Positions 1 to 64,000 of a stretch of DNA of 64,000 nt are shown here, in pieces. The DNA is from Deltaproteobacteria bacterium (GTDB taxonomy: Bacteria; Desulfobacterota; Binatia; HRBIN30; JACQVA1). Location of the stretch: contig JACOST010000032.1 in NCBI GenBank assembly GCA_016178705.1, positions 62,001 to 126,000 on the forward strand, read 5' to 3'. The notes beneath the pieces are model-generated. The model was not told the origin of the DNA. It did not search any database and was given only the letters and a program-made list of their open reading frames with translations. Within the stretch, counting starts at the first letter, position 1; each line of letters opens with the position of its first letter. The position numbers and the translations under genes are program-made.

Positions 1-3000
1 TGACGGAACGAGGCGAGCCACGTCCGTCCATCGGTTTCGAGCTGTACCATCCGGGTGCGGTCGTCATGGCGAAACCCGGCGGCGAACAGGGCGCCAAAGC
101 CCTCCCAGTCGCGAGCTTCGAGCGCCGCGACGCCGCGCTCCACCACGCGCGTCGCGGCGTTGGCGAAGCGGGCGGGCCACGACCCCTCTTTGATTCTCCC
201 CTTACCATGGGGAGACACAGAGGGGTTCAGTTCAGCGAAGCGCGCGCGCGCTTGGTTGATCTGCTCGACGTCGTAGTTGTCGACGGTTTGCCACCGGCCC
301 TGCGCGTCGCACTCGTATACGGCGAGGAACACGTTCTCGAAGGCGCCGCCGTCGCGCGTGCCGACCTGCGCCATCTGTTCCAGGATGCCGCGCTCGCAGA
401 GGCGGACATGATCGTGGCGGCGGCGCACGTCCGGTGCGAGATCCACGAGCGCTTTCGTGATCTGGTCCGCCGACGTAGAGTCGCTCATCGTCGTGCCCCA
501 GCCGAGGAGGCGGTGATCGCGGAAGACGAAATCGGGAGACCTCGACGCGCTCAGGGCGTCCCAATCCCGGATCGCCATGGCGCGCTCCCTGCCGCGCCAC
601 GCTGCGAGATTGCGGGCATGCGCCGCGCCCTCGCCGGCGTCGAAACGCGCGTCGAGCTCGGCGTAGGCGGCGTCGGCGGCATCCTCGTCGAAGAGCACGA
701 TGGCGACGATGCGCCCGTCGCCATCGACTTCGTGGAGCACGAGGTGGTCATCCACCGCCAGCGGGCCGCCGCCATGCGCGACTTCGCCCTCGAAGCTGTG
801 CAGGCTGAGCGCGAGACGCTCGCCGCGCGTCGCCCGGAGCTTCGTCGTGAAACGGCTCTTGGGCACATCGAAGAGGACGCGGAACTGCTCTAGCCAGATT
901 TCCCGGCCGCAGGTGTTGTGCAACATGCGGCGCCGCTCGTCGAACACCAGCTCCGGCGCAGCGAGGGCCTCGACGCCAGCCCAGTCGCGCGCGTTGAAAA
1001 CATCGAAGAGCTTGCGATCCGCGCGCGATGCGGCGTTCTCGAAGCGCTCGTCCTGGGAGGGCGAGGCTTCTGCCGAGCCGCTCCTCTCCACCCACGGCTC
1101 GCCAGAAGGCTCGTCCTCCCGCGTGATACCCACCAACGCGTCGAAGCGAGCGAGCGCCTCGGCTTCGCAGCCGGCGTCGAAGTACTCGAAGCTATCGAAG
1201 CGGCCATCGTCGCGCATCGACAAGAGCTGGAGGAATATCCTTTCGTAGACACCGCCACTGGCCCGGATGACGCCGACGTTGCCACCGAGGAAGAGGATCG
1301 CGTCCGGGCGCAGCGCCAGCACGTCGTGGATGGCGACCTGGAATCGCTCTTCGAGCTCGAACATGGCGCGGAAGTTGGCGCGCATCGCCTCGCCGCCGTG
1401 CAGCGTGCCGATGCCAAGGACGCGATGGTCGATGAGCTCGAACTCGTCGGCGACGGTATCGCACCACGCGTCGAGATTCGCCGGCTGCAACACCGAGCCC
1501 AGTGTCCGCGCAGCCGCCGCAGCACGGACGCGCTCGCGGTCTTCGGGAAAGAGTTCGGCGTAGCGCTCGTAGAGGCGCGAGACGGCGTCGCCGAGGCGAT
1601 CGGCGGCGAAGATCTCCTGGCGGCAGACGAGGCCACGCGCGTCGACCTCGGTGACCTCGATCGCCTCGCTCTCGTACGGGCCAACGTCGTAGCGGCCTCG
1701 GGTGTCTCCGCTTGCGCCCGTGCGGCGGCGGGTCAAGAGTAAGCGCTCGCCGAGCGTCGCGAGCGACTCGACCTTGTAGTACGGAGCGCTCGATCGGAAC
1801 AGGCGCTGGAGCGAAGCGATCCCCGCGTCGCCCCCGTACGTCGATCCCGTCGGGTGATAGATCTCCTGGAACTCCTCGTGCATTGCCGCTGCGACCGCAC
1901 CGAGGTCGCGCGCGGCGAGAGCTGCGTCGAAACGGGCCTTCCACGCGGTCGCCGCGTTCGGCCGCACGCGCCGGTGCGTACCCGAGGGTCTAGGTGAATG
2001 GGAGGGCAAGGCTTCCGCCGAGCCTCCTCGCGCATCAAACGGCTCGGCGGAAGCCTCGCCCTCCCTCATCAGGACCAGCTCGTCGACGCGCGCCAGCGCC
2101 TCGTCCTCCCGATCGACGGCGAACTGCTCCCAGCGCGCCAGCAAACCATCGGCGTCGAAGACAAACAGTTGGCAGAGATTGCGTTCGAACCGACCACCGC
2201 CGACGCGCTCGGTGCCGAAGTGGGTCCAGCGCATCAGGAGCGCGTCGGATCGCAGGGCGATGATGTCGTCGACGCAGACCACGCTGTCGCCCGCGACTTC
2301 GAGCAAGGAGCGGAGCACCCGCAGCACGGATTCGGCACCGTACGCGGACTCCAAGCCGATGGGTCGGTGGTCGACGTATTCGACGCCGGGCGCAACCGCT
2401 GTGGCGCAGCGATCGATATCAAGCGCTCCTGACACGAAGATGGCGACCGTGCGCGCCGTCGCCGCAGCGCGCTCACGCTCGGGGCCGTCGGGCAGCAGCT
2501 CGGCGTAGCGTTCGTAGAGGCGGACGATGGCGTCGCCGAGGTTGTCGGCTGCGAAGACCTCCTGGCGGCAGACGAGGCCGTGCGCGTCGACCTCGGTGAC
2601 CTCGATCGCCTCGCTCTCGTACGGGCCAACGTCGTAGCGGCCTCGGGTGTCTCCGCTTGCGCCCGTGCGGCGGCGGGTCAGGAGTAAGCGCTCGCCGAGC
2701 GTCGCGAGCGACTCGACCTTGTAGTACGAAGCGCGCGATCGGAACAGGCGCTGGAGGGAAGCGATCCCCGCGTCCCTCCCGTAATCGGATCCTGTCGGGT
2801 GATCGATCTCTCGCCACTCCTCGTGCATCTCCGCCGCGACCGCATCGAAATCGCGGGCGGCGAGAGCCGCGTCGAAACGGGCCCTCCACGCGGTCGCGGC
2901 GTTCGGCCGCACGCGGCGGCCCGGCCACCGGGACTTGCCTGTCTGGGAGGGCGAGGCTTTTGCCGAGCCGCTCCGCCCATCGGACGGCTCGCCGGGAGGC

Positions 3001-6000
3001 TCGCCCTCCCGCGCGTCGGAGCGTGCGACAGTCGCATCGATGCGCGGAGCCGCGCCGTGCGCGCGCTCGACGAGCAACGTCGCGCCCTTGGCTTCCCACA
3101 ACTCGATCGCGTGGGCTTCCTCGGCGTTCGCTTCGTCGGCGCGACCGGCCGCGCGCAATGCCACGGCGAGCGCGCTGCGCGCGTTGGCGTGATGCAGCAG
3201 CGCATCGGTGGCGGCGGCGATGTCGACGGCGGCGCGCGCGAAGTCGATGGCGGCCGCATGTTCGCCGCGTTGCGCCAGGGCTTCGGCGCGCACGCCGCGC
3301 CAAGTGATCGCGGCTTGCAAGTCATCGCCGCCGAGCAACTCGCTCTCATGGCTGAGCGCTTCGGCTTCCGCCGCCCGGCCCTGCGCGAGCAGCGCGCGGC
3401 CGAGGAACGCCGCCGCGCGCGCCGCGTCGATGCCGAGCCCATGCGTGCGCAACCCGTCGTACGCGCCGCGCAGGCAACTCTCGGCGGCGACCGCGTCGCC
3501 TTCGAGGAGATCGATCAAGCCGGCGAACACGTCGGCTTCGAGCACGCGCTGTGTGATGCCGAGCTCTTCGACCATTTTGCGCGATGACACAATCATGCGC
3601 CGCGCCGCCTCGGTGCGTCCGCGCAACGCTTCGAGTACCGCCTGGCAGCGCAGCGCAACCGCCTCGACCGCCGGCGCGCCTTGCGTGATGCGCAGCACGC
3701 GCACGACGTCGAGGCAACGTCCGCTGGCGCGGGTCACCGGGCTCGGTCCCCACAGCGCGGCGAGCGGCGCTCCGGCGAGCACCGCGTTCGAGCGCCGCCG
3801 ATCGTTCGCACGGCGAGCGGCGGCGAGCGCCTTGTCGAGCGCGGCTTCGCAGGCGCCGACCTTGCCGAGGCGTTGCAGCGCCAGCGCGTGTACCGAGTGC
3901 GCCTTCGCCTCGCCGGCCGCGTCACCTACAGACACCATCGCGTCAGCCGCCGCCGCGACCGCGTCGGCGGTGGCCTGCAGTGCCTGCGGATCGGTGAGCA
4001 CGGCGAGCTGGCCGACGAAGCAGGTGTGCCAGGCGCGGAGACGCTGGGGGTTAGGGGTTAGGGGGTTGGGGGTTACGGAAGAATCGGACTTGGCCCTTAA
4101 CCCCTTAGCCCCGTAACCCCCTAACCCCTTGTCTTCAACGAAGCGAGCCAGTTCTGCGATCGCTTTCGTTGCCGGGCCGACGTCACCGGCGGAGAGCAAC
4201 GCTTCGCACCAATCGAGCGCCAGGTCGGCGCGCGCCGAGTCCGATTCATCGAGCCGATCAAGGGCGCGGCCGAGCAGGTTGGCTGCTGGCGAGAGATCAT
4301 CACGCGCCAGCGCGCGCCGGCCCGCAGCGGCGAGATAGCGCGCCGCGCGCTCGCCGAGCGCGCGGCCGTGCGCGGCGATCGGACCCAATTCGCGCAGGTG
4401 CTGATGGGCTTGCTCGAAGTGCCAGCCGAGCGTCTCGTCGTGCTCGATCGATTCCCCGACTTTCGTCTCGATCCAATCGGCGAGCCGCGCGTGCAGCTCG
4501 GCGCGCGTGCCCTTCAATACGCGACGGTACGCCGCGTCGCGGATCAGCCCGTGATGAAAGCGCAGCGCCGGCTCGCCGAGGAACCAGCCGGTGTCGGACT
4601 CGATCACCTCGCTGCGTCGGAGCGATTCGAGCCGCGCGTCGAGGTCGCTGACCTCGCGCGGCAGCAGATGGGCGACCGCGCTGCGCGAAAATTGTCGGCC
4701 GACGACGGCGGCGCGCTCTAGTACCGCGCGATCCTCCGGGCGCAGCCGCTCGATGCGGGCGGCGAGCAGCGCGTGAATGGTCGGCGGCATGTCGAGCGCG
4801 GCGAGATCGACGGCCGCGGTCCAGTGATCGCCGTCTTGTTTGAGCGCGCCATCGGTCACCAGCATGCGCACCAGCTCCGCGAGAAAAAGCGGGTTGCCTT
4901 CGCTGGTGGCGAGCACACGCCCAGCAACCGCCGCGGGCAACGCATCGGCGCCGATCACGTTCGCGGCCAGCCGCGTCGCCGCCGCGGCGTCGAGTCCGCC
5001 GAGCGTGATCACATCGGAGACGAGACCGCCCGTCGCCGTCAGCGACGAGCGCGCGTCGCGCAACTCTGGGCGCGCACCGGCGAGTACCAGCAACGGCATC
5101 TCCTTGCCCCACTGCACGAGGTGCTCGACGAGATCGAGCAGCAGCGGCTCCGCCCACTGTAAGTCGTCGATGGCAAGCACGACCGGCCGCGTCGTGGTCA
5201 ACCCGGCGAGGAAGCGGCGGACGACGAAGAAGGTTTCCTCGGGTGACCCTGGCGTGCCAGCGAGCAGCGCGGCGATGCCGTCGGCGATGCGGGCGCGATC
5301 GTCACTGGCGGGCAGCGCGGCGGCGATGGCCGCATCGGACCGATCCGACCGATCGGACGGATCGGACAGGTTCGCGCGCAACGCCTTCGCGATCGGCGCG
5401 AACGTCGCGCCACCGGCGGACTCGCACTGCGCGGTCAACACCGTGGCGCCGTCGCCCAGGCGGCGGGCGAGTTCCTCGATCAAGCGCGATTTGCCCAGCC
5501 CGGGCGAGCCGAGCACCACAGCGAGGCGCGCGCGGCGTTCCGCAACCGCCGCGTCGTAGACCGCCAACACGCGCCGCAGCTCGTCGTCGCGTCCCACGAA
5601 GGCGATGGCGGCGGCCGCCGCGGGCCGTTCGAGCGAGAGCACGCGATACGCCGCCATCGTCTCGGTGCGCCCCTTGAGCGCGAACACCCCGGCGGGGGCC
5701 AGTGTCACCAACTCACTAACCAGCCGTCGCGTTGCTTCACCGATGATCACCTCGCCGGCGCGCGCTTCTTGCTGCAAGCGCGCCGCGACGTTGGCCGGAT
5801 CGCCGACGACGTCGGTGTTGTCGGCGCTGACGACGACCTCGCCGGTGTTGATGCCGACGCGTACTGATAGGGGGTTAGGGGTTAGGGCTTGGGGGTTAGG
5901 GCTTGGGGAAAGCGGCTGATCCCCTAGCCCCTTAACCGCCTCCACGATCGCGACGCCGGCGCGCACGGCGCGGATGGCATCGTCCTCGGCGACGCGCGGG

Positions 6001-6401
6001 ACACCGAAGGCGGCCATGACGCCATCGCCGAGCAACTTCACCACCGTACCGCCGTGGGCTTCGATGGCGCCGCGCAGCGCGCGGTAGTAACGATCCATCA
6101 AGCGGCGCACCGATTCCGCGTCGAGCCGTTCGTGCAGCGACGTCGAGCCGACGAGATCGGCGAAGATGATCGTGACTACCTTGCGTGCTTCGGAAATGGG
6201 ATTGGGGGTTAGGGGAAGAGGGGAACTGCCTACTGCCGTCTGCCTACTGCCTACTAGCGCCGCGCCACAGCCATTGCAGAAGCGCGACCCCGGCGGGTTG
6301 TCGGCCGCGCAGCTAGGGCAGCGCGCCGCGAGCGCGGCGCCGCAAGCGTTGCAGAAGCGTGCCGCCTCGGGATTGGCGTGATCGCAACTCGCACAGTTCA
6401 T
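1..6401 (-). CDS. Class III nucleotide cyclase / AAA ATPase / TPR protein with C-terminal NTF2-like array (3' end cut by window edge)
   Basis: One frame stays open from the ATG at 6401 to the window edge (2,133 codons), so the C-terminus is missing. Residues 1-45 form a double zinc ribbon with CxxC pairs. Residues about 66-235 are a class III cyclase domain (FADLVGSTS, LLGDGVMAAFG, VGDPANVAARLQ). An AAA/STAND-type ATPase follows, with Walker A GSPGLGKS near residue 298 and Walker B VVLAIDDLQWAE near 405, then an alpha-helical TPR-like region to about 1130. From about 1150 the protein is a series of NTF2/SnoaL-like modules (pattern ARDFDAVAAEMHEEW...DHP), at least seven in four blocks. The first blocks repeat at exactly 945 bp, and a 165-bp stretch at 1621-1785 is almost identical to 2566-2730. 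Three G-rich heptamer inserts and several palindromes lie in frame. It follows the membrane gene by 66 bp and may be the operon's last gene. The cyclic nucleotide made (cAMP or cGMP) and the module ligands are unknown. Confidence 0.85.
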   Translation of the reverse strand, partial: MNCASCDHANPEAARFCNACGAALAARCPSCAADNPPGSRFCNGCGAALVGSRQTAVGSSPLPLTPNPISEARKVVTIIFADLVGSTSLHERLDAESVRRLMDRYYRALRGAIEAHGGTVVKLLGDGVMAAFGVPRVAEDDAIRAVRAGVAIVEAVKGLGDQPLSPSPNPQALTPNPLSVRVGINTGEVVVSADNTDVVGDPANVAARLQQEARAGEVIIGEATRRLVSELVTLAPAGVFALKGRTETMAAYRVLSLERPAAAAAIAFVGRDDELRRVLAVYDAAVAERRARLAVVLGSPGLGKSRLIEELARRLGDGATVLTAQCESAGGATFAPIAKALRANLSDPSDRSDRSDAAIAAALPASDDRARIADGIAALLAGTPGSPEETFFVVRRFLAGLTTTRPVVLAIDDLQWAEPLLLDLVEHLVQWGKEMPLLVLAGARPELRDARSSLTATGGLVSDVITLGGLDAAAATRLAANVIGADALPAAVAGRVLATSEGNPLFLAELVRMLVTDGALKQDGDHWTAAVDLAALDMPPTIHALLAARIERLRPEDRAVLERAAVVGRQFSRSAVAHLLPREVSDLDARLESLRRSEVIESDTGWFLGEPALRFHHGLIRDAAYRRVLKGTRAELHARLADWIETKVGESIEHDETLGWHFEQAHQHLRELGPIAAHGRALGERAARYLAAAGRRALARDDLSPAANLLGRALDRLDESDSARADLALDWCEALLSAGDVGPATKAIAELARFVEDKGLGGYGAKGLRAKSDSSVTPNPLTPNPQRLRAWHTCFVGQLAVLTDPQALQATADAVAAAADAMVSVGDAAGEAKAHSVHALALQRLGKVGACEAALDKALAAARRANDRRRSNAVLAGAPLAALWGPSPVTRASGRCLDVVRVLRITQGAPAVEAVALRCQAVLEALRGRTEAARRMIVSSRKMVEELGITQRVLEADVFAGLIDLLEGDAVAAESCLRGAYDGLRTHGLGIDAARAAAFLGRALLAQGRAAEAEALSHESELLGGDDLQAAITWRGVRAEALAQRGEHAAAIDFARAAVDIAAATDALLHHANARSALAVALRAAGRADEANAEEAHAIELWEAKGATLLVERAHGAAPRIDATVARSDAREGEPPGEPSDGRSGSAKASPSQTGKSRWPGRRVRPNAATAWRARFDAALAARDFDAVAAEMHEEWREIDHPTGSDYGRDAGIASLQRLFRSRASYYKVESLATLGERLLLTRRRTGASGDTRGRYDVGPYESEAIEVTEVDAHGLVCRQEVFAADNLGDAIVRLYERYAELLPDGPERERAAATARTVAIFVSGALDIDRCATAVAPGVEYVDHRPIGLESAYGAESVLRVLRSLLEVAGDSVVCVDDIIALRSDALLMRWTHFGTERVGGGRFERNLCQLFVFDADGLLARWEQFAVDREDEALARVDELVLMREGEASAEPFDARGGSAEALPSHSPRPSGTHRRVRPNAATAWKARFDAALAARDLGAVAAAMHEEFQEIYHPTGSTYGGDAGIASLQRLFRSSAPYYKVESLATLGERLLLTRRRTGASGDTRGRYDVGPYESEAIEVTEVDARGLVCRQEIFAADRLGDAVSRLYERYAELFPEDRERVRAAAAARTLGSVLQPANLDAWCDTVADEFELIDHRVLGIGTLHGGEAMRANFRAMFELEERFQVAIHDVLALRPDAILFLGGNVGVIRASGGVYERIFLQLLSMRDDGRFDSFEYFDAGCEAEALARFDALVGITREDEPSGEPWVERSGSAEASPSQDERFENAASRADRKLFDVFNARDWAGVEALAAPELVFDERRRMLHNTCGREIWLEQFRVLFDVPKSRFTTKLRATRGERLALSLHSFEGEVAHGGGPLAVDDHLVLHEVDGDGRIVAIVLFDEDAADAAYAELDARFDAGEGAAHARNLAAWRGRERAMAIRDWDALSASRSPDFVFRDHRLLGWGTTMSDSTSADQITKALVDLAPDVRRRHDHVRLCERGILEQMAQVGTRDGGAFENVFLAVYECDAQGRWQTVDNYDVEQINQARARFAELNPSVSPHGKGRIKEGSWPARFANAATRVVERGVAALEARDWEGFGALFAAGFRHDDRTRMVQLETDGRTWLASFR
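182..226. repeat. Imperfect palindrome in linker of NTF2 array
   Basis: Two arms (182-201 and 209-226, beginning ACCCCTCT and ending AGAGGGGT) are imperfect reverse complements around a short loop. The element is read in frame by the cyclase/NTF2 gene and lies at the boundary between the third and fourth module blocks. Confidence 0.7.
1055..1120. repeat. Palindromic repeat family A, copy 1
   Basis: 25-nt arms (1055-1079 and 1096-1120) begin GGGAGGGCGAGGCTT and end with its near complement. The copy is in frame inside the cyclase/NTF2 gene at a module boundary, 945 bp from copy 2. Confidence 0.85.
2000..2065. repeat. Palindromic repeat family A, copy 2
   Basis: The 25-nt arms at 2000-2024 and 2041-2065 match at 24 of 25 positions, the best-preserved copy. 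It is in frame in the linker between module blocks one and two, exactly 945 bp from both neighbouring copies. Confidence 0.88.
2945..3010. repeat. Palindromic repeat family A, copy 3
   Basis: Arms at 2945-2969 and 2986-3010 form an imperfect hairpin with the same GGGAGGGCGAGGCTT core. It is in frame just before the first NTF2-like block of the cyclase protein. Confidence 0.85.
4046..4130. repeat. Telomere-like G-rich heptamer repeat with inverted partner, inside the cyclase gene
   Basis: The + strand at 4046-4074 reads GGGGGTT-AGGGGTT followed by one octamer and another heptamer, giving four G-runs of 4-5. An inverted C-rich set (CCCTTAACCCCTTAGCCCC-type) lies at 4094-4130. The insert is read in frame as a Pro/Asn and Gly/Leu-rich linker. 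The + strand run fits the G-quadruplex consensus and lies on the template strand of the gene. Confidence 0.8.
5870..5935. repeat. G-rich heptamer repeat with inverted partner, inside the cyclase domain
   Basis: Five heptamers in perfect register (GGGGGTT, AGGGGTT, AGGGCTT, GGGGGTT, AGGGCTT; 5870-5904) plus GGGG, then a shorter inverted C-rich run to 5935. It adds a roughly 20-residue Pro/Asn-rich loop within the cyclase domain, just before VRVGINTGEV, without breaking the frame. Confidence 0.82.
6204..6255. repeat. Mixed heptamer repeat between zinc ribbon and cyclase domain
   Basis: A GGGGGTT-AGGGGAA heptamer run at 6204-6217 joins a second heptamer family (ACTGCCT, ACTGCCG, TCTGCCT, ACTGCCT; 6225-6252). 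It is translated as a VGSRQTAVGSS linker. The ACTGCCT family recurs at 59678-59705. Confidence 0.8.
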
Positions 6402-6467
6402 CGGGACACTCAGTCGCGGCCGAGTATGCGGTTGGTCGCGAACGATGTCCACCGCGACGCCGGGCCG

Positions 6468-7052
6468 CTACTTCGCCAACGACTCCAGCTTCTGTTCGTA
6501 CAGTGTCCAGTTCGCTGTCACCAAGCCGCGATCGAAGAGATGCAAGGCCGCAAGCGTCTGCTCGGCCTTCTGGTGCAGGAGGACGCCGAACACTGGCAAG
6601 GCGAGCAGGAGTAACATCGCCATCAGCGCGGCTCCGCCGGAGAGCAGCGCGAGCAGCGCGAAACCCGCACCGATGGCGCAGGCGAGCGCGATCGTGCGAA
6701 ACCAGAACACGTAGTGCCAGCAGCGATGGAGATGGTCGCGGATCGCTCCCCAGTGGGCTTGCTCGTAGAAGACGAGTTCGTAGACTTGATAGGCAACGTC
6801 ACCGGCGTTCGACCGACCGGTGAGATTGCCGCGCTCGATGATCGCCGCCAGCGACGCCCGCTGCGGATTGCGGAAGCCATTGCCGTCGCCTTCGAAACGC
6901 CAGCGCACCGATTGGTGCAACAACAAACCAACCACCGGCGCAAGAGGCAGCCACACGCCCACCGACGGCTCGATGTGCCAGGCGTGCAAGAACAGCGCGA
7001 GCGGCGCGGCGACGATCAGTCCCGGCAGTGTCCACCAGGCGAGGTCGCGCAT
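6468..7052 (-). CDS. Small integral membrane protein, function unknown
   Basis: The 194-residue product has four hydrophobic segments: two near the N-terminus (WWTLPGLIVAAPLALFLHA, then VWLPLAPVVGLLLH) and two around residues 130-165. Between them is a soluble stretch with NRPG-like and GDVAYQVYELVFYEQAHW motifs. The start ATG overlaps the stop of the acyl-CoA dehydrogenase as TGATG, which implies translational coupling and places it at the end of the hopanoid operon. I recognise no family. Its position could suggest a role at the membrane where hopanoids accumulate, but that is inference only. Confidence 0.75.
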   Translation of the reverse strand: MRDLAWWTLPGLIVAAPLALFLHAWHIEPSVGVWLPLAPVVGLLLHQSVRWRFEGDGNGFRNPQRASLAAIIERGNLTGRSNAGDVAYQVYELVFYEQAHWGAIRDHLHRCWHYVFWFRTIALACAIGAGFALLALLSGGAALMAMLLLLALPVFGVLLHQKAEQTLAALHLFDRGLVTANWTLYEQKLESLAK

Positions 7053-8227
7053 CACTTGGCACGCGGCAGGCCGAGCACACGCTCGGCGACGATGTTGCGC
7101 TGCACCTCGGAGCTGCCGGCCGCGATCGTGCGGCCGCGCGAGTAGAGGAACAAGTACGGGAACTCGCCGTCGAGCGGCGCGCGCGGCGAACCCTTGAGCA
7201 GTTGCGCGAACGGTCCTTCGATCGTCAGCGCGGTTTCCAACTGACGCTGATACATCTCGCTCCAAAAGAGTTTCTCGATCGAGCCTTCCGGACCGGGCGC
7301 ACCGCCGCGTAGGGTTCTCGTCAAACTGCGATAGGCGGTGTACTTGATCGTGTCGCTCTCGATGATCGCTTGCGCGACCTGCTGGCGAATCAGCGGATCG
7401 CTCAGCGCCGGCCGGCCGTTGCGCTGCCAGGTGCGCGCGAACGCCAACATGTCGTTGAGCGCGACGCGCGATTGGAGCTGCCGGCTGAAGGTCAGCGTCG
7501 CTCGCTCGTGCATCAGCGTCGTGATCGCGATCTCCCAACCGCCGTTGATCTGCCCGATCACGTTGGCGCGCGGCACCCGCACATCCTCGAAGAATACTTC
7601 ATTGAACTCTTCGTCGGCGTTGATCTGCTTGAGCGGGCGCACGGTGATGCCGGGGCTGTGCATGTCGGCGAGCAGAAACGTGATGCCGCGATGCTTGGGC
7701 GCGTCGGGATCGGTGCGCACCAGTAGCATGCACCAGTCGGCGTAACGCGCCCAACTGGTCCACACCTTCTGACCGTTGACGACGAAGTCGTCGCCGTCGA
7801 GCACGGCGCGGGTTTTCAACGCGGCCAAATCGGAGCCGGCATTGGGCTCCGAAAATCCCTGACACCAAATTTCATCCGCCGCCAACAGCGGCTTGAGATA
7901 GCGACGCTTCTGCGCGTCGGTGCCGTGCGCCATCAGCACCGGTCCGCCCATCGTGAGGCCGGCAAGATTGACGAGCTGCGGCGTGCGCGCGCGCGCCATT
8001 TCTTCTTGAAAGATGATCTGTTCGATCAGCGTCGCGCCGCGGCCGCCGTATTCTTTGGGCCAGGCGATGCCGCACCAACCCGCGTCGTAGAGTTTGCGCT
8101 GCCAGGCTTTGCCGTACGCCGCGCGCTCGCTCATCGACTCGGGTTCAGGACCCGGCGCGTTGGCTTCCAGCCAGCTCCGCAACTCGGTGCGGAACTGTTC
8201 TTCCTGCGGTGAGTAGGAGAGATCCAT
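7052..8227 (-). CDS. Acyl-CoA dehydrogenase family flavoprotein
   Basis: The 391-residue product matches the FAD-dependent acyl-CoA dehydrogenase family, which introduces alpha-beta double bonds in acyl-CoA thioesters. Visible signatures are the substrate/FAD loop QGFSEPNAGSDLAALKT, then NGQKVWTSWARYADW, and the C-terminal AAGSSEVQRNIVAERVLGLP. I chose the ATG at 8227 (MDLSYSPQEEQFR), the usual N-terminus. The same frame extends upstream to 8440 only through repeat B and the end of hpnE. It starts 31 bp after hpnE and overlaps the next gene by 1 bp, so it is probably cotranscribed with the hopanoid genes. The acyl substrate cannot be read from the sequence. Confidence 0.9.
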   Translation of the reverse strand: MDLSYSPQEEQFRTELRSWLEANAPGPEPESMSERAAYGKAWQRKLYDAGWCGIAWPKEYGGRGATLIEQIIFQEEMARARTPQLVNLAGLTMGGPVLMAHGTDAQKRRYLKPLLAADEIWCQGFSEPNAGSDLAALKTRAVLDGDDFVVNGQKVWTSWARYADWCMLLVRTDPDAPKHRGITFLLADMHSPGITVRPLKQINADEEFNEVFFEDVRVPRANVIGQINGGWEIAITTLMHERATLTFSRQLQSRVALNDMLAFARTWQRNGRPALSDPLIRQQVAQAIIESDTIKYTAYRSLTRTLRGGAPGPEGSIEKLFWSEMYQRQLETALTIEGPFAQLLKGSPRAPLDGEFPYLFLYSRGRTIAAGSSEVQRNIVAERVLGLPRAK

Positions 8228-8258
8228 GCGCGCTATTTCGCCCGCGCGTGGTGGCGAG

Positions 8259-9629
8259 TCAAGGACGACGGGCAGTGGTGGCACCGGCATCTTGCCGGTG
8301 TGCCGCGATCCATTGCGCGGCGCGCTGACCGCTGAGGACGGCGCTTTCGATCGTTGGCGGTAAGCCGGTCTGCGTCCAATCTCCAGCAAGAAGGAAGTTC
8401 GATATCGCCGTCTCCATCGGTGGACGCGCGCGCTCGGCATCCGGCGTGATGGAGATGGTCGCGTGCTTCTCCTTCACTACCACCGAGCGCAGCAACTGCG
8501 CCGCGCGCGCGCCGGGGAGCAACGCGCCGATGTCGGCGACCACGGTGTCAGCGATCCGCGTCGACTCCCATGCCGCCACCTCGCGGCCCGCGCTGATCAC
8601 CGCGCTGACACACTGCCGATCATTGCCGCTGCGATGGCCGTTGCCCGACGCGGTGAGCTTGCTGCGGTTGAAGACGAACTGTGTGGTCGTGCCGAGCAAT
8701 CCGATGAAGTCGCGCTGCATCACCGCGCGATCGAACCACAGATGCGTCGAGACGATCGGCGACGATTCGAAATCGGCGATGTCGCGCAACGCACCCGGCG
8801 CGAACAGTCGCAATGCCTGTGGTGGCACCGTACTGATGACCGCGTCGGCCTCGATCTCCTGCCCATCACGCAGACGAACGGCCGTCACCCGACCCTGCTC
8901 GATGCGCAGCTTGGCGATAGCCGCCCTCACTTCAACGCGGCCGCCGCGCGCTTCGATGAAGCGCCGCGCGTCGTCGACGTAGAGATCGCTCAGCCCGACG
9001 CGCGGCAGTACGAACTGCGAGCCGCTGCGCGAGCCGAAGAAGGCGCGGGCCAATACTTCGGCAAACGGCGCGGCCGCCGCACGATCGGGCGTTTCGTTCA
9101 GCGTCGCGATCGCTACCGGGTACCAGAAACTTGTGCGAGCATTCGCCGATTGCCCCAGCGCGATCAACAACTGTTCGACAGTCAGCTCAGCTAGCCGCGG
9201 ATCGCGCCGCTGCCGCATCGCCATCAGCCACATACCGCCGAGCAATGCGCGCAGGCGCTCGGCGCGGCTCAGCAAGCCGTACCCCAACACTCCGCCTAGC
9301 ATGTGCAACGGACTCGGCAGCGCCGTCGCGGCGATCACGCCGGCACCACGGCGCGCATCGATCATCTCGACGCGCAGATTCGGCTGGCGCACCACCTTGT
9401 CGAGCGCGCCGATGCGATCGAGAAACGCGAGTGTGTGTGTGTAACACCCCATCAGCGCGTGCTGGCCGTTGTCGACCACCTCGCCGCTGTCATCGTCACG
9501 AAAGGAATACGCCCGACCGCCGAGGCGAGCCCGGGCTTCGAGCACGGTAACCGGCACACCGCGCGCGGCCAGTTCGACGCCGGCCGCCAAGCCGGCGAAG
9601 CCGCCGCCGATGATTGCAACCGATTTCAC
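8259..9629 (-). CDS. hpnE: Hydroxysqualene dehydroxylase (HpnE-type FAD oxidoreductase)
   Basis: A 456-residue amine-oxidase-fold flavoprotein with the Rossmann motif AIIGGGFAGLAAGVELA at the N-terminus and the C-terminal FAD-binding stretch NFLLAGDWTQTGLPPTIESAVLSG. In the HpnCDE route it reduces hydroxysqualene to squalene. The GTG start at 9629 overlaps the hpnD stop as GTGA; longer readings of the frame run into hpnD. The last residues (HRQDAGATTARRP) are encoded by dispersed repeat B, so the native C-terminus has been replaced or extended. Phytoene-desaturase-type relatives exist, but the position next to hpnC, hpnD and shc supports HpnE. Confidence 0.92.
   Translation of the reverse strand: MKSVAIIGGGFAGLAAGVELAARGVPVTVLEARARLGGRAYSFRDDDSGEVVDNGQHALMGCYTHTLAFLDRIGALDKVVRQPNLRVEMIDARRGAGVIAATALPSPLHMLGGVLGYGLLSRAERLRALLGGMWLMAMRQRRDPRLAELTVEQLLIALGQSANARTSFWYPVAIATLNETPDRAAAAPFAEVLARAFFGSRSGSQFVLPRVGLSDLYVDDARRFIEARGGRVEVRAAIAKLRIEQGRVTAVRLRDGQEIEADAVISTVPPQALRLFAPGALRDIADFESSPIVSTHLWFDRAVMQRDFIGLLGTTTQFVFNRSKLTASGNGHRSGNDRQCVSAVISAGREVAAWESTRIADTVVADIGALLPGARAAQLLRSVVVKEKHATISITPDAERARPPMETAISNFLLAGDWTQTGLPPTIESAVLSGQRAAQWIAAHRQDAGATTARRP
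8279..8304. repeat. Palindromic repeat family B, copy 1
   Basis: The sequence TGGCACCGGCATCTTG continues into CCGGTG; arms CACCGGC and GCCGGTG pair around a 5-nt loop. It encodes part of the HpnE C-terminus. A longer relative lies at 36235-36280. Confidence 0.8.
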
Positions 9630-10504
9630 AACGAGAGAGCGGCGAGCTGCGAGCGGCCCCATGCGGCCAAAGCAAGCGTGACCTTTTGATAGCGCGGCAA
9701 CGTGACCTTGGGACCGAAGACGTCGAAGTGGCGAGCTTCGATGCGCGTGAGCAGGTGTTCGTAGATCAACCGCATCGCCTCGGCAGGCGCCAGCGAGCCG
9801 CGGTCCTCCGGCGCGAGCGCGCCGCGCGCACGCAGATAGTAGGCGCGGGCGCGGCCGCATTCGAAGGCCATCAAGGCCCCAGCGCGCGTCGAATAGTGGC
9901 GGCCGAGCAAGTCTGCTTCGTTGCAATCAAAGTGGCGCAGATCTTCCAGCGGCAGATAGATCCGCCCGCGCTGGCCGTCCTCCATCACATCGCGCAGGAT
10001 GTTGGTGAGCTGAAACGCCACGCCGAGATCGACCGCGTATTCGCGCGCGCTCGGCTGCGTGTAGCCAAAGATTTCGATGCACAGCAACCCAACAGTGGAC
10101 GCGACCAGATAGCAGTACTCATACAATTGATCGAAGGTCGCGTAGCGACGACGGGTGAGATCCATCTCGACGCCGCGAATCAGGTCGAGAAAATGCTCGC
10201 GGTGCAGCGGCAAGCGCCGAACGCTGTCAGCCAGCGCGCGACTGATCGGATGGGTCGGCTCGCCGTCGTAGACCCGCGCCACTTCATCGCGCCAGCGCGC
10301 CAGCAACGCCGCCGGATCGCGGCGACCGGCATCATCGGCGATGTCGTCCACAAAGCGGCAGAACGCATACACCGCGTACAACGCCTCGCGCCGGGCAGGC
10401 GGCAGCAAGCGGAAGGCATAGAAGAAATTGCTCGAACTGCGCCGAGTGACGGCTTGGCAGTAGTCGTACGCTTCGCGCAGCGACGGATCGTGGCGGTCGT
10501 TCAT
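9626..10504 (-). CDS. hpnD: Presqualene diphosphate synthase
   Basis: A 292-residue trans-isoprenyl diphosphate synthase of the squalene/phytoene synthase fold. It has both Mg-binding Asp-rich motifs, FCRFVDDIADD near residue 53 and QLTNILRDVMEDGQRGRIYLP in the middle. In the HpnCDE pathway it condenses two farnesyl diphosphates to presqualene diphosphate. It starts inside the hpnC stop (ATGA) and ends inside the hpnE start. The complete hpnC-hpnD-hpnE order next to shc favours a squalene role over phytoene synthesis. The HpnC/HpnD assignment of the two paralogues rests on overall similarity and order, and is fairly secure. Confidence 0.92.
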   Translation of the reverse strand: MNDRHDPSLREAYDYCQAVTRRSSSNFFYAFRLLPPARREALYAVYAFCRFVDDIADDAGRRDPAALLARWRDEVARVYDGEPTHPISRALADSVRRLPLHREHFLDLIRGVEMDLTRRRYATFDQLYEYCYLVASTVGLLCIEIFGYTQPSAREYAVDLGVAFQLTNILRDVMEDGQRGRIYLPLEDLRHFDCNEADLLGRHYSTRAGALMAFECGRARAYYLRARGALAPEDRGSLAPAEAMRLIYEHLLTRIEARHFDVFGPKVTLPRYQKVTLALAAWGRSQLAALSL

Positions 10505-11472
10505 GTCGGGTCACTCCGAATGGCTGGCCGAGTCGCGGGCGGCGCATGTGTCGCTCCTACGCCGGACCAGAACGCCCGCAGCACGAGCCCACCCTTCGTC
10601 CATTTCGCGACGGTGGGTCGCTGCCGCAGCACGTCGTAGTCGAGCGCCGCAATCGCCCGCAGAATCGCCAGGCCACCCCAAGCAAACAAGCGCACTTCAC
10701 GCGCGAGCCGTCGATCGACGCGCATCGCCAGTTCCAAACCGTTCGTAAGCGAGTCGGTGGCGCGCTCGACTTCGAACCGCATGAGCCTACGGAAGTTCTC
10801 GGTAGCGACACCGCGGCGAAGATCATCCGCGCTGCAACCGAAACGTTCGAGGTCTTCGCGTGGGAAGTAAACTCGACTCCGCGCGGCGTCGGCAGCCACG
10901 TCTTGCCAGAAGTTCGCGAGCTGCAACCCGGTGCAAATCTGATCGGCGAGCCGCTGGCGCTCGGGATCGCGATAGCCAAACAAGTAGAGGATCAGGCGGC
11001 CAACGGGATCGGCGGAGCAACGGCAGTACTCGCGCAATGAAACAAAGGTGTCGAAGCGATGAAATTTGACATCCGTCGTGAACGCACGCAACAGGTCGCG
11101 GAACGGATCAATGGGCAGCGCGAATGCCGCCATCGTGTGCTCCAGCGCGATGAATACCGGATGCTCGGTGGCGCGACCGACCGCGCACTCCTCCAACGCC
11201 GCACTCCACGCGCGCAAGGCAGCGATCCGTTCGGGCGCAGTGAGCGTCCCCTCATCCGCGATGTCGTCGGCTGTACGCGCGAACGCATAGATCGCCGCGA
11301 TGTGCCGCCGCAGCGGCTTGGGAAGCAACCACGAGCCGACCGTGAAATTCTCGTAGTGCGAGGTCGCGATCTGCCAACAGTGACGATACGCCGCGTTAAT
11401 TGCCGCCGCATCGTGCGCCGCCGCATCGTGGCGGGTAGCGTGAGTCGCAATCTGTGGCGAAGCGTTCGTCAT
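10501..11472 (-). CDS. hpnC: Hydroxysqualene synthase
   Basis: A 323-residue squalene/phytoene synthase-fold protein with FTVGSWLLPKPLRRHIAAIYAFARTADDIADEG and a second Asp motif in LQLANFWQDVAADAARSRVYFP. HpnC converts presqualene diphosphate to hydroxysqualene. The first 25 residues are His/Ala-rich and variable. It overlaps mvaS upstream and hpnD downstream by ATGA, so translation is probably coupled along the run. Confidence 0.92.
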   Translation of the reverse strand: MTNASPQIATHATRHDAAAHDAAAINAAYRHCWQIATSHYENFTVGSWLLPKPLRRHIAAIYAFARTADDIADEGTLTAPERIAALRAWSAALEECAVGRATEHPVFIALEHTMAAFALPIDPFRDLLRAFTTDVKFHRFDTFVSLREYCRCSADPVGRLILYLFGYRDPERQRLADQICTGLQLANFWQDVAADAARSRVYFPREDLERFGCSADDLRRGVATENFRRLMRFEVERATDSLTNGLELAMRVDRRLAREVRLFAWGGLAILRAIAALDYDVLRQRPTVAKWTKGGLVLRAFWSGVGATHAPPATRPAIRSDPT

Positions 11473-12716
11473 TGCGCGAGCGATCCGGTTCGTTCGTACA
11501 GCCGCTTGTCCTCGCGGACACCGGCGAAGCGGCAGAAGTTCGCGCGCGACTCTACGGGCAAGTCAGCGCCGGCACCGTCGCGGCCGAACGCTTCGTACTC
11601 GTCAACCGTGAGCGTACGGCGCGCGGCAAGCAAATCCGCAACGCCGATACCGGCCGCTACCTTTGCACTGCCAGCGACGCACTGGCCGCTAAAGAACTCC
11701 GCACAACATCCGGAACCGTAGGAGAACAGACCGAGCGAGCGGCCTTCGAGAGCGCGGCCCTGCTGTTCCGCGAGCCATGCCAGGCAGAGGTACAACGATG
11801 CGGTGTAGGTGTTGCCGACCACGCGCGCCGCGCCGAGCGTGGGCTCGACGAGCGTGCGGTACGATTGTTCGGCGGCCGGCCCGAGATCCGCCGGGTTGCG
11901 CCCCGCCGCGCGCCATTCGCCTTCGATCAGACGCAGGTGCGCCTTGTACGCCATCTTCGGAAAGGGTGTGTGGTACAGCAGCGCGGCAAATTCTTCGGAG
12001 AGCGCGCCGCTCGGTGTCGAGTGGCCGTTTCGATAATCGGCAACGGCGCCATCGAGCGCATTGAGATAGCAGTCGACCGAGAACTTGCCGTCGACCAACG
12101 CCTCGCGACGATCGAGTGGCCGCCAGAAGTCATACACGTTGCTGGCGAACACGCCACTGATCGGATCGAGCGCGAGCAACCGCGGCTGTTCGCTGACCAC
12201 CACGGCGACCGCGCCCGCCCCTTGCGTGAACTCGGCGCTCGAATGGAGGTCGTAACGCGCGATGTCGGTGGCCACCACCAAGGCCTTGCGCCCACGCGCC
12301 GCCCCCGAGCGAATCCAATCCGCCGCGATCATCACCCCCGCCGTGCCGCTGTAGCAGGCGTGCTTGAGCTCGAGGGTGCGGCAGTTCGCCGTCACGCCGA
12401 GCAGTTCGTGCAAGAAGATACTCGCCGGCTTGGCGTGATCGACGCCGGTTTCAGTCGCCACCAACAGCAGCCCGATCTCGTCGGGGCTTATGTGCCCTTG
12501 CGCGATAGCGCGTGCCGCCGCGTTGGCACCCAGCGTGACCGCATCTTCCCACGGCGGCGCAACGGCCATCTGCTGCGCGCCGATGCCGATGTGAAGTTTT
12601 TCGACCGGTACGCCGCGCGCCGCCGCAAGCTGATCGAGTGGCAGCACGTACTCGGGCACGTAGACCCCGAGCTGGTCAATTCCAACTGGTCCAACTGGTC
12701 CAACTAGCGCCATCAT
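11469..12716 (-). CDS. mvaS: Hydroxymethylglutaryl-CoA synthase
   Basis: A 415-residue thiolase-fold enzyme that condenses acetyl-CoA with acetoacetyl-CoA to HMG-CoA. The catalytic Cys is C121 in LELKHACYSGTAG; VATETGVDHAKP and the Gly-rich C-terminal LGLFSYGSGCCAEF also fit the family. I chose the ATG at 12716 because it overlaps the shc stop as ATGA; another ATG lies at 12728. The N-terminus LVGPVGPVGIDQLGVYVPEY is partly coded by a 9-nt tandem repeat just after the start. No acetoacetyl-CoA thiolase is in the window. Confidence 0.93.
   Translation of the reverse strand: MMALVGPVGPVGIDQLGVYVPEYVLPLDQLAAARGVPVEKLHIGIGAQQMAVAPPWEDAVTLGANAAARAIAQGHISPDEIGLLLVATETGVDHAKPASIFLHELLGVTANCRTLELKHACYSGTAGVMIAADWIRSGAARGRKALVVATDIARYDLHSSAEFTQGAGAVAVVVSEQPRLLALDPISGVFASNVYDFWRPLDRREALVDGKFSVDCYLNALDGAVADYRNGHSTPSGALSEEFAALLYHTPFPKMAYKAHLRLIEGEWRAAGRNPADLGPAAEQSYRTLVEPTLGAARVVGNTYTASLYLCLAWLAEQQGRALEGRSLGLFSYGSGCCAEFFSGQCVAGSAKVAAGIGVADLLAARRTLTVDEYEAFGRDGAGADLPVESRANFCRFAGVREDKRLYERTGSLAQ
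12677..12712. repeat. 9-nt tandem repeat at the mvaS N-terminus
   Basis: On the + strand the unit AACTGGTCC recurs with small changes immediately after the mvaS start codon. It codes the VGPVGPVG stretch, and 9-nt periodicity keeps the reading frame. Confidence 0.7.
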
Positions 12717-14776
12717 CCCAACCCCCACACTTCCGGACCCTCGGGTACCACTTCGATCGCGCTGCGCGGCACCAAGCGCGCGCGCTTGCTACGGCGATCG
12801 CGCATGACCTGATCTCCGTTGCTGTTGCCGCCGTCGGCCATGCGCGCGCGGGCTTGGCCGAGCGCCATCAGCGGAAAATAGTTCCGATACATGTCGTAGC
12901 GCAGGTAGAAGTGCCGCGGGAATCCGGTGCCGGTGAACTGCTCTTCCGGCCACGTGCCGTCGGGTTGCTGCTGCTCGACGAGGTACGCAATGCCGCGCTG
13001 TACCTCGACGCTCAGCCCGTCCTCGCCGGCGAGCAGACCAAGCATCGCCCACGCCGTTTGCGACGGCGTCGATTCGCCCTGCCCTGCCGCGCGCTCGTCT
13101 GCGTACGAGTGCAGCGACTCGCCCCAACCGCCGTCGGCGTTCTGATGCGCTTTCAGCCATTCCACGGCGCGCCGAACGTGGGGCGCGTTCGGCTTCTCGC
13201 CGATGGCGCGCAAGCCCGCCAACACCGACCACGTGCCGTAGATGAAGTTGGCGCCCCAGCGGCCCCACCACGAGCCGTCCGGCCGCTGCGTGCGCAGCAC
13301 AAACGCATGCGCACGACGCGCGCGCTCGAAGCGCAGGTCGTAGCCGCAGTTGCCCATCAGTTCGAGCAGGCGACCGGTGAGGTCTTCAGTCGGTGGATCG
13401 ATCATCGCCTCCATGTCGGCGAACGGAATCTGGTTGAGGAACTCGGCGTTGTTGTCGGTATCGAAGGCGCCGAAGCCGCCGTTGCGGCTCTGCATGCCGA
13501 GCGTCCAGTTGAGGCCAAAGGCGATCGCGCGCTGCTTGCGCGCGGCGTTGATGCCACTGATTCGCTGCAGCGCCATCAGAATCACAGCGGAGTCGTCGAC
13601 GTCGGGATACCAATCGTTGGCGAACTCGAACGCCCATCCGCCCGCGTCGAGCTTCGGATTGCAAACGCTCCAATCGCCGGGCTTGAAGATCTGATTGGCG
13701 ATCAACCAGTCGGCTGCACGCACCAGCGCCGGATGATCCGAGTCGGTGCCGGAATCGAGCAACGCCTTCGCCGCCAGCGCCGTGTCCCATGTCGGCGACA
13801 CGCAGGGTTGAAACAATAGCTGGCCGTCTCGCTCGACGAGGAAGTCATCGATCGCCTGCACGCCGTTGGCGATTGCCGGATGATCGTCTGGATAGCCGAG
13901 TGCGCGCAATGCCATCACCGAGTTGATCATCGCCGGCTGGATGCCGCCCCAGCCACCGTTGACGTCTTGGTGCGACACGATCCAGCGTTCAGCCGCCTGC
14001 AGCGCGCGGGCGCGCAGCGGCTTCCACGGACTGCGCCCAACAAACTTCAGCGCGCGGTCGACGGCCAGGAAGAAATTTCGCCAAGTGAACCAGTCGCCAC
14101 TGGCGGGGAACCCGAGCGCAGTGCGCGTCGGCGGCGCCGTCCACAATTCGCTGACACCGGCGTCGGGCTCGATCGCGATCGACGGCGACTGCGCCATCAG
14201 CACAGTGAGCGGCACCACCGTCCCACGGGCCCAACTCGACAGCGCGTAGATATTGATCGGAAACCACGCCGGCAGCAGCACGAGCTCGACCGGCATCGCC
14301 GGCAGGCCCCACCGGGGGAACTGTCCGAAGTATGCGAGGAAGATGCGCGTGAAGATGCCCGCCTGCGCCAAGCCGCCGTGGGCCAGGATGAACTCGCGAG
14401 CCCGCCGGAATGGCGCGTCGTCGGCAGAATGTCCGGTCAACTTGAGCGCGAAGTACGCTTCGATGGTGTTGCTGAGATGTCCCGGGCCGCCGCGATAGAG
14501 CGACCAGCTACCATCACACGCTTGGGTCGCGTGCAGACGATCGACGATGCGCCGCTCACTCGCCGGGCGCCGACCCATGAAGCGATTGAAGATGATGTAC
14601 TGCGCGTCCATGCTGGCGTTGGCTTCGAGCGGCGCGTGCCAAAAGCCTTCCGGCCGTTGCTCGCGCAAAAGGTAATCGCGACTGCGCCGGATCGCGCCGT
14701 CGAGCCGGCCGCGCGCCGGCTCACGCGCGAGCAACGGCGCCGCATTCAGTGATCGTTCCGTTCCCACATGCATCAT
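12713..14776 (-). CDS. shc: Squalene-hopene cyclase
   Basis: A 687-residue triterpene cyclase, typical in length, that folds squalene to hopene at the membrane. The acid motif DXDD is present as D392-V-D-D395 (PDVDDSAVILMAL), which distinguishes squalene-hopene from oxidosqualene cyclases. Several QW motifs are visible (DGSWSLYRGG, NGGWGG, NGGFGAFD, DGSWWGRWG, DGGWGESL, DGTWPEEQFTGTGFP). I chose the ATG at 14776 (MMHVGTERS) because GAGGG lies 5 nt upstream. This overlaps the mvaK1 end by 56 bp; the frame is open to 14848. Together with hpnCDE it makes the operon a hopanoid operon. Confidence 0.96.
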   Translation of the reverse strand: MMHVGTERSLNAAPLLAREPARGRLDGAIRRSRDYLLREQRPEGFWHAPLEANASMDAQYIIFNRFMGRRPASERRIVDRLHATQACDGSWSLYRGGPGHLSNTIEAYFALKLTGHSADDAPFRRAREFILAHGGLAQAGIFTRIFLAYFGQFPRWGLPAMPVELVLLPAWFPINIYALSSWARGTVVPLTVLMAQSPSIAIEPDAGVSELWTAPPTRTALGFPASGDWFTWRNFFLAVDRALKFVGRSPWKPLRARALQAAERWIVSHQDVNGGWGGIQPAMINSVMALRALGYPDDHPAIANGVQAIDDFLVERDGQLLFQPCVSPTWDTALAAKALLDSGTDSDHPALVRAADWLIANQIFKPGDWSVCNPKLDAGGWAFEFANDWYPDVDDSAVILMALQRISGINAARKQRAIAFGLNWTLGMQSRNGGFGAFDTDNNAEFLNQIPFADMEAMIDPPTEDLTGRLLELMGNCGYDLRFERARRAHAFVLRTQRPDGSWWGRWGANFIYGTWSVLAGLRAIGEKPNAPHVRRAVEWLKAHQNADGGWGESLHSYADERAAGQGESTPSQTAWAMLGLLAGEDGLSVEVQRGIAYLVEQQQPDGTWPEEQFTGTGFPRHFYLRYDMYRNYFPLMALGQARARMADGGNSNGDQVMRDRRSKRARLVPRSAIEVVPEGPEVWGLG

Positions 14777-15758
14777 GCTGTCCCTCAACTCCCCGTGTAG
14801 CTTCGTCTGTAATGTCGGTCGAAAACGCGCGCCAGCCGGCCTTGGCAAACGCCCGGACCAATTGCTCGCGACCGTCCGGGCATAGGCAGATCACTGCGCC
14901 ACCACCGCCACCGCCGGTCAGCTTCGCCCCCAATGCACCGTGCGCACGCGCCAGGGCTACCATCTGTTCGAGTTCATTCGTCGAGACCTCGAGCGCGTGC
15001 AGCAGGCCGTGGTTGGTATTCATCAACGTGCCCAGTTCGATGAGATCGCCACGTCCGATGGCCTGCTCCGCGTCGGTCACGAGCCAGTCGATCTCGTCGA
15101 ACAGCGACTCGTAGCTCTGCGGCGCCGCGTGCCAGCGCGTGCGCAGGGCGGCCACGGCGCGGCGCGTCTCGCGCGGCGCACGCCCAAGAGCGACGACGAG
15201 CGGAAGTGGGCGTGCCGCCCGCAGCAGCCATACCTCCGGGATGTCGCCGCGGCGTCGGAAGGCGATCAACCCGCCGTACGCCACCACGCAGTTGTCGATG
15301 CCCGACGGCGTACCGTGAAAGATCGTTTCGATCTCGAAAGCCAGCGCGCTCAGTTGTGTGATCGCGATTGGACGCTCGATGCGCGCCGCTAGTGCGCGAA
15401 TGAGAGCGACACTCAGCGCGGCGGAACTTCCGAGTCCAGCGGCACGCGGCAGGTTCGATTCAACGCGGACGGTAAAGCCGTCATCCGCGCCGCCAGTCAT
15501 TTGGAGCGCGCGAGCGAGCGCGGGTGCCAAGCGCGGGTCGTCCTCGTTCTCGAAGTGCGCCGGCCCGATCGAGGGAATCAGCGTGACGACCACACGCGGT
15601 GTGATCGCTGCGGCGATCGCGCTACGCCCGTACACGACGGCGTGCTCGCCGAGCAGGATGACCTTGCCGGGCGCTGACGCGCGCGGAGTAGTCGCGAGCG
15701 GAGTACTCGATGGATCAGCAATTGATGTCTCGGGCGACACGGCGCGCCTCGTCTTCAA
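14721..15758 (-). CDS. mvaK1: Mevalonate kinase
   Basis: A 345-residue GHMP kinase that phosphorylates mevalonate to mevalonate 5-phosphate. The N-terminal SAPGKVILLGEHAVVYGRSAIAAAI, the ATP loop PRAAGLGSSAALSVALI, the catalytic Asp region FHGTPSGIDNCVVAYGG and the C-terminal AKLTGGGGGGAVICL are all typical of mevalonate kinase. About 30 residues precede the conserved start, so an internal start is possible. It overlaps mvaA as ATGA. The other two GHMP enzymes of the pathway are upstream in the same operon, which supports this assignment. Confidence 0.93.
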   Translation of the reverse strand: MKTRRAVSPETSIADPSSTPLATTPRASAPGKVILLGEHAVVYGRSAIAAAITPRVVVTLIPSIGPAHFENEDDPRLAPALARALQMTGGADDGFTVRVESNLPRAAGLGSSAALSVALIRALAARIERPIAITQLSALAFEIETIFHGTPSGIDNCVVAYGGLIAFRRRGDIPEVWLLRAARPLPLVVALGRAPRETRRAVAALRTRWHAAPQSYESLFDEIDWLVTDAEQAIGRGDLIELGTLMNTNHGLLHALEVSTNELEQMVALARAHGALGAKLTGGGGGGAVICLCPDGREQLVRAFAKAGWRAFSTDITDEATRGVEGQHDACGNGTITECGAVARA

Positions 15759-17083
15759 GTGCTCGCCAGCAGTCGGTCGCTCAAGCCGAACGAATCAAGA
15801 ATCTCGCGCGCCTTGCTGATCTTGATCTCACCGCACGCGATCAAGTGTTCAATCACCCGGCCAACCAGCGCCTCGGGCGCTCCGGCAGCGATCGCCACAC
15901 CGCGAGCGTGCAGCGCCATGTGGCCGCGCTGGATCCCGTCGGTGACCAACGCGCGAATCGCGGCGAGATTCTGACCTAAACCCACGGCCGCCATCACCGC
16001 GGCCAATTCACGCGCCGAGTTGACTCCGAGCAACTTGAGCGACAGCTGCACGCGCGGGTTGAGTTGGAGATTGCCGCCCACGATGCCGACCGCGAGCGGC
16101 AGCTCGATTGCGCCAGCGAGCGCGTCGCCATCGATGCGCCACTGACTGAGCGGGCGATACTGCCCGCTGCGCGCGGCATACGCGTGCGCGCCGGCTTCAA
16201 TGCCGCGCCAGTCATTGCCGGTGGCGATCGCGAGTGCGTCGATCCCGTTCATGATGCCCTTGTTGTGCGTGGTCGCTCGATACGGATCGGCATCGGCGAA
16301 GGCCCACGCTTCCATCAATCGTTCGGCGACTTCGCGCCCGCCATACTCACCGTCGGCCAGCAGCTCGAAGGGAATGCGCGCGGAGGCGCGTGCCAAGCGC
16401 TGATCGGCCAAGTTGGACAGAATCCGCATCCGCGCTTGCCCACCGGTGACGTCTTCGAGCAATGGCGCGAGCGCCTCGGCCATCGAGTTGACCGCGTTCG
16501 CACCCATCGCGTCGCCGACGTCGACGAGCAGGTGGACCACCAGCATCGGCCCGCACGCGGTATCGGGTAGCGGACGCACTTCGATGGCGTGGGCACCGCC
16601 GCCGCGCCGTTGCATGTTCGGGTGCACGGCGTTGGCCGCGGCGAGCAGCCGCGAAGTTGCCTGCTGTACGCGTGGCACGGACGCGTTCAGGTCCGGAACG
16701 TTCACCAATTGGATTTGGCCGATCATCAGCGACGGGGCGGCGTCGGCGGTGAATCCACCGGCATCGCGCACCAGACGCGCGGCGAAGCTGGCGGCGGCGA
16801 CCACCGACGGCTCTTCGACCGCCATCGGCACGATGTAGTCGCGCCCGTTGATGAGAAAGTTGAGGCCGACGCCGAGTGGGAGGCCGAGCACGCTGACGGC
16901 GTTCTCCACCATGTGATCCGCGACATCGAAGGGCAGCGCCGTCGTCGCTTCCAGTTCCGCAAGGTCCGCTGCGCTCAAATCTAGGCGCTCACTCAAGTGC
17001 GCCAGACGCTCGCGACGCGATAGGCGGTAGAAGCCGGCGATTCGTGACCCCTGTCCGCGCGGCTGCATCGTTCGCTCGGTCAT
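15755..17083 (-). CDS. mvaA: Hydroxymethylglutaryl-CoA reductase, class II type
   Basis: A 442-residue HMG-CoA reductase lacking membrane segments. Family signatures include ADHMVENAVSVLGLPLGVGLNF, VDVGDAMGANAVNSMAEA, the Lys-containing TTHNKGIMNGIDALAIATGNDW and the C-terminal catalytic His in RGHMALHARGVA. Length and motifs match the bacterial class II enzymes; here it most likely works in the biosynthetic direction, giving mevalonate. The ATG at 17083 overlaps the fni stop as ATGA; the frame runs further upstream but into fni. Nicotinamide preference cannot be read from the sequence. Confidence 0.94.
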   Translation of the reverse strand: MTERTMQPRGQGSRIAGFYRLSRRERLAHLSERLDLSAADLAELEATTALPFDVADHMVENAVSVLGLPLGVGLNFLINGRDYIVPMAVEEPSVVAAASFAARLVRDAGGFTADAAPSLMIGQIQLVNVPDLNASVPRVQQATSRLLAAANAVHPNMQRRGGGAHAIEVRPLPDTACGPMLVVHLLVDVGDAMGANAVNSMAEALAPLLEDVTGGQARMRILSNLADQRLARASARIPFELLADGEYGGREVAERLMEAWAFADADPYRATTHNKGIMNGIDALAIATGNDWRGIEAGAHAYAARSGQYRPLSQWRIDGDALAGAIELPLAVGIVGGNLQLNPRVQLSLKLLGVNSARELAAVMAAVGLGQNLAAIRALVTDGIQRGHMALHARGVAIAAGAPEALVGRVIEHLIACGEIKISKAREILDSFGLSDRLLAST

Positions 17084-18165
17084 CCCTTCCCACCTCCACT
17101 CTCCACCGCCAACCACGCCTTGATGCGTTCACCGAGCACCAGCGGCTGACAGCTCAGGTCGGCGAGCGTGCGCGATCCGGTCAGCAGCATCGCCGTCTTG
17201 AGTCCATTGATGAGTTCGTCCACCCGGAGCGTGGCCGCATCGATGCCGCCATCGCGATAGGCCCGGTAGAGCGGCAGCGCCGCGCCGCACACGCGCGCGC
17301 CGAGCGCGAGGGCTTTGGCGATTTCCAAGCCGCTGCGGATTCCGCCGCTGGCGATCAACTCGAGACCGCAGCCACGCAGCATCGCTAGCGACGCGGCGGT
17401 GGGAATCCCCCACTCCGCAAATTCTTCGCCGAGCTGACGACTGCGGGCGTTGCCCCGCAGCGTTTCGACTCGTACCCACGATGTACCGCCCGCGCCAGAG
17501 ACATCAACGTGGCGCACGCCAACGCCGCGCAGCCGCTCACCGACGGTGCGGGAGATGCCACACCCGGTCTCCTTCGCGATCACCGGTACAGTTAGATCGG
17601 CACATAACCGCGCGAGCGTTCGATACCCGTCGCGAAAGCCGCGATCGCCTTCGGGCTGGATGAGTTCTTGCGCCGGGTTGAGGTGGACGCAGAGCGCGTC
17701 GGCTCTGACGGCCGTGATCAACTGCTGCACCTCGGCGCTCGATTGTTCGCTCGCTTGCCCGATACCGATGTTGGCGAGCAAAAGGGTCGTCGGTGCAAAC
17801 TCACGGACGGCAAACGTGTCGGCGGTAGCCGGATCTCGCTGCATCACCCGCTGGCTGCCAAGGCCGAAACCGATGCCGCAGCGTTCGGCGACCGTGGCGA
17901 GGTCACGGTTGACGGCAAACCCTTCGGCGGTTCCGCCGGTCATACCGGTGATGACGAACGGCGCACGCAGCCGCTTGCCGAGAAACTCGACGCTGATGTC
18001 GAGATCATCGAGCGCAAGCTCGGGCAGCGCGTTGTGCAGCAGCTCAACGTCCTCGAACAGCGTCGTCTTGCCGCGATACTCGACGTCCTCGTGCTGACAG
18101 AGTTCGAGGTGCGAGTTCTTGCGAGCGCGCAACACGGCCCCGACCTTGTCTCTAGAGGCGGGCAA
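17080..18165 (-). CDS. fni: Type 2 isopentenyl-diphosphate delta-isomerase (FMN-dependent)
   Basis: A 361-residue TIM-barrel flavoprotein that interconverts IPP and DMAPP. Diagnostic motifs: ITGMTGGTAEGFAVNRDLA, GLGSQRVM, HLNPAQELIQPEGDRGF, VIAKETGCGIS and ASGGIRSGLEIAKALALGA. The best start is TTG at 18165 (MPASRDKVGAVLRARKNSHL), because GGAAGGAG lies 6 nt upstream, inside the end of mvaK2. The open frame to 18294 is probably not translated. It overlaps mvaK2 by 14 bp and mvaA by 4 bp. Confidence 0.94.
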   Translation of the reverse strand: MPASRDKVGAVLRARKNSHLELCQHEDVEYRGKTTLFEDVELLHNALPELALDDLDISVEFLGKRLRAPFVITGMTGGTAEGFAVNRDLATVAERCGIGFGLGSQRVMQRDPATADTFAVREFAPTTLLLANIGIGQASEQSSAEVQQLITAVRADALCVHLNPAQELIQPEGDRGFRDGYRTLARLCADLTVPVIAKETGCGISRTVGERLRGVGVRHVDVSGAGGTSWVRVETLRGNARSRQLGEEFAEWGIPTAASLAMLRGCGLELIASGGIRSGLEIAKALALGARVCGAALPLYRAYRDGGIDAATLRVDELINGLKTAMLLTGSRTLADLSCQPLVLGERIKAWLAVESGGGKG

Positions 18166-19165
18166 CGCGCACTCCTTCCTGATCGAGATCGAGTGCAAGC
18201 GGCGTGATGCCAGCCGCTTGCCAGGCGGCGCGAATGCGCGCGGCCGTGTCGCGGCTTTGCGTAAACGCAATGCCGCAGTCGCCGCCGCCCGCACCGGAGA
18301 CTTTGGCCGCAGCGCCCTCGTTGCGCGCGATCGTCACCAGTTGGCGAAGAGCCGGTGTGAGTATCGGGAGGCCTAGCTCTCCACCCAAACGATCGAGGGA
18401 TTCGCCTGCACAGTTGAGCGCGACCAACGAGAGCAAGCCCAGTGCGAGCGAATCGCGGAACAGTTCCACGCACGCCTGACTCTCTTGCACGAACGCGCTC
18501 CGGTGAGCCGCGTGGCCATTGCGCGCGGTCAGATAGCGTTGAATCAGATCCGTGGTCGCCGCAGACTCGCCGGTCCAGCCGGCCAACAGCATCGCGGCAT
18601 CTGGCAACTTCAACCGGCGCACCAGCGGCACTTGATCGCCCTGCGGTTGCACATGGAGCGTACCGCCGTAACAACTGGCTGCGACGTCGGCGCCGCTACC
18701 CATCCCGGCTTGCGCAGCGCGGTGCGCCCGCCAGGCGAGCGCGAACACCTCCGCCGGGTCGGGGTCGCGGTCAACAATCGCCAGCAGCGCACCGACAGTG
18801 GCGGCGGTAATCGCCGCGCTGCTGCCCAGGCCGATCTTCGTGCCCGCGTGACTGGCCTGAGAACTGATCACATCTATCGCCAACCCAGTACGCGACAACT
18901 GCGGCACTGCACGCGCAGCGGCACCGTAGGCCGCCAAGACGAAGCGCAACGGTCCACGAATTGGTGGTGACTGCGCCTCAGGGAAATCGAGCGTGAGCCC
19001 GAGATCAGCGGCCGCGATGCGAACCCGGGCAGAGGGGCTGCGGCTGACGCGCACCTCGGCGTAGCGATTCACCGCGCTGACAATCGCTGGGCAACCGTCG
19101 AGCACTGCGTACTCGCCGAGCAGAACGAGTTTTCCCGGAGCGCGGGCCACGATACGCTGGCTCAT
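18152..19165 (-). CDS. mvaK2: Phosphomevalonate kinase
   Basis: A 337-residue GHMP kinase starting MSQRIVARAPGKLVLLGEYAVLDGCPAIVSAVNRYAEV, with the ATP loop GTKIGLGSSAAITAATVGALL, AQAGMGSGADVAASCYGGTLHV and the C-terminal AAKVSGAGGGDCGIAF. These are the features of phosphomevalonate kinase, which makes mevalonate 5-diphosphate. The ATG at 19165 overlaps the mvaD stop as ATGA; the open frame upstream of it runs into mvaD. Its presence with mvaD indicates the classical mevalonate route rather than the archaeal variants. Confidence 0.92.
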   Translation of the reverse strand: MSQRIVARAPGKLVLLGEYAVLDGCPAIVSAVNRYAEVRVSRSPSARVRIAAADLGLTLDFPEAQSPPIRGPLRFVLAAYGAAARAVPQLSRTGLAIDVISSQASHAGTKIGLGSSAAITAATVGALLAIVDRDPDPAEVFALAWRAHRAAQAGMGSGADVAASCYGGTLHVQPQGDQVPLVRRLKLPDAAMLLAGWTGESAATTDLIQRYLTARNGHAAHRSAFVQESQACVELFRDSLALGLLSLVALNCAGESLDRLGGELGLPILTPALRQLVTIARNEGAAAKVSGAGGGDCGIAFTQSRDTAARIRAAWQAAGITPLALDLDQEGVRVARL

Positions 19166-20148
19166 GACATCTCCAGCAGCTCGGCACCGCCCCCCGGTTC
19201 GGAAAGCAGAGTGCGTAACACGCCGGTGACGCGTCCGAGCGCATCGCCGACAATGTCTCGTTGGTTGAAGGGGCAGAGCACTTTGACCTGCGGCCCGGCG
19301 TCGATAGTGAAGTACGCTTCGATGCCTTCGTCGCGCAGACGCCAAACCCGCTGCATCACCGCGACCGTGGCAGGCGTCCAGTACAGCAGCGGCGGGATAC
19401 TGGCCATCGCCACTCCGTGCATCTTGAGACAGTTGTGCTCGGCGGCCAGACCAACGCAACGCAGATCGCGATTGCCGATGCCGTCGCGGATCGCATCGAG
19501 GTCCGCTTCGTGCGATTCCAGCCAGGTCGGGAAAAATGGCGACTCCTTGACCGCGCGGGCCATGCCTTCGCGCGAGCCCACCCGCTTCTGACCTTCGTCG
19601 GTAATCGCGACCACGATACCGATCTGCCACGCAGCCGCGGACGCGATCTGGATCGCATAGGAGTCTTGTCCGTCGCTCGATTCACCAGCAAGCCACTCAA
19701 CATAGCCACCGTGAATCGAGCGAGCGGCGGATCCGGAACCGCGGCGGGCGAGCGCTGACAGATCGCGATCGCTCAGCGATAGACCCGCCGCACGACTGGT
19801 CGACAACGCCAGCGCCGCAAACGTCGACGCCGACGACGCCAGCCCGGCGGCAATTGGGAAGTTGCTCTCGATCTCGATCTCGGCCTTGGCCGAGCAATCC
19901 GTAACCTGTCGCACGATATCAATGAAGGCACTGATACGCCGACTTTGCGTTTGATCCGCCGCGGCCCGGTTCACAAAAATCCGGTCGGCTTGCAATCGGG
20001 GATGGAAAGACGTCCGGGCCGTGCTCGAGAGCCCGGCCAGCGTCACCGAGATGCTGCCGGTATAAGGAAGATTGAGGGCCTCGATTCGCTTGCCCCAGTA
20101 CTTCGCCAACGCAACGTTGGAATTTGCTCTGGCTACGGCTTCTTTCAC
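19162..20148 (-). CDS. mvaD: Diphosphomevalonate decarboxylase
   Basis: A 328-residue GHMP-fold enzyme that converts mevalonate diphosphate to IPP. It shows the family N-terminus ARANSNVALAKYWGKRIEALNLP, GLASSASTFAALALS, the GSGSAARSIHGGYVEW signature that marks true decarboxylases, and the late Asp in YFTIDAGPQVKVLC. It opens the operon with a GTG start at 20148; no strong Shine-Dalgarno is visible. The promoter should lie in the 276-bp divergent region shared with the chemosensory operon. Confidence 0.94.
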   Translation of the reverse strand: MKEAVARANSNVALAKYWGKRIEALNLPYTGSISVTLAGLSSTARTSFHPRLQADRIFVNRAAADQTQSRRISAFIDIVRQVTDCSAKAEIEIESNFPIAAGLASSASTFAALALSTSRAAGLSLSDRDLSALARRGSGSAARSIHGGYVEWLAGESSDGQDSYAIQIASAAAWQIGIVVAITDEGQKRVGSREGMARAVKESPFFPTWLESHEADLDAIRDGIGNRDLRCVGLAAEHNCLKMHGVAMASIPPLLYWTPATVAVMQRVWRLRDEGIEAYFTIDAGPQVKVLCPFNQRDIVGDALGRVTGVLRTLLSEPGGGAELLEMS

Positions 20149-20424
20149 GTTCTTAACCGCTCGGTCAAGCGCCTAATGGAGTCCAGCCCATCCGCCTCAG
20201 CATGTGATCACCCAACCCTGACCGAGTGGTCAGCCATCTACAGACCCCCGACCCTGATGTCAAGTCACTCGTCGCCGGATCGGAGCGTTACATCCGCGGT
20301 CAGTTCTCTCGATCCGCCATGCCGATAACCTGGCGTACCGGCCCGATCGTTCCGATCGGTCGGTGCGTCGCTTGCCGAGAGCGGGCATGCCACGTGCAGT
20401 GTGGCTTGAGTGGCAGGAAGACGA
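20149..20424. promoter_or_regulatory. Divergent intergenic region between the hopanoid and chemosensory operons
   Basis: This 276-bp region must hold the promoters of both large operons. I could not pick convincing -35/-10 boxes. It contains a clean palindrome, CTGACCGAGTGGTCAG, at 20218-20233 (6-nt arms, 4-nt spacer), a form often bound by TetR-family repressors. A Shine-Dalgarno AGGAAG at 20415-20420 serves the rightward gene. Confidence 0.6.
20218..20233. promoter_or_regulatory. Candidate operator palindrome
   Basis: CTGACC-GAGT-GGTCAG is a perfect 6+6 inverted repeat located 70 bp upstream of mvaD and about 190 bp upstream of the PilB-receiver gene. The symmetric CTGACC/GGTCAG form resembles TetR-family operators; no TetR gene is in the window. 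Confidence 0.4.
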
Positions 20425-22862
<2,438 letters not shown>

Positions 22863-22866
<4 letters not shown>

Positions 22867-23246
22867 TCTCGAACGCCGCACGTATCCTCCCGCTCGCCCT
22901 CGACGCCCCCACCGACGACGTCGTCGTTCTTGATGAGTTGCTGCATCAGGTTGATGGCGATGTTGCGCTGCTCCGCGAACTGATCGCGCTATTCCTTGCC
23001 TCCTACCCCGAGCGACTCGCACGGCTCGACGCGGCCCTTGCGGACCGCGACGCGCCCGCGCTCGAACTCGTCGCTCATTCGCTGCGTGGCTCGGCTTACA
23101 ATTTTTGCGCGGTGGCGGCCGCCGCGGCGGCGGCGCGCCTCGAAATCATCGCCTGCTCCGGCAATCTCACTCGCGCCGATGAGGCCGCCGCCGGCGCGAA
23201 GTATGAATACGATCGGCTCGCCGACGCCTTGAGAGCCATCACATAA
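22863..23246 (+). CDS. Stand-alone HPt phosphotransfer protein
   Basis: A 127-residue four-helix HPt protein; the phosphorylatable residue is H72 in LVAHSLRGSAYNF. HPt domains shuttle phosphate between receivers. It overlaps the stop of the PilB-receiver gene as ATGA, so the two are probably made together and the neighbouring receiver D717 is its likely partner (inference). It has Arg where many HPt domains have Lys two residues before the Gly, which the family tolerates. Confidence 0.88.
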
Positions 23247-23302
23247 GACCACGCGACGCATCACCATCGCCATCTGAGACCGGCGACAGAGGAGAGTCCA
23301 TC

Positions 23303-23638
23303 GTGAACCTGACTATCGACAGAGATCTTGCCCTTGCACGAGTGGAGGGCGATGTGGAGTTGCTGCAAGACTTGGCGCAGATCTTTCTGGGAGAGCTGCC
23401 TCAACTCACCGATCGGTTGCGAACCGGGCTCGCCTGCGACGACGGCAAAGCGGTGCAGCATGCGGCTCACGCACTGAAGGGTTCGGCTGGGAACTTTGCC
23501 GCCACCGCCGTCTTCGAGTTGGCGAAGCAACTGGAGGCCATGGGCCGCGACGGCGACCTCAGCGAAGCCCCGATAACGTACGAGGCCCTCGAAGCGGAAC
23601 TCGACCGGCTCAAGAACGCTCTGACCGATCTCGCCTGA
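23303..23638 (+). CDS. Second stand-alone HPt phosphotransfer protein
   Basis: A 111-residue HPt protein with H56 in QHAAHALKGSAGNFAA. The start is GTG at 23303 with GAGGAGAG about 7 nt upstream. It follows the first HPt gene by 56 bp and precedes cheA by about 265 bp. Two different free HPt proteins between a receiver-ATPase and a CheA, which has its own HPt, imply a branched relay. Confidence 0.88.
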   Translation: MNLTIDRDLALARVEGDVELLQDLAQIFLGELPQLTDRLRTGLACDDGKAVQHAAHALKGSAGNFAATAVFELAKQLEAMGRDGDLSEAPITYEALEAELDRLKNALTDLA

Positions 23639-23903
23639 ATCCTCACGGTCATCGAAACGTCGCTGCACTGCGACGCCGGCTGCGCGCCGTGCGCCCCACC
23701 CCTCACTCTACACAATTCGCTGCGGGCGCCGCCCACCACCATCGGCGTGCACGGCGGCATCACATGGTCGGTCATCCGGGTTTCGGCGACAACGCAACTC
23801 CCCCCGCGCCGCCAAGCCGTCTCGCAGCCAACCACGCGCCCGCCTTCACGCTGGCACACAGGCCGCATGCTCTGCGGTGTGGCAACGACCACACCTTCGA
23901 CCG
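23639..23903. other. Intergenic gap before cheA
   Basis: A 265-bp stretch with no supportable gene and no clear hairpin or promoter. A GTG start at 23877 would extend CheA by 9 residues. Confidence 0.4.
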
Positions 23904-25637
23904 ATGAATGATCTGACACACGACCCAGCGGAGACCGAGGCCTTCCTCGACGAAGCGGACGAATCGCTGCGGCTGCTCGAACGGAATCTGCTCGCGCTGG
24001 AAGCGGCACCCGATGACGCGGAAGCGGTGAACGCCGCCTTCCGCGCCGCGCACACGATCAAGGGCAACAGCGCGATGATGGGCTTCGAAGACATCGCCAC
24101 CTTCACGCACGCCGTCGAAGGCGTGCTGACCTGCCTGCGGGATCGGCGGCTGCCCTACGCCCGCGCGACGATGGATACATTATTGGGCTCTCTCGATGTT
24201 CTGCGCAATTTGCTTGGCGTCGTTCGCGGCGGCGCAACGGTACCCGCCACCCGCGACGCCTTGCTCGCCCGGCTCAGCGCGCTGGTCACACCGGCCGCCA
24301 CGCCCTCCGCGGCGCCGTCTGCGAGCCTCGTGGTCGAGGGACCCGAACGTTCCGCCAGCATCGCCAGCGAGCCCGAAGCCGGATCGATCCGGGTGGCCAC
24401 CGACAAGGTCGATCAGCTCGTCAACCTGGCGGGCGAACTCGCCATCACCCAATCGATGGTGGCTCAACTCGTCGCCACGTTCAGTACGGACAAGCTGCCC
24501 CTCCTCCGCCAGGCCGTCACCACCATGGAGCAGAGCGCGCGCGAACTCCAAGAGCGCGTGATGGGCATCCGCATGCTCCCGCTGCGCGGCGTCTTCGATC
24601 GCTTGCCGCGGGTAGTACGCGATCTCGCACACCAGTGCGGCAAACAGATCACGCTCGAGGTCACCGGCGAAGAGACCGAGATCGACAAAGTCCTCAGCGA
24701 AAAGATAGCCGACCCGTTGATCCATCTGGTGCGCAACGCAATCGACCACGGCATCGAAACGCCCGCGGTTCGACGCGAACAGCACAAAGCGGACAGCGGC
24801 CGGCTCACGCTTTGCGCCCATCAACAAGGCGGCCGCATCTTCATCGAGGTGGCGGACGACGGGCGCGGACTCGATCGCGACCGCATCCTCGCACGCGCGC
24901 GGGCCGCCGGGCTGGTGGCCGCGGGCGATGTGCTCAGCGACGACGATGTCTACCAGTTCATCTTCCACCCCGGACTCTCCACCGCCGAGGCCATCACCGC
25001 GGTGTCGGGGCGCGGGGTCGGCATGGATGTCGTCAAGCGCAACATCGCCGCGCTCGGCGGATACATCACCACGACTACCCAGCCAGGACACGGAACGTGC
25101 TTCCGCATCAGCCTGCCGCTGACGCTCGCCATGCTCGACGGGCAATTGCTGCAGGTGGGCGAACATGTCTACGTGCTCCCGCTGGGCAACATCGCCGAGT
25201 CCCTGCGGCCGCAGCGGGCGAATCTGCAACGTCTTCTCGGCGAAGGCGAAGTGGTACGGGTGCGCGGCCATGTGTTGCCGATTCTGCGCTTGCACCAGCT
25301 CTTCGATGTCCTTCCCGACACCACCGAGCTGACCGACGGACTCTTGGTCATCGCCGAAGCCGAGCGCGTCAAAGTCGCATTGTTCGTCGACCGTTTGCTG
25401 GAGCAGCAACAGATCGTCATCAAGCGATTGGACACCAACCTCGGTCGCGTCGACGGTATGGCCGGCGCAACCATTCTTGGGGATGGCCGCGTGGCTTTGA
25501 TCCTCGACGTAGCAGGACTGATGACGCTCAGTCGGCGCCCCACCCGGTCGGCTCAAACGGCCGCCGGGCTTCCCATCGCGATGCACTCACCCAAACTGCA
25601 GCAGGAGCCCTTATGCGCACCGGAATCGGCAATCTGA
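23904..25637 (+). CDS. cheA: Chemotaxis-type histidine kinase CheA without P2 domain
   Basis: A 577-residue CheA. P1/HPt has H50 in [18 protein letters not shown]3 dimerisation begins near [19 protein letters not shown]; the P4 ATPase shows the N-box [19 protein letters not shown] and [11 protein letters not shown]5 is the CheW-like C-terminal region. Between P1 and P3 lies only a 50-residue Ala/Ser/Pro linker, too short for a P2 CheY-docking domain. I chose the ATG at 23904; GTG at 23877 is the alternative. It overlaps the receptor gene by 25 bp. Autophosphorylation would feed the CheB and CheY-like receivers and possibly the PilB-fused receiver. Confidence 0.95.
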
Positions 25638-27373
25638 GAATCCGCACCAAACTGTTGGGGTTGATCGGCATCTTGCTGCTCGGCTTCACCGGCTTTGGCG
25701 TGTTCGGGCGCCAAGTCTTGAGCACGGTCGCCGTCAACGGCCCCGTCTACCGCAGCGTAGTGCAGGGGCATGAACTCATCGCGGACGTCGCGCCGCCATT
25801 CGCCACCTTGCTCCCGTCCTATCTGATCGTCTTGCAGATGCTAGACGAGTCCGATCGGCCCACGCTGGACGATCTCGTCCAGCGCGGCCAGCAACTCCGC
25901 GAGCTGTACGAGGCCCGCCAGCACTTCTGGCTCTCGCAACTCCCCGACGGGGCGCTCAAGGACCTGTTGGCCGTGAAGGCGCACGTCCCGGCCATGCGCT
26001 TCTTCGATGCGCGTGACCGCGACTTCATTCCGGCGGTGCTGGGGGGCAACATCGCGCAGGCCGCCGTCGTGCTCCACACCACCCTCGATCCCGCCTACGA
26101 AGAGCAGCGCGCCGCCGTCGATGACATCGTCAAGCAGGGGCGCGCAATCAATGCCACCACCGAACAATGGGCGGCCGACTTTGTCCGCACGCGCGAATCA
26201 GCGTTCGCAATCATCGGCCTCGTACTCTTGCTGCTCGTGTCGCTCTCCGGCGTGGCGATCGCAGCCTCGATCTCGCGGCCGGTGAACCGAGCGATTGGCG
26301 TCATGAAGCGTACTGCGGAGGGGGATCTGACCCAGCGCTGGCACGTCACGACGACCGATGACATCGGAGAGCTCGCGCGTTGGTTCAATGTAGCGCTTGA
26401 CCGGATCGACGGACTGGTCGCGCAGGTGCGGCACACCGCGACAGCGGTAGCCGAGGCCGCGCAACAATTGGCGGGCGCCTCGGCCCATCTTTCCAGCGGC
26501 TGCCAGGAGCAGGCCTCCAGTCTCGAGGAGACCGCCGCGTCGCTGGAGGAGATTACCGGCACCGTGAAGCAGAGTGCGGATAACGCGAGGCAAGTCACGC
26601 AGCTGGCGGCGGGCGCGCGCGAGAGCGCCGAGCGCGGCGGCGACGTCGTGAGCGCCGCGGTGGCATCGATCAAAGACATCGCGGTCTCGGCGGCGCGCAT
26701 CGCCGAGATCATCAGCGTGGTCGACGAGATCGCCTTTCAGACCAACTTGCTCGCACTCAATGCCGCGGTCGAGGCCGCGCGGGCCGGCGAACACGGCCGC
26801 GGCTTCGCCGTCGTCGCCACCGAAGTGCGCAACCTCGCGCAACGCAGCTCATTGGCCGCCAAGGAAATCAAAGGCCTCATCCACGACTCGTCGCAACGCG
26901 TCGCGACCGGCTCGGAACTGGTGAACCAATCGGGACAGACTCTGCGCGCCTTGGTCAGCTCGGTCCAACAAGTCAGCGACCTGATTGCGGACATCGCCGC
27001 CGCGGCGCAAGAGCAAGCCGCCGGCATCACCCAAGTCAACACCGCCGTGACGCAGATGGATCAGGTCGTACAAGCCACCGCAGCGCAGACCGAAGAGTTG
27101 TCAGCGACGGCGCAATCGCTCGCCAGCCAAGCCGTCGAGGTCGAAACGCTCGTCAACCAGTTCCGCGTCTCGGCTGAACCGCCCAACGTGTGCACAGCCA
27201 CCGACGATCCTGGGGTGAACAGTCACGTGTCGTTCAGGGCCGCGGGTGGCGTACCCATGGCACTCCCTCCACCGCCGTCCCCCGTTTGGCTGTCTGCCCA
27301 GGCTCACAATGTCCGCGTCGTGCGCGCGGGCAACGGAAAGCCCATCACACTCCATCACCGGACAGCAACTTAG
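25613..27373 (+). CDS. Methyl-accepting chemotaxis receptor
   Basis: A 586-residue receptor. The first membrane helix is at about 12-35, a periplasmic helical sensor of about 155 residues follows, and the second membrane helix is near 195-215 ([21 protein letters not shown]). A HAMP domain ([23 protein letters not shown]) leads to a signalling domain with the conserved hairpin tip [41 protein letters not shown]. The start at 25613 has AGGAG 5 nt upstream and lies inside the cheA end. The final 65 residues after the coiled coil are low-complexity, and no CheR-tethering pentapeptide is visible. Confidence 0.94.
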
Positions 27374-27913
27374 TCCGCTTGCACGCGCGGTACGGCGACC
27401 CTACGGAGGTCACAGTGCTCAGTGCCATTCGCGCCCGCACCATCACGCATCGACGGCCTGCCCGTTTGCTGCTTTGCCGTCGGCTTTCTCCTCGACCACC
27501 CGCCGGCCAGCGGGTCCTCCGACAAACGTACGATGCCAATCGGATCGCGATCGATCACGTGCTGAAGATGGCCGCCACGCGCAACAGCCTTGACGAAGGG
27601 GACGCCGGCGGTTTCATCCGCGAGCGGACGTACGGCCTGATTGGGCTGGGCGTCACGAGCACACAGGTCACCTTCGGATTCGCTTCCCTCATCGCGCATG
27701 GAACTACGAGACCGATGCGTCATGCCGCCGAGGGCGGTGGTAGTGTCGTCGCGGCGACGCAACGACTCGCCGCCGCGACGAACGCGCTCCCGCGGGGCAT
27801 CGGCGCCTCCGGCGGGCCCGGCGGTAAGCGAAGCGACCGGAGCCCCAGCGGGCAGGACGAAGCCTCCGCACCATATGACGGCATGGCGACGTGCTAGCAC
27901 GCAGGAGATCCGC
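27374..27913. other. 540-bp stretch without a supportable gene
   Basis: Open frames exist on both strands (for example + to 27897 and - from 28137), but they overlap each other and cheW, have no recognisable domain, and their composition looks like out-of-frame high-GC translation. The region ends with AGGAG at 27903-27907, the cheW ribosome binding site. It may be a degraded gene or regulatory spacer. Confidence 0.45.
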
Positions 27914-28408
27914 ATGAACGTACAAGAACCCCCCGCCACTGCGCCACGCCAGCACCTCACATTCACGTTGGCGGAGCAGACGTACGGGATCGACATCCTC
28001 AACGTGCAGGAAATCAAGGGCTGGGCTGCACTCACGGCGATTCCGAACACCCCGCCCTTCCTCAAGGGCGTGATGAATCTGCGCGGCACCATCATCCCAG
28101 TGATCGATCTGCGCGTGAAATTCGGCCTGCCGGCCATCGCACCGACGCGCTATGCAGTCATCATCGTCGCCACCGTCGGAACACGCACCACAGGCTTGCT
28201 AGTCGACGGCGTGTCGGACGTTCTGGACTTCCGGGCCACCGAGATGCAGCCGCCGCCCGATCTCGGCGGCTACGTCGATGTCCGCTTCATCCGCGGGGTC
28301 GCCTGTGTCGAGGACCAGGTTATCACCCTGTTGGATATCTCCTGTCTGGTGGGCGACGACCTAGCCGCCATGGACCGGCCACCGGCGCAGATCGCGCGCG
28401 CCGTGTGA
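27914..28408 (+). CDS. cheW: Chemotaxis coupling protein CheW
   Basis: A 164-residue CheW that bridges receptor and CheA. Recognisable stretches are LTFTLAEQTYGIDILNVQEI, PFLKGVMNLRGTIIPVIDLRVKFGLP, GLLVDGVSDVLDF and the closing VITLLDISCLV. The ATG at 27914 has AGGAG 6 nt upstream; the frame is open further upstream but without a signal. It is followed by cheR after 16 bp. It is the only separate CheW in the window. Confidence 0.95.
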   Translation: MNVQEPPATAPRQHLTFTLAEQTYGIDILNVQEIKGWAALTAIPNTPPFLKGVMNLRGTIIPVIDLRVKFGLPAIAPTRYAVIIVATVGTRTTGLLVDGVSDVLDFRATEMQPPPDLGGYVDVRFIRGVACVEDQVITLLDISCLVGDDLAAMDRPPAQIARAV

Positions 28409-28424
28409 GGCGCAACGGAACCCG

Positions 28425-29282
28425 ATGAACGCGGCCCTCGGCGATCGTGAGTTCGGCCTCTTGCGCGACCTCATCAAAATGCACAGCGGGATCGCGCTCA
28501 ACGAGTGCAAGCGGCCGCTGCTGCAGGCACGCCTCGCGAAGCGGCTCCGACAGCTCGGCTTGCAGAGTTACCGCGAGTACTACGACTACCTCGTTCAACA
28601 CGATCCCGGCGCCCAGGAGCGCGATCGCTTCATCAACGCGCTGACCACCAACACGACCGCGTTCTTCCGCGAGCCGCATCACTTCGACTACCTCGTGCAC
28701 CAGTGGCTGCCGACCTTGCGCGCCCGTATGCTCCGCGGCGGCGCGCCCACGTTGCGGATCTGGAGCAGCGCCTGCTCGACGGGTGAGGAAGCGTACTCGC
28801 TTGCCATCACGCTGACCGAAGCGCTGCAACCGTTGCCGCGCTGGGACATTCACGTCCTGGCTTCCGACATCGACACCGAAGCACTGGCCACGGGGCGGGC
28901 CGGCGTCTATCCCGCCGCGAGCATCGACCCGGTTCCCGAGCCGTTGCGCCAGCGCTACTTCCAAACCGGCACGGGTGCCTCGACAGGGCTCGTACGAGTG
29001 GTACCTCGGATTCAACAGCTGGTCACCTTCACGCGCATTAATCTGCTCAGCGCGGCCTGGCCGGTCTTGTCGCGCTTTGATTGCATCTTCTGCCGCAACG
29101 TCATCATCTATTTCGACGCGCCGACGAAGCAGCAGGTGTTGAACCGACTGGCGACCGCGCTGCAACGCGATGGCCTGCTCGTGCTCGGCCACTCCGAGAG
29201 TCTGCTCGGCCGCGGCTTACGTTTCCACCACCTCGGGCACACGATCTATCAGGCGAACGATCCGCACCGTTGCACGACATGA
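28425..29282 (+). CDS. cheR: Chemoreceptor glutamate methyltransferase CheR
   Basis: A 285-residue SAM-dependent methyltransferase that methylates receptor glutamates. The N-terminal helical domain contains FGLLRDLIKMHSGIALNECKRPLLQARLAKRL. The catalytic part has NTTAFFREPHHFDYL, the SAM-binding LRIWSSACSTGEEAYSLAI, DIDTEALATGRAGVYP and the late FDCIFCRNVIIYFD. It overlaps cheD as ATGA. No C-terminal TPR extension is present. Confidence 0.95.
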   Translation: MNAALGDREFGLLRDLIKMHSGIALNECKRPLLQARLAKRLRQLGLQSYREYYDYLVQHDPGAQERDRFINALTTNTTAFFREPHHFDYLVHQWLPTLRARMLRGGAPTLRIWSSACSTGEEAYSLAITLTEALQPLPRWDIHVLASDIDTEALATGRAGVYPAASIDPVPEPLRQRYFQTGTGASTGLVRVVPRIQQLVTFTRINLLSAAWPVLSRFDCIFCRNVIIYFDAPTKQQVLNRLATALQRDGLLVLGHSESLLGRGLRFHHLGHTIYQANDPHRCTT

Positions 29283-29830
29283 CGCAGCCCCGCCGACCGG
29301 AACGGATTCTCTTCATCGGGCAGGTCCACGCCTGTGCGAGCCCGCTCCTCCTGCGCACGCTCCTCGGCTCGTGTGTCGCCGTGTGCCTGTTCGATCCGGT
29401 CGCGCGCGTGGGCGGCATGAATCATTTCGCCCTGCCCAACGGACCCGATCGGCGCACGCACACCGACCGGGCGCGCTTCGGATTGCCAGCGATGATCGAA
29501 CTCCTCGGTGCGCTGATGGCGGCCGGCGCTGTGCGCCACCGCCTGCTGGCGACCATCATCGGCGGTGGGCACTTGCTCTCGACGCCCGACTTCGCCAACG
29601 ACTTGCCGCGGAGAAACATCGATTTCGCGCGACGATTCCTGGCGCGCGAGCGCATCGCGATCGTGGCTGAGGATGTCGGCGGGCACTACCCCCGCCAAGT
29701 CCGCTTTCACACCGATACCGGCGTCGTTGTCGTCACGCGCGGGCGCACGAGCGCTGGGTCGCGTGGCGGCCTGCGTCGAGTGCTAGTAGCGGCACTGGCC
29801 GCACCCGACACGGCTGGGGACAGGCACTGA
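29279..29830 (+). CDS. cheD: Chemoreceptor glutamine deamidase CheD
   Basis: A 183-residue CheD with the catalytic Cys/His region LGSCVAVCLFDPVARVGGMNHFALP and the C-terminal GHYPRQVRFHTDTG. CheD deamidates receptor glutamines and can interact with CheC or CheY; no cheC gene is seen here. The start ATG overlaps the cheR stop. It sits between cheR and cheB, which complete the adaptation set. Confidence 0.93.
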   Translation: MTQPRRPERILFIGQVHACASPLLLRTLLGSCVAVCLFDPVARVGGMNHFALPNGPDRRTHTDRARFGLPAMIELLGALMAAGAVRHRLLATIIGGGHLLSTPDFANDLPRRNIDFARRFLARERIAIVAEDVGGHYPRQVRFHTDTGVVVVTRGRTSAGSRGGLRRVLVAALAAPDTAGDRH

Positions 29831-29841
29831 GGCCCCACATC

Positions 29842-30915
29842 ATGGCTCCGCGGGTTCGCGTTTTGATCGTCGACTCCTCTCCCTTCGTCCGCCAGGAACT
29901 TGCGCGCGCGCTGGCGCAAGACCCTGGCATTGATGTCGTCGGGACCGCCGCCGACGCGGACTTCGCGCGACGCAAGATGCAGTCGCTCAAACCGGACGTG
30001 GTCACGCTCGACCTCGCGATGCCGGATAGCGATGGCCTGGCCTTCTTGGCCCAAGTCACGCGCGATCCATCGCGGCCGATCGTCGTCGTGTCGGCGCGCA
30101 GCGAACCGGACGGAGAGACCGCGCGGCGGGCGCTGGAGCTCGGGGCGTACGCGGTCGTCAGCAAACCGCCTCAGGATCTCCGCACTCACCTCGGCGCCCT
30201 GACCGCGGACCTGCGTGAGACGATCGTAGCCGCGGCACGCACGCGCGCCCGCTTTCGTGCGCTGGCACGCGGGGCGGCAACCGCGCCACACCTGAAGGCC
30301 GACGACCTGGTCATCGCCATCGGTGTGTCAACCGGTGGACCGTTGGCGTTACAGACGGTGTTGGCGGCGCTGTCATCGTACACCCCCGGCATCGTCATCG
30401 TGCAGCACATGCCCGAACGCTACACGCGCGGACTCGCCGCACGACTAAATTGCGAGTGCGCGCTGGGCGTCCGGCAGGCCGTGGACGGTGATCCGATCGA
30501 GCCCGGCGTCGCTCTGGTGGCTCCTGGCGATCATCACCTGCAGATCACGCGCGACGGTGCGAGCCTGGGCGTACGAGTCGTTGACCAGCCCGCGGTGAAC
30601 CACCATCGGCCCTCGGTCGACGTCCTCTTTCACTCGGTGGCGACACACGCCGGCGCCAACGCGCTGGGAATTATTATGACTGGGATGGGTGCCGACGGTG
30701 CAGCCGGCCTGCTCGCGATGAAGCAGGCTGGCGCCTTCACCATCGCGCAAGACGAGGCCAGTTCCATCGTCTTCGGCATGCCCAAGGAGGCCATCGGGCT
30801 CGGTGCCGTCGATCGCATCGTCCCGCTCGATCGCATCGCCACCGAAGTTGCGGCCTGGCACGCACGGCAGCGCCCACTCAAGGAGACCCATGAACACGAT
30901 TCTGATTGTCGATGA
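29842..30915 (+). CDS. cheB: Receptor methylesterase CheB
   Basis: A 357-residue CheB: N-terminal receiver (VLIVDSSPFVRQEL, acceptor Asp in VTLDLAMPDSDG), linker, then the methylesterase with catalytic Ser in IGVSTGGPLALQTVL, His in VQHMPERYTRGLAARL and Asp in MTGMGADGAAGL. It hydrolyses receptor glutamyl methyl esters when phosphorylated by CheA. It overlaps the downstream cheY-like gene by 26 bp. Confidence 0.95.
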   Translation: MAPRVRVLIVDSSPFVRQELARALAQDPGIDVVGTAADADFARRKMQSLKPDVVTLDLAMPDSDGLAFLAQVTRDPSRPIVVVSARSEPDGETARRALELGAYAVVSKPPQDLRTHLGALTADLRETIVAAARTRARFRALARGAATAPHLKADDLVIAIGVSTGGPLALQTVLAALSSYTPGIVIVQHMPERYTRGLAARLNCECALGVRQAVDGDPIEPGVALVAPGDHHLQITRDGASLGVRVVDQPAVNHHRPSVDVLFHSVATHAGANALGIIMTGMGADGAAGLLAMKQAGAFTIAQDEASSIVFGMPKEAIGLGAVDRIVPLDRIATEVAAWHARQRPLKETHEHDSDCR

Positions 30916-31315
30916 CTCCGCGCTCATGCGCCGCCTGCTCCGGCGGATGCTGGAGCCGCGCGGCTACGCGGTCGTCGATGCCAGCGATGGTGCCGGAGCG
31001 CAGCGCGGGTTCGCATCGGAGCATCCCGACTTGGTGTTGCTCGATCTCAACCTCGAGGCCGAGTCGGGTCTCGATGTGCTCGCGCAACTGCGCGACCTCG
31101 ACAGCAACGTCCGCGTGATCATCGTGACCGCCGATACCGAAGAATCCACTCGCATCGCCATCGAGCAGGGCGGCGCCCGCTTGCTGCTCAAACCGTTCGA
31201 GCCCGCAACCGTCGCCGCCGCCGTCGCCGCGGCGCTCGCCGACCCGCCGCGATCCTACGGCAGCAACCCCAGCAACCGCCAGCAGGGAATCGCGGCCAGG
31301 ATTGCGAGCAGGTAG
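30890..31315 (+). CDS. CheY-like single-domain response regulator
   Basis: A 141-residue receiver: acidic pair VDDS at 8-10, acceptor D52 in LVLLDLNLEAESG, Thr in IVTADTEES and Lys in LLLKPFEP. AAGGAGA lies just upstream of the ATG at 30890, inside the cheB end. The last 20 residues read through 61 bp that are antisense to the end of the convergent transporter gene and look non-conserved. It is the final gene of the chemosensory operon and the likely output of CheA. Confidence 0.9.
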   Translation: MNTILIVDDSALMRRLLRRMLEPRGYAVVDASDGAGAQRGFASEHPDLVLLDLNLEAESGLDVLAQLRDLDSNVRVIIVTADTEESTRIAIEQGGARLLLKPFEPATVAAAVAAALADPPRSYGSNPSNRQQGIAARIASR

Positions 31316-33657
31316 ATCAGCCCGTAGCTCCACGCCAGCAGCCGCACTTGCCCGTGCGAAAAGGCGCGCTCTTTGGTGCCGAAGTAGAGCGCCAGATAGT
31401 ACGTACTCTGATACGGCAAGAACCACACCGCCACGGTTGTGCAGAGGACCAGCGTGATCGCCAACGGATTGATGCCCGCATGCGCGGCGATCGGCACCAC
31501 CGTGATCGTCAACAGCGACACCAACGGGAAACTTGGCAACACGAAGCGCGCCGCGTAAATTACCAGCGCCATGACCAATAAGAACTGGGTGGGATGCTGG
31601 GTCATCGGCTCCAACAGCGGCGCCAGCAGCCCGATCGTCCACCGGTCGACCCCGACCGCCTGCACCACCGGCGTCAGCCCGAGTACGGCCCCCAGATAGA
31701 AAAGAAAGTCCCAATAGATCCCGGCGCGAAAAGTGGCGCGGTCGAGCAAGTTCGCTGTCAGCAACACCGCGAGGCCGGTCATCGCCACCCACGCGGCGTC
31801 GACACCATGGTATGGTCCGGTGATCCAGCCGAGCATCGCGCCGATGAGCACCAACCCGTTGACGATCTCGGCGCGTGATGCTGGGCCGAGCGCTTCGATC
31901 TGGGTTTCGATCAGGCCACGTGAGATCGTCGGTTGGAACTCCGGCGGGAACAGAAACATGGTCACGGCGAACCCGACGGCAAACGTCACCACCGCCAACG
32001 GCAACGCCGCCAACGCCCAACTGCCCCAGGTGATCTGGAAGCGCATGGCGGCCGGCAGCAGACCCCACGCGAGCAAATTCTCCGCCGCGCCGGTGAGAAA
32101 AAACGGGCTCATTTGTCCGAAGCCCAGCACGGCAGCCATTGCCAGGCCCGCCGAGCCGCTGCTGCGCCTGCCGTACCCGAGCGACTCCGACTGCGCCAAA
32201 ATGATCGGCCCGGCGATGGCGACACCGGAAGTGACATCGGGAATCGCCGACGTGATCGCCGTGCCGCTCAGCGCCAAGCCAAGAGCTTGGCCGCGATAGG
32301 TCAGCGGGAAGCGCTGCAACACGCGCAAGGCAAGGCGAAACAACAAGCCGGAACTTTGTAGCGATGCCGCGATGCCAAGCACGCCGATGATGAGAAAGAA
32401 CGGCGGGGTAGTGAAGCCTGACACAGCGACCTCGGGCGGCACCACCCGGAGCAGAATCCAGCCGATGATCATGCCGAGCCCGACCACGTAGTCGGGCAGC
32501 ACGTCGAACGCCCAGAACACCACCGCCCACGCCAACAGCGCGAGCATGTGCATCCCGCTGGACGATAACCCGGCTGGCGGTGGCGCCACCCACAAGGCGA
32601 CGCCCGCCGCGACACCCAGCACCGCCCCGAACCACCACAAGGCGCGCGCCGACTGGAAGCGATCCGCCACTCGTTGACGAAACGAAGTAGCCACCGCTTC
32701 CGTCGCCGCGGGCCGCAGCGTACGCTCCATGCGCTCGACCAGTGTCGGCAATAGTTCCGCGATCACGTGCTCGGGCAAACGACTGACCCAACCCTGCAGC
32801 AGATCGAAGCGATTGCTCGCGATTAACTCCTCGGTATGAGCCGCCAACAGTTCCGCTGCCGCCCGCCAATCACCAGCATCGAGCAGGTGCGAAATCGCCG
32901 GCTCGCGACGCCCCGCGGTACGATACAGCGCCGCCGCGCGGCGGTGCTGCTCGCGCACGCCGTCGGCACCCACTTCGGCCGTCACGTTCGCCAGCAAGAA
33001 CTCGCGCACCGCTTCGAGATAGCTCACCACACCATCGAGGCGGGCGACCAATCCGCCCTGCGCCTCGATCGCGTTGAGTTCGGCCGCGGCATCGGTACTC
33101 CCGAGCAGATCGTGAATGATGGGCGGGTCCAGCGTAGTCAGGACCGCCGTGCCCATGAGGAACGCGCGCCGCGCTGGCGATTGCGCCCGCAACAGGACTT
33201 CCATCTGGCTCGCAAACGCGGATTGCACTTTTGAGAGTTCTTGATTGCCGCGGTACAGCCGGTCGCTGATCACCTCGGTGAAGTGCAGGATCAACCACGG
33301 GTTCTCTTCGATCAGCGCGTCGAACTTGTCCTTGGCCAACCGCCACACGACCACGTGATCACGCGCGACCACCGTCGCCGTGCGTGGCCGATCGGAGAAC
33401 AGCGCGCGCTCGCCAAACCAGTCACTCGGACCGCTAACCGCCACCAGCTCACGCTGATCACCGCCGCGGTTGACGAGCACTTCGACGCTGCCGGACTTGA
33501 TGATGTAAAAGTCGCGCGCTTCGTCCCCCTCGTAACACAACACCGTACCGGGCGGATGCGACTCCTCGCGCAAATCAGCGATGATCTTCGCGAAGCTGCC
33601 CGGCGGCAACTCAGCGAAGATCGGAATCCGCCGCAGCACGGTAGCGAGTGAATCCAT
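31255..33657 (-). CDS. cNMP-binding domain / MalT-like helical region / DASS-family transporter fusion
   Basis: An 800-residue fusion. Residues 1-125 are a cyclic-nucleotide-binding beta-roll (PGTVLCYEGDEARDFYIIKSGSVEV, then WFGERALFSDRPRTATVVA). Residues about 160-310 resemble the winged-helix/TPR part of MalT-type LuxR regulators (AAALYRTAGRREPAISHLLDAGDWRAAAELL). From about 338 to the end there are 10-12 membrane helices of a divalent anion:Na+ symporter type (DASS/SLC13), with SGTAITSAIPDVTSG and the late ITLVLCTTVAVWFLPYQ. The fusion suggests transport of a dicarboxylate or sulfate-like anion gated by a cyclic nucleotide; the substrate is unknown. Its 3' end overlaps the CheY-like gene by 61 bp. 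Confidence 0.88.
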   Translation of the reverse strand: MDSLATVLRRIPIFAELPPGSFAKIIADLREESHPPGTVLCYEGDEARDFYIIKSGSVEVLVNRGGDQRELVAVSGPSDWFGERALFSDRPRTATVVARDHVVVWRLAKDKFDALIEENPWLILHFTEVISDRLYRGNQELSKVQSAFASQMEVLLRAQSPARRAFLMGTAVLTTLDPPIIHDLLGSTDAAAELNAIEAQGGLVARLDGVVSYLEAVREFLLANVTAEVGADGVREQHRRAAALYRTAGRREPAISHLLDAGDWRAAAELLAAHTEELIASNRFDLLQGWVSRLPEHVIAELLPTLVERMERTLRPAATEAVATSFRQRVADRFQSARALWWFGAVLGVAAGVALWVAPPPAGLSSSGMHMLALLAWAVVFWAFDVLPDYVVGLGMIIGWILLRVVPPEVAVSGFTTPPFFLIIGVLGIAASLQSSGLLFRLALRVLQRFPLTYRGQALGLALSGTAITSAIPDVTSGVAIAGPIILAQSESLGYGRRSSGSAGLAMAAVLGFGQMSPFFLTGAAENLLAWGLLPAAMRFQITWGSWALAALPLAVVTFAVGFAVTMFLFPPEFQPTISRGLIETQIEALGPASRAEIVNGLVLIGAMLGWITGPYHGVDAAWVAMTGLAVLLTANLLDRATFRAGIYWDFLFYLGAVLGLTPVVQAVGVDRWTIGLLAPLLEPMTQHPTQFLLVMALVIYAARFVLPSFPLVSLLTITVVPIAAHAGINPLAITLVLCTTVAVWFLPYQSTYYLALYFGTKERAFSHGQVRLLAWSYGLIYLLAILAAIPCWRLLGLLP

Positions 33658-33743
33658 GGCGCGGGCTATCTACCACAGCCCGGTCAAAGAGGAAGCAAAG
33701 CGCGGGATCCGAATCGGCTACGCGGGGAGCGGAGCTGACGGTT

Positions 33744-34994
33744 TCACTCTTCGCGCAAGGCGACCGCCGGATCGAGACGGGCGGCTCTCAACGCCGGAAC
33801 AATCCCAGCGATCACGCCCACCCCGACGAGCATCGCGAACGACAGCAGCGCCAATCCCGGCGGCAGCGTCACCTTCGGCATCAGAAACTCGGCGCGCTGC
33901 GATAGGCTGCGTAACACACCCAGACCGAAGATGATGCTGCCGCCGAGACCGATGCCCACGGTCCCTGCACTGACGGTGACGAGGACGGTCTCACAGAGAA
34001 TCTGCACGATGATGGCGCGCGGCGTGGCGCCTAGCGCCTTGCGCAGCCCCAACTCGCGCGTGCGCTCCGCCACCGCCACCAACATGATGTTCATCACCCC
34101 CACCCCGCCGGCGATCAGCGTCAACACGCCACAGGCAGTGAGAAAGATCTGCAGGGCGAAGCCGATCACTTCGGTCAGCTTCAGTGCGTCGGCGATATTG
34201 AAGAAACCGAGCGCCTCCTCGTCGGTCGCCTTGAAGTAGTGGTGGCGCCCGAGGGTCGTGCGTACCCGCGCGATCGAGGTCACGCCTTCCGGCCGTGTGC
34301 GCGGCTCGTAGATCACGTAGCCGATTTTGTCGCTGCCGGTGAATAGGGTCTGCGCCGTCGAGATCGGCATGAGCACCTGCTCGTCGTCGCGCGGACCCAT
34401 GTTGACCATCTGCTCACCTTTCGGCACCGACACGCCGACAATGCGAAACGGATGGCCGTCCAAACGCACGGCACGGCCGAGACCGGACTGCCGGCCGAAC
34501 AGGCGCCGCTCCACCGTCGCCCCGATCACCAGCACCCTTCGGCGCGCCGCCACGTCGGCCTCGGTAATGAAGCGGCCGCGTCCGACTTGAAAGTTACGGA
34601 TGCTCGCCGCCGCCGGCCCGACCCCGTACGTCCACACCACTTTGATGTGGGCGCCGCCCTTGAGCACGCGCGCGCCACTCCACATTTCCGGCGCCACGTG
34701 CTCGACCAATGGCGATGCGATCAGCCGCGGCGGATCGTCCACGTCGAGCTCGACACGGCGGGCGTTGCGATTGCCGCCACCGGGCTTTGGCACCACACCG
34801 GGAAACACATAGACCACCTTGCGGCCGATCGCCTCCATCTTCTCGCGATAGTGTTCACGGTTGCTGTTGCCGACCGCGGTCAGGGCGACGAATAAGGCGA
34901 TGCCCCACACGATGCCCGAACCGGTGAGCAGCACCCGCAACCAATGGACGCGAATATTCCGCAGCGCCTCGGCGCACAGATCCCGCAGCATCAT
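33744..34994 (-). CDS. MacB-like ABC transporter permease
   Basis: A 416-residue permease of the MacB/FtsX class: one membrane helix near the N-terminus (LLTGSGIVWGIALFVALTAVG), a large periplasmic domain, and three helices in the last 130 residues with GGVGVMNIMLVAVAERTRELGLRKALGA. The start overlaps the stop of the next permease gene as ATGA. With that permease, the ATPase and the fusion protein it forms a tripartite exporter of unknown substrate; no TolC-type channel gene is present. Confidence 0.92.
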   Translation of the reverse strand: MMLRDLCAEALRNIRVHWLRVLLTGSGIVWGIALFVALTAVGNSNREHYREKMEAIGRKVVYVFPGVVPKPGGGNRNARRVELDVDDPPRLIASPLVEHVAPEMWSGARVLKGGAHIKVVWTYGVGPAAASIRNFQVGRGRFITEADVAARRRVLVIGATVERRLFGRQSGLGRAVRLDGHPFRIVGVSVPKGEQMVNMGPRDDEQVLMPISTAQTLFTGSDKIGYVIYEPRTRPEGVTSIARVRTTLGRHHYFKATDEEALGFFNIADALKLTEVIGFALQIFLTACGVLTLIAGGVGVMNIMLVAVAERTRELGLRKALGATPRAIIVQILCETVLVTVSAGTVGIGLGGSIIFGLGVLRSLSQRAEFLMPKVTLPPGLALLSFAMLVGVGVIAGIVPALRAARLDPAVALREE

Positions 34995-36220
34995 TCCGCT
35001 CGCAACGATTCGGCCGGGTCCACCCGCGCGGCGCGCCAGGCCGGACCACTGCCCGAAAGCACCCCCACCAGCGTGGTGACCACCAGCGCCAACCCCACTA
35101 CCTGGGGCACGATCACCGGTACCGGCACCACGTCGCGCGGCAGGGTCCCCAAGAGGACACAGCCGCCGAGCCCCAGCGCCAACCCGGTGAAGCCGCCGAG
35201 CAACGTGATGACCAAGGTCTCGATGAGAAACTGTCCGACGACGTGCCGTCGCAACGCGCCAACGGCGAGCCGCAGGCCGATCTCCCGCCGCCGTTCGTTC
35301 ACCGACACCAACATCATGTTCATGACGCCAATGCCGCCGATGGCTAGCGTGCCGATCGCCAACACGATGAGAAACACCTGCAGTCCGGCGAACACCGAAT
35401 CGAAGCCGGACAGAATGTCGACCATGCTGGCGATGAAGACCGCCTCCTCGTCGGCCGGCGACACGTGCAGCCGCCGCGCGAGAATCGTGCGCACTTCACG
35501 CTTCACCACTTCGTTCAGGCGACGCTCGGTCGGCCGCGTCATCAGCAGATCGACGTGCTCGCGCCCGGTCATCGTCATCGCGGTGGTGATCGGAATCCAA
35601 ATCTGCTCGTCGATCTCGGTGCGATTGCGGCTAAGCTGCGTGCCGACGCGGTCGAGTAGGCCGACGATCTCAAAGCTCTGCCCATCCATGCTGACGCGCG
35701 CGCCAACTGCCGGCCGCGGGCCGAGCAGCCGCTCGCGCGCGGTCTGTCCAATCACCGCCACGCGGCGTTGGTAGCGAATATCGTCAGGCAGAATGAATCG
35801 TCCCGCCGCGAGCGTGGAGTCGCGCAGCGCTTGCGTCGTCGGCTCGACCCCGCGCACATCCACCGACCGTCCTGCCGCCGCTCCGCGCACGTACGTCCAT
35901 TCTAGCACTTCCGCGCTCACCACTTCGGCATGGCGTGCCGAGGTGCGTACCGCTTGGACGTCGGCGAGCTTGAAGTTAAGCGTGCGCCGCTCTTCGGCGG
36001 GCGAGAGATCCTCGCCGACGCGGCCGGGAAATACGTACACGAGGTTCTTGCCAATCTTCTGCATGCCGCGATCGACCATGCCGTGGACGCCGACTCCCCA
36101 ACCCACCAACAACACCACCGAGGCGGTTCCCCAGACGATGCCGAACATCGTCAACGCCGCCCACCGGCGGTGCAACCGCATGGTGGTCAGCGCTTGTCTG
36201 ATGATGGCGAGAAGCATCAC
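34991..36220 (-). CDS. MacB-like ABC transporter permease (second paralogue)
   Basis: A 409-residue permease with the same layout as the following gene: N-terminal membrane helix (FGIVWGTASVVLLVGWGVGV), periplasmic MacB core, then GGIGVMNMMLVSVNERRREIGLRLAVGA and two further helices. Two divergent permeases behind one ATPase suggest a heterodimer. It starts 8 bp after the ATPase stop, next to repeat B. Confidence 0.92.
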   Translation of the reverse strand: MMLLAIIRQALTTMRLHRRWAALTMFGIVWGTASVVLLVGWGVGVHGMVDRGMQKIGKNLVYVFPGRVGEDLSPAEERRTLNFKLADVQAVRTSARHAEVVSAEVLEWTYVRGAAAGRSVDVRGVEPTTQALRDSTLAAGRFILPDDIRYQRRVAVIGQTARERLLGPRPAVGARVSMDGQSFEIVGLLDRVGTQLSRNRTEIDEQIWIPITTAMTMTGREHVDLLMTRPTERRLNEVVKREVRTILARRLHVSPADEEAVFIASMVDILSGFDSVFAGLQVFLIVLAIGTLAIGGIGVMNMMLVSVNERRREIGLRLAVGALRRHVVGQFLIETLVITLLGGFTGLALGLGGCVLLGTLPRDVVPVPVIVPQVVGLALVVTTLVGVLSGSGPAWRAARVDPAESLRAE

Positions 36221-36228
36221 CCCATCCG

Positions 36229-36996
36229 CTACGATGGCACCGGCATCTTGTCTGTGTCCACCGGCAAGATACCGGTGCCACCCGATATCCGTTCGCCTAT
36301 CTTGGACTGGGCCTCGTCGCGTTCTACAGCGCCATCACGCAAGCGCAGAATGCGCGTGACGCGTTCGCCGATGCGCGGGTCGTGCGTCACGACGATCACG
36401 GTCTGGCCGTCGCGATTGAGCGTCTCGATGATGTCCATGATGGCGTCGCCGGTGGCGGTGTCGAGCGCGCCGGTCGGTTCGTCGGCAAGAATCAGTGACG
36501 GGCGATTGATCAAGGCGCGCGCAATCGCCACGCGTTGCCGCTCGCCCCCGGACAGCTCGGTCGGTCGATGCGCGGCGCGGTCGGCGAGTCCGACGCGGTC
36601 GAGCAGTGCCAGCGACCGCTCGCGGCGTTCGTGCCGGCCGACGCGACGGTAGAGCAGCGGCAACTCGACGTTCTCCAGCGCGGTCAGGCGCGGCAAGAGG
36701 TTGAAGGCTTGGAAGATGAATCCAATCTGCTCGCCGCGCAGCGTCGCCAAGCCGACATCGTCAATCTGATCGACGCGTTGACCGGCGAACTCATACGTCC
36801 CGGAAGTTGCACGCGACAAGCAGCCCAGAACGTCCATTAGCGTCGTCTTGCCTGATCCCGACGGACCCATGACCCCAACGTACTCGCCGGGCGCGATGTC
36901 GAGGTCGACTTGCGTGAGCGCGCGCACCGCAGCCTCGCCCATGTCGTAGATCTTGGTGACGTTACGGAGCCTGATCAGCGGTCGTGCAGAGCTCAC
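36229..36996 (-). CDS. MacB/LolD-type ABC transporter ATPase
   Basis: A roughly 255-residue ATPase with Walker A GPSGSGKTTLMDVLG, Q-loop FIFQAFNLLPRLTALENVELPLLYR, signature LSGGERQRVAIARAL, Walker B LILADEPTGALD and the switch His in VVTHDPR. It drives the two permeases downstream. The start could be GTG at 36996 or TTG at 37014. The last residues (GGTGILPVDTDKMPVPS) are encoded by repeat B, so the natural C-terminus has been extended. Confidence 0.92.
   Translation of the reverse strand: MSSARPLIRLRNVTKIYDMGEAAVRALTQVDLDIAPGEYVGVMGPSGSGKTTLMDVLGCLSRATSGTYEFAGQRVDQIDDVGLATLRGEQIGFIFQAFNLLPRLTALENVELPLLYRRVGRHERRERSLALLDRVGLADRAAHRPTELSGGERQRVAIARALINRPSLILADEPTGALDTATGDAIMDIIETLNRDGQTVIVVTHDPRIGERVTRILRLRDGAVERDEAQSKIGERISGGTGILPVDTDKMPVPS
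36235..36280. repeat. Palindromic repeat family B, copy 2
   Basis: 16-nt arms TGGCACCGGCATCTTG (36235-36250) and CAAGATACCGGTGCCA (36265-36280) pair with one mismatch around a 14-nt loop. It overlaps the 3' end of the ABC ATPase gene and shares its left arm with the copy at 8279. Confidence 0.85.
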
Positions 36997-37020
36997 AAGA
37001 CCATCCTGCTGCAACTTGCC

Positions 37021-38076
37021 CTACTGCAACTTGATCACCTCGCCTTCCGCGAGGCCGTCGAGGATCTCGACGCGATCGGCGCGCGAAATTCCAAGTCGCA
37101 CCGTTCGCCGTGTCAAGCGCGCTGGCGAGGCATGTTCGACGACCTCAACGACCAGATCGTTGCCCTCGTAGAGCAAGGCGGCCTCGGGCACGACCAGCGC
37201 GCTGTCGTGCACCTCGGCAACGATGTCGGCATCGCCCGACATCCGCGGCCACAGCGCGTCGACGCCGTCGAGCACCGTCACCTCGACTTTGAACGACGTG
37301 ACGTTCTCCTTGCGATCGCCGAGCGACGCGATCTTGCGCACACGGCCAGGGAAAATGCGCTCCGGGTACGTTTCGGTGCGAATGCGCGCGGGCATGCCGA
37401 TCCGCACTTGCGCGATCTCGTTCTCATCGACAGTGCCGAGCAGGTGCATTTGCGACGTGTCAGCGATCGTCATCACCACCGTGCCGCCGGTGACCGATGC
37501 CACCGAGGCAACGGCGGCGCCGGGATTCAGCTCGCGCCGTAGCACTAGTCCATCAATGGGCGCGGTGATGGTCGCGTACGCGAGTTCCTGCTCGAGCCGT
37601 TCGAGTGTGGCGCCGGCGCGATCGAGACGCGCATCGGCTCGCGCGTGGTCGGCACGGCTGCGGTCGGTGACATCAGCCGACTCGACGCCGCGATGGAACA
37701 GATCTTCCTTGCGGCGCAGCTCGACGCCGGCCTGATCACGTTCAACTTGCGCTTCGTGAACGACGGCGCGTGCCTCGCGCACGGCGGCTTCCAAGGTTTC
37801 ACGGTCGATCTCCGCGATCACTTGCCCCGCCGTCACACGATCACCGGCGTCGACGTGGAAACGCTCGACGATGCCGCTGACCTTAGCCCGCACCTCGACC
37901 AGATGCTCGGGTTCGATCGTGCCGGAGGCGACGACCACTCGCTCGATCGTACCGCGTTCGACGGTCGCGGTTTTGCCGATCTCGGGACCACGCCCGCGCA
38001 CACGCGCAACGACCAACGCCCCGATCAAGGCGAGGACGACGACGGCCAGTCCGATGAGAACTCTACGTCGCATCAC
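37021..38076 (-). CDS. MacA/HlyD-type periplasmic adaptor (membrane fusion protein)
   Basis: A 351-residue adaptor with a single N-terminal membrane helix (VLIGLAVVVLALIGALVVARV), a lipoyl-like half motif (VSGIVERFHVDAGDRVTAGQVIAEID), a helical hairpin, the second half motif (ATITAPIDGLVLRRELNPGAAV) and a beta-barrel domain. It links the inner-membrane ABC complex encoded just downstream to the periplasm or an outer-membrane channel. It is the first gene of the four-gene exporter operon and ends 24 bp before the GTG chosen for the ATPase. Confidence 0.92.
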   Translation of the reverse strand: MMRRRVLIGLAVVVLALIGALVVARVRGRGPEIGKTATVERGTIERVVVASGTIEPEHLVEVRAKVSGIVERFHVDAGDRVTAGQVIAEIDRETLEAAVREARAVVHEAQVERDQAGVELRRKEDLFHRGVESADVTDRSRADHARADARLDRAGATLERLEQELAYATITAPIDGLVLRRELNPGAAVASVASVTGGTVVMTIADTSQMHLLGTVDENEIAQVRIGMPARIRTETYPERIFPGRVRKIASLGDRKENVTSFKVEVTVLDGVDALWPRMSGDADIVAEVHDSALVVPEAALLYEGNDLVVEVVEHASPARLTRRTVRLGISRADRVEILDGLAEGEVIKLQ

Positions 38077-38240
38077 CCTGCCGGGACTGTACTGCGGATG
38101 GAGGGGAGTCGTCGAGAAGCATCACACAAGGGTGGGATGCAGGCGGGATGCCAGCCACGGTTTCGGCTCCCGCACCGCCGCCGACCTCACGCGACGCATA
38201 CCACCGACTGCAACGGGTGCAGCCAGAGCGATGCGGTGCC

Positions 38241-39428
38241 TCAAACCGCGCAGGCCGCAGCCAGGCTGGACAGCGCGACACCCCGGCGGGCTTGACGGAT
38301 CGGATGGCGATCCATGCCGTTGGTGCAGTACACAAAGGAGATACCGCTGTCCGGATCGGCCCACGCGATTTGACCACCGGCACCGTTGTGCCCGAACGAA
38401 TATTCGGACCCATTGTGACCAAATCCACGATACGTGCGGTCGGCGTCGCCAGCAATCATCAGCCCAAGGGCCCGGTGAACTCGCTTGCCGAACAGCGGAT
38501 CGGTCAGGTCGCCGGTGCGCACTCGCAACCCTTGCCGCACCGTGTCGGCCTTCCAGATCCGTTCGTCATCGCCGCGCAGCGCGGCCAGCAAGGCTTGATA
38601 GAATAGCGCGAGATCGGCGGCGGTCATCGTGCCGCCGCCACCGGGATTGCCGGCTTCGCGCGCGCGCGGATCGTTGAACCCCTGCAGCGCGTCTTCGGTA
38701 ACCTCGGTGACGGGAAGTTCCGGCCAACCGAGCGCCTTCATTTCGTCCGCCGTCGGCAGCGCGCCGACGTGCTGAATGTCCGCCAGCCGTCGGTGCAGCG
38801 CCGGGGGCAAGCCGACGTACAAATCGCGCAACCCTAGCGGCTCGGCAATGCGCGTGCGCACGAATTCGCGGAAGTCGACGCCGGTGCGTTGTTCGATGAT
38901 CGCAGCGATCACCCACATGCTCGAAGTCGGATGATACTCGAAGCGCGATCCCGGCTCCCAATTCAACCGCCAGCGGGCGAAGCGTTCGCGCCGTTTGGCG
39001 CGATCGTTCCATTCGGACATCGGGAAGGGCGCCAGTGGAAAGCCGGAGGTGTGGGTGAACAACTGCTCGACGGTGATGACGTCTTTTCCGTTGCTACCGA
39101 ACTCGGGAAGAATGTCCGCCACCCGCTCGGTGACATCGAGCTTGCCCTCTTGGATGAGAAGCCATCCGGCGGTCGACGTCAGCGCCTTGGTGCACGAGAA
39201 GACGACGTACAATGTATCTTTTGTCGCGTCCGCCGCGCGGCCTTCGTGAGTCACGGCGCCGATGGTCCGCATCGCTGCCACCCGGCCGCGGCGCGCGATC
39301 GCGAGCTGCATGGACGGCAGCAAGCCGTCGCGCACCTCGCGCTCGGCGCGGGTGAACAAGGCTTTGAGTTTCTCCGGATCGATTCCAACCTGCACGGGAG
39401 ACTCCGCGAAATGTGTGAGGTCTGCCAT
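38241..39428 (-). CDS. Beta-lactamase-fold serine hydrolase
   Basis: A 395-residue serine hydrolase of the class C beta-lactamase/esterase family. The nucleophile motif SxxK is SCTK (VVFSCTKALTSTAGWLL), the second motif is probably YHPTSSMW, and the C-terminal GHNGAGGQIAWADP corresponds to the third motif. No signal peptide is visible with the ATG at 39428, so it is probably cytoplasmic and an esterase rather than a secreted beta-lactamase. The frame extends upstream to 39623 only through a heptamer repeat. Confidence 0.88.
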   Translation of the reverse strand: MADLTHFAESPVQVGIDPEKLKALFTRAEREVRDGLLPSMQLAIARRGRVAAMRTIGAVTHEGRAADATKDTLYVVFSCTKALTSTAGWLLIQEGKLDVTERVADILPEFGSNGKDVITVEQLFTHTSGFPLAPFPMSEWNDRAKRRERFARWRLNWEPGSRFEYHPTSSMWVIAAIIEQRTGVDFREFVRTRIAEPLGLRDLYVGLPPALHRRLADIQHVGALPTADEMKALGWPELPVTEVTEDALQGFNDPRAREAGNPGGGGTMTAADLALFYQALLAALRGDDERIWKADTVRQGLRVRTGDLTDPLFGKRVHRALGLMIAGDADRTYRGFGHNGSEYSFGHNGAGGQIAWADPDSGISFVYCTNGMDRHPIRQARRGVALSSLAAACAV

Positions 39429-39472
39429 GTGCGCACCATAGCGCGAGCGCCGAACAAGTTTCCAGTGGTCTC

Positions 39473-39528
39473 TGGTTCGTGGTTCATGGTTTCTGACTTC
39501 TGACTCCTGATTCCTGACTTCTGAATTC
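39473..39528. repeat. Heptamer tandem repeat upstream of the serine hydrolase
   Basis: Eight consecutive 7-nt units in register: TGGTTCG, TGGTTCA, TGGTTTC, TGACTTC, TGACTCC, TGATTCC, TGACTTC, TGAATTC. It is intergenic between divergent genes and belongs to the same 7-nt repeat style seen elsewhere in the window. Confidence 0.88.
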
Positions 39529-39596
39529 CGTCTCCAAATCGATTGCATCGGCCTCGGCACATAGGCTATCGCCACACTCACGGAAACTCCCGAACG

Positions 39597-40358
39597 ATGG
39601 CTTCCCCTGGCGAACGACTCCACCTCCTGTACGAAATCAATCGACGGCTGACGACGTTCGCCGCGCTTGATGAGCTCATGCGCTACGCGACCCGGCGGAC
39701 GCGGGAGCTGTTCAACGCCGAGGGCTGTGCGCTGTTGTTACTCGATCGCGAGCGGCACGAGTTCTATTTTCCGGTCGCCAGTCAGAGCGAGTCACGGCAG
39801 GCCGCGCAAGCGCGTCTAGCGGAGATTCGTTTTCCCGCCGACCAGGGCATTGCAGGATGGGTGCTGGCGCACAACGAGGCGACGCTCGTGGCCGACGCCG
39901 CGAACGACCCGCGTTTCTACCGCGAGGTGGATCGCCAGACCGACATGACGACGCACTCACTGCTGTGCGCGCCGCTGCGCTCGCAGTCTGGCAACATCGG
40001 CGTAATCGAAGTGGTGAACCCGCAGTCGGAATCGCTCAGCGCGGATGATCTCGAGTTTCTCGACGCGGTCGCCAGCGACATCGCGGTGGCCTACGAGAAG
40101 GCGCAGCTCTATACCCACCTGCGCGGCGAAGTCATCGGCTTGCGGCAAGCCTGCCGCATCGCCGGCGTCGCGCTGATCGTTGTGGGCGGGCTGTTCTCGG
40201 TCGGCGTGACCTTCGGGCATCTGGCGCGCGCGTTGCCCATCGTCGATCTCTTTACCCGACCCGCGATGCTGGCCGGCGGGTTCGCGCTACTCAGCGGCGC
40301 CGCGCTCTTCGGCGTCGGTCGTGGCTGGTTCATCGCGCGCACGCCGGGCGCGCACTGA
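39597..40358 (+). CDS. GAF-domain protein with C-terminal membrane helices
   Basis: A 253-residue protein. Residues about 10-185 are a GAF sensor domain (LHLLYEINRRLTTFAALDELMRYATRRTRELFNAEGCALLLLD through GVIEVVNP and FLDAVASDIAVAYEKAQLY), followed by two hydrophobic helices. No kinase, cyclase or GGDEF output is attached, so it may sense or scaffold at the membrane. The start at ATG 39597 fits the common GAF N-terminus; an in-frame upstream start would enter the repeat-rich region. It is similar in style to the GAF domain of the kinase at 50438-52300. Confidence 0.82.
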   Translation: MASPGERLHLLYEINRRLTTFAALDELMRYATRRTRELFNAEGCALLLLDRERHEFYFPVASQSESRQAAQARLAEIRFPADQGIAGWVLAHNEATLVADAANDPRFYREVDRQTDMTTHSLLCAPLRSQSGNIGVIEVVNPQSESLSADDLEFLDAVASDIAVAYEKAQLYTHLRGEVIGLRQACRIAGVALIVVGGLFSVGVTFGHLARALPIVDLFTRPAMLAGGFALLSGAALFGVGRGWFIARTPGAH

Positions 40359-40416
40359 ACGCCGATCCGACACCCACCTTCGTGGCCTGAATCTTTTGAA
40401 ATTCCCGCCGGGGGGC

Positions 40417-40470
40417 TGTAGGGGCCGCGCTTGCCCGGCCCGGCGGGGCGCGGCAAGCAGCGCCCCTACA
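40417..40470. terminator. Large inverted repeat between convergent genes, terminator-like
   Basis: 19-nt arms, starting TGTAGGGGC at 40417 and ending GCCCCTACA at 40470, pair with two or three mismatches around a GC-rich 16-nt loop. It lies between the convergent GAF and FAD-oxidoreductase genes and could end transcription from both sides, though no T-tract follows. It may equally be another dispersed palindrome. Confidence 0.55.
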
Positions 40471-40490
40471 CTTCGTGGTGGACTCGCGGC

Positions 40491-41741
40491 CTAACTCGGG
40501 CCGAACAATCGCTCGCGGGTCTGCTCCTCAAATGTTTCCGCCGGGATGTTGTCGGGGCCCATGAAGGCCGCCATCAGCGGGAGCAACAGCGACGGGTCCT
40601 GCATCTGGCGCTCGCGCGCGCGCCGGCGGCGTTCCCGCGCGGCGGGGCTGAATTCGTTTTCGAACGTCGAAATCAGGGCCGCCGCGAAACGTAGCCGCCG
40701 CATGCGCTCCGCGCGTTCGGCGGCGTAAGGAGCAAACACGTCAGCAGACCAGTCGCGTGCGCCGAGCAGCGCGTCGCGCACCTGACGGACATCGCGCAAG
40801 GTGATCGACAGCCCTTGCCCGATGATCGGATCGTTGGAACCCGCTGCATCGCCGATCAGCACGACGCCATCGCGATAGGGCGTGTCGGTCCACGTGTCTT
40901 CGTTAGGGTACGAGTTGCACGGCCCCGCCGGCCGCGCGTTGGCGAGGTGCTCGCTGCCCGGCACGCTGTTCAAGCGAAACGCCGCAAGGAATGCCTGCGG
41001 ACCGCCCGGCCCAGCCAGCCGTCGCGGCTGATCGCTCGAATAACCGAGATACAGGCGCACACGACCACCGCCCTGCGGAAACGCCAGGTAGTGGACATCG
41101 TTCTCGGCTCCGATCACTTGCGTGTCCGCCGGCCAGCCGTCGGCGCCTTCCACCAACATGCCGGCGAACAAGTGATGCGTCGGATCGCGATGCAATTCGA
41201 TGCCGGCTTCGCGCCGCACCTGCGATCCGCGACCGTCGGCACCGACTATCAGTCGGCATGCCGCTCGGTGGTCGGTCTGATCGTGTTGATAGACGACCGC
41301 AGGCGAGTTTCCGAGGGTGACCCGCAGATCCGTCACGCCACGCCGCACGGTGGCACCCGAGCTGCCCGCGGTCTCGATGAAGAGTTGGCACAGCGCCGGG
41401 TGGCCGATGCACAACGGTCCCGCGATACCGGGCATCAGCGCGGCGAGATCGAGCGCCAGCGCCAACGCTTCCTCCGGGGGGATGTCCTCATCGCAGTTCC
41501 AGTGCCGCGACAAGTGATGCCCGCCGGCGGCGCGCACGGTTTCGTAGAGGCCGAGGTTGGTCAGCTCGACGACGCCCCACGGGGCCATCCACTCGCCGCG
41601 CACGTGGTCGCGGTACACCGTAGACTTCTCCAGCACCAGGACCGAGAGCCCCGCGCGCGCCAGCACGGTTGCGAGCGCGCCGCCACCAATCCCACCACCG
41701 ATGATGGCGATATCGAAATGTTCATTCGCAGCTTGCGGCAT
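40491..41741 (-). CDS. FAD-dependent monooxygenase/oxidoreductase
   Basis: A 416-residue flavoprotein of the PHBH/UbiH-like class. It shows GxGxxG (AIIGGGIGGGALATVLARAG), the DG motif (IVGADGRGSQVRREAG) and the GD motif (GVVLIGDAAGSNDPIIGQGLSITLRDV). Such enzymes hydroxylate aromatic or polyketide-like compounds or act as halogenase-like oxidases; no halogenase WxWxIP motif is visible. The ATG at 41741 is 58 bp from the divergent SDR gene, and the pair may serve one small pathway. Confidence 0.85.
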   Translation of the reverse strand: MPQAANEHFDIAIIGGGIGGGALATVLARAGLSVLVLEKSTVYRDHVRGEWMAPWGVVELTNLGLYETVRAAGGHHLSRHWNCDEDIPPEEALALALDLAALMPGIAGPLCIGHPALCQLFIETAGSSGATVRRGVTDLRVTLGNSPAVVYQHDQTDHRAACRLIVGADGRGSQVRREAGIELHRDPTHHLFAGMLVEGADGWPADTQVIGAENDVHYLAFPQGGGRVRLYLGYSSDQPRRLAGPGGPQAFLAAFRLNSVPGSEHLANARPAGPCNSYPNEDTWTDTPYRDGVVLIGDAAGSNDPIIGQGLSITLRDVRQVRDALLGARDWSADVFAPYAAERAERMRRLRFAAALISTFENEFSPAARERRRRARERQMQDPSLLLPLMAAFMGPDNIPAETFEEQTRERLFGPS

Positions 41742-41799
41742 AGCTTGCACAATTACTCGAATTCGCCGAAGAGAATCAACGCCAAGGAGGCAGCCACCA

Positions 41800-42546
41800 A
41801 TGCGCGGACTGAACGGACGCTCGATTCTCGTCACCGGTGCGGCCAGCGGCATCGGCCGCGCCACCTGCGAGCGACTGCTTGCCGAAGGCGCCGCGGTAGC
41901 GATGGTCGATCGTAACGGCGAACTGCTCGCCGACGTCGCACGCATACCGAACGCCCGCATGTTGCGCCTCGTCGCAGATGTAAGCCAGGAGAATGAGGTG
42001 CGCGACGCCGTCGAACGCGCCGCGACTGAGTTCGATGGCCTCCGCGGGGTCGTCACTTGTGCTGGCATCTTTCGACCCGGCGACTACCGACCGCTGGCCG
42101 AAGTCGATCTCGAGACGTTCTCTCACACCCTTGCGGTGAATCTCACCGGTACCTTCTTGGTGATGAAGTATGCCCTGCCCCATCTAATGCGCGACGGTGG
42201 CGCCATCGTCACCATCGCTTCGACCGCCGGGCTACGCGGCCATGGTTTTGGATCCGGCTACACCGCCAGCAAGGGCGGCGTGATCGCGCTGACGCGACTC
42301 GCCGCGTTTCAGTACGGCGAGTACAAAGTACGCGTGAACTGCGTCTGCCCCGGCCTCACCGACACGCCGATGACCGGCGCGTCGAGCAATCCCGCGCTCT
42401 ACGAGCGCGCCGCGCGCGCCGTGCCGCTGCGGCGCATTGCGACGCCCGAAGAGATCGGCAATGCCACGTGCTACCTGCTGAGCGACGACGCCTCGTACAT
42501 CAACGGCCAGATCATCGCCGCCGACGGCGGCGCGAGCGTGGTGTAA
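41800..42546 (+). CDS. Short-chain dehydrogenase/reductase
   Basis: A 248-residue classical SDR: cofactor motif TGAASGIGRATCE, the Asp/Arg pair VDRN after beta-2 (suggesting NAD(H)), TCAG in place of NNAG, the catalytic Ser in TIASTAGLRG and YTASKGG for Tyr/Lys. AAGGAGG lies 9 nt before the ATG at 41800. It is divergent from the FAD monooxygenase and converges with the LolA-like gene after 10 bp. The substrate is unknown. Confidence 0.93.
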   Translation: MRGLNGRSILVTGAASGIGRATCERLLAEGAAVAMVDRNGELLADVARIPNARMLRLVADVSQENEVRDAVERAATEFDGLRGVVTCAGIFRPGDYRPLAEVDLETFSHTLAVNLTGTFLVMKYALPHLMRDGGAIVTIASTAGLRGHGFGSGYTASKGGVIALTRLAAFQYGEYKVRVNCVCPGLTDTPMTGASSNPALYERAARAVPLRRIATPEEIGNATCYLLSDDASYINGQIIAADGGASVV

Positions 42547-42556
42547 GCAGCACCAA

Positions 42557-43321
42557 TCAGCGGATCAAGTACGCCTTGTGGAACGTCTCGTCCGAGACGG
42601 TCGCGTTGTACTTGATCTCGACGATCTCCAGTTGCGACTCGGTGTTGTCTTGCACGTTTTGCATGACCTGCAGCTTCGGGGTCCAGTTGCCGTCGATCTT
42701 CTCCATCTTCTCGATCGTCCACACCTTGAGTAGTTTGCCCTTGGGGTCAAAGAACTGGCTGCGGGCGATCACCATGTCCTGCGGATCGATGGCGATGATC
42801 GCCTTGCTGTAGGGATCGCCGCCCGGCTTCTTCGGCACGCTCTCGATCAACTTGCAGTGCCGGCCGTTGACGTCTTCCTCCCCCACGAAGGTGTAGGTGT
42901 AGGCGTCGATCTCGGGGCGCACCATGTCGGAGACGTAAAAGTCAGAGCCGAGGAACGGCTGCTTGCGCGTCTGCTCCGAGACTTGGATGGCACGTTTGAT
43001 TGCCGGCACGTAGATCCACTGTTCGTCCGGACCCGGTTCGCGATCCAATAGCAGGAATCGCGTGTCCTTCACGTCCATCGGCGCGGTGACTTCCATGTAA
43101 CTGGCGTCGGCGTTCTCGATGTGCTTGTACATCAGGTCCAGCTCGCGCACCCAACCGCGGCTCTTCGACGACAGCTTCGCCTTGGCGGTGAACGGAACGC
43201 GCGGCACCGAGTCGACCACCTTCTGCAACGTGTCGCGCGCACTCAGATCTTGCGCGAAGGCAAAACCGCACGGCAGCAACAGCGCCGCCGCAAACATCAA
43301 CCACTCAATCGGCTTTCTCAT
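42557..43321 (-). CDS. LolA-like outer-membrane lipoprotein-sorting protein
   Basis: A 254-residue secreted protein with a signal peptide (MRKPIEWLMFAAALLLPCGFAFAQ). The mature part fits the LolA-like family that accompanies MMPL/RND exporters: FTAKAKLSSKSRGWVRELDLMYKHI, RFLLLDREPGPDEQWIYVPAIKRAIQVS and FLGSDFYVSDM. Such proteins are thought to pick up hydrophobic molecules in the periplasm. The MMPL exporter gene lies directly upstream on the same strand, 137 bp away, consistent with a shared function in lipid or hydrophobe export. Confidence 0.88.
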   Translation of the reverse strand: MRKPIEWLMFAAALLLPCGFAFAQDLSARDTLQKVVDSVPRVPFTAKAKLSSKSRGWVRELDLMYKHIENADASYMEVTAPMDVKDTRFLLLDREPGPDEQWIYVPAIKRAIQVSEQTRKQPFLGSDFYVSDMVRPEIDAYTYTFVGEEDVNGRHCKLIESVPKKPGGDPYSKAIIAIDPQDMVIARSQFFDPKGKLLKVWTIEKMEKIDGNWTPKLQVMQNVQDNTESQLEIVEIKYNATVSDETFHKAYLIR

Positions 43322-43350
43322 CTTTCCTCCTCGGACACGGTCAAATGACT

Positions 43351-43448
43351 ACAACGGATTGAACGGATTAAACAGATTTTACGGATCTTGAGAAGGGCTC
43401 GCCCATCCCCCTTTCCGATCAATCCGTTTAATCCGTTCAATCCGTTGT
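43351..43448. repeat. Perfect 23-bp inverted repeat built of 9-nt units
   Basis: Arms at 43351-43373 (starts ACAACGGATTGAACGG) and 43426-43448 are exact reverse complements with a 52-nt loop. Each arm is made of the 9-nt unit ACGGATTGA or its complement. It lies between the MMPL exporter and LolA-like genes, so the transcript could form a strong hairpin there. Confidence 0.9.
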
Positions 43449-43458
43449 ACTCTTTCTC

Positions 43459-46185
43459 CTACGATCCGGCAGCAACACGCGGCATCGCTGCCAACGCATC
43501 AGTCGTACTCTCTAGGCGATCACTCAGGATGCGCGTCAAATTCAGAAACACCTTCGCCGCTATGCGCGGGTAGCGCCGTTGGATGCGCTGCAGGAAGCGC
43601 TCGTCGAGGACCAGATAGTCCATGTCCTCGCCGGCGATCACATCCGCCGAGCGCGGCTGCTTGCGCAACAGCCCCATTTCGCCGATCACATCGCCACGCC
43701 CCATCGTGCGAATCACCAGGCCGCCTTCGCGTTGCACCTCGGCGCGGCCGTTGAGCAAGACGTACAGTTCGGGCTTTATCTCGCCGCGCCGCGTGATGTA
43801 CGCACCGTGCTTCACCGCTTCGAGATGGCCCATCAGCACCACGAGTTTGGCCTGGAACGGGCGGAGACCGACAAACAGCGAGATCTGTTTGTGCGGTTCG
43901 GGCCCGAGTTTGAGAAACATCAAGTCCCACAGGGTGATGATTTTCGTCGTCGTTACTAGCGCGGGGGTGAGAAACAGCTCGATCACCAGCGCGATCAGCA
44001 TGGTGACGCCCGACAACAAGCCGAAGTGCATCACCGGTTGAAAGTTCGAGAGACAAACGATGAAGAAACCCGCCGACAGTGCGAGTGCGATGAAGAACGC
44101 GGCCTGGCCAACCGATCCCATCGCCGCGATGATCGCTTGCTCCTGACTGCCGGTCTTGCGCATGCCCTCGTTGAAGGTGTCGAGCAAATGAATCGTGTCG
44201 TCGATGGCGATGCCGACCGCGATGGCGGCGATCATGCTCGTCGAAATGTTCAAGCTGATGCCGGCCCAGCCCATGATCCCGAACAGCACCACCGTGGGCA
44301 CCACGTTGGGGATGAGGGCGAGGAAACCGACCCGCAGCGACAGAAACATGAACGACAGCAGCGCCAGCAACGCGCTCAGCTCCTGCCACAAGCTGGTCAC
44401 TTGCCCCCAGGCCAGCGAGTCGGCGGATTGCCCCAACAGCACGGTGGTGCCGGTCGGATGCACGCTAATCCCGTGCGGAAAGTGGCTGGCGGCGAACTCT
44501 TGCACGCGCTGCACAAATGCACCGACTTCGCCCGAACGTGACAGCCGTGTCCGCACGATGATGTTGGCGCGCGACTGATCGCCGTTGACCACGGCGCGGA
44601 TGTCGGCCGGATCGACGAGCAAGAGAATCTGTCCGATCTCCGCTTGCGAGTCGGGTAACGCCGTCGGCTCGTCGGGTTGCAAGACGTGGCGCACCAAGCG
44701 CAGGTAGTCGACCAGCGATATGGTCTTGTCCACGCCCGGCTGCGCGTCGATGAATTCTTGCAGATCGCGCATCGCGTTGAGCACGTCGAGTCGGGTGACC
44801 GACTGCGGTCCGTCGCCGTCGATGACGACGTACACCGGCTGGGTCCCCGCCAGGCGCTCGGCAATCAACGTGTTCTCGATGCGAATGGAACTGTCGGGCC
44901 GGAAGAATCCGATGTAGTCGGTCTCGACCTGGATCTTGCTGATTCCCCAGAAGCTGAGCAGCATCCCGATCGCGGTGCAGACCAACACCGCTCGCCGATG
45001 CCGCACCGCGAAGGTGCCGATGCCTTGCAGCGTGCGCGGGACAAAGCCCTCCGCGTTCTCTTGTGCGGTCGGAATCCGCTTCGGCAGCGGCAGCAGGACC
45101 AGCAGCGCCGGGACGACCGTGAAGGCAGCCAAGAGAATCGCCACGATGCCGAACACGCTGTAGATGCCGAACTCGCGCACGGCGCGGATGGGCGTGAAGA
45201 TCAACGTGCCAAAGCCGATCAAGGTAGTGGCCGCGGCCACCAGAATCGGCACGCTGACGCGCTCCATCGCGTGTGCCACCGTCTCAGCCTGCGAGTGGCC
45301 CGGTTTCAATTCCTGGTAGTACTCGCTGATCAGATGGATGCCCGACGCCACGCCGATCACCATCAGCAGCGGATTGAGCACCAAGGTTCCCAAATTGATC
45401 GCGCTGCCCGCCAACACCATCGTGCCGGTGGTCCACACCACGCCGATCACTACGGTACTGAACGGGACGAGCACGCCGCGCGGTGTGCGGAAGGCAAACG
45501 CCAGCACGATCACGACGAGCAGCATCGCCAGCGGCGTAAACTTGTTGGTGTCGCCTTCCATCAAACGGGCGGCGTTTACTTTGATGGTCGGAATGCCGGT
45601 GATCGCGTATTGCTCGGGGCCGCCCAGCTCAGCGATCAGGGCGCGCAGCTTGTCCTCGATACCGCGATGCAGAAACTCGTCGTCGCTCATGTCGTCGAAC
45701 ACGACGGTCACGCCCGCAGCACGGCCATCGGCCGCCACCACGTTCTTGAGATAGAGCGGATTGGCGAGCACCTTGGCGCGAAATGCGGCGGCCTCTTCGG
45801 CGGTCTCGGGCAACTTCTGCATCAAGCGGCCAGCCGACAGGCCGAAGTCGCTCATCTCGACGCCCTTGACCGTGGTGAGACTGAGCACCTCGTGCACACC
45901 CTCCATTTGCGTCAACCGAGTCGAGAGCTGGTCGATCTTCGCCAGGGTGCGCGGCGCAAAGACATCGTCGGCGAACACCCCAATCACCGCGATCTCTTCG
46001 TCGCCGAAAATTTTCTTGACGTCGTCGTAGTACAGCTTGTCGGGATCGTCCGCCGGCAGCAGGTTCTCGATGGAGCTATCCACCTTGATGCGGGCGGCGA
46101 AGACCCCGAAGAAGGCGGTGAGAACCAACATCACCGCCAGTGTCAGTCGCGGCGACCGCAACGGCACGTTGAGCAGACGCTTCAT
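43459..46185 (-). CDS. MMPL/RND-superfamily exporter with C-terminal cNMP-binding domain
   Basis: A 908-residue protein. Residues about 1-770 are a hydrophobe/amphiphile exporter of the RND superfamily: a helix, a large periplasmic loop (KVDSSIENLLPADDPDKLYYDDVKK), a sterol-sensing-domain-like helix bundle (LVLNPLLMVIGVASGIHLISEYY) and the same layout repeated (AIAVGIAIDDTIHLLDTFNEGM). The last 140 residues are a cyclic-nucleotide-binding domain (YITRRGEIKPELYVLLNGRAEVQREGG, VIGEMGLLRKQPRSADVIA). The ATG at 46185 has GGAAG upstream; another lies at 46197. Cargo is unknown; hydrophobic lipids, perhaps hopanoids, are possible given the operon at 8-20 kb. Confidence 0.9.
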   Translation of the reverse strand: MKRLLNVPLRSPRLTLAVMLVLTAFFGVFAARIKVDSSIENLLPADDPDKLYYDDVKKIFGDEEIAVIGVFADDVFAPRTLAKIDQLSTRLTQMEGVHEVLSLTTVKGVEMSDFGLSAGRLMQKLPETAEEAAAFRAKVLANPLYLKNVVAADGRAAGVTVVFDDMSDDEFLHRGIEDKLRALIAELGGPEQYAITGIPTIKVNAARLMEGDTNKFTPLAMLLVVIVLAFAFRTPRGVLVPFSTVVIGVVWTTGTMVLAGSAINLGTLVLNPLLMVIGVASGIHLISEYYQELKPGHSQAETVAHAMERVSVPILVAAATTLIGFGTLIFTPIRAVREFGIYSVFGIVAILLAAFTVVPALLVLLPLPKRIPTAQENAEGFVPRTLQGIGTFAVRHRRAVLVCTAIGMLLSFWGISKIQVETDYIGFFRPDSSIRIENTLIAERLAGTQPVYVVIDGDGPQSVTRLDVLNAMRDLQEFIDAQPGVDKTISLVDYLRLVRHVLQPDEPTALPDSQAEIGQILLLVDPADIRAVVNGDQSRANIIVRTRLSRSGEVGAFVQRVQEFAASHFPHGISVHPTGTTVLLGQSADSLAWGQVTSLWQELSALLALLSFMFLSLRVGFLALIPNVVPTVVLFGIMGWAGISLNISTSMIAAIAVGIAIDDTIHLLDTFNEGMRKTGSQEQAIIAAMGSVGQAAFFIALALSAGFFIVCLSNFQPVMHFGLLSGVTMLIALVIELFLTPALVTTTKIITLWDLMFLKLGPEPHKQISLFVGLRPFQAKLVVLMGHLEAVKHGAYITRRGEIKPELYVLLNGRAEVQREGGLVIRTMGRGDVIGEMGLLRKQPRSADVIAGEDMDYLVLDERFLQRIQRRYPRIAAKVFLNLTRILSDRLESTTDALAAMPRVAAGS

Positions 46186-46304
46186 CGCGCTTCCCATATG
46201 GGTGGATCGCGCCAGAGGTCAAGGGCGCGGCGGCTTGCGGGCGAGCGTCGTACCGTAGTAGGCACAGCTCACACGGGCAGACCTCAGCGGGAAGGCGGAA
46301 CGGT

Positions 46305-47312
46305 ATGGCTGACGCAATCGTAATCGAGAATCTGACCAAGCGCTTCGGTACTCGCGAGGCGGTCAAAGGCCTCACGCTCTCCATCGGCGAAGGTGAAATT
46401 TTTGGCCTGCTCGGCCCCAACGGCTCGGGCAAGACCACGCTGATCCGCATGCTCTGCGGCTTGCTCGCACCGACCTCCGGCAAGGCCACCGTCGGCGGCT
46501 ACGACGTGGCGCGCGAGCCCGAACAGATCAAGCGCAGCATCGGCTACGTTTCGCAGCGTTTCAGTTTGTATCCGGATCTCACCATTCGTGAGAATCTCAA
46601 CTTCTTCAGCGACGTCTATGGGGTCCCCGCCAGCGACGCCGAGCCGCGCAAGCGCGATCTCATCCGCCTGTGCGGCTTGGATGGCCGCGAGGGACAGGCG
46701 TCAGGCAGTCTGTCCGGCGGACTGAAGCAACGCCTGGCACTCGCCTGCGCACTGATCCACGGTCCGAAGATTCTCTTTCTCGACGAACCGACCGCCGGCG
46801 TCGATCCGGTCGCGCGCCGCCAGATGTGGGATCTCCTCTTCCGTCTCGCCCAAAGCGGTACGACGTTGTTCGTCACCACGCACTACATGGACGAAGCCGA
46901 GCGCTGCACCAAGGCGGCGTACGTCTACTTCGGCAAGTTGCTGGTGAGCGGCGACCCCAACTCGATGAAGCGCGACGAGATCGCCAACACCAACCGCCGC
47001 TTGGAGATCATCTGTCAGCCGTTGATGCCGGCGCTCGGCGTGCTGCGCGATGCTCCCTACGTCGACGACGTCAGTGTGTTTGGGCAAGCCCTGCACATCC
47101 GAGTCAAGGATGTCCCCCCTGAGCCGACGACGGGAGACGCGTTCGCCTCGTTCGAAGCCGCCGCACGGCGCGCGGTGGTGATGGATGTCCTGCGCAAACG
47201 GCTGATCGCCGCGAAGATCGAAGTGCTCGGTATCCGCTCGGTCTACCCGACGCTGGAAGACATCTTCGTCAGCTTCACGCGCAAAATGGATCAAGAGGCT
47301 GCCGCTGAGTAA
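46305..47312 (+). CDS. ABC-2 type exporter ATPase
   Basis: A 335-residue ATPase with Walker A GPNGSGKTTLIRMLCG, the Q-loop in GYVSQRFSLYPDLTIRENL, signature SGSLSGGLKQRLALACAL, Walker B ILFLDEPTAGVDP and the switch His in VTTHYMDEAE. The C-terminal 90 residues fit the regulatory extension of YbhF-like drug or lipid exporters. The matching ABC-2 permease is 2 kb away on the opposite strand. It diverges from the MMPL exporter after about 107-119 bp. Confidence 0.92.
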   Translation: MADAIVIENLTKRFGTREAVKGLTLSIGEGEIFGLLGPNGSGKTTLIRMLCGLLAPTSGKATVGGYDVAREPEQIKRSIGYVSQRFSLYPDLTIRENLNFFSDVYGVPASDAEPRKRDLIRLCGLDGREGQASGSLSGGLKQRLALACALIHGPKILFLDEPTAGVDPVARRQMWDLLFRLAQSGTTLFVTTHYMDEAERCTKAAYVYFGKLLVSGDPNSMKRDEIANTNRRLEIICQPLMPALGVLRDAPYVDDVSVFGQALHIRVKDVPPEPTTGDAFASFEAAARRAVVMDVLRKRLIAAKIEVLGIRSVYPTLEDIFVSFTRKMDQEAAAE

Positions 47313-47402
47313 GCACAACCCCCGGCGGGTCATTCGTAACCGTGTGATGAAAACCAACCCCGGCGGCGCTGCTTTTGGTGCTCCACTCCAACTGGGAATA
47401 CG

Positions 47403-48305
47403 TTACTGCCACCCCTCTGGCGCCAACTTGCGCAACTTGCGCCGAAGATCGACAACGTGCTCGTCGCTCTGAGGTCTTCCATACACAGCGCTGTCGAACC
47501 CCTCCACCAACGTCCCGTACAACGAGGACTGCTTCGCAGTTGGCAGTGACTTGAACTGACGTTGCACGAGAACGGGCTGACACACGAACACTTCGCCCAG
47601 TATCCAGGCAGGCTTCTCCTCCGCGGAGTTTGACGTAGCCAAAATGACGCGGAAGAGCGCTCGGAGTACTTCAGCGTCGCTTTGCTTGCACACCTGGGTT
47701 TGAGCCGCATCCAGTGCGTTGTCGAATGGGCCTTCCGCGTAGTCTTCTACCTCCTCTCGCAATACGGAATATGGCTTCCCACTCTTTCCTTTTCCGTTTT
47801 CCAGTGAGATCAGGAACTCCTCGTTCAGGGTCTCGTACTCCCGAAACGTCTCCAAGATTGCTTGCCGGGACGAAGCTGCGTAGGCATCTCGCGCTTTGAT
47901 CTTGCGGAGCGACCCGAGAGCGCTGGCCTTCTCAGTCAGTTCGCCGGAGTTGCCGCAGTAGTTTACCATCGACCGACCCTGCTCCTCGTACACGAAAATC
48001 AGATACGATGTGCCCGCCCTCATGGGAAACCGGCCGCTGCTGTTCTCACTGAAGAGGTTGATCGTTTTGCCAGGAGCACCGCGTAGCACTTCCTCGACGC
48101 TTACCGAATATGTCGTTCCGTCAGCGTAGCCTCCCGCCTCAGGCGTGACTTCTTGAGACCCAACCCGGCCGGCGAAAACGACCGCGCTACTACGATATTC
48201 CTGTTCAAGAGACGGATGCCCGTTTACGCAAGCCGCGAAAACAGGCCGCATCGACGCACACCATGCAACCACAATAGCGAACCCGAACAAACCGCGGACA
48301 CCCAT
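47403..48305 (-). CDS. Secreted NTR/TIMP-like domain protein
   Basis: A 300-residue protein with a signal peptide (GVRGLFGFAIVVAWCASMRPVFA) followed at once by Cys (ACVNGHPSLEQEYRSSAVVFAGRV), then YSVSVEEVLRGAPGKTINLFSE, AGTSYLIFVYEEQGRS and VNYCGNSG. This order matches bacterial netrin-like (NTR/TIMP) domains of unknown role. The C-terminal half is not recognised. Base composition is visibly lower in GC (about 52-55% by eye) than its neighbours, and codon use is mixed, which suggests recent acquisition. The frame is open to 48512 but overlaps the CRP-like gene. Confidence 0.72.
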   Translation of the reverse strand: MGVRGLFGFAIVVAWCASMRPVFAACVNGHPSLEQEYRSSAVVFAGRVGSQEVTPEAGGYADGTTYSVSVEEVLRGAPGKTINLFSENSSGRFPMRAGTSYLIFVYEEQGRSMVNYCGNSGELTEKASALGSLRKIKARDAYAASSRQAILETFREYETLNEEFLISLENGKGKSGKPYSVLREEVEDYAEGPFDNALDAAQTQVCKQSDAEVLRALFRVILATSNSAEEKPAWILGEVFVCQPVLVQRQFKSLPTAKQSSLYGTLVEGFDSAVYGRPQSDEHVVDLRRKLRKLAPEGWQ

Positions 48306-48484
48306 GTGCCACCCCGCTTTCGCGATAGAAACGAGCCGTTCAGGCGGCGGCTTGTGCACCGGAATCCTGCTGCAGGCGCTTCCACTCGGGAGGAGTTCGA
48401 GCACACGGCGCCCCGGACGCCACCTTAGGGTCAGCAAGGAGACTTTCCTCTTCGAAATGGCCCGAGCCTCGACCGTCGCTGCGC

Positions 48485-49105
48485 TCAGCGATTGCCGTCG
48501 GCGTAGCCGCAAATCGCGGCGATCAGCTTGTCGACCGGTTCACGGCTCTGAAACACCCAGCGTCCGTTCTGCACGGCGCCGGCCCCCTGCGCCGCGAGCT
48601 CCGCGGCCGTACCTTCTACAACCGACGTGCTCAGACCAAGCTCCGCCGCCAACCCCGCGACTTCAACCGTCGCCGGTAGCGCCGCACCTGCGACTCGTTG
48701 CAGCGCATGCGCGGCGATACGCACCTGGCCCAGGCGGTGCGTCAGCTCCTGCACGGGGAGATTGGTATCGCGCAACCGCTGCCCTTGGATGTTCATCATG
48801 CGAAAGACGATCTCGAGATCGTCCTGTACCATCATCGCGAAGACGTCGCGCGCGATCGGCAGCAATGTCGAATCCTCGGCCGCCATCGCCGTCGCGCTGC
48901 GCGGGGCGTCGCCAAGCAGCGATAACTCGCCAAAGAACTCCCCGGGCCCGAGCACGCGTAGTTCCTTTTCATGTCCCTGCGAACCGAGGACGAGACGCAC
49001 GCGCCCGGCCGAGATCACGAACATCTCCTGCCCGGTATCGCCTTGGCGGAAGATCACGTCGCCCTTCTTGAGCCGCAACTCTTGGTTCTGTGCTGTGGTC
49101 GTCAT
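48485..49105 (-). CDS. CRP/FNR-like cyclic-nucleotide-binding protein
   Basis: A 206-residue protein. Residues 10-120 form a cNMP-binding beta-roll (KGDVIFRQGDTGQEMFVISAGRVRL, GEFFGELSLLGDAPRSATAMAAED). A dimerisation helix follows, and then a degenerate winged-helix-like region (VEVAGLAAELGLSTSVVEGTAAELAAQGAGAVQNGRWVF). The helix-turn-helix is less typical than in CRP, so it could be a transcription factor or only a sensor. It is one of three cNMP-binding proteins in the window. Confidence 0.83.
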   Translation of the reverse strand: MTTTAQNQELRLKKGDVIFRQGDTGQEMFVISAGRVRLVLGSQGHEKELRVLGPGEFFGELSLLGDAPRSATAMAAEDSTLLPIARDVFAMMVQDDLEIVFRMMNIQGQRLRDTNLPVQELTHRLGQVRIAAHALQRVAGAALPATVEVAGLAAELGLSTSVVEGTAAELAAQGAGAVQNGRWVFQSREPVDKLIAAICGYADGNR

Positions 49106-49141
49106 GGGTGCTCCTGCATACTGTCTATTGAACCTAGTGTG

Positions 49142-49312
49142 ACATGAACGGATTCACCGCAGAGCGCGCCGAGACCGCCGAGCCATAGAGCGCGAGACAA
49201 CGAAGGAGCCAAATGAAGGGCCATTGCCGATGAGGTTTCCGAAGTGGCTCGAATACGCTCGTAGCGTCTCTCTCTGCGATCTCTGCGGTCTCGGCGGTGA
49301 GGTTTCTGTCAT
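49142..49312. repeat. Inverted 9-nt periodic repeats upstream of the CRP-like gene
   Basis: A run around 49155-49195 (CACCGCAGAGCGCGCCGAG...) and an opposite-strand run around 49262-49305 (CTCTGCGATCTCTGCGGTC...) are imperfect reverse complements with a 9-nt rhythm. They occupy most of the gap between the permease and CRP-like genes and would form a long imperfect hairpin. Confidence 0.65.
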
Positions 49313-49319
49313 TTCAAGG

Positions 49320-50441
49320 TTAAGCGAGCTGCTTGCGGAAGCGCGTCAGGCTCAACAGCGTGAAGCCGATCACGAACGCGCCGAGCACCGCGAAGTCGCG
49401 CCATTGATCGACCATCGTCGTGCCCTTGAGCGTGAGCCCGCGAATCGCCTCGACGAAGTACGTCATCGGCAGGCTCCACGCGACCGGTTGCAGCCACCCC
49501 GGAATCGCTTCGATTGGAAACACGAAGCCGGACATCAACACCGAGGGCACGATGACGAAGACCGCCATGAAGTTGGCCTGCAACTGCGTTTCCGACACGG
49601 TCGAGATCAATGCCCCGAGCGCCAACAGCGCGAGGATGAACAGCGTCGCCAGCAACCCCACCGACAGCGCGGCGCCGTTGAACGGCAACGCAAAGACGAA
49701 CGATGCCAGCAACGAGACGACAACAAAATCAACGGCGGCGATCAGGCCGTAGGGAATCATCTTGCCGGCAATCAACGCCAGCCGGGAAATCGGCGTCACC
49801 AGCAATTGCTCGATCGTCGCCTGCTCCTTCTCGCGTACCAGACCCGCCGACAACGTCAGCACCACCAGCATGATCACGATACCGATCGTGCCGGGCAAAA
49901 AGAAATCCGAGTCGCGCAATTGGGGATTGAACAGAATATTTTCGGCGATCTTGATCGGCGGCAGCCGCACCGGCAGCGCAGGATGCTCGGCATCGTCGAA
50001 CTTCAACTCTTCGGCCGCATCGTCGCTGGCGACCACCCGAGCGCCGTAGAGTGCCGCCTGTGCCAATGTCGGCATCGTCCCGTCGACGAACAACGGAAAG
50101 TCGGTCTGCTGATTGTTGGCGAGGCGTTCGCTGAAGCCCTTGGGAATGATCAACCCGAGGCGCGCCTCGCCGGTTTGCAGCCATCGCCGAATCGTGGCTT
50201 CGGAATCGACCTCGATCACGTTGAACTGACCGTTGCCGCGCAAGCGATCCTTCACGGTGGCGCTGAAGAAGGACTGCTCCTGGTCCAGCACGACCACTCG
50301 CATGTGATCCACTTTCAGCCGCAGCGCGTAGCCGAAGAGAATGACCAGCAGCACCGGCAACGCCAACACGAAGCCAATCAGCTGCGGATCGCGGCTGATG
50401 TGCAGGAACTCCTTCATGATCATGGCTCGCAGTGCTTTCAT
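49320..50441 (-). CDS. ABC-2 type transporter permease
   Basis: A 373-residue permease of the YhhJ/YbhR class: the first membrane helix (QLIGFVLALPVLLVILFGYALRL), a periplasmic domain of about 140 residues, then five helices including the conserved LVREKEQATIEQLLVTPISRLALIAGKMIPY and the ending VEAIRGLTLKG. It pairs logically with the ATPase at 46305-47312. Its start overlaps the histidine kinase stop as ATGA, which couples it to the kinase rather than to the ATPase. Confidence 0.92.
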   Translation of the reverse strand: MKALRAMIMKEFLHISRDPQLIGFVLALPVLLVILFGYALRLKVDHMRVVVLDQEQSFFSATVKDRLRGNGQFNVIEVDSEATIRRWLQTGEARLGLIIPKGFSERLANNQQTDFPLFVDGTMPTLAQAALYGARVVASDDAAEELKFDDAEHPALPVRLPPIKIAENILFNPQLRDSDFFLPGTIGIVIMLVVLTLSAGLVREKEQATIEQLLVTPISRLALIAGKMIPYGLIAAVDFVVVSLLASFVFALPFNGAALSVGLLATLFILALLALGALISTVSETQLQANFMAVFVIVPSVLMSGFVFPIEAIPGWLQPVAWSLPMTYFVEAIRGLTLKGTTMVDQWRDFAVLGAFVIGFTLLSLTRFRKQLA

Positions 50442-52300
50442 AGAGCGCCCCCCTGTGCCGCTTCCGCAGTCGGCGCGACCGCGCGGACTGGCAGTGTGAT
50501 GCGAAAGGTCGTGCCCCGACCGACTTCACTCTCGACTTCGATCTTGCCGTGATGGTTTTCGATGATGCGATAGGTGATAGCAAGCCCCAAGCCGGTACCG
50601 ACTCCGACCCCTTTGGTCGTAAAGCCCGGATTGAAAATCTTTGCCAGGTTCTCCGGCGGAATGCCGGAACCCGTGTCGCTGATCGCGATCGTCACCGAGT
50701 CGGGAGTTGCCTGGCGCGTGCGGATGGTGATCTCGCCCGTTCCCTCGATCGCGTGCGCCGCGTTAACCAGGACGTTGAGGAACACTTGATTGAGCTGATT
50801 GGCGTAGCAATCCACTTGCGGAAGCTGACCGTAGTCGCGTTGCACCGTGATGCGGCCCTTCATCAGGTGCGCCGCCAACGTCAGGGTCGACTCCAGGCCT
50901 TCGTGGAGATCGGCTGGCTTGCGCTCAGCTTCATCGAGGCGGGCAAAATTTCGCAAACTCTTCACGATCGCCCCGATGCGGCGACACGCCTCGCGACTGA
51001 CCTCGGCCATGCTGGCGGCCTTGTCGATGAACGTACCCGCCTTGGCGCTCAGCGCCGGATCGGCGAGTGACTCCTTTACTTTGTTCAGTGCGCGCACGAC
51101 GAGATCGGTGTTGCTCGCCACCGCACCGAGCGGCGTGTTGATTTCGTGCGCGACCCCGGCGACCAGGTCGCCGAGTGCCGCCATCTTCTCCGACTGCACG
51201 AGCTGCGACTGGGCCTCGCGCAGATCTGCCAAGGCGCCCGTCAGTTCCACCGTGCGCTGCTGGACCTTTTCTTCGAGGTTTTCGTACAGGCGCGCGTTCT
51301 CGATCGCGACCCCACCCATGCCGGCGAGCGCTTCGAGCAGTTGCTGATCCGCATCGGTGAATGGCCCGCTGCGCCGGTTGAGTACTTGGATGATGCCGAT
51401 GATGCGCTCGCGCGCGCGGATCGGGACGCACAGGATCGAGCGGGTTGTGATACCGGTCTCCTGATCGTACTTGTGCCCCTGCCAGCGCGGATCGTGATAG
51501 GCGTCCTCGATGCGAATGACCGCGCCGGTGGCGGCGACGCGCCCGCTGATGCCTTGACCGATCGGCACGGAGAGGGTTTGCAATTTTCCCGCCCCTTCGC
51601 CGAGCGCGACCTCCCAGCGCAGCGTCTGCGTCGGCTCATCGAGCAGCATCACCGAACAGGCTTCCGCATCGAGCACGTCACGCACCCGCTTCATCATCGC
51701 GCCGAGCAGATCGCGCAAGTGCAGCGTGCCGCACAGTGCCGCGCCGACTTCCACCAGGATGGAGAGCGAGTCGGGAGGGATGGTGGTGTGGCTCTGCGCG
51801 GCCAACGGAATGCCGGTCGTGACTCGTGTTCGTGACTCGTGTTCGGAGATCATTGCCGTCTGGCTCTGTGCGGTCAACGGGATGCCAGCGGTCTCAGCCT
51901 CGGTCTCCCCGTTTTCCCGAGTAGCCGTCCCGAGTGCGGCCGCAGGCCGCGTATCGAGGAGCGGCGTATCGAGGGACCCGCCGGCGCCAGACTCGTGGCG
52001 TTGCTGATACCGTTCCCAATCCTTCGTCGCTGCCTCTTGCAGTCCCTGAAGGTCTCCACGAACCAGCGCCGCCTTTTTCGCGCGGCTCCAATTCTTGATG
52101 CGAGCCTCAGCACTCTCGGCCTCCTCTCGGGTCGAGAACTCCTCAAACCAGATCAATCGCACCGGCAAGCGAGTCGCAGTGTGCGCCGCGCCGCGGCCTT
52201 CTTGATGCTCAAGGAGACGCTTGTCCAAGGCGTCGGTCTGTCCAACGTAGTAGGAGTCGTCGGCACACAACAACATGTATGCGTAGAATGGCTGGGCCAT
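50438..52300 (-). CDS. GAF sensor histidine kinase with N-terminal GIY-YIG nuclease domain
   Basis: A 620-residue product. Residues 1-100 are a complete UvrC/YhbQ-like GIY-YIG domain ([43 protein letters not shown]). Residues about 108-135 are translated repeat C, and about 138-175 an imperfect duplication ([11 protein letters not shown] / [11 protein letters not shown]). A GAF domain follows (180-345), then a coiled coil ([17 protein letters not shown]), HisKA with H385 ([12 protein letters not shown]) and an HATPase (N-box [39 protein letters not shown]). The kinase has no membrane helix. The GIY-YIG part looks inserted: it is exactly bracketed by inverted copies of repeat C, and the kinase could start internally at MISEHES. 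A TTG at 52306 is an alternative start. Confidence 0.88.
51781..51895. repeat. Imperfect direct repeat and 13-bp tandem repeat inside the kinase gene
   Basis: A 30-nt unit (GTGGCTCTGCGCGGCCAACG-type) recurs at about 51789 and 51858, with a perfect 13-nt tandem (TCGTGACTCGTGT twice) between them. It is in frame and codes the linker before the GAF domain. Confidence 0.75.
51907..51979. repeat. Repeat family C, copy 1 (3' border of the GIY-YIG segment)
   Basis: About 73 nt reading CCCCG...CCCGAGTAGC, then a GCGGCCGCAGGCCGC hairpin, then GTATCGAG...GCGTATCGAGGGACC on the + strand. It is in frame within the kinase gene, immediately after the GIY-YIG coding segment, and is an inverted match to 52310-52383. 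Confidence 0.88.
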
Positions 52301-52309
52301 CTTCAAGCT

Positions 52310-52383
52310 GGTCCCTCGATACGCAGCATCTCGATACGCCGCCTTCGGCGGCTACTCGATGCTGCTACTCGGGAAAGCGGGGG
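52310..52383. repeat. Repeat family C, copy 2 (5' border of the GIY-YIG segment)
   Basis: About 74 nt in the opposite orientation to copy 1, with the internal hairpin GCCGCCTTCGGCGGC and the ends GGTCCCTCGATACGC and TACTCGGGAAAGCGGGGG. It ends 10 nt before the GIY-YIG ATG at 52300. Confidence 0.88.
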
Positions 52384-52457
52384 TTCGAACGTCTTCATAT
52401 GGCATCAGTGCTTGCTTCTACGGATTGTTCCGGAAAGTGACAGTGCGCTGGCCTTCA

Positions 52458-53144
52458 TCACAATGGCAAGTCCTCTAGCCGAAGCTCGCTGACGTGCGCA
52501 ATCACCAAGTCGGCCGGCAACGCGGCGGCCGGATGATGCGTGGTCACGCCGATGCAGCGCATGCCAGCGGCGCGCGCACCGGCTATGCCGAGCGGGGAAT
52601 CTTCGACCACGACGCACTCCGCGCCGGTCAGAGCCATCCCGGCGCGCGTGTTCAGCTCGCGCAGCGCGCACAGAAACGGATCGGGCGCGGGTTTACCGGC
52701 CATCACATCCTCTGCCCCAACCACTGCGGCAAAGAGCGCGCGGACGCCGGCGCGATCGAGAATGGCCTCGATCTCATCGCGGAACGCCCCCGATGCGACC
52801 GCCAGTACGAAGCGCGGATGCAACCGCCGCAGCAACTCGGGCACGCCGTCGTAGAGCGTCGCCCCCTGCGACAACGCAGCGAACTGTGCGCGCTTGCGGG
52901 AGACGAGCGCGTCGAGTTCGGTCGCGGTGGGGCGTCGACCGGCACGGGCGTACAACGCGGCCAGGCAGGCGCGATCGGGCAAGCCGAGGAACTGCGTGAA
53001 GTAGTCCGCCTGCGAGAGATCCATCCCGTCACTGCGCGCCACCGCCTGAAACGCCGCACAGTGCAAAGCTTCGGTGTCAGCCAACACACCATCGAAGTCG
53101 AAGATCACGGCGCGCACCGAAGAGCCACGGATTATGCCAGACAC
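52458..53144 (-). CDS. HAD-family phosphatase (beta-phosphoglucomutase/phosphoglycolate phosphatase-like)
   Basis: A 228-residue HAD subfamily IA hydrolase: motif I FDFDGVLADTEALH (nucleophile and acid Asp), motif II VASGAF, motif III Lys in AGKPAPDPF and motif IV VVVEDSPLGIAGARAAG. The cap is helical (ARSDGMDLSQADYF...). The family dephosphorylates sugar phosphates or phosphoglycolate; the substrate cannot be told. It diverges from the response regulator after about 50 bp. Confidence 0.92.
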   Translation of the reverse strand: MSGIIRGSSVRAVIFDFDGVLADTEALHCAAFQAVARSDGMDLSQADYFTQFLGLPDRACLAALYARAGRRPTATELDALVSRKRAQFAALSQGATLYDGVPELLRRLHPRFVLAVASGAFRDEIEAILDRAGVRALFAAVVGAEDVMAGKPAPDPFLCALRELNTRAGMALTGAECVVVEDSPLGIAGARAAGMRCIGVTTHHPAAALPADLVIAHVSELRLEDLPL

Positions 53145-53195
53145 GCATTCGCTCGCTGGCTTGACACTGACGACGTGGCCTGGCTATCCGAAGGC

Positions 53196-53684
53196 ATGGC
53201 CGACACCACCCCCGCGACGATTCTGCTCGTCGACGACGAGCCGGCCGTGGGGCAAAGTTTGGCCGCCCTCCTCGAACTCGAGACACCGTACAAGGTGCTG
53301 GTCGAGACCTCACCGCAGCGGGCGATCCAACTCGCTAAAGTCACGCCGCTCGACTTAGTGGTCTCCGACTTTCTCATGCCTGAACTCGATGGCATCGGCT
53401 TTCTCCTCGAGATCCGTGCCCTCTACCCGGAGAGCACGCTCATACTCCTCACCGGGTACGCAGACAAGGAAAACGCCATCCGCGCGATCAACGACGTCGG
53501 CATCTTCCATTACATCGAGAAGCCGTGGGACAACGACGATCTGCTGACCATCATCACCACCGGCCTCGACAAACGGTTACAACTCCACCGGCTGTACGAG
53601 CGCACCCGCGAGCTTGAGGGCCGCGTACAACAACTGCAGCAACGTAATGCGGAACTCGAGCAACGGCTCAAGGGAGCGACGTGA
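53196..53684 (+). CDS. Response regulator with C-terminal coiled coil
   Basis: A 162-residue receiver protein: acidic pair LLVDDEPAVGQ, acceptor D58 in LVVSDFLMPELDG, Thr in LLTGYADKENAIRAIN and Lys in IEKPWDNDDL. The last 35 residues (LYERTRELEGRVQQLQQRNAELEQRL) are a heptad coiled coil with no DNA-binding or enzyme domain. This type often relays to an HD-GYP or kinase partner. The nearby GAF kinase lacks its own receiver and is a plausible partner. Confidence 0.88.
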   Translation: MADTTPATILLVDDEPAVGQSLAALLELETPYKVLVETSPQRAIQLAKVTPLDLVVSDFLMPELDGIGFLLEIRALYPESTLILLTGYADKENAIRAINDVGIFHYIEKPWDNDDLLTIITTGLDKRLQLHRLYERTRELEGRVQQLQQRNAELEQRLKGAT

Positions 53685-53690
53685 TCCGCA

Positions 53691-55103
53691 TCACTGTTTC
53701 TCAAAGGGTTCCGGTTCCTTCTTCCGTTTGTTCCAGCGCCAGAGATTGGCGCGCCAGTTCTGACCGTCACCGGTCGCGGCGAAATATACGAAGTACGCGT
53801 CTTCGCCCATCGGCACCCACGTTCCAACGTTGATATATTGCCCACCCGTAGGAAGCGGCCACGTGCCGGCGGCGTGCGAGTGACCGAAGACCACGTTCTG
53901 CACTTTGAACAACGCGGCGATGCGTTCTGCCGTGTGCCGCAATTGTGCGGCTTCGGCGATGCGCCGGAAACGCAGCGCGCCAACGTACACGATCGATCCC
54001 ATCACGGTCATCGCCGCCACCAGCGCGAGCAACCCGGTCCGCGCCGGGTACCAAATCAGGATGCCGGCGACCGCGGCCGCCAGCAGCCCGCCAAACACGA
54101 TCAGATCCAGGGCCAGAAACCGCGCCGTGGCCAGAACACCGCGCATAACCGGCGAGGCGCGCATCGCATTCACCGCCGCGGCGGTTCCCGATGGCAAGCC
54201 GAACTTTTCATCCACGGCGGCAATCCGCCGATCGTTTTCTTCCCGCACCTGCCGCTCCGCCAGCGGGTTGGGTCGGCCACTCTTGGCCAGGACCCGCCGA
54301 ACCATCGCCCCATACAAGCTGGCCACGCGCGGCAGGATCTTGAGATTGCCGCCGACCACCCAGCCGATGTACTCGCTCACCGACATGATGTTCTCGGCCG
54401 CCATGGCATCGATCGTCTTCATCTGATTCGTGAAGTAACGGATCGCCAACTCCGCAATCGACAGTTGCATGTGGGTCGGCGATTCCGGCACCAACGGATT
54501 GAGCACGTGCTCGGTCGCACAGAACGGATCGTACTGACAGCCATGCTCGACGTACAACAACCCCGGCTCGCACCAGAACCACAACGGAAACTGCACGCGT
54601 TGCGCGACCGCTTCCTTCATCGCCATGTAGCTGAAGTCTTCCGGATGATGCTCGGCGATGAGACGGCGGAAATGGTCCTGCACCTCGGGCCACGACATTT
54701 CGAGATCATGGTTGCCGCGCAACAGGATCACCTCATTGCCTTCCGCGACGAAGCGCGCCAAGGCCAAGAGCAACTGCGGATGACTGGCACGCAGGATACG
54801 GTCGAGCTTCCAGCGCGACTTGGGCGCCTCAGTACCGGGACCGTAGCGCTGCTCGCTCTCAGGGAACGACACCCCGCGCATCAAGCGCTCGTTCGGATCG
54901 GGGAGATCGGTGATGTACAGGAACTCAATAAAATCGCCGCCGATGATCAACCGCCAGCGCCGATCGGCCGCGCGGTTGAGGCGATAGTAGCGGAGGAAGT
55001 CGGCGAACTCTTCGTCGAAGTGATACAGCCCTGCGGTCGGGTTGTTGAACCCGCCACGCAGATGCAGATCGGAGACGATCAGGTAATCAAACGCTACGCT
55101 CAT
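53691..55103 (-). CDS. Calcineurin-like metallophosphoesterase with membrane helices
   Basis: A 470-residue protein with metal-binding motifs SDLHLRGG, GGDFIEF, LLRGNHDLEMSW, the late HG (YVEHGCQYDPFC) and FGHSHAAGTWPL. Two hydrophobic helices near residues 345-395 (DLIVFGGLLAAAVAGILIW, LLALVAAMTVMGSIVYVGAL) separate the last metal motif from the rest, so the protein is probably membrane-anchored. The long insert between HG and the helices is unusual. UDP-2,3-diacylglucosamine hydrolase-like lipid substrates are possible but not shown. Confidence 0.87.
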   Translation of the reverse strand: MSVAFDYLIVSDLHLRGGFNNPTAGLYHFDEEFADFLRYYRLNRAADRRWRLIIGGDFIEFLYITDLPDPNERLMRGVSFPESEQRYGPGTEAPKSRWKLDRILRASHPQLLLALARFVAEGNEVILLRGNHDLEMSWPEVQDHFRRLIAEHHPEDFSYMAMKEAVAQRVQFPLWFWCEPGLLYVEHGCQYDPFCATEHVLNPLVPESPTHMQLSIAELAIRYFTNQMKTIDAMAAENIMSVSEYIGWVVGGNLKILPRVASLYGAMVRRVLAKSGRPNPLAERQVREENDRRIAAVDEKFGLPSGTAAAVNAMRASPVMRGVLATARFLALDLIVFGGLLAAAVAGILIWYPARTGLLALVAAMTVMGSIVYVGALRFRRIAEAAQLRHTAERIAALFKVQNVVFGHSHAAGTWPLPTGGQYINVGTWVPMGEDAYFVYFAATGDGQNWRANLWRWNKRKKEPEPFEKQ

Positions 55104-55197
55104 ACAACTCCTGCTTGCGTATCACCGAGTCGCGGGCGATTTCAATTCAACGCGACCCAGGGCACCCGGGGTTCTCCGGTTGCGCAGCCGCCCGCGA

Positions 55198-55232
55198 ACG
55201 AACTACAAACCACGAACTGCAAACCACGGACT
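55198..55232. repeat. Heptamer tandem repeat before the TPR protein gene
   Basis: Five 7-nt units in register (ACGAACT, ACAAACC, ACGAACT, GCAAACC, ACGGACT) end 9 nt before the Shine-Dalgarno GGGAGG. On the other strand the units resemble the TGGTTCG family at 39473. Confidence 0.85.
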
Positions 55233-55251
55233 TTCCGCTAGGGAGGATGGC

Positions 55252-56889
55252 ATGAAGCTTCGGCTCGCGTTTCTCGCAGTCACCATCTGCGCTCACGCCG
55301 CGCTGGCCCAGGAACATCACGCGGCGACCTCCAAACCCGCTATGTTGCTCACAGGACTCGGCTCGCACCACCACGCGATCGCCACCACGAGCAAGCAAGC
55401 GCAGCAGTTCTTCGATCAGGGTCTGACGCTCGCCTTCGGTTTCAATCACGAGGAAGCCATCCGCTCGTTCCACCGCGCAGCCGAACTCGACCCACAGGCC
55501 GCAATGCCGCAGTGGGGCATCGCCTACGCGCTGGGTCCAAACTACAACATGGATGTCGACAAGCAGCACGAGCAAGCCGCCTACGCGGCCGCGCAGAAGG
55601 CGCTCGCACTCGCCGCGAACGGCCCCGAGCACGAGCGCGCCTACATCGAAGCGCTCGCCACGCGCTACTCCAACGATCCCAACGCCGACCTCAAGCCGCT
55701 CAACGTGGCGTACAAGAACGCGATGGCCGAAGTGGCGAAGCGCTACCCCGATGATCTGGACGCGGCCACGATCTATGCGGAAAGCGCGATGATCTTGCGC
55801 CCGTTCAAGCTGTGGAACCCCGATGGCACGCCGGCCGAAGGAACCGAGGAGATCGTCGCGGTGCTCGAAGTGGTGCTGCGCCGAGATCCAGATCATCCCG
55901 GGGCCAATCACTTTTACATTCACGCGGTCGAGGCATCACCGCACCCTGAGCGCGCCCTCCCCAGCGCCAAGCGGCTCGAAACTGCCGTGCCCGCCGCCGG
56001 CCACCTCGTCCACATGCCGTCACACATCTACATGCGCACCGGCTACTACCGCGACGCCGCCGCCAGCAACGCCGCCGCCGTGGCCGCCGACCGAGCGTAT
56101 CTGCGCACCGTGACGTCCGACGTTCACATGTATCCGCTGATGTACTTCAGCCACAACATCCACTTCCTGGCGTTCGCCAGCGCGATGGCGGGACGCCGCA
56201 GCGACGCGATCGCCGCCGCCAAGGAACTCTATCCCGTCATCAGTCCCAACGCTGTTGAGCTAGCGGGACTGATCGACCCCCTAATTGCGACCCGCTTCCT
56301 CATTCCTCTCCGGTTCCGGGACTGGAAGGAGGTGCTGCGCGCGCCCGAGCCGGATGCAAAGCTCGCCGGCGCTCACGGGATGTGGCACTTCGCCCGCGGC
56401 GTGGCTCGATTGGGGATGGGCGATGCCGCCGCGGCGGAACAAGAACGAGCAGCACTCGATACCGCGCGCCAGACCCTGCCCGACGGTGCCGGCTTCGGCT
56501 TCAGCACTGCCGCCGATATCTTGAACCTGGCCGCTGCGGCGTTCGATGCCCGTCTGGCTGCCACGAACGGCGATAGAAACGCGGCGATCGTCAATTGGCA
56601 GAAAGCAGTCGTCATCGAGGATGGCCTCGCATACAACGAACCGGCCGACTGGTACTATCCGGTGCGCGAGTCGCTCGGCGGTGCGCTGCTGCGCGATGGA
56701 CAATACGCTGAGGCCGAGCAGGTGTTTCGTGCTGACCTCGAGCGCAACCCGCGCAACCCGCGCTCACTCTTGGGGCTTTCGGAAGCCTTGAAGGCGCAAC
56801 ACAAGACGGCCGCCGCCGACACGGTGCACGCAGAGTTTGAGCTCGCGTGGAAGAACGCCGACACCAGGTTGGGCAGCGACGATCTGTAG
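55252..56889 (+). CDS. Secreted TPR-repeat protein
   Basis: A 545-residue protein with signal peptide MKLRLAFLAVTICAHAALAQ and a His-rich mature start (EHHAATS..GSHHHAIATTS). TPR units are visible around FFDQGLTLAFGFNHEEAIRSFHRAAELDPQAAMPQWGIAYALG and ESLGGALLRDGQYAEAEQVFRADLERNPRNPRSLLGLSEAL. Conserved blocks such as LVHMPSHIYMRTGYYRDAA match a widespread bacterial TPR family of unknown role. GGGAGG lies 5 nt upstream of the ATG. The His clusters could bind metal (inference). Confidence 0.87.
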   Translation: MKLRLAFLAVTICAHAALAQEHHAATSKPAMLLTGLGSHHHAIATTSKQAQQFFDQGLTLAFGFNHEEAIRSFHRAAELDPQAAMPQWGIAYALGPNYNMDVDKQHEQAAYAAAQKALALAANGPEHERAYIEALATRYSNDPNADLKPLNVAYKNAMAEVAKRYPDDLDAATIYAESAMILRPFKLWNPDGTPAEGTEEIVAVLEVVLRRDPDHPGANHFYIHAVEASPHPERALPSAKRLETAVPAAGHLVHMPSHIYMRTGYYRDAAASNAAAVAADRAYLRTVTSDVHMYPLMYFSHNIHFLAFASAMAGRRSDAIAAAKELYPVISPNAVELAGLIDPLIATRFLIPLRFRDWKEVLRAPEPDAKLAGAHGMWHFARGVARLGMGDAAAAEQERAALDTARQTLPDGAGFGFSTAADILNLAAAAFDARLAATNGDRNAAIVNWQKAVVIEDGLAYNEPADWYYPVRESLGGALLRDGQYAEAEQVFRADLERNPRNPRSLLGLSEALKAQHKTAAADTVHAEFELAWKNADTRLGSDDL

Positions 56890-56931
56890 CCATCGGCCGT
56901 CGTTCAGGTCTTCATCAAGCGAGCTTCGATC

Positions 56932-59640
56932 ATGCCCGCGCCAACCAGCGATCCCGCCGGCTTCCGCGCGTACAGCGCCGAAGCCATTCTGCGTGACGGC
57001 AGCTCGATTCACATTCGCGCGCTGAGGCCGAGTGACAAGGCGCTGCTGATCGAACACTTTCAGCAGTTGAGTCCGCGCTCGGTGTACTTCCGCTTCTTTG
57101 GCGCGAAGAAGCGCCTCACCGATGCCGAGTTGGCGCGCTTCACCGAGCTCGATTTCGCGCGCAATGCCGCATTGGTAGCCGTCCGCCGCGATGGTGGATG
57201 CGAATTGCTAATCGGCGTTGGCCGCTATTCGAGTAGCGCGGTGGCACACCGCGCCGAAGTCGCATTCGCCGTACTGGACAAGTATCAGGGTCGCGGGGTC
57301 GGCACGCTGCTGCTCGAACACCTCGTGCCGATCGCCCGCGCCAATGGCATCACCGAGTTCGAAGCCGATGTGCTCGGCGAGAACAACCAAATGCTGCAGG
57401 TCTTCGCGGCCAGCGGCTTTACGGTGAAGCGCTCGATTGAAGCCGGCGTGTTCCATGTCGTGTTTGCGACCACTGAGACCGAACAGTTTCTTGCCGCCAG
57501 CCAGCAGCGCGAGCGGCGAGCGGCGGCGCAGAGCATCCGCACATTTCTGCAGCCGCGTTCCGTGGCGGTGGTCGGCGCCTCGCGCAGCCCCGGGTCGATC
57601 GGTGCGGCACTGGTTGCGAACCTCAAACGCGACGGGTTCGCCGGACCGATCTATCCGGTGAATCCCAGCGCCGCCGAGATCGACGGCCTCACCACCTATC
57701 CAACCGTCAGCGCGATCGGCGCGCCGGTCGACCTTGTGCTCATCGCCGTGCCCGCAGCGGCCGTGGAAGCGGCGGTAGCCGATTGCGCGCGCGCCGGCAC
57801 GCGTGGGGTGGTGGTAATCTCGTCGGGCTTCGCCGAGGCGTCGGCGGCGGGGCGCGAAGCGCAACGGCGCTTGACCGAATTCGTCCGCGGCTCCGGCATG
57901 CGCATGGTGGGCCCGAACTGCATGGGCGTACTCAACACCGATCCGGCCATTTCACTCAACGGCACGTTCGCCCCGGTCTGGCCGCCCGCCGGTAACATCG
58001 GCATGTCTTCGCAGAGCGGCGCCCTCGGCCTCGCTATTCTCGACTACGCACGCACGCGCAACTTGGGCATGTCGACCTTCGTCTCGGTAGGCAACAAGGC
58101 CGACGTATCGAGCAACGATCTGCTCGCGTACTGGGCGGAAGATCCCCGCACCGATGTCATCGTGCTGTACCTGGAGAGTTTCGGAAACCCGCGCAAATTT
58201 GCGCGCGTCGCTCCTGAGGTCGCACGCCACAAACCAATCGTCGCCGTGAAATCGGGCCGCTCCGCCGCCGGCACGCGCGCGGCATCGAGCCATTCGGCCG
58301 CACTCGCCAATCTCGATGTCGCCGTTGACGCCCTGTTCGAGCAAGCCGGCGTCATCCGCACGGCGACGCTCGAAGATCTCTTCGACGTGCTGGCGTTGCT
58401 TTCGACCCAGCCTTTGCCACCGAGTCGGCGGGTCGGCGTGGTGACCAACGCGGGCGGCCCCGGCATACTACTCGCCGATGCCTGCGAAGCGCACGGATTG
58501 CAGCTTCCCCAGTTGTCGGCCGAAACCGTGATGAGTCTGCGCACGTTCCTGCCCGCGCATGCGGGCTACGCCAACCCAATCGACATGACCGCGTCGGCGA
58601 CGCCGGAACAGTACGCGCGGGCGATCGAGTTGATCGGCAGCGACGCGGCGGTCGATGCGCTGGTCGTGATCTACATTCCACCGATGGTCACGCAGCCGGA
58701 GGAAGTGGCAACCGCCATCGCCCGCGCGGCCGGCGCCGTTCCGGCGGCGAAGCCGATTCTGACCGTATTCATCTCGTCGCAAGGGGCGCCGCCGATGCTC
58801 AGCACCGGACCGCGCGGTCGCCTGCCGTCGTACAGCTTTCCGGAAAACGCAGCGCTCGCGTTAGCAGCCGTTGAACGCTACGCACGCTGGCGCGAGCGGC
58901 CACGCGGAACGCCGCTCACCCTCGATCCGTTCGCGCAAAGCGCCGTCCGTGCCGTGGTCGATCGCGTGCTCGTGCAGGCCGACGGACCCACGTGGCTGGA
59001 GCCGAAGGACCTTGCCACGGTGCTGCGCGCGGTCGGTATCGAGTGCGCGGCGAGCGAACAGACCACGGTCGCCGACGCACTCGCAACCGCCAGCCGCATG
59101 GGCTATCCGCTGGTCGCCAAGGCAATCGCCCCCAGCGTTGTACACAAGAGCGACGTCGGCGGCGTCATCATGGGACTACATTCCGCCAAGGCGGTCGCAG
59201 TGGCGGTGCGGACGCTGGATGAGCGCATGCGCACAATCGGCGCACCGCTCGATGGCGTACTGCTCCAGCGCGAAGTGCCCGGCGGAATCGAAGCGTTGGT
59301 CGGCGTCACCACCGATCCTATTTTCGGACCGCTGGTGGTCTGCGGCATGGGCGGGGTGTTGGTGGAACTGCTACACGACGTGTCGTTTCACCTAACTCCG
59401 GTCAGCGACATCGATGCCGTCGAGATGATCGGCAAGCTGCGCGCGCGCCCGTTGCTCGACGGCTACCGCGGCGCGCCGGCCGGCGATCGCGACGCGCTTG
59501 CCGGCGTGATCCAGCGTATTTCAGCACTGGTGGAACTGGTACCGGAGCTGCGCGAACTCGACCTCAATCCGATCAAAGTGCTCCCGCCCGGTCAGGGCGC
59601 GATCGTCGTCGATGCCCGCATGCGCATTCAACCCGGCTGA
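56932..59640 (+). CDS. GNAT acetyltransferase fused to NDP-forming acyl-CoA synthetase (Pat-like)
   Basis: A 902-residue fusion. Residues 15-180 are a GNAT domain (IHIRALRPSDKALLIEHFQQLSPRSVYFRFFG, acetyl-CoA loop DKYQGRGVGTLLLEHL). From about 205 comes the acyl-CoA synthetase (NDP-forming) alpha part with CoA-binding fold (RSVAVVGASRSPGSIGAALVANL, MVGPNCMGVLN, SSQSGALGLAILDYA), then the ATP-grasp-like beta part (YPLVAKAIAPSVVHKSDVGGVIMGL, ELDLNPIKVLPPG). This layout is that of Pat-type protein acetyltransferases, in which the synthetase half is often inactive. Here the region of the phospho-His still reads ASSHSAALA, so activity of that half is possible. Confidence 0.93.
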   Translation: MPAPTSDPAGFRAYSAEAILRDGSSIHIRALRPSDKALLIEHFQQLSPRSVYFRFFGAKKRLTDAELARFTELDFARNAALVAVRRDGGCELLIGVGRYSSSAVAHRAEVAFAVLDKYQGRGVGTLLLEHLVPIARANGITEFEADVLGENNQMLQVFAASGFTVKRSIEAGVFHVVFATTETEQFLAASQQRERRAAAQSIRTFLQPRSVAVVGASRSPGSIGAALVANLKRDGFAGPIYPVNPSAAEIDGLTTYPTVSAIGAPVDLVLIAVPAAAVEAAVADCARAGTRGVVVISSGFAEASAAGREAQRRLTEFVRGSGMRMVGPNCMGVLNTDPAISLNGTFAPVWPPAGNIGMSSQSGALGLAILDYARTRNLGMSTFVSVGNKADVSSNDLLAYWAEDPRTDVIVLYLESFGNPRKFARVAPEVARHKPIVAVKSGRSAAGTRAASSHSAALANLDVAVDALFEQAGVIRTATLEDLFDVLALLSTQPLPPSRRVGVVTNAGGPGILLADACEAHGLQLPQLSAETVMSLRTFLPAHAGYANPIDMTASATPEQYARAIELIGSDAAVDALVVIYIPPMVTQPEEVATAIARAAGAVPAAKPILTVFISSQGAPPMLSTGPRGRLPSYSFPENAALALAAVERYARWRERPRGTPLTLDPFAQSAVRAVVDRVLVQADGPTWLEPKDLATVLRAVGIECAASEQTTVADALATASRMGYPLVAKAIAPSVVHKSDVGGVIMGLHSAKAVAVAVRTLDERMRTIGAPLDGVLLQREVPGGIEALVGVTTDPIFGPLVVCGMGGVLVELLHDVSFHLTPVSDIDAVEMIGKLRARPLLDGYRGAPAGDRDALAGVIQRISALVELVPELRELDLNPIKVLPPGQGAIVVDARMRIQPG

Positions 59641-59663
59641 TGGCGGATCGCGTATGGCAGATA

Positions 59664-59705
59664 GCTGATGGCTGATCGCCTACTGCCCACTGCCTACTGC
59701 CTACT
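59664..59705. repeat. Heptamer tandem repeat that supplies a stop codon
   Basis: Six 7-nt units in register (GCTGATG, GCTGATC, GCCTACT, GCCCACT, GCCTACT, GCCTACT). The TAG stop of the leftward gene at 59694-59696 is inside this run. Same family as 6225-6252. Confidence 0.87.
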
Positions 59706-60149
59706 AATCCCTTCCACCCGCACCGGCACTCCGGCTCCGATCTGCGATCCCACCCAGCTCGCCAGCCACGCACGCCAGTACTTCTGGCGCATGAGGTCGA
59801 TCACGCGCTGCGCTGCGGCGGGATCGGTGATGACGATGGCGCGGCCGCGCAGCTTCGTCCCGGCGATGTCGAGCGCCACCTCGGGATGATGCTTCACATT
59901 TACCAGCCATCCCTTGCGGGCGTTCTTGCCCGCTTGCACGAGCAGGTGGTCGCCCTCGACGACGAACCAAATCTCGGCGACGCGTTGCTGGCCGCTCTTG
60001 CGCCCAGTGGTCGTGAGCTTGAGAGTCTTCGCGTTCGCAACAGCAGCCAGAGTCGTCGACAGGTCGGCCATTGGTTCTCCCCACGCGGGCGCGACCAGAG
60101 CGAGCACCCCGCACAACGTCAGCCAAGCGCGATTCCGAACGTGATCCAT
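59694..60149 (-). CDS. DUF385/deazaflavin-dependent nitroreductase-like small protein
   Basis: A 151-residue protein with an N-terminal hydrophobic signal (RAWLTLCGVLALVAPAWG), then TLKLTTTGRKSGQQRVAEIWFVVEGDHLLVQAGKNARKGWLVNVKHHPEVALDI, the pattern of the split-barrel F420H2-dependent reductase family. A signal-like start is unusual for a cofactor-dependent cytoplasmic enzyme; the real start may be the internal MADLSTTL. The last residues ISRQ and the stop come from a heptamer repeat. Catalytic activity and cofactor are unproven. Confidence 0.75.
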   Translation of the reverse strand: MDHVRNRAWLTLCGVLALVAPAWGEPMADLSTTLAAVANAKTLKLTTTGRKSGQQRVAEIWFVVEGDHLLVQAGKNARKGWLVNVKHHPEVALDIAGTKLRGRAIVITDPAAAQRVIDLMRQKYWRAWLASWVGSQIGAGVPVRVEGISRQ

Positions 60150-60425
60150 GGTGCGCCAGTTTAGTCGGTTGCCGTGCCGACACAACCGGCGTAACCGTGT
60201 TCTCCGCGGTGCGACTGTGCTCAAGAAGGCCCTCGATACGTTCGCGTCGCTCACACTCGGGCAAGCGGATTTTGGCAAGCCCTGAAGAACACAGCCGCTT
60301 CCCCGAGTAGCCGCACTGAGTAGAAGCCGAAGGCTTCGTATCGAAGGGCAGCGTATCGAGGGGCTCCTTCTCGCCCAGAGCCTCTCGCTACTGACAGCGA
60401 CGCCTGCGGCTGGTAGCGTCGCCCC
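60150..60425. other. Intergenic region carrying repeat C remnants
   Basis: 276 bp between divergent genes. It holds a full repeat C copy (60296-60368) and a degenerate inverted partner (60229-60262). No gene or clear promoter is visible. Confidence 0.55.
60296..60368. repeat. Repeat family C, copy 3
   Basis: Starts GCTTCCCCGAGTAGCC, contains the hairpin GAAGCCGAAGGCTTC and ends GCGTATCGAGGGGCTCC; same orientation as the copy at 51907. A short inverted partial copy (CCCTCGATACG...ACTCGGGC) lies at 60229-60262. Confidence 0.85.
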
Positions 60426-62963
60426 GTGCCCGTGTCCATCGATGACCGCTTTACCGCCAGCGCCGCCGGCGCGTTGCGCGCGGCCATCGCCGACGCCGGC
60501 GGCAACGAGGTGTTCCTGCTCGCCACGCTCGACGACCACGCGCGTGTGGCGTCGGTGCGCGTGCTCGCGCGCGGTAACCGGCACGCGGTACCGGCCCTGC
60601 TGCAAGTCCCTCGGCCCGGCGAGGTCGTGGTGCACAACCATCCGAGCGGCGAACTCGTCCCGTCCGATGAGGATCTGGCGATCGCGTCGGCGCTCGGCAA
60701 CAACGGCGTCGGGGCCTACATCGTCAACAACGCCGCCACCGATCTGTACGTTGTCGTCGAACCGCACCGGGCGCCGGTGGCCGCGCGCATCGCGATCAAC
60801 GAGACCAGTGCGCGGCTAGCGCCTGGCGGCACCATCGCGACCGCGCTCGCCGGCTATGAGCATCGGGCCCAACAATTGCGCATGCTCGAAGCGGTGGTCA
60901 CCGCGTTCAACGACGGCACCACGCTGACCGTCGAAGCCGGCACTGGCACCGGCAAATCGCTCGCCTACCTGCTGCCCGCAATCGAATGGAGCCTGCAGAA
61001 CCGCGAGCGAGTCGTCATCTCGACGCACACGATCAACTTGCAGGAACAACTCATCAACAAAGATCTCCCGCTCCTCACACAGCAGAACGGACTCGCCTGC
61101 ACCACCGCGCTGGTCAAAGGCCGGGGCAACTACCTCTGCCGGCGCAAAGCCGCGCAGGTAGAGGCACAGGGTGCACAACTGATCGAGGACGATCAGCAGC
61201 GCGAGCTGCAGGATCTGCTCGCGTGGGCCAAGCGCACCAAAGACGGCAGCCTCAGCGATCTCGCGGTGCGCCCGCGGCGTGAGGTATGGGAGCACGTCGT
61301 GTCGGAGAACGACAACTGTCTGCGCGCGCGCTGCCCGTTCTACTCGACGTGCTTCTTCTACAGCGCGCGCCGGGCGGCGGCGCAAGCCGACATCATCGTC
61401 GCCAATCATCACTTGCTGATGGCCGACTTGGCGCTGCGCGAGGAGATCAGCAGCTACACGCAGAACGCGGTGCTGCCGCCGGCGCGGCGGGTGATCATCG
61501 ACGAAGCGCATCACCTGGAGGACGTCGCCACCAACTATTTTGGAAGCCGCCTGAGCTACGCTGCCATAGAACGGACGTTCGGCCGCCTGCGCAGTCAGAA
61601 GCACCCGACCAAGGGCGTGTTGCCAGCGCTGATCATGGCGCTCGAATCCATTGACGGACCAGATGACGTGCCGTCAGCGCAAGGCGCGGTGCGCTGGATC
61701 GAGCACCGGCTGATACCCGCACGCGAGAGCCTGCTCGTCGACGCCGAGCAGTGCTTCACCGAGTTAATGAGCGGCTTGGAGGACGTGCTTGAGCGCCCGC
61801 TCGCCGCCGGCACCGACGAGAAGCTGCGCATCGTCCCGGAGTTTCGCGCCCTCCCCTACTGGAGCACGTTGGAGCGCGCACTCACACGCCTCGGCTCTGC
61901 GCTCGGTGACTACGCGACCGACTTCGCCGGCGTGACCGAACGAGTCGAGCAACTCTCCGACGAAGCCGGCAAGCAAGTGCTGTTTCTCACCACCGAGCTG
62001 CGGGCGTTGCAGGGACGCATCGCCGGCTTCGGCGCCGCCCTACTCGAATTTATCGGCGAGGATGAGAACACCTGCCGCTGGATCGAGGTGCGGCAGCGAC
62101 CGCGCGTTGGAAAAGCCATCGCCTTTCACAGCGCACCAATCGCGGTCGGGCCGCTGCTGCGCAAAGCGCTGTTCGAACAGTTTCCGACGGTCGTCTTGAC
62201 CTCGGCGACGCTCGCCGTCGATCGGCGCTTCGACTACCTGCACGACCGACTGGGACTCAACGCACTCTCCGATCGCGATCGTGTGCTCACGCTGCAGTTG
62301 GACTCGCCGTTCGATTTTGCGCGGCAGGCGATCCTGGCTGTCCCGCGTGACCTCCCCGAGCCGACCGATCCCGGCTACGAAGCGGCCACCCACGAAACCA
62401 TCGCCGAGATCGTGCGCGCGACGCAGGGCGGCACGTTCGTCTTGTTCACCGCGTATGGCGCGCTCAACCGCGCGGTCGCCGCGCTCGGCTCGACGCTCAG
62501 TGCGCAGGGGTTCACCGTGCTGACGCAGGGGGAGACCGACCGGCAACTCTTGCTGAGCCGCTTCGTCGCCGATCCGCGCGCGGTATTATTCGCCACTGAC
62601 AGCTTCTGGGAAGGTGTCGATGTACGCGGCGATGCCCTGCGCTGCGTGGTCATCACCCGTCTTCCGTTTCGTGTCCCCACCGAGCCGATCGAGCAAGCCC
62701 GTGTCGAAGCCATCACCGCCCGCGGCGGCAACGCGTTCAACGAGCAGACCGTGCCGCAAGCGGCGATCAAGTTGAAGCAAGGGTTCGGACGATTGATCCG
62801 GAGCCGTACCGATCGTGGCGCGGTCGTCCTGCTCGACAGCCGTGTCGTCCGCAAACGCTACGGCCGCGTGTTTCTCGATTCGTTGCCGCCCGCTCGGCGG
62901 CTGATTGGCGATCGGCAGGCCGTGTACACGACGTTGCGACACTTCTTCGCGCAACCAACGTGA
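60426..62963 (+). CDS. DinG/XPD-like Fe-S helicase with N-terminal RadC/JAMM domain
   Basis: An 845-residue fusion. Residues 1-125 are a JAB/MPN-like domain with a complete JAMM pattern: E28, H70-N-H72 and S80-x2-D83 (VVHNHPSGELVPSDED), as in RadC. The rest is a DinG-family superfamily 2 helicase: Walker A EAGTGTGKSLAYLLP, Fe-S cysteines in GNYLC, NDNC, LRARC and FYSTC, the DEAH box in VIIDEAHHLED, and late motifs TSATL, ATDSFWEGVDVRG and QGFGRLIRS. DinG unwinds damaged or R-loop DNA 5' to 3'. The JAMM domain could cleave a protein or act as a binding module. Start GTG at 60426; another GTG lies two codons later. Confidence 0.92.
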   Translation: MPVSIDDRFTASAAGALRAAIADAGGNEVFLLATLDDHARVASVRVLARGNRHAVPALLQVPRPGEVVVHNHPSGELVPSDEDLAIASALGNNGVGAYIVNNAATDLYVVVEPHRAPVAARIAINETSARLAPGGTIATALAGYEHRAQQLRMLEAVVTAFNDGTTLTVEAGTGTGKSLAYLLPAIEWSLQNRERVVISTHTINLQEQLINKDLPLLTQQNGLACTTALVKGRGNYLCRRKAAQVEAQGAQLIEDDQQRELQDLLAWAKRTKDGSLSDLAVRPRREVWEHVVSENDNCLRARCPFYSTCFFYSARRAAAQADIIVANHHLLMADLALREEISSYTQNAVLPPARRVIIDEAHHLEDVATNYFGSRLSYAAIERTFGRLRSQKHPTKGVLPALIMALESIDGPDDVPSAQGAVRWIEHRLIPARESLLVDAEQCFTELMSGLEDVLERPLAAGTDEKLRIVPEFRALPYWSTLERALTRLGSALGDYATDFAGVTERVEQLSDEAGKQVLFLTTELRALQGRIAGFGAALLEFIGEDENTCRWIEVRQRPRVGKAIAFHSAPIAVGPLLRKALFEQFPTVVLTSATLAVDRRFDYLHDRLGLNALSDRDRVLTLQLDSPFDFARQAILAVPRDLPEPTDPGYEAATHETIAEIVRATQGGTFVLFTAYGALNRAVAALGSTLSAQGFTVLTQGETDRQLLLSRFVADPRAVLFATDSFWEGVDVRGDALRCVVITRLPFRVPTEPIEQARVEAITARGGNAFNEQTVPQAAIKLKQGFGRLIRSRTDRGAVVLLDSRVVRKRYGRVFLDSLPPARRLIGDRQAVYTTLRHFFAQPT

Positions 62964-63025
62964 GCATCTGTTTGGAGGATGGGCCCGCCCTCCTCGCGCA
63001 GCCCATGGTGTGCTACTTTACGCCC

Positions 63026-63256
63026 ATGCCGCTTTCGCAAAGCGAGCGTGAGTTCATGCAACGGCTCGGCGAATACAAGCGCGCGTCGCACGACGAAGCC
63101 GCGGCGCAACATCGCGCGCTGCCGTTGGCCGAACGCTTGCGGCGGAGTTGGACCCTGTACGTCACCTCCCGTGCGGAAGCCAACGTGACGTCGGAGGGTG
63201 ACGATCCGGCAGGCTTCTATCAACTCGCGCGCTCGCGTGGTCTCTACCGCCCATGA
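63026..63256 (+). CDS. Small hypothetical protein
   Basis: 76 residues, charged and probably helical (PLSQSEREFMQRLGEYKRASHDEAAAQHRALPLAERLRRSW...DDPAGFYQLARSRGLYRP). A GTG at 62960, overlapping the helicase stop as GTGA, would add 22 residues that look less conserved. I do not recognise the family. The E/Q/R-rich helix resembles small regulatory or binding proteins, but no function can be claimed. Confidence 0.6.
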   Translation: MPLSQSEREFMQRLGEYKRASHDEAAAQHRALPLAERLRRSWTLYVTSRAEANVTSEGDDPAGFYQLARSRGLYRP

Positions 63257-63372
63257 GCGAGCCGGTCACCGCATAGACTCGCTCTCCTCAAGGTCACATA
63301 CACAGCATCCGCGTCGCACCGGCAACGCAATCCGTGTAGCAACCCACCCCCTGCCCTGCTAAATGCACTCAC

Positions 63373-63609
63373 ATGCTGAAGGCCGTCACGCTCGCCGAGA
63401 TCGAGAAGATTTTCACCGTCATCGAACGCCACGGACTGTCACGCGAGGCGGTGGTGATCCCGCTGCGGCCGGCGGCGCCCGGCACGGTGAACATGCTGGC
63501 GAATGGAAAGTTGGAGATCGTCGTCGACAGCCAGGTGCCGATCGACGACTGGCTCGCCACGCTCGATGCGAACATCACGGCGTTGATGGCGGAGGATGGA
63601 AAGCGATGA
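63373..63609 (+). CDS. Small hypothetical protein upstream of the carboxypeptidase
   Basis: 78 residues, mixed alpha/beta by eye (MLKAVTLAEIEKIFTVIERHGL, then GTVNMLANGKLEIVVDSQVPIDDWLATLDANI). No family recognised. Its stop overlaps the start of the D,D-carboxypeptidase gene as ATGA, so it is translated as a real gene and may be functionally linked to it. Confidence 0.65.
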   Translation: MLKAVTLAEIEKIFTVIERHGLSREAVVIPLRPAAPGTVNMLANGKLEIVVDSQVPIDDWLATLDANITALMAEDGKR

Positions 63610-64000
63610 TCCGAACGACTGTGCGCGTTGCCGCACTTGCGTTGGTAGCGCTGACGCTCTCAGCCGGAACGGCGACAGCGCGGCGCACGAGCCGGCCCAA
63701 CGCCGAAGAAGGCAGCGGCAAGCCTCGCGGCAGCGCCGCGCCGTACCACGCCTATCTCTTGATGGACGCGGGTTCGGGCCTGGTGTTGGCGGAGGAGAAC
63801 GCCCATCTCAAGTGGCCGCCGGCGTCGATGACCAAGATGATGCTCATGCTCATCGTCGCCGAACACGTCCGCGACGGCGCCAACAAATGGGACGAGCCGG
63901 TCACCACTTCGCGCCGCGCCAGCAAGATGGGCGGGTCGCAGGTCTATCTGAAGGACGGCGAGGTGTTCCCGCTCAATGAGATGATGCAGGCCATCATCAT
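63606..64000 (+). CDS. D-alanyl-D-alanine carboxypeptidase (serine, S11 family), 3' end cut by window edge
   Basis: 131 residues are present. A signal peptide (TVRVAALALVALTLSAGTATA) precedes AAPYHAYLLMDAGSGLVLAEENAHLKWPPASMTKMMLMLIVAEHV, with the nucleophile motif SMTK, and then TTSRRASKMGGSQVYLKDGEVFPL. This is the N-terminal half of a PBP5/DacA-like enzyme that trims peptidoglycan pentapeptides in the periplasm. The rest lies outside the window. Confidence 0.9.
   Translation, partial: MIRTTVRVAALALVALTLSAGTATARRTSRPNAEEGSGKPRGSAAPYHAYLLMDAGSGLVLAEENAHLKWPPASMTKMMLMLIVAEHVRDGANKWDEPVTTSRRASKMGGSQVYLKDGEVFPLNEMMQAII

Follow-up and report, generated by a model that had tools for sequence, protein, structure and literature searches.

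We identified a small GIY-YIG nuclease gene between two inverted copies of a palindromic repeat in a 64,000-nucleotide stretch of bacterial DNA (hereafter, the window) and found the same arrangement around many of its homologues in other bacteria. Our comparisons established the structure of this unit, the multicopy state of its repeats, a pairing of nuclease clades with repeat classes, co-occurrence of gene and repeats, empty sites and, judging from substitution rates, purifying selection on the nuclease. From these we infer that the unit is probably a cassette in which a clade-A GIY-YIG gene sits between its own repeats, forming a REP/RAYT-like system with an unrelated enzyme that would recognize, cleave and mobilize them. 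A sequence-only reading of the window had proposed such a system with a GIY-YIG enzyme instead of the Y1 transposase, and the clade-class pairing, the flanks and the co-occurrence support that proposal, with the action of the nuclease as its conjectural part.

In the window, the nuclease coding part (51980-52306, minus strand; clade A) matches Pfam PF01541 over residues 7-78 of its ORF at 59.6 bits, compared to a curated cut-off of 22.6. It is bracketed by class-A palindromic repeats on its 5' side (52310-52383, plus strand), with the tail CTACTCGGGAAAGCGG facing outward, and on its 3' side (51907-51979, minus strand). Both copies lie where the sequence-only reading had put them, and the 330 bp between them do contain the GIY-YIG coding sequence. 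The inverted arms comprise 51936-51981 and 52307-52352 (46 nt, 85%) together with 51907-51935 and 52354-52382 (29 nt, 83%). The 3' copy forms an in-frame linker within an apparent fused ORF (50438-52306, minus strand), in which the repeat is read through between PF01541 and the GAF, HisKA and HATPase_c domains of a histidine kinase (Pfam), the conserved kinase part beginning near 51763. The claim that the nuclease had been fused to a GAF histidine kinase thus stands for the ORF and its Pfam domains, the fused protein itself being a prediction, and the kinase could instead start on its own at an ATG at 51853. A REPIN-like pair of the same repeat family, plus then minus, lies at 60229-60368; this is the copy with an inverted partner noted earlier, and it contains no nuclease ORF. 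As single-stranded DNA, the window repeats fold more strongly than shuffled sequences (z = -3.47 for 52310-52375, -2.15 for 51913-51979 and -3.18 for 60229-60370). The core CTCGATACG, picked once the repeats had been seen, occurs eight times in the 64-kb window versus 0.57 expected, a count reached by none of 100 shuffles. Two minor features adjoin these elements: an imperfect tandem duplication (51770-51885) next to the inner repeat, within the N-terminal linker of the kinase, and the inner end of the 5' repeat (52307-52330; TCGAGGGA, in others TCGAAGGA), which resembles a ribosome-binding site of the nuclease gene.

Comparison with related genomes revealed an empty site. Upstream of the kinase lies a HAD-like hydrolase gene (52458-53144, minus strand; named by sequence resemblance), and the DNA between it and the kinase core (51764-52457, minus strand) amounts to an insertion of about 0.68 kb (the HAD stop and the kinase core are 695 bp apart) that is absent from this junction in the relative G001. 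There, the kinase orthologue (75% identity, 459-aa frame) directly follows the HAD gene, whose stop codon shares one base with the kinase ATG (TAATG), so the window segment is extra DNA in the window genome. In a second relative, G013, the kinase is 68% identical in a 470-aa frame with one stop within the match, and the upstream context differs. Orthologous kinases carrying the GIY-YIG domain without repeats, which would have spoken against a captured cassette, were not found in these two closest relatives, neither of which has room for the domain. The suggested comparison of kinase loci yielded an empty site in G001; no target-site duplication was resolved. Repeat insertions were also visible by comparing locus L138 with L141 and L125, and in a conserved, coding-looking stretch in which a class-A repeat pair (L117, 4119-4197) is absent from L118. 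Genome G265 holds two GIY-YIG copies 4.7 kb apart that are 82% identical, each with a class-A motif adjoining it.

The window's own genome contains two abundant repeat families. Exact copies of the family 1 core (TCGATACG-N4-22-CTACTCG) number 83 genome-wide and those of family 2 (CGAGACG-hairpin-CTCCTCA) 77, compared to 0 for the reversed pattern of each. Family 2 forms 29 adjacent plus-minus pairs spaced 71-81 bp, the only order seen between neighbours up to 150 bp apart, and exact cores of family 1 form eight such pairs; as in REP-RAYT systems, the genome thus holds multicopy palindromes with many inverted pairs. Next to the stem, the tag is CTAC (GTAG on the other strand) in family 1 and CTCC in family 2, and it is absent in cores such as TCGACAAGCTCAGGGCGAACGG. 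Among 35 distinct 28-nt family 1 cores (the one length sampled, with outer bases fixed by the pattern), the stem covaried: double-changed cells numbered 47 versus 17.0 in shuffles, the score was 0.345 versus 0.092 (reached in 0 of 500) and 92.4% versus 75.7% of cells were paired, while two of five measures were no higher than in shuffles. Of five PF01541 matches in this genome, two belong to UvrC-sized open frames (647 and 670 aa; judged on size only). The three other genes each lie between palindromic repeats of a different kind, and their left and right flanks scored 70, 84 and 47 on the diagonal of the comparison matrix versus 17-20 off it. The window gene is flanked by family 1. A second gene, L001, belongs to the same clade as the window gene (A) and is flanked by family 2, with adjoining hairpins that fold weakly (z = -1.50 and -0.89); another, L003, belongs to clade B and is flanked by ATTCCGGC..GCCGGAAT palindromes of the CGTC type. 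Around both the L001 gene and the window gene, the repeat order is minus, gene, plus.

Many clade-A genes elsewhere also lie between inverted repeats. Our main sample was the best 80 of 527 homologues in named genomes (L090-L169), which span Nitrospirota, Chloroflexi, several proteobacterial classes, Verrucomicrobia, Sulfuricurvum and Binatia. Within these best 80, an inverted match of at least 30 between left and right flanks was found at 32 of 76 loci (four had no flank) versus 2 of 532 offset controls, and the end motif CTCAG..CGAACG occurred on either side of 71 and on both sides of 57 of the 80. Motif density was 3.6 versus 0.28 per kb, and the orientation was predominantly minus on the left (68, with 32 plus) and plus on the right (74, with 39 minus). 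The core TCGA-N4-30-CTCAGNNCGAACGG, counted for 30 of the 80 best loci, was present in all genomes behind them at 1 to 216 copies, with a single control hit in total. We drew the class-A motif from L090-L169 and loosened it slightly for L210-L239. Out of sample, 30 loci from the Sphingobium order showed an inverted match in 21 cases versus 1 of 120 controls and the motif on either side in 22. GIY-YIG ORFs therefore lie between inverted copies more often than controls do, the comparison that the reading of the window had suggested, and, as for RAYTs, the enzyme gene is flanked by its own repeat family.

A second clade of nucleases is associated with a different repeat class. Clade B, which includes L003, carries the signature GTLYxGVTSxL..GFT..LVWFE and is flanked by GTCA-hairpin-CCA palindromes. 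Because a loose regular expression for these also matched at 148 of 502 clade-A controls, we used a stricter palindrome test in its place (GTCA-palindrome-CC[A/T/C] or CTA). Its pattern came from L240-L257, and we tested it on L258-L337 (77 of 80 loci tested, three being too short). The strict pattern occurred on either side of 57 of the 77 loci versus 37 of 158 offset controls and on both sides of 44, and the inverted match of at least 30 was found at 50 of 77 versus 5 of 158; four of the 77 had a class-A motif and seven had neither the class-B pattern nor an inverted match. Nearest repeats were plus 33 and minus 16 times on the left and minus 32 and plus 20 times on the right, so the order around clade-B genes is mixed. 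By their sequence, these palindromes fit the CGTC REPs as described in passages of Di Nocera 2013 (PMC3733652): they have the features given there, namely a [C/T]GTC tag, a stem starting AT and a CCA tail, although the leading C/T comes from individual examples and does not enter the 57 of 77. According to the same passages, CGTC REPs take in Neisseria dRS3 and Rickettsia RPE-4/6, do not flank transposase genes, have no assigned enzyme and apparently lack a dedicated transposase; a word search of the paper gave 0 occurrences of GIY-YIG. Consistent with the inclusion of dRS3, the clade-B locus of Neisseria gonorrhoeae (L328) has dRS3-type flanks. Other examples were a gene between sufB and sufC on plasmid AZO_p3 of Azospirillum lipoferum (L329), loci of Sinorhizobium meliloti and Novosphingobium aromaticivorans with inverted matches of 47 and 62 and no strict pattern, a Photobacterium locus with the strict pattern on one side and a Rhizobium sp. 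K1/93 locus with neither strict pattern nor inverted match. Genome G772, with 11 GIY-YIG matches, contributed nine sampled clade-B paralogues (L262, L289, L294-L296, L301, L310, L313 and L322) that are 48-70% identical and have differing flanking repeats, with own-locus flank scores of 17 to 114 (at least 30 in four of nine).

Across about 270 GIY-YIG loci, repeats of the TCGA-hairpin-CTCAG..CGAACGG type accompany clade A, and CGTC REPs accompany clade B. The clade tree reduced 191 unique domains to 164 tips, 158 of which fell into clades A (116), B (25) and C (17). The class-A motif was found on either side of 101 of 114 clade-A, 2 of 23 clade-B and 2 of 16 clade-C loci, the class-B motif at 12 of 114, 21 of 23 and 1 of 16, and the inverted match at 88 of 114, 21 of 23 and 2 of 16, respectively. 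Loci with one class only split 91:2 (class A to class B) in clade A and 0:19 in clade B (P = 1.5e-19; p-values in this study overstate independence because the genomes are related), leaving out loci with both or neither (21 of 114 in clade A and 4 of 23 in clade B), such as L003, which has class-B hits on both sides and one class-A hit on the right. Outside the three clades, 31 testable loci included six with class A, nine with class B and nine with an inverted match. Matching also extended to individual loci within genomes. For 60 loci assigned to genomes by hand, 59 of them in genomes with two or more, the median flank score was 45 for the same locus (n = 59) versus 19 across loci (n = 140; Wilcoxon P = 5.7e-9), and a locus's own left and right flanks were the best-scoring pair in 39 of 59 cases.

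Gene and repeats also tended to occur in the same genomes. Among 297 genomes of the window's phylum, the core was found in 19, with five hits overall for the reversed control. All five clade-A genomes in this sample had 23-98 copies, compared to at least seven copies in 5 of 292 others (Fisher P = 1.4e-8). Within genus g46, the clade-A gene was accompanied by 59-98 copies in G193, G265 and G286, and G064 and G101 had 0 copies and weaker GIY-YIG matches only (5e-13 and 2e-14). For the order of Sphingobium (that of G350, taken as Sphingomonadales), 78 of 297 genomes had a clade-A gene, with a median of 14.5 copies versus 0 in the rest (Mann-Whitney P = 1.4e-21) and at least eight copies in 49 of 78 versus 26 of 219. 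In both samples, the cut-offs for a clade-A genome (E<=1e-40 for the phylum and E<=2.4e-27 for the order) were set after the lists had been seen. Three phylum genomes were repeat-rich and had no clade-A gene (G175, 43 copies; G186, 61; G342, 27), and no motif adjoined the GIY-YIG matches inspected there (two of four in G175 and one of three in G186). In the Sphingobium order, ten genomes with no clade-A gene held 20-143 copies, and 11 of the 78 clade-A genomes had 0 copies of the exact core. Copies of the TCGATACG type and no full gene were found among 58 relatives in G009 (55), G008 (23, with a gene fragment), G049 (14) and G005 (12). Rather than a repeat indifferent to GIY-YIG genes, which would have counted against the sequence-only reading, we thus found an association in many genomes, with exceptions in both directions.

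The Tyr, Tyr-x-Gly, Arg, His and Glu positions, which we take to be catalytic in GIY-YIG enzymes, are conserved in clades A, B and C (in clade A: Y 0.98, Y 0.99, G 0.98, R 0.99, H 0.96 and E 1.00). For pairs with defined dS in two sets, dN/dS was 0.02-0.33, which indicates purifying selection on the nuclease. The best sequence matches among solved structures were the UPF0213 proteins 1zg2 and 1ywl, followed weakly by SLX1 (E = 0.0036), and Foldseek concurred; a model of the nuclease (pLDDT 80.8) aligned modestly with I-TevI and SLX1 in VIA-align (Z = 5.5-6.7, with 6.7 for I-TevI). The gene was found at unrelated loci, and in the 15 long ORFs scanned besides that of the window, the GIY-YIG domain is N-terminal to a SpoU/TrmJ-type methylase (12), JAB (2) or a pseudouridine synthase (1); the window ORF adds a kinase to these partners. 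All 12 methylase fusions are in frame and come from the Sphingobium order (L115, L139, L212, L213, L216, L219-L221, L225, L232, L236 and L239), and the recurrence of the GIY-YIG-TrmJ fusion suggests that some nuclease copies have been domesticated.

Similar to REP-RAYT systems and REPINs, the elements described here are short multicopy palindromes with paired units and an enzyme gene flanked by its own repeat. They differ in the enzyme, which is a GIY-YIG nuclease rather than an HUH Y1 tyrosine transposase, and in the conserved ends, which are TCGA/CTCAG..CGAACGG or CGTC/CCA. Most sampled clade-B genes are flanked by palindromes of the CGTC kind, and the window repeats belong to another class (A). 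In domain and size, the nucleases resemble UPF0213/YhbQ-like GIY-YIG proteins, yet clade C, which is presumably the YhbQ-like group, is rarely repeat-flanked, as its inverted matches show. SLX1 shares the GIY-YIG fold but contains additional domains, acts in repair with SLX4 as its partner and has no repeats. Homing endonucleases of the I-TevI type, which literature passages count among GIY-YIG enzymes, and Penelope elements likewise tie a GIY-YIG nuclease to mobility. Unlike these, the window ORF has no additional DNA-binding or reverse-transcriptase domain in Pfam, and Rfam matched no family, and thus no intron, at 50000-61000; five GIY-YIG proteins matched no NCBIfam family. Among the open-licence PMC papers listed, we found no title or abstract start joining GIY-YIG to REPs and no paper pairing 'repetitive extragenic palindromic' with GIY-YIG, and word searches gave 0 occurrences of nuclease or RAYT in RepRanger 2025 and of 'palindrom' in Dunin-Horkawicz 2006. 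Because this search covered open-licence PMC rather than subscription papers or preprints, novelty is provisional.

Under the cassette model, the unit would have inserted between the HAD gene and the histidine kinase gene, after which read-through would merge the nuclease and kinase frames. The nuclease may recognize the repeat once this has folded out into a hairpin or cruciform, perhaps in single-stranded DNA at the replication fork, and cut at the conserved bases by the stem (TCGA/CTCAG..CGAACGG in clade A and CGTC/CCA in clade B). To our knowledge, GIY-YIG enzymes form no covalent intermediate, so joining would have to be the host's: repair or copying would then spread repeats, singly or in pairs, and on rare occasions the gene cassette. 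On balance, we lean towards the broader view that two large palindromic-repeat superfamilies, including the CGTC REPs, owe their formation and spread to dedicated GIY-YIG nucleases. This would be a second, non-HUH route to REP mobility, with nucleases matched to their own repeat variants even where a genome holds several.

A different history, in which a homing-like selfish GIY-YIG gene landed in pre-existing repeats or pairs that served as its target and were spread by something else, seems unlikely, though it draws on the homing nucleases among GIY-YIG enzymes, on the alignment with I-TevI and on the repeat-rich genomes with no gene. Repeat order bears on it in two ways. Pairs in G012, G344 and L117 run minus-plus, as do the repeats around clade-A genes, and there a gene could have landed within a pair. 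In the window genome, pairs run plus-minus and genes minus, gene, plus, which is at odds with insertion into a local pair, an argument limited to that genome. The history is further disfavored by flanks that match better within a locus than with other GIY-YIG loci of the same genome and by the rarity of repeats where the gene is absent. Somewhat less likely still is an SLX1-like role in the host, in which the nuclease would trim or resolve the hairpins of repeats and its gene would stay close to them because they serve to regulate it, with replication slippage or other enzymes spreading the repeats. The branched-DNA nuclease SLX1 is among the closest characterized relatives, and purifying selection and the recurrent TrmJ fusion would suit a host role, but genus g46 has gene and repeats either together or not at all, and the gene occurs at unrelated loci.

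Mobilization by a RAYT or another transposase, with the GIY-YIG link incidental, we regard as improbable. The CTAC (GTAG) by the stem of family 1 is the tag of RAYT-linked REPs according to passages of PMC3733652, but family 2 has CTCC instead. A tblastn search with Escherichia coli RayT gave a best E of 2.0 in 125 stretches of the window's genome (0.41 Mb including overlaps, with ~93% of the genome outside, and from a single query that is weak for divergent RAYTs). These stretches contain the exact copies listed for the two families, about a dozen being covered on just one side; the other loci compared gave nothing at E<=0.01 except RayT itself. For the CGTC REPs, the absence of flanking transposase genes noted in PMC3733652 points the same way. 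Chance placement of small GIY-YIG genes in repeat-rich intergenic space is very improbable: repeats are dense in some genomes, as the strict class-B pattern in offset controls illustrates, but the inverted match separated loci from those same controls, clade C was rarely flanked and flanks matched by locus within genomes. We therefore set chance flanking aside on the offset controls and within-genome matching.

REPs are widespread in bacterial genomes, and the CGTC superfamily has been on record since 2013 as apparently having no dedicated transposase, according to passages of PMC3733652. A GIY-YIG partner makes the question of the CGTC enzyme testable and presents these nucleases as candidates for the missing enzyme behind large bacterial repeat families. 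If true, the proposal would give a function to an uncharacterized group of GIY-YIG nucleases and imply that two unrelated enzyme chemistries have given rise to REP-type elements.

Elsewhere in the window, a segment at 1053-3013 is repeated with a spacing of 945 bp, including a palindrome-bearing stretch of 71 nt present three times and two 300-nt copies that are 90% identical. At 43344-43455, we observed a long hairpin with 55-nt arms that are 2 nt apart and 78% complementary.
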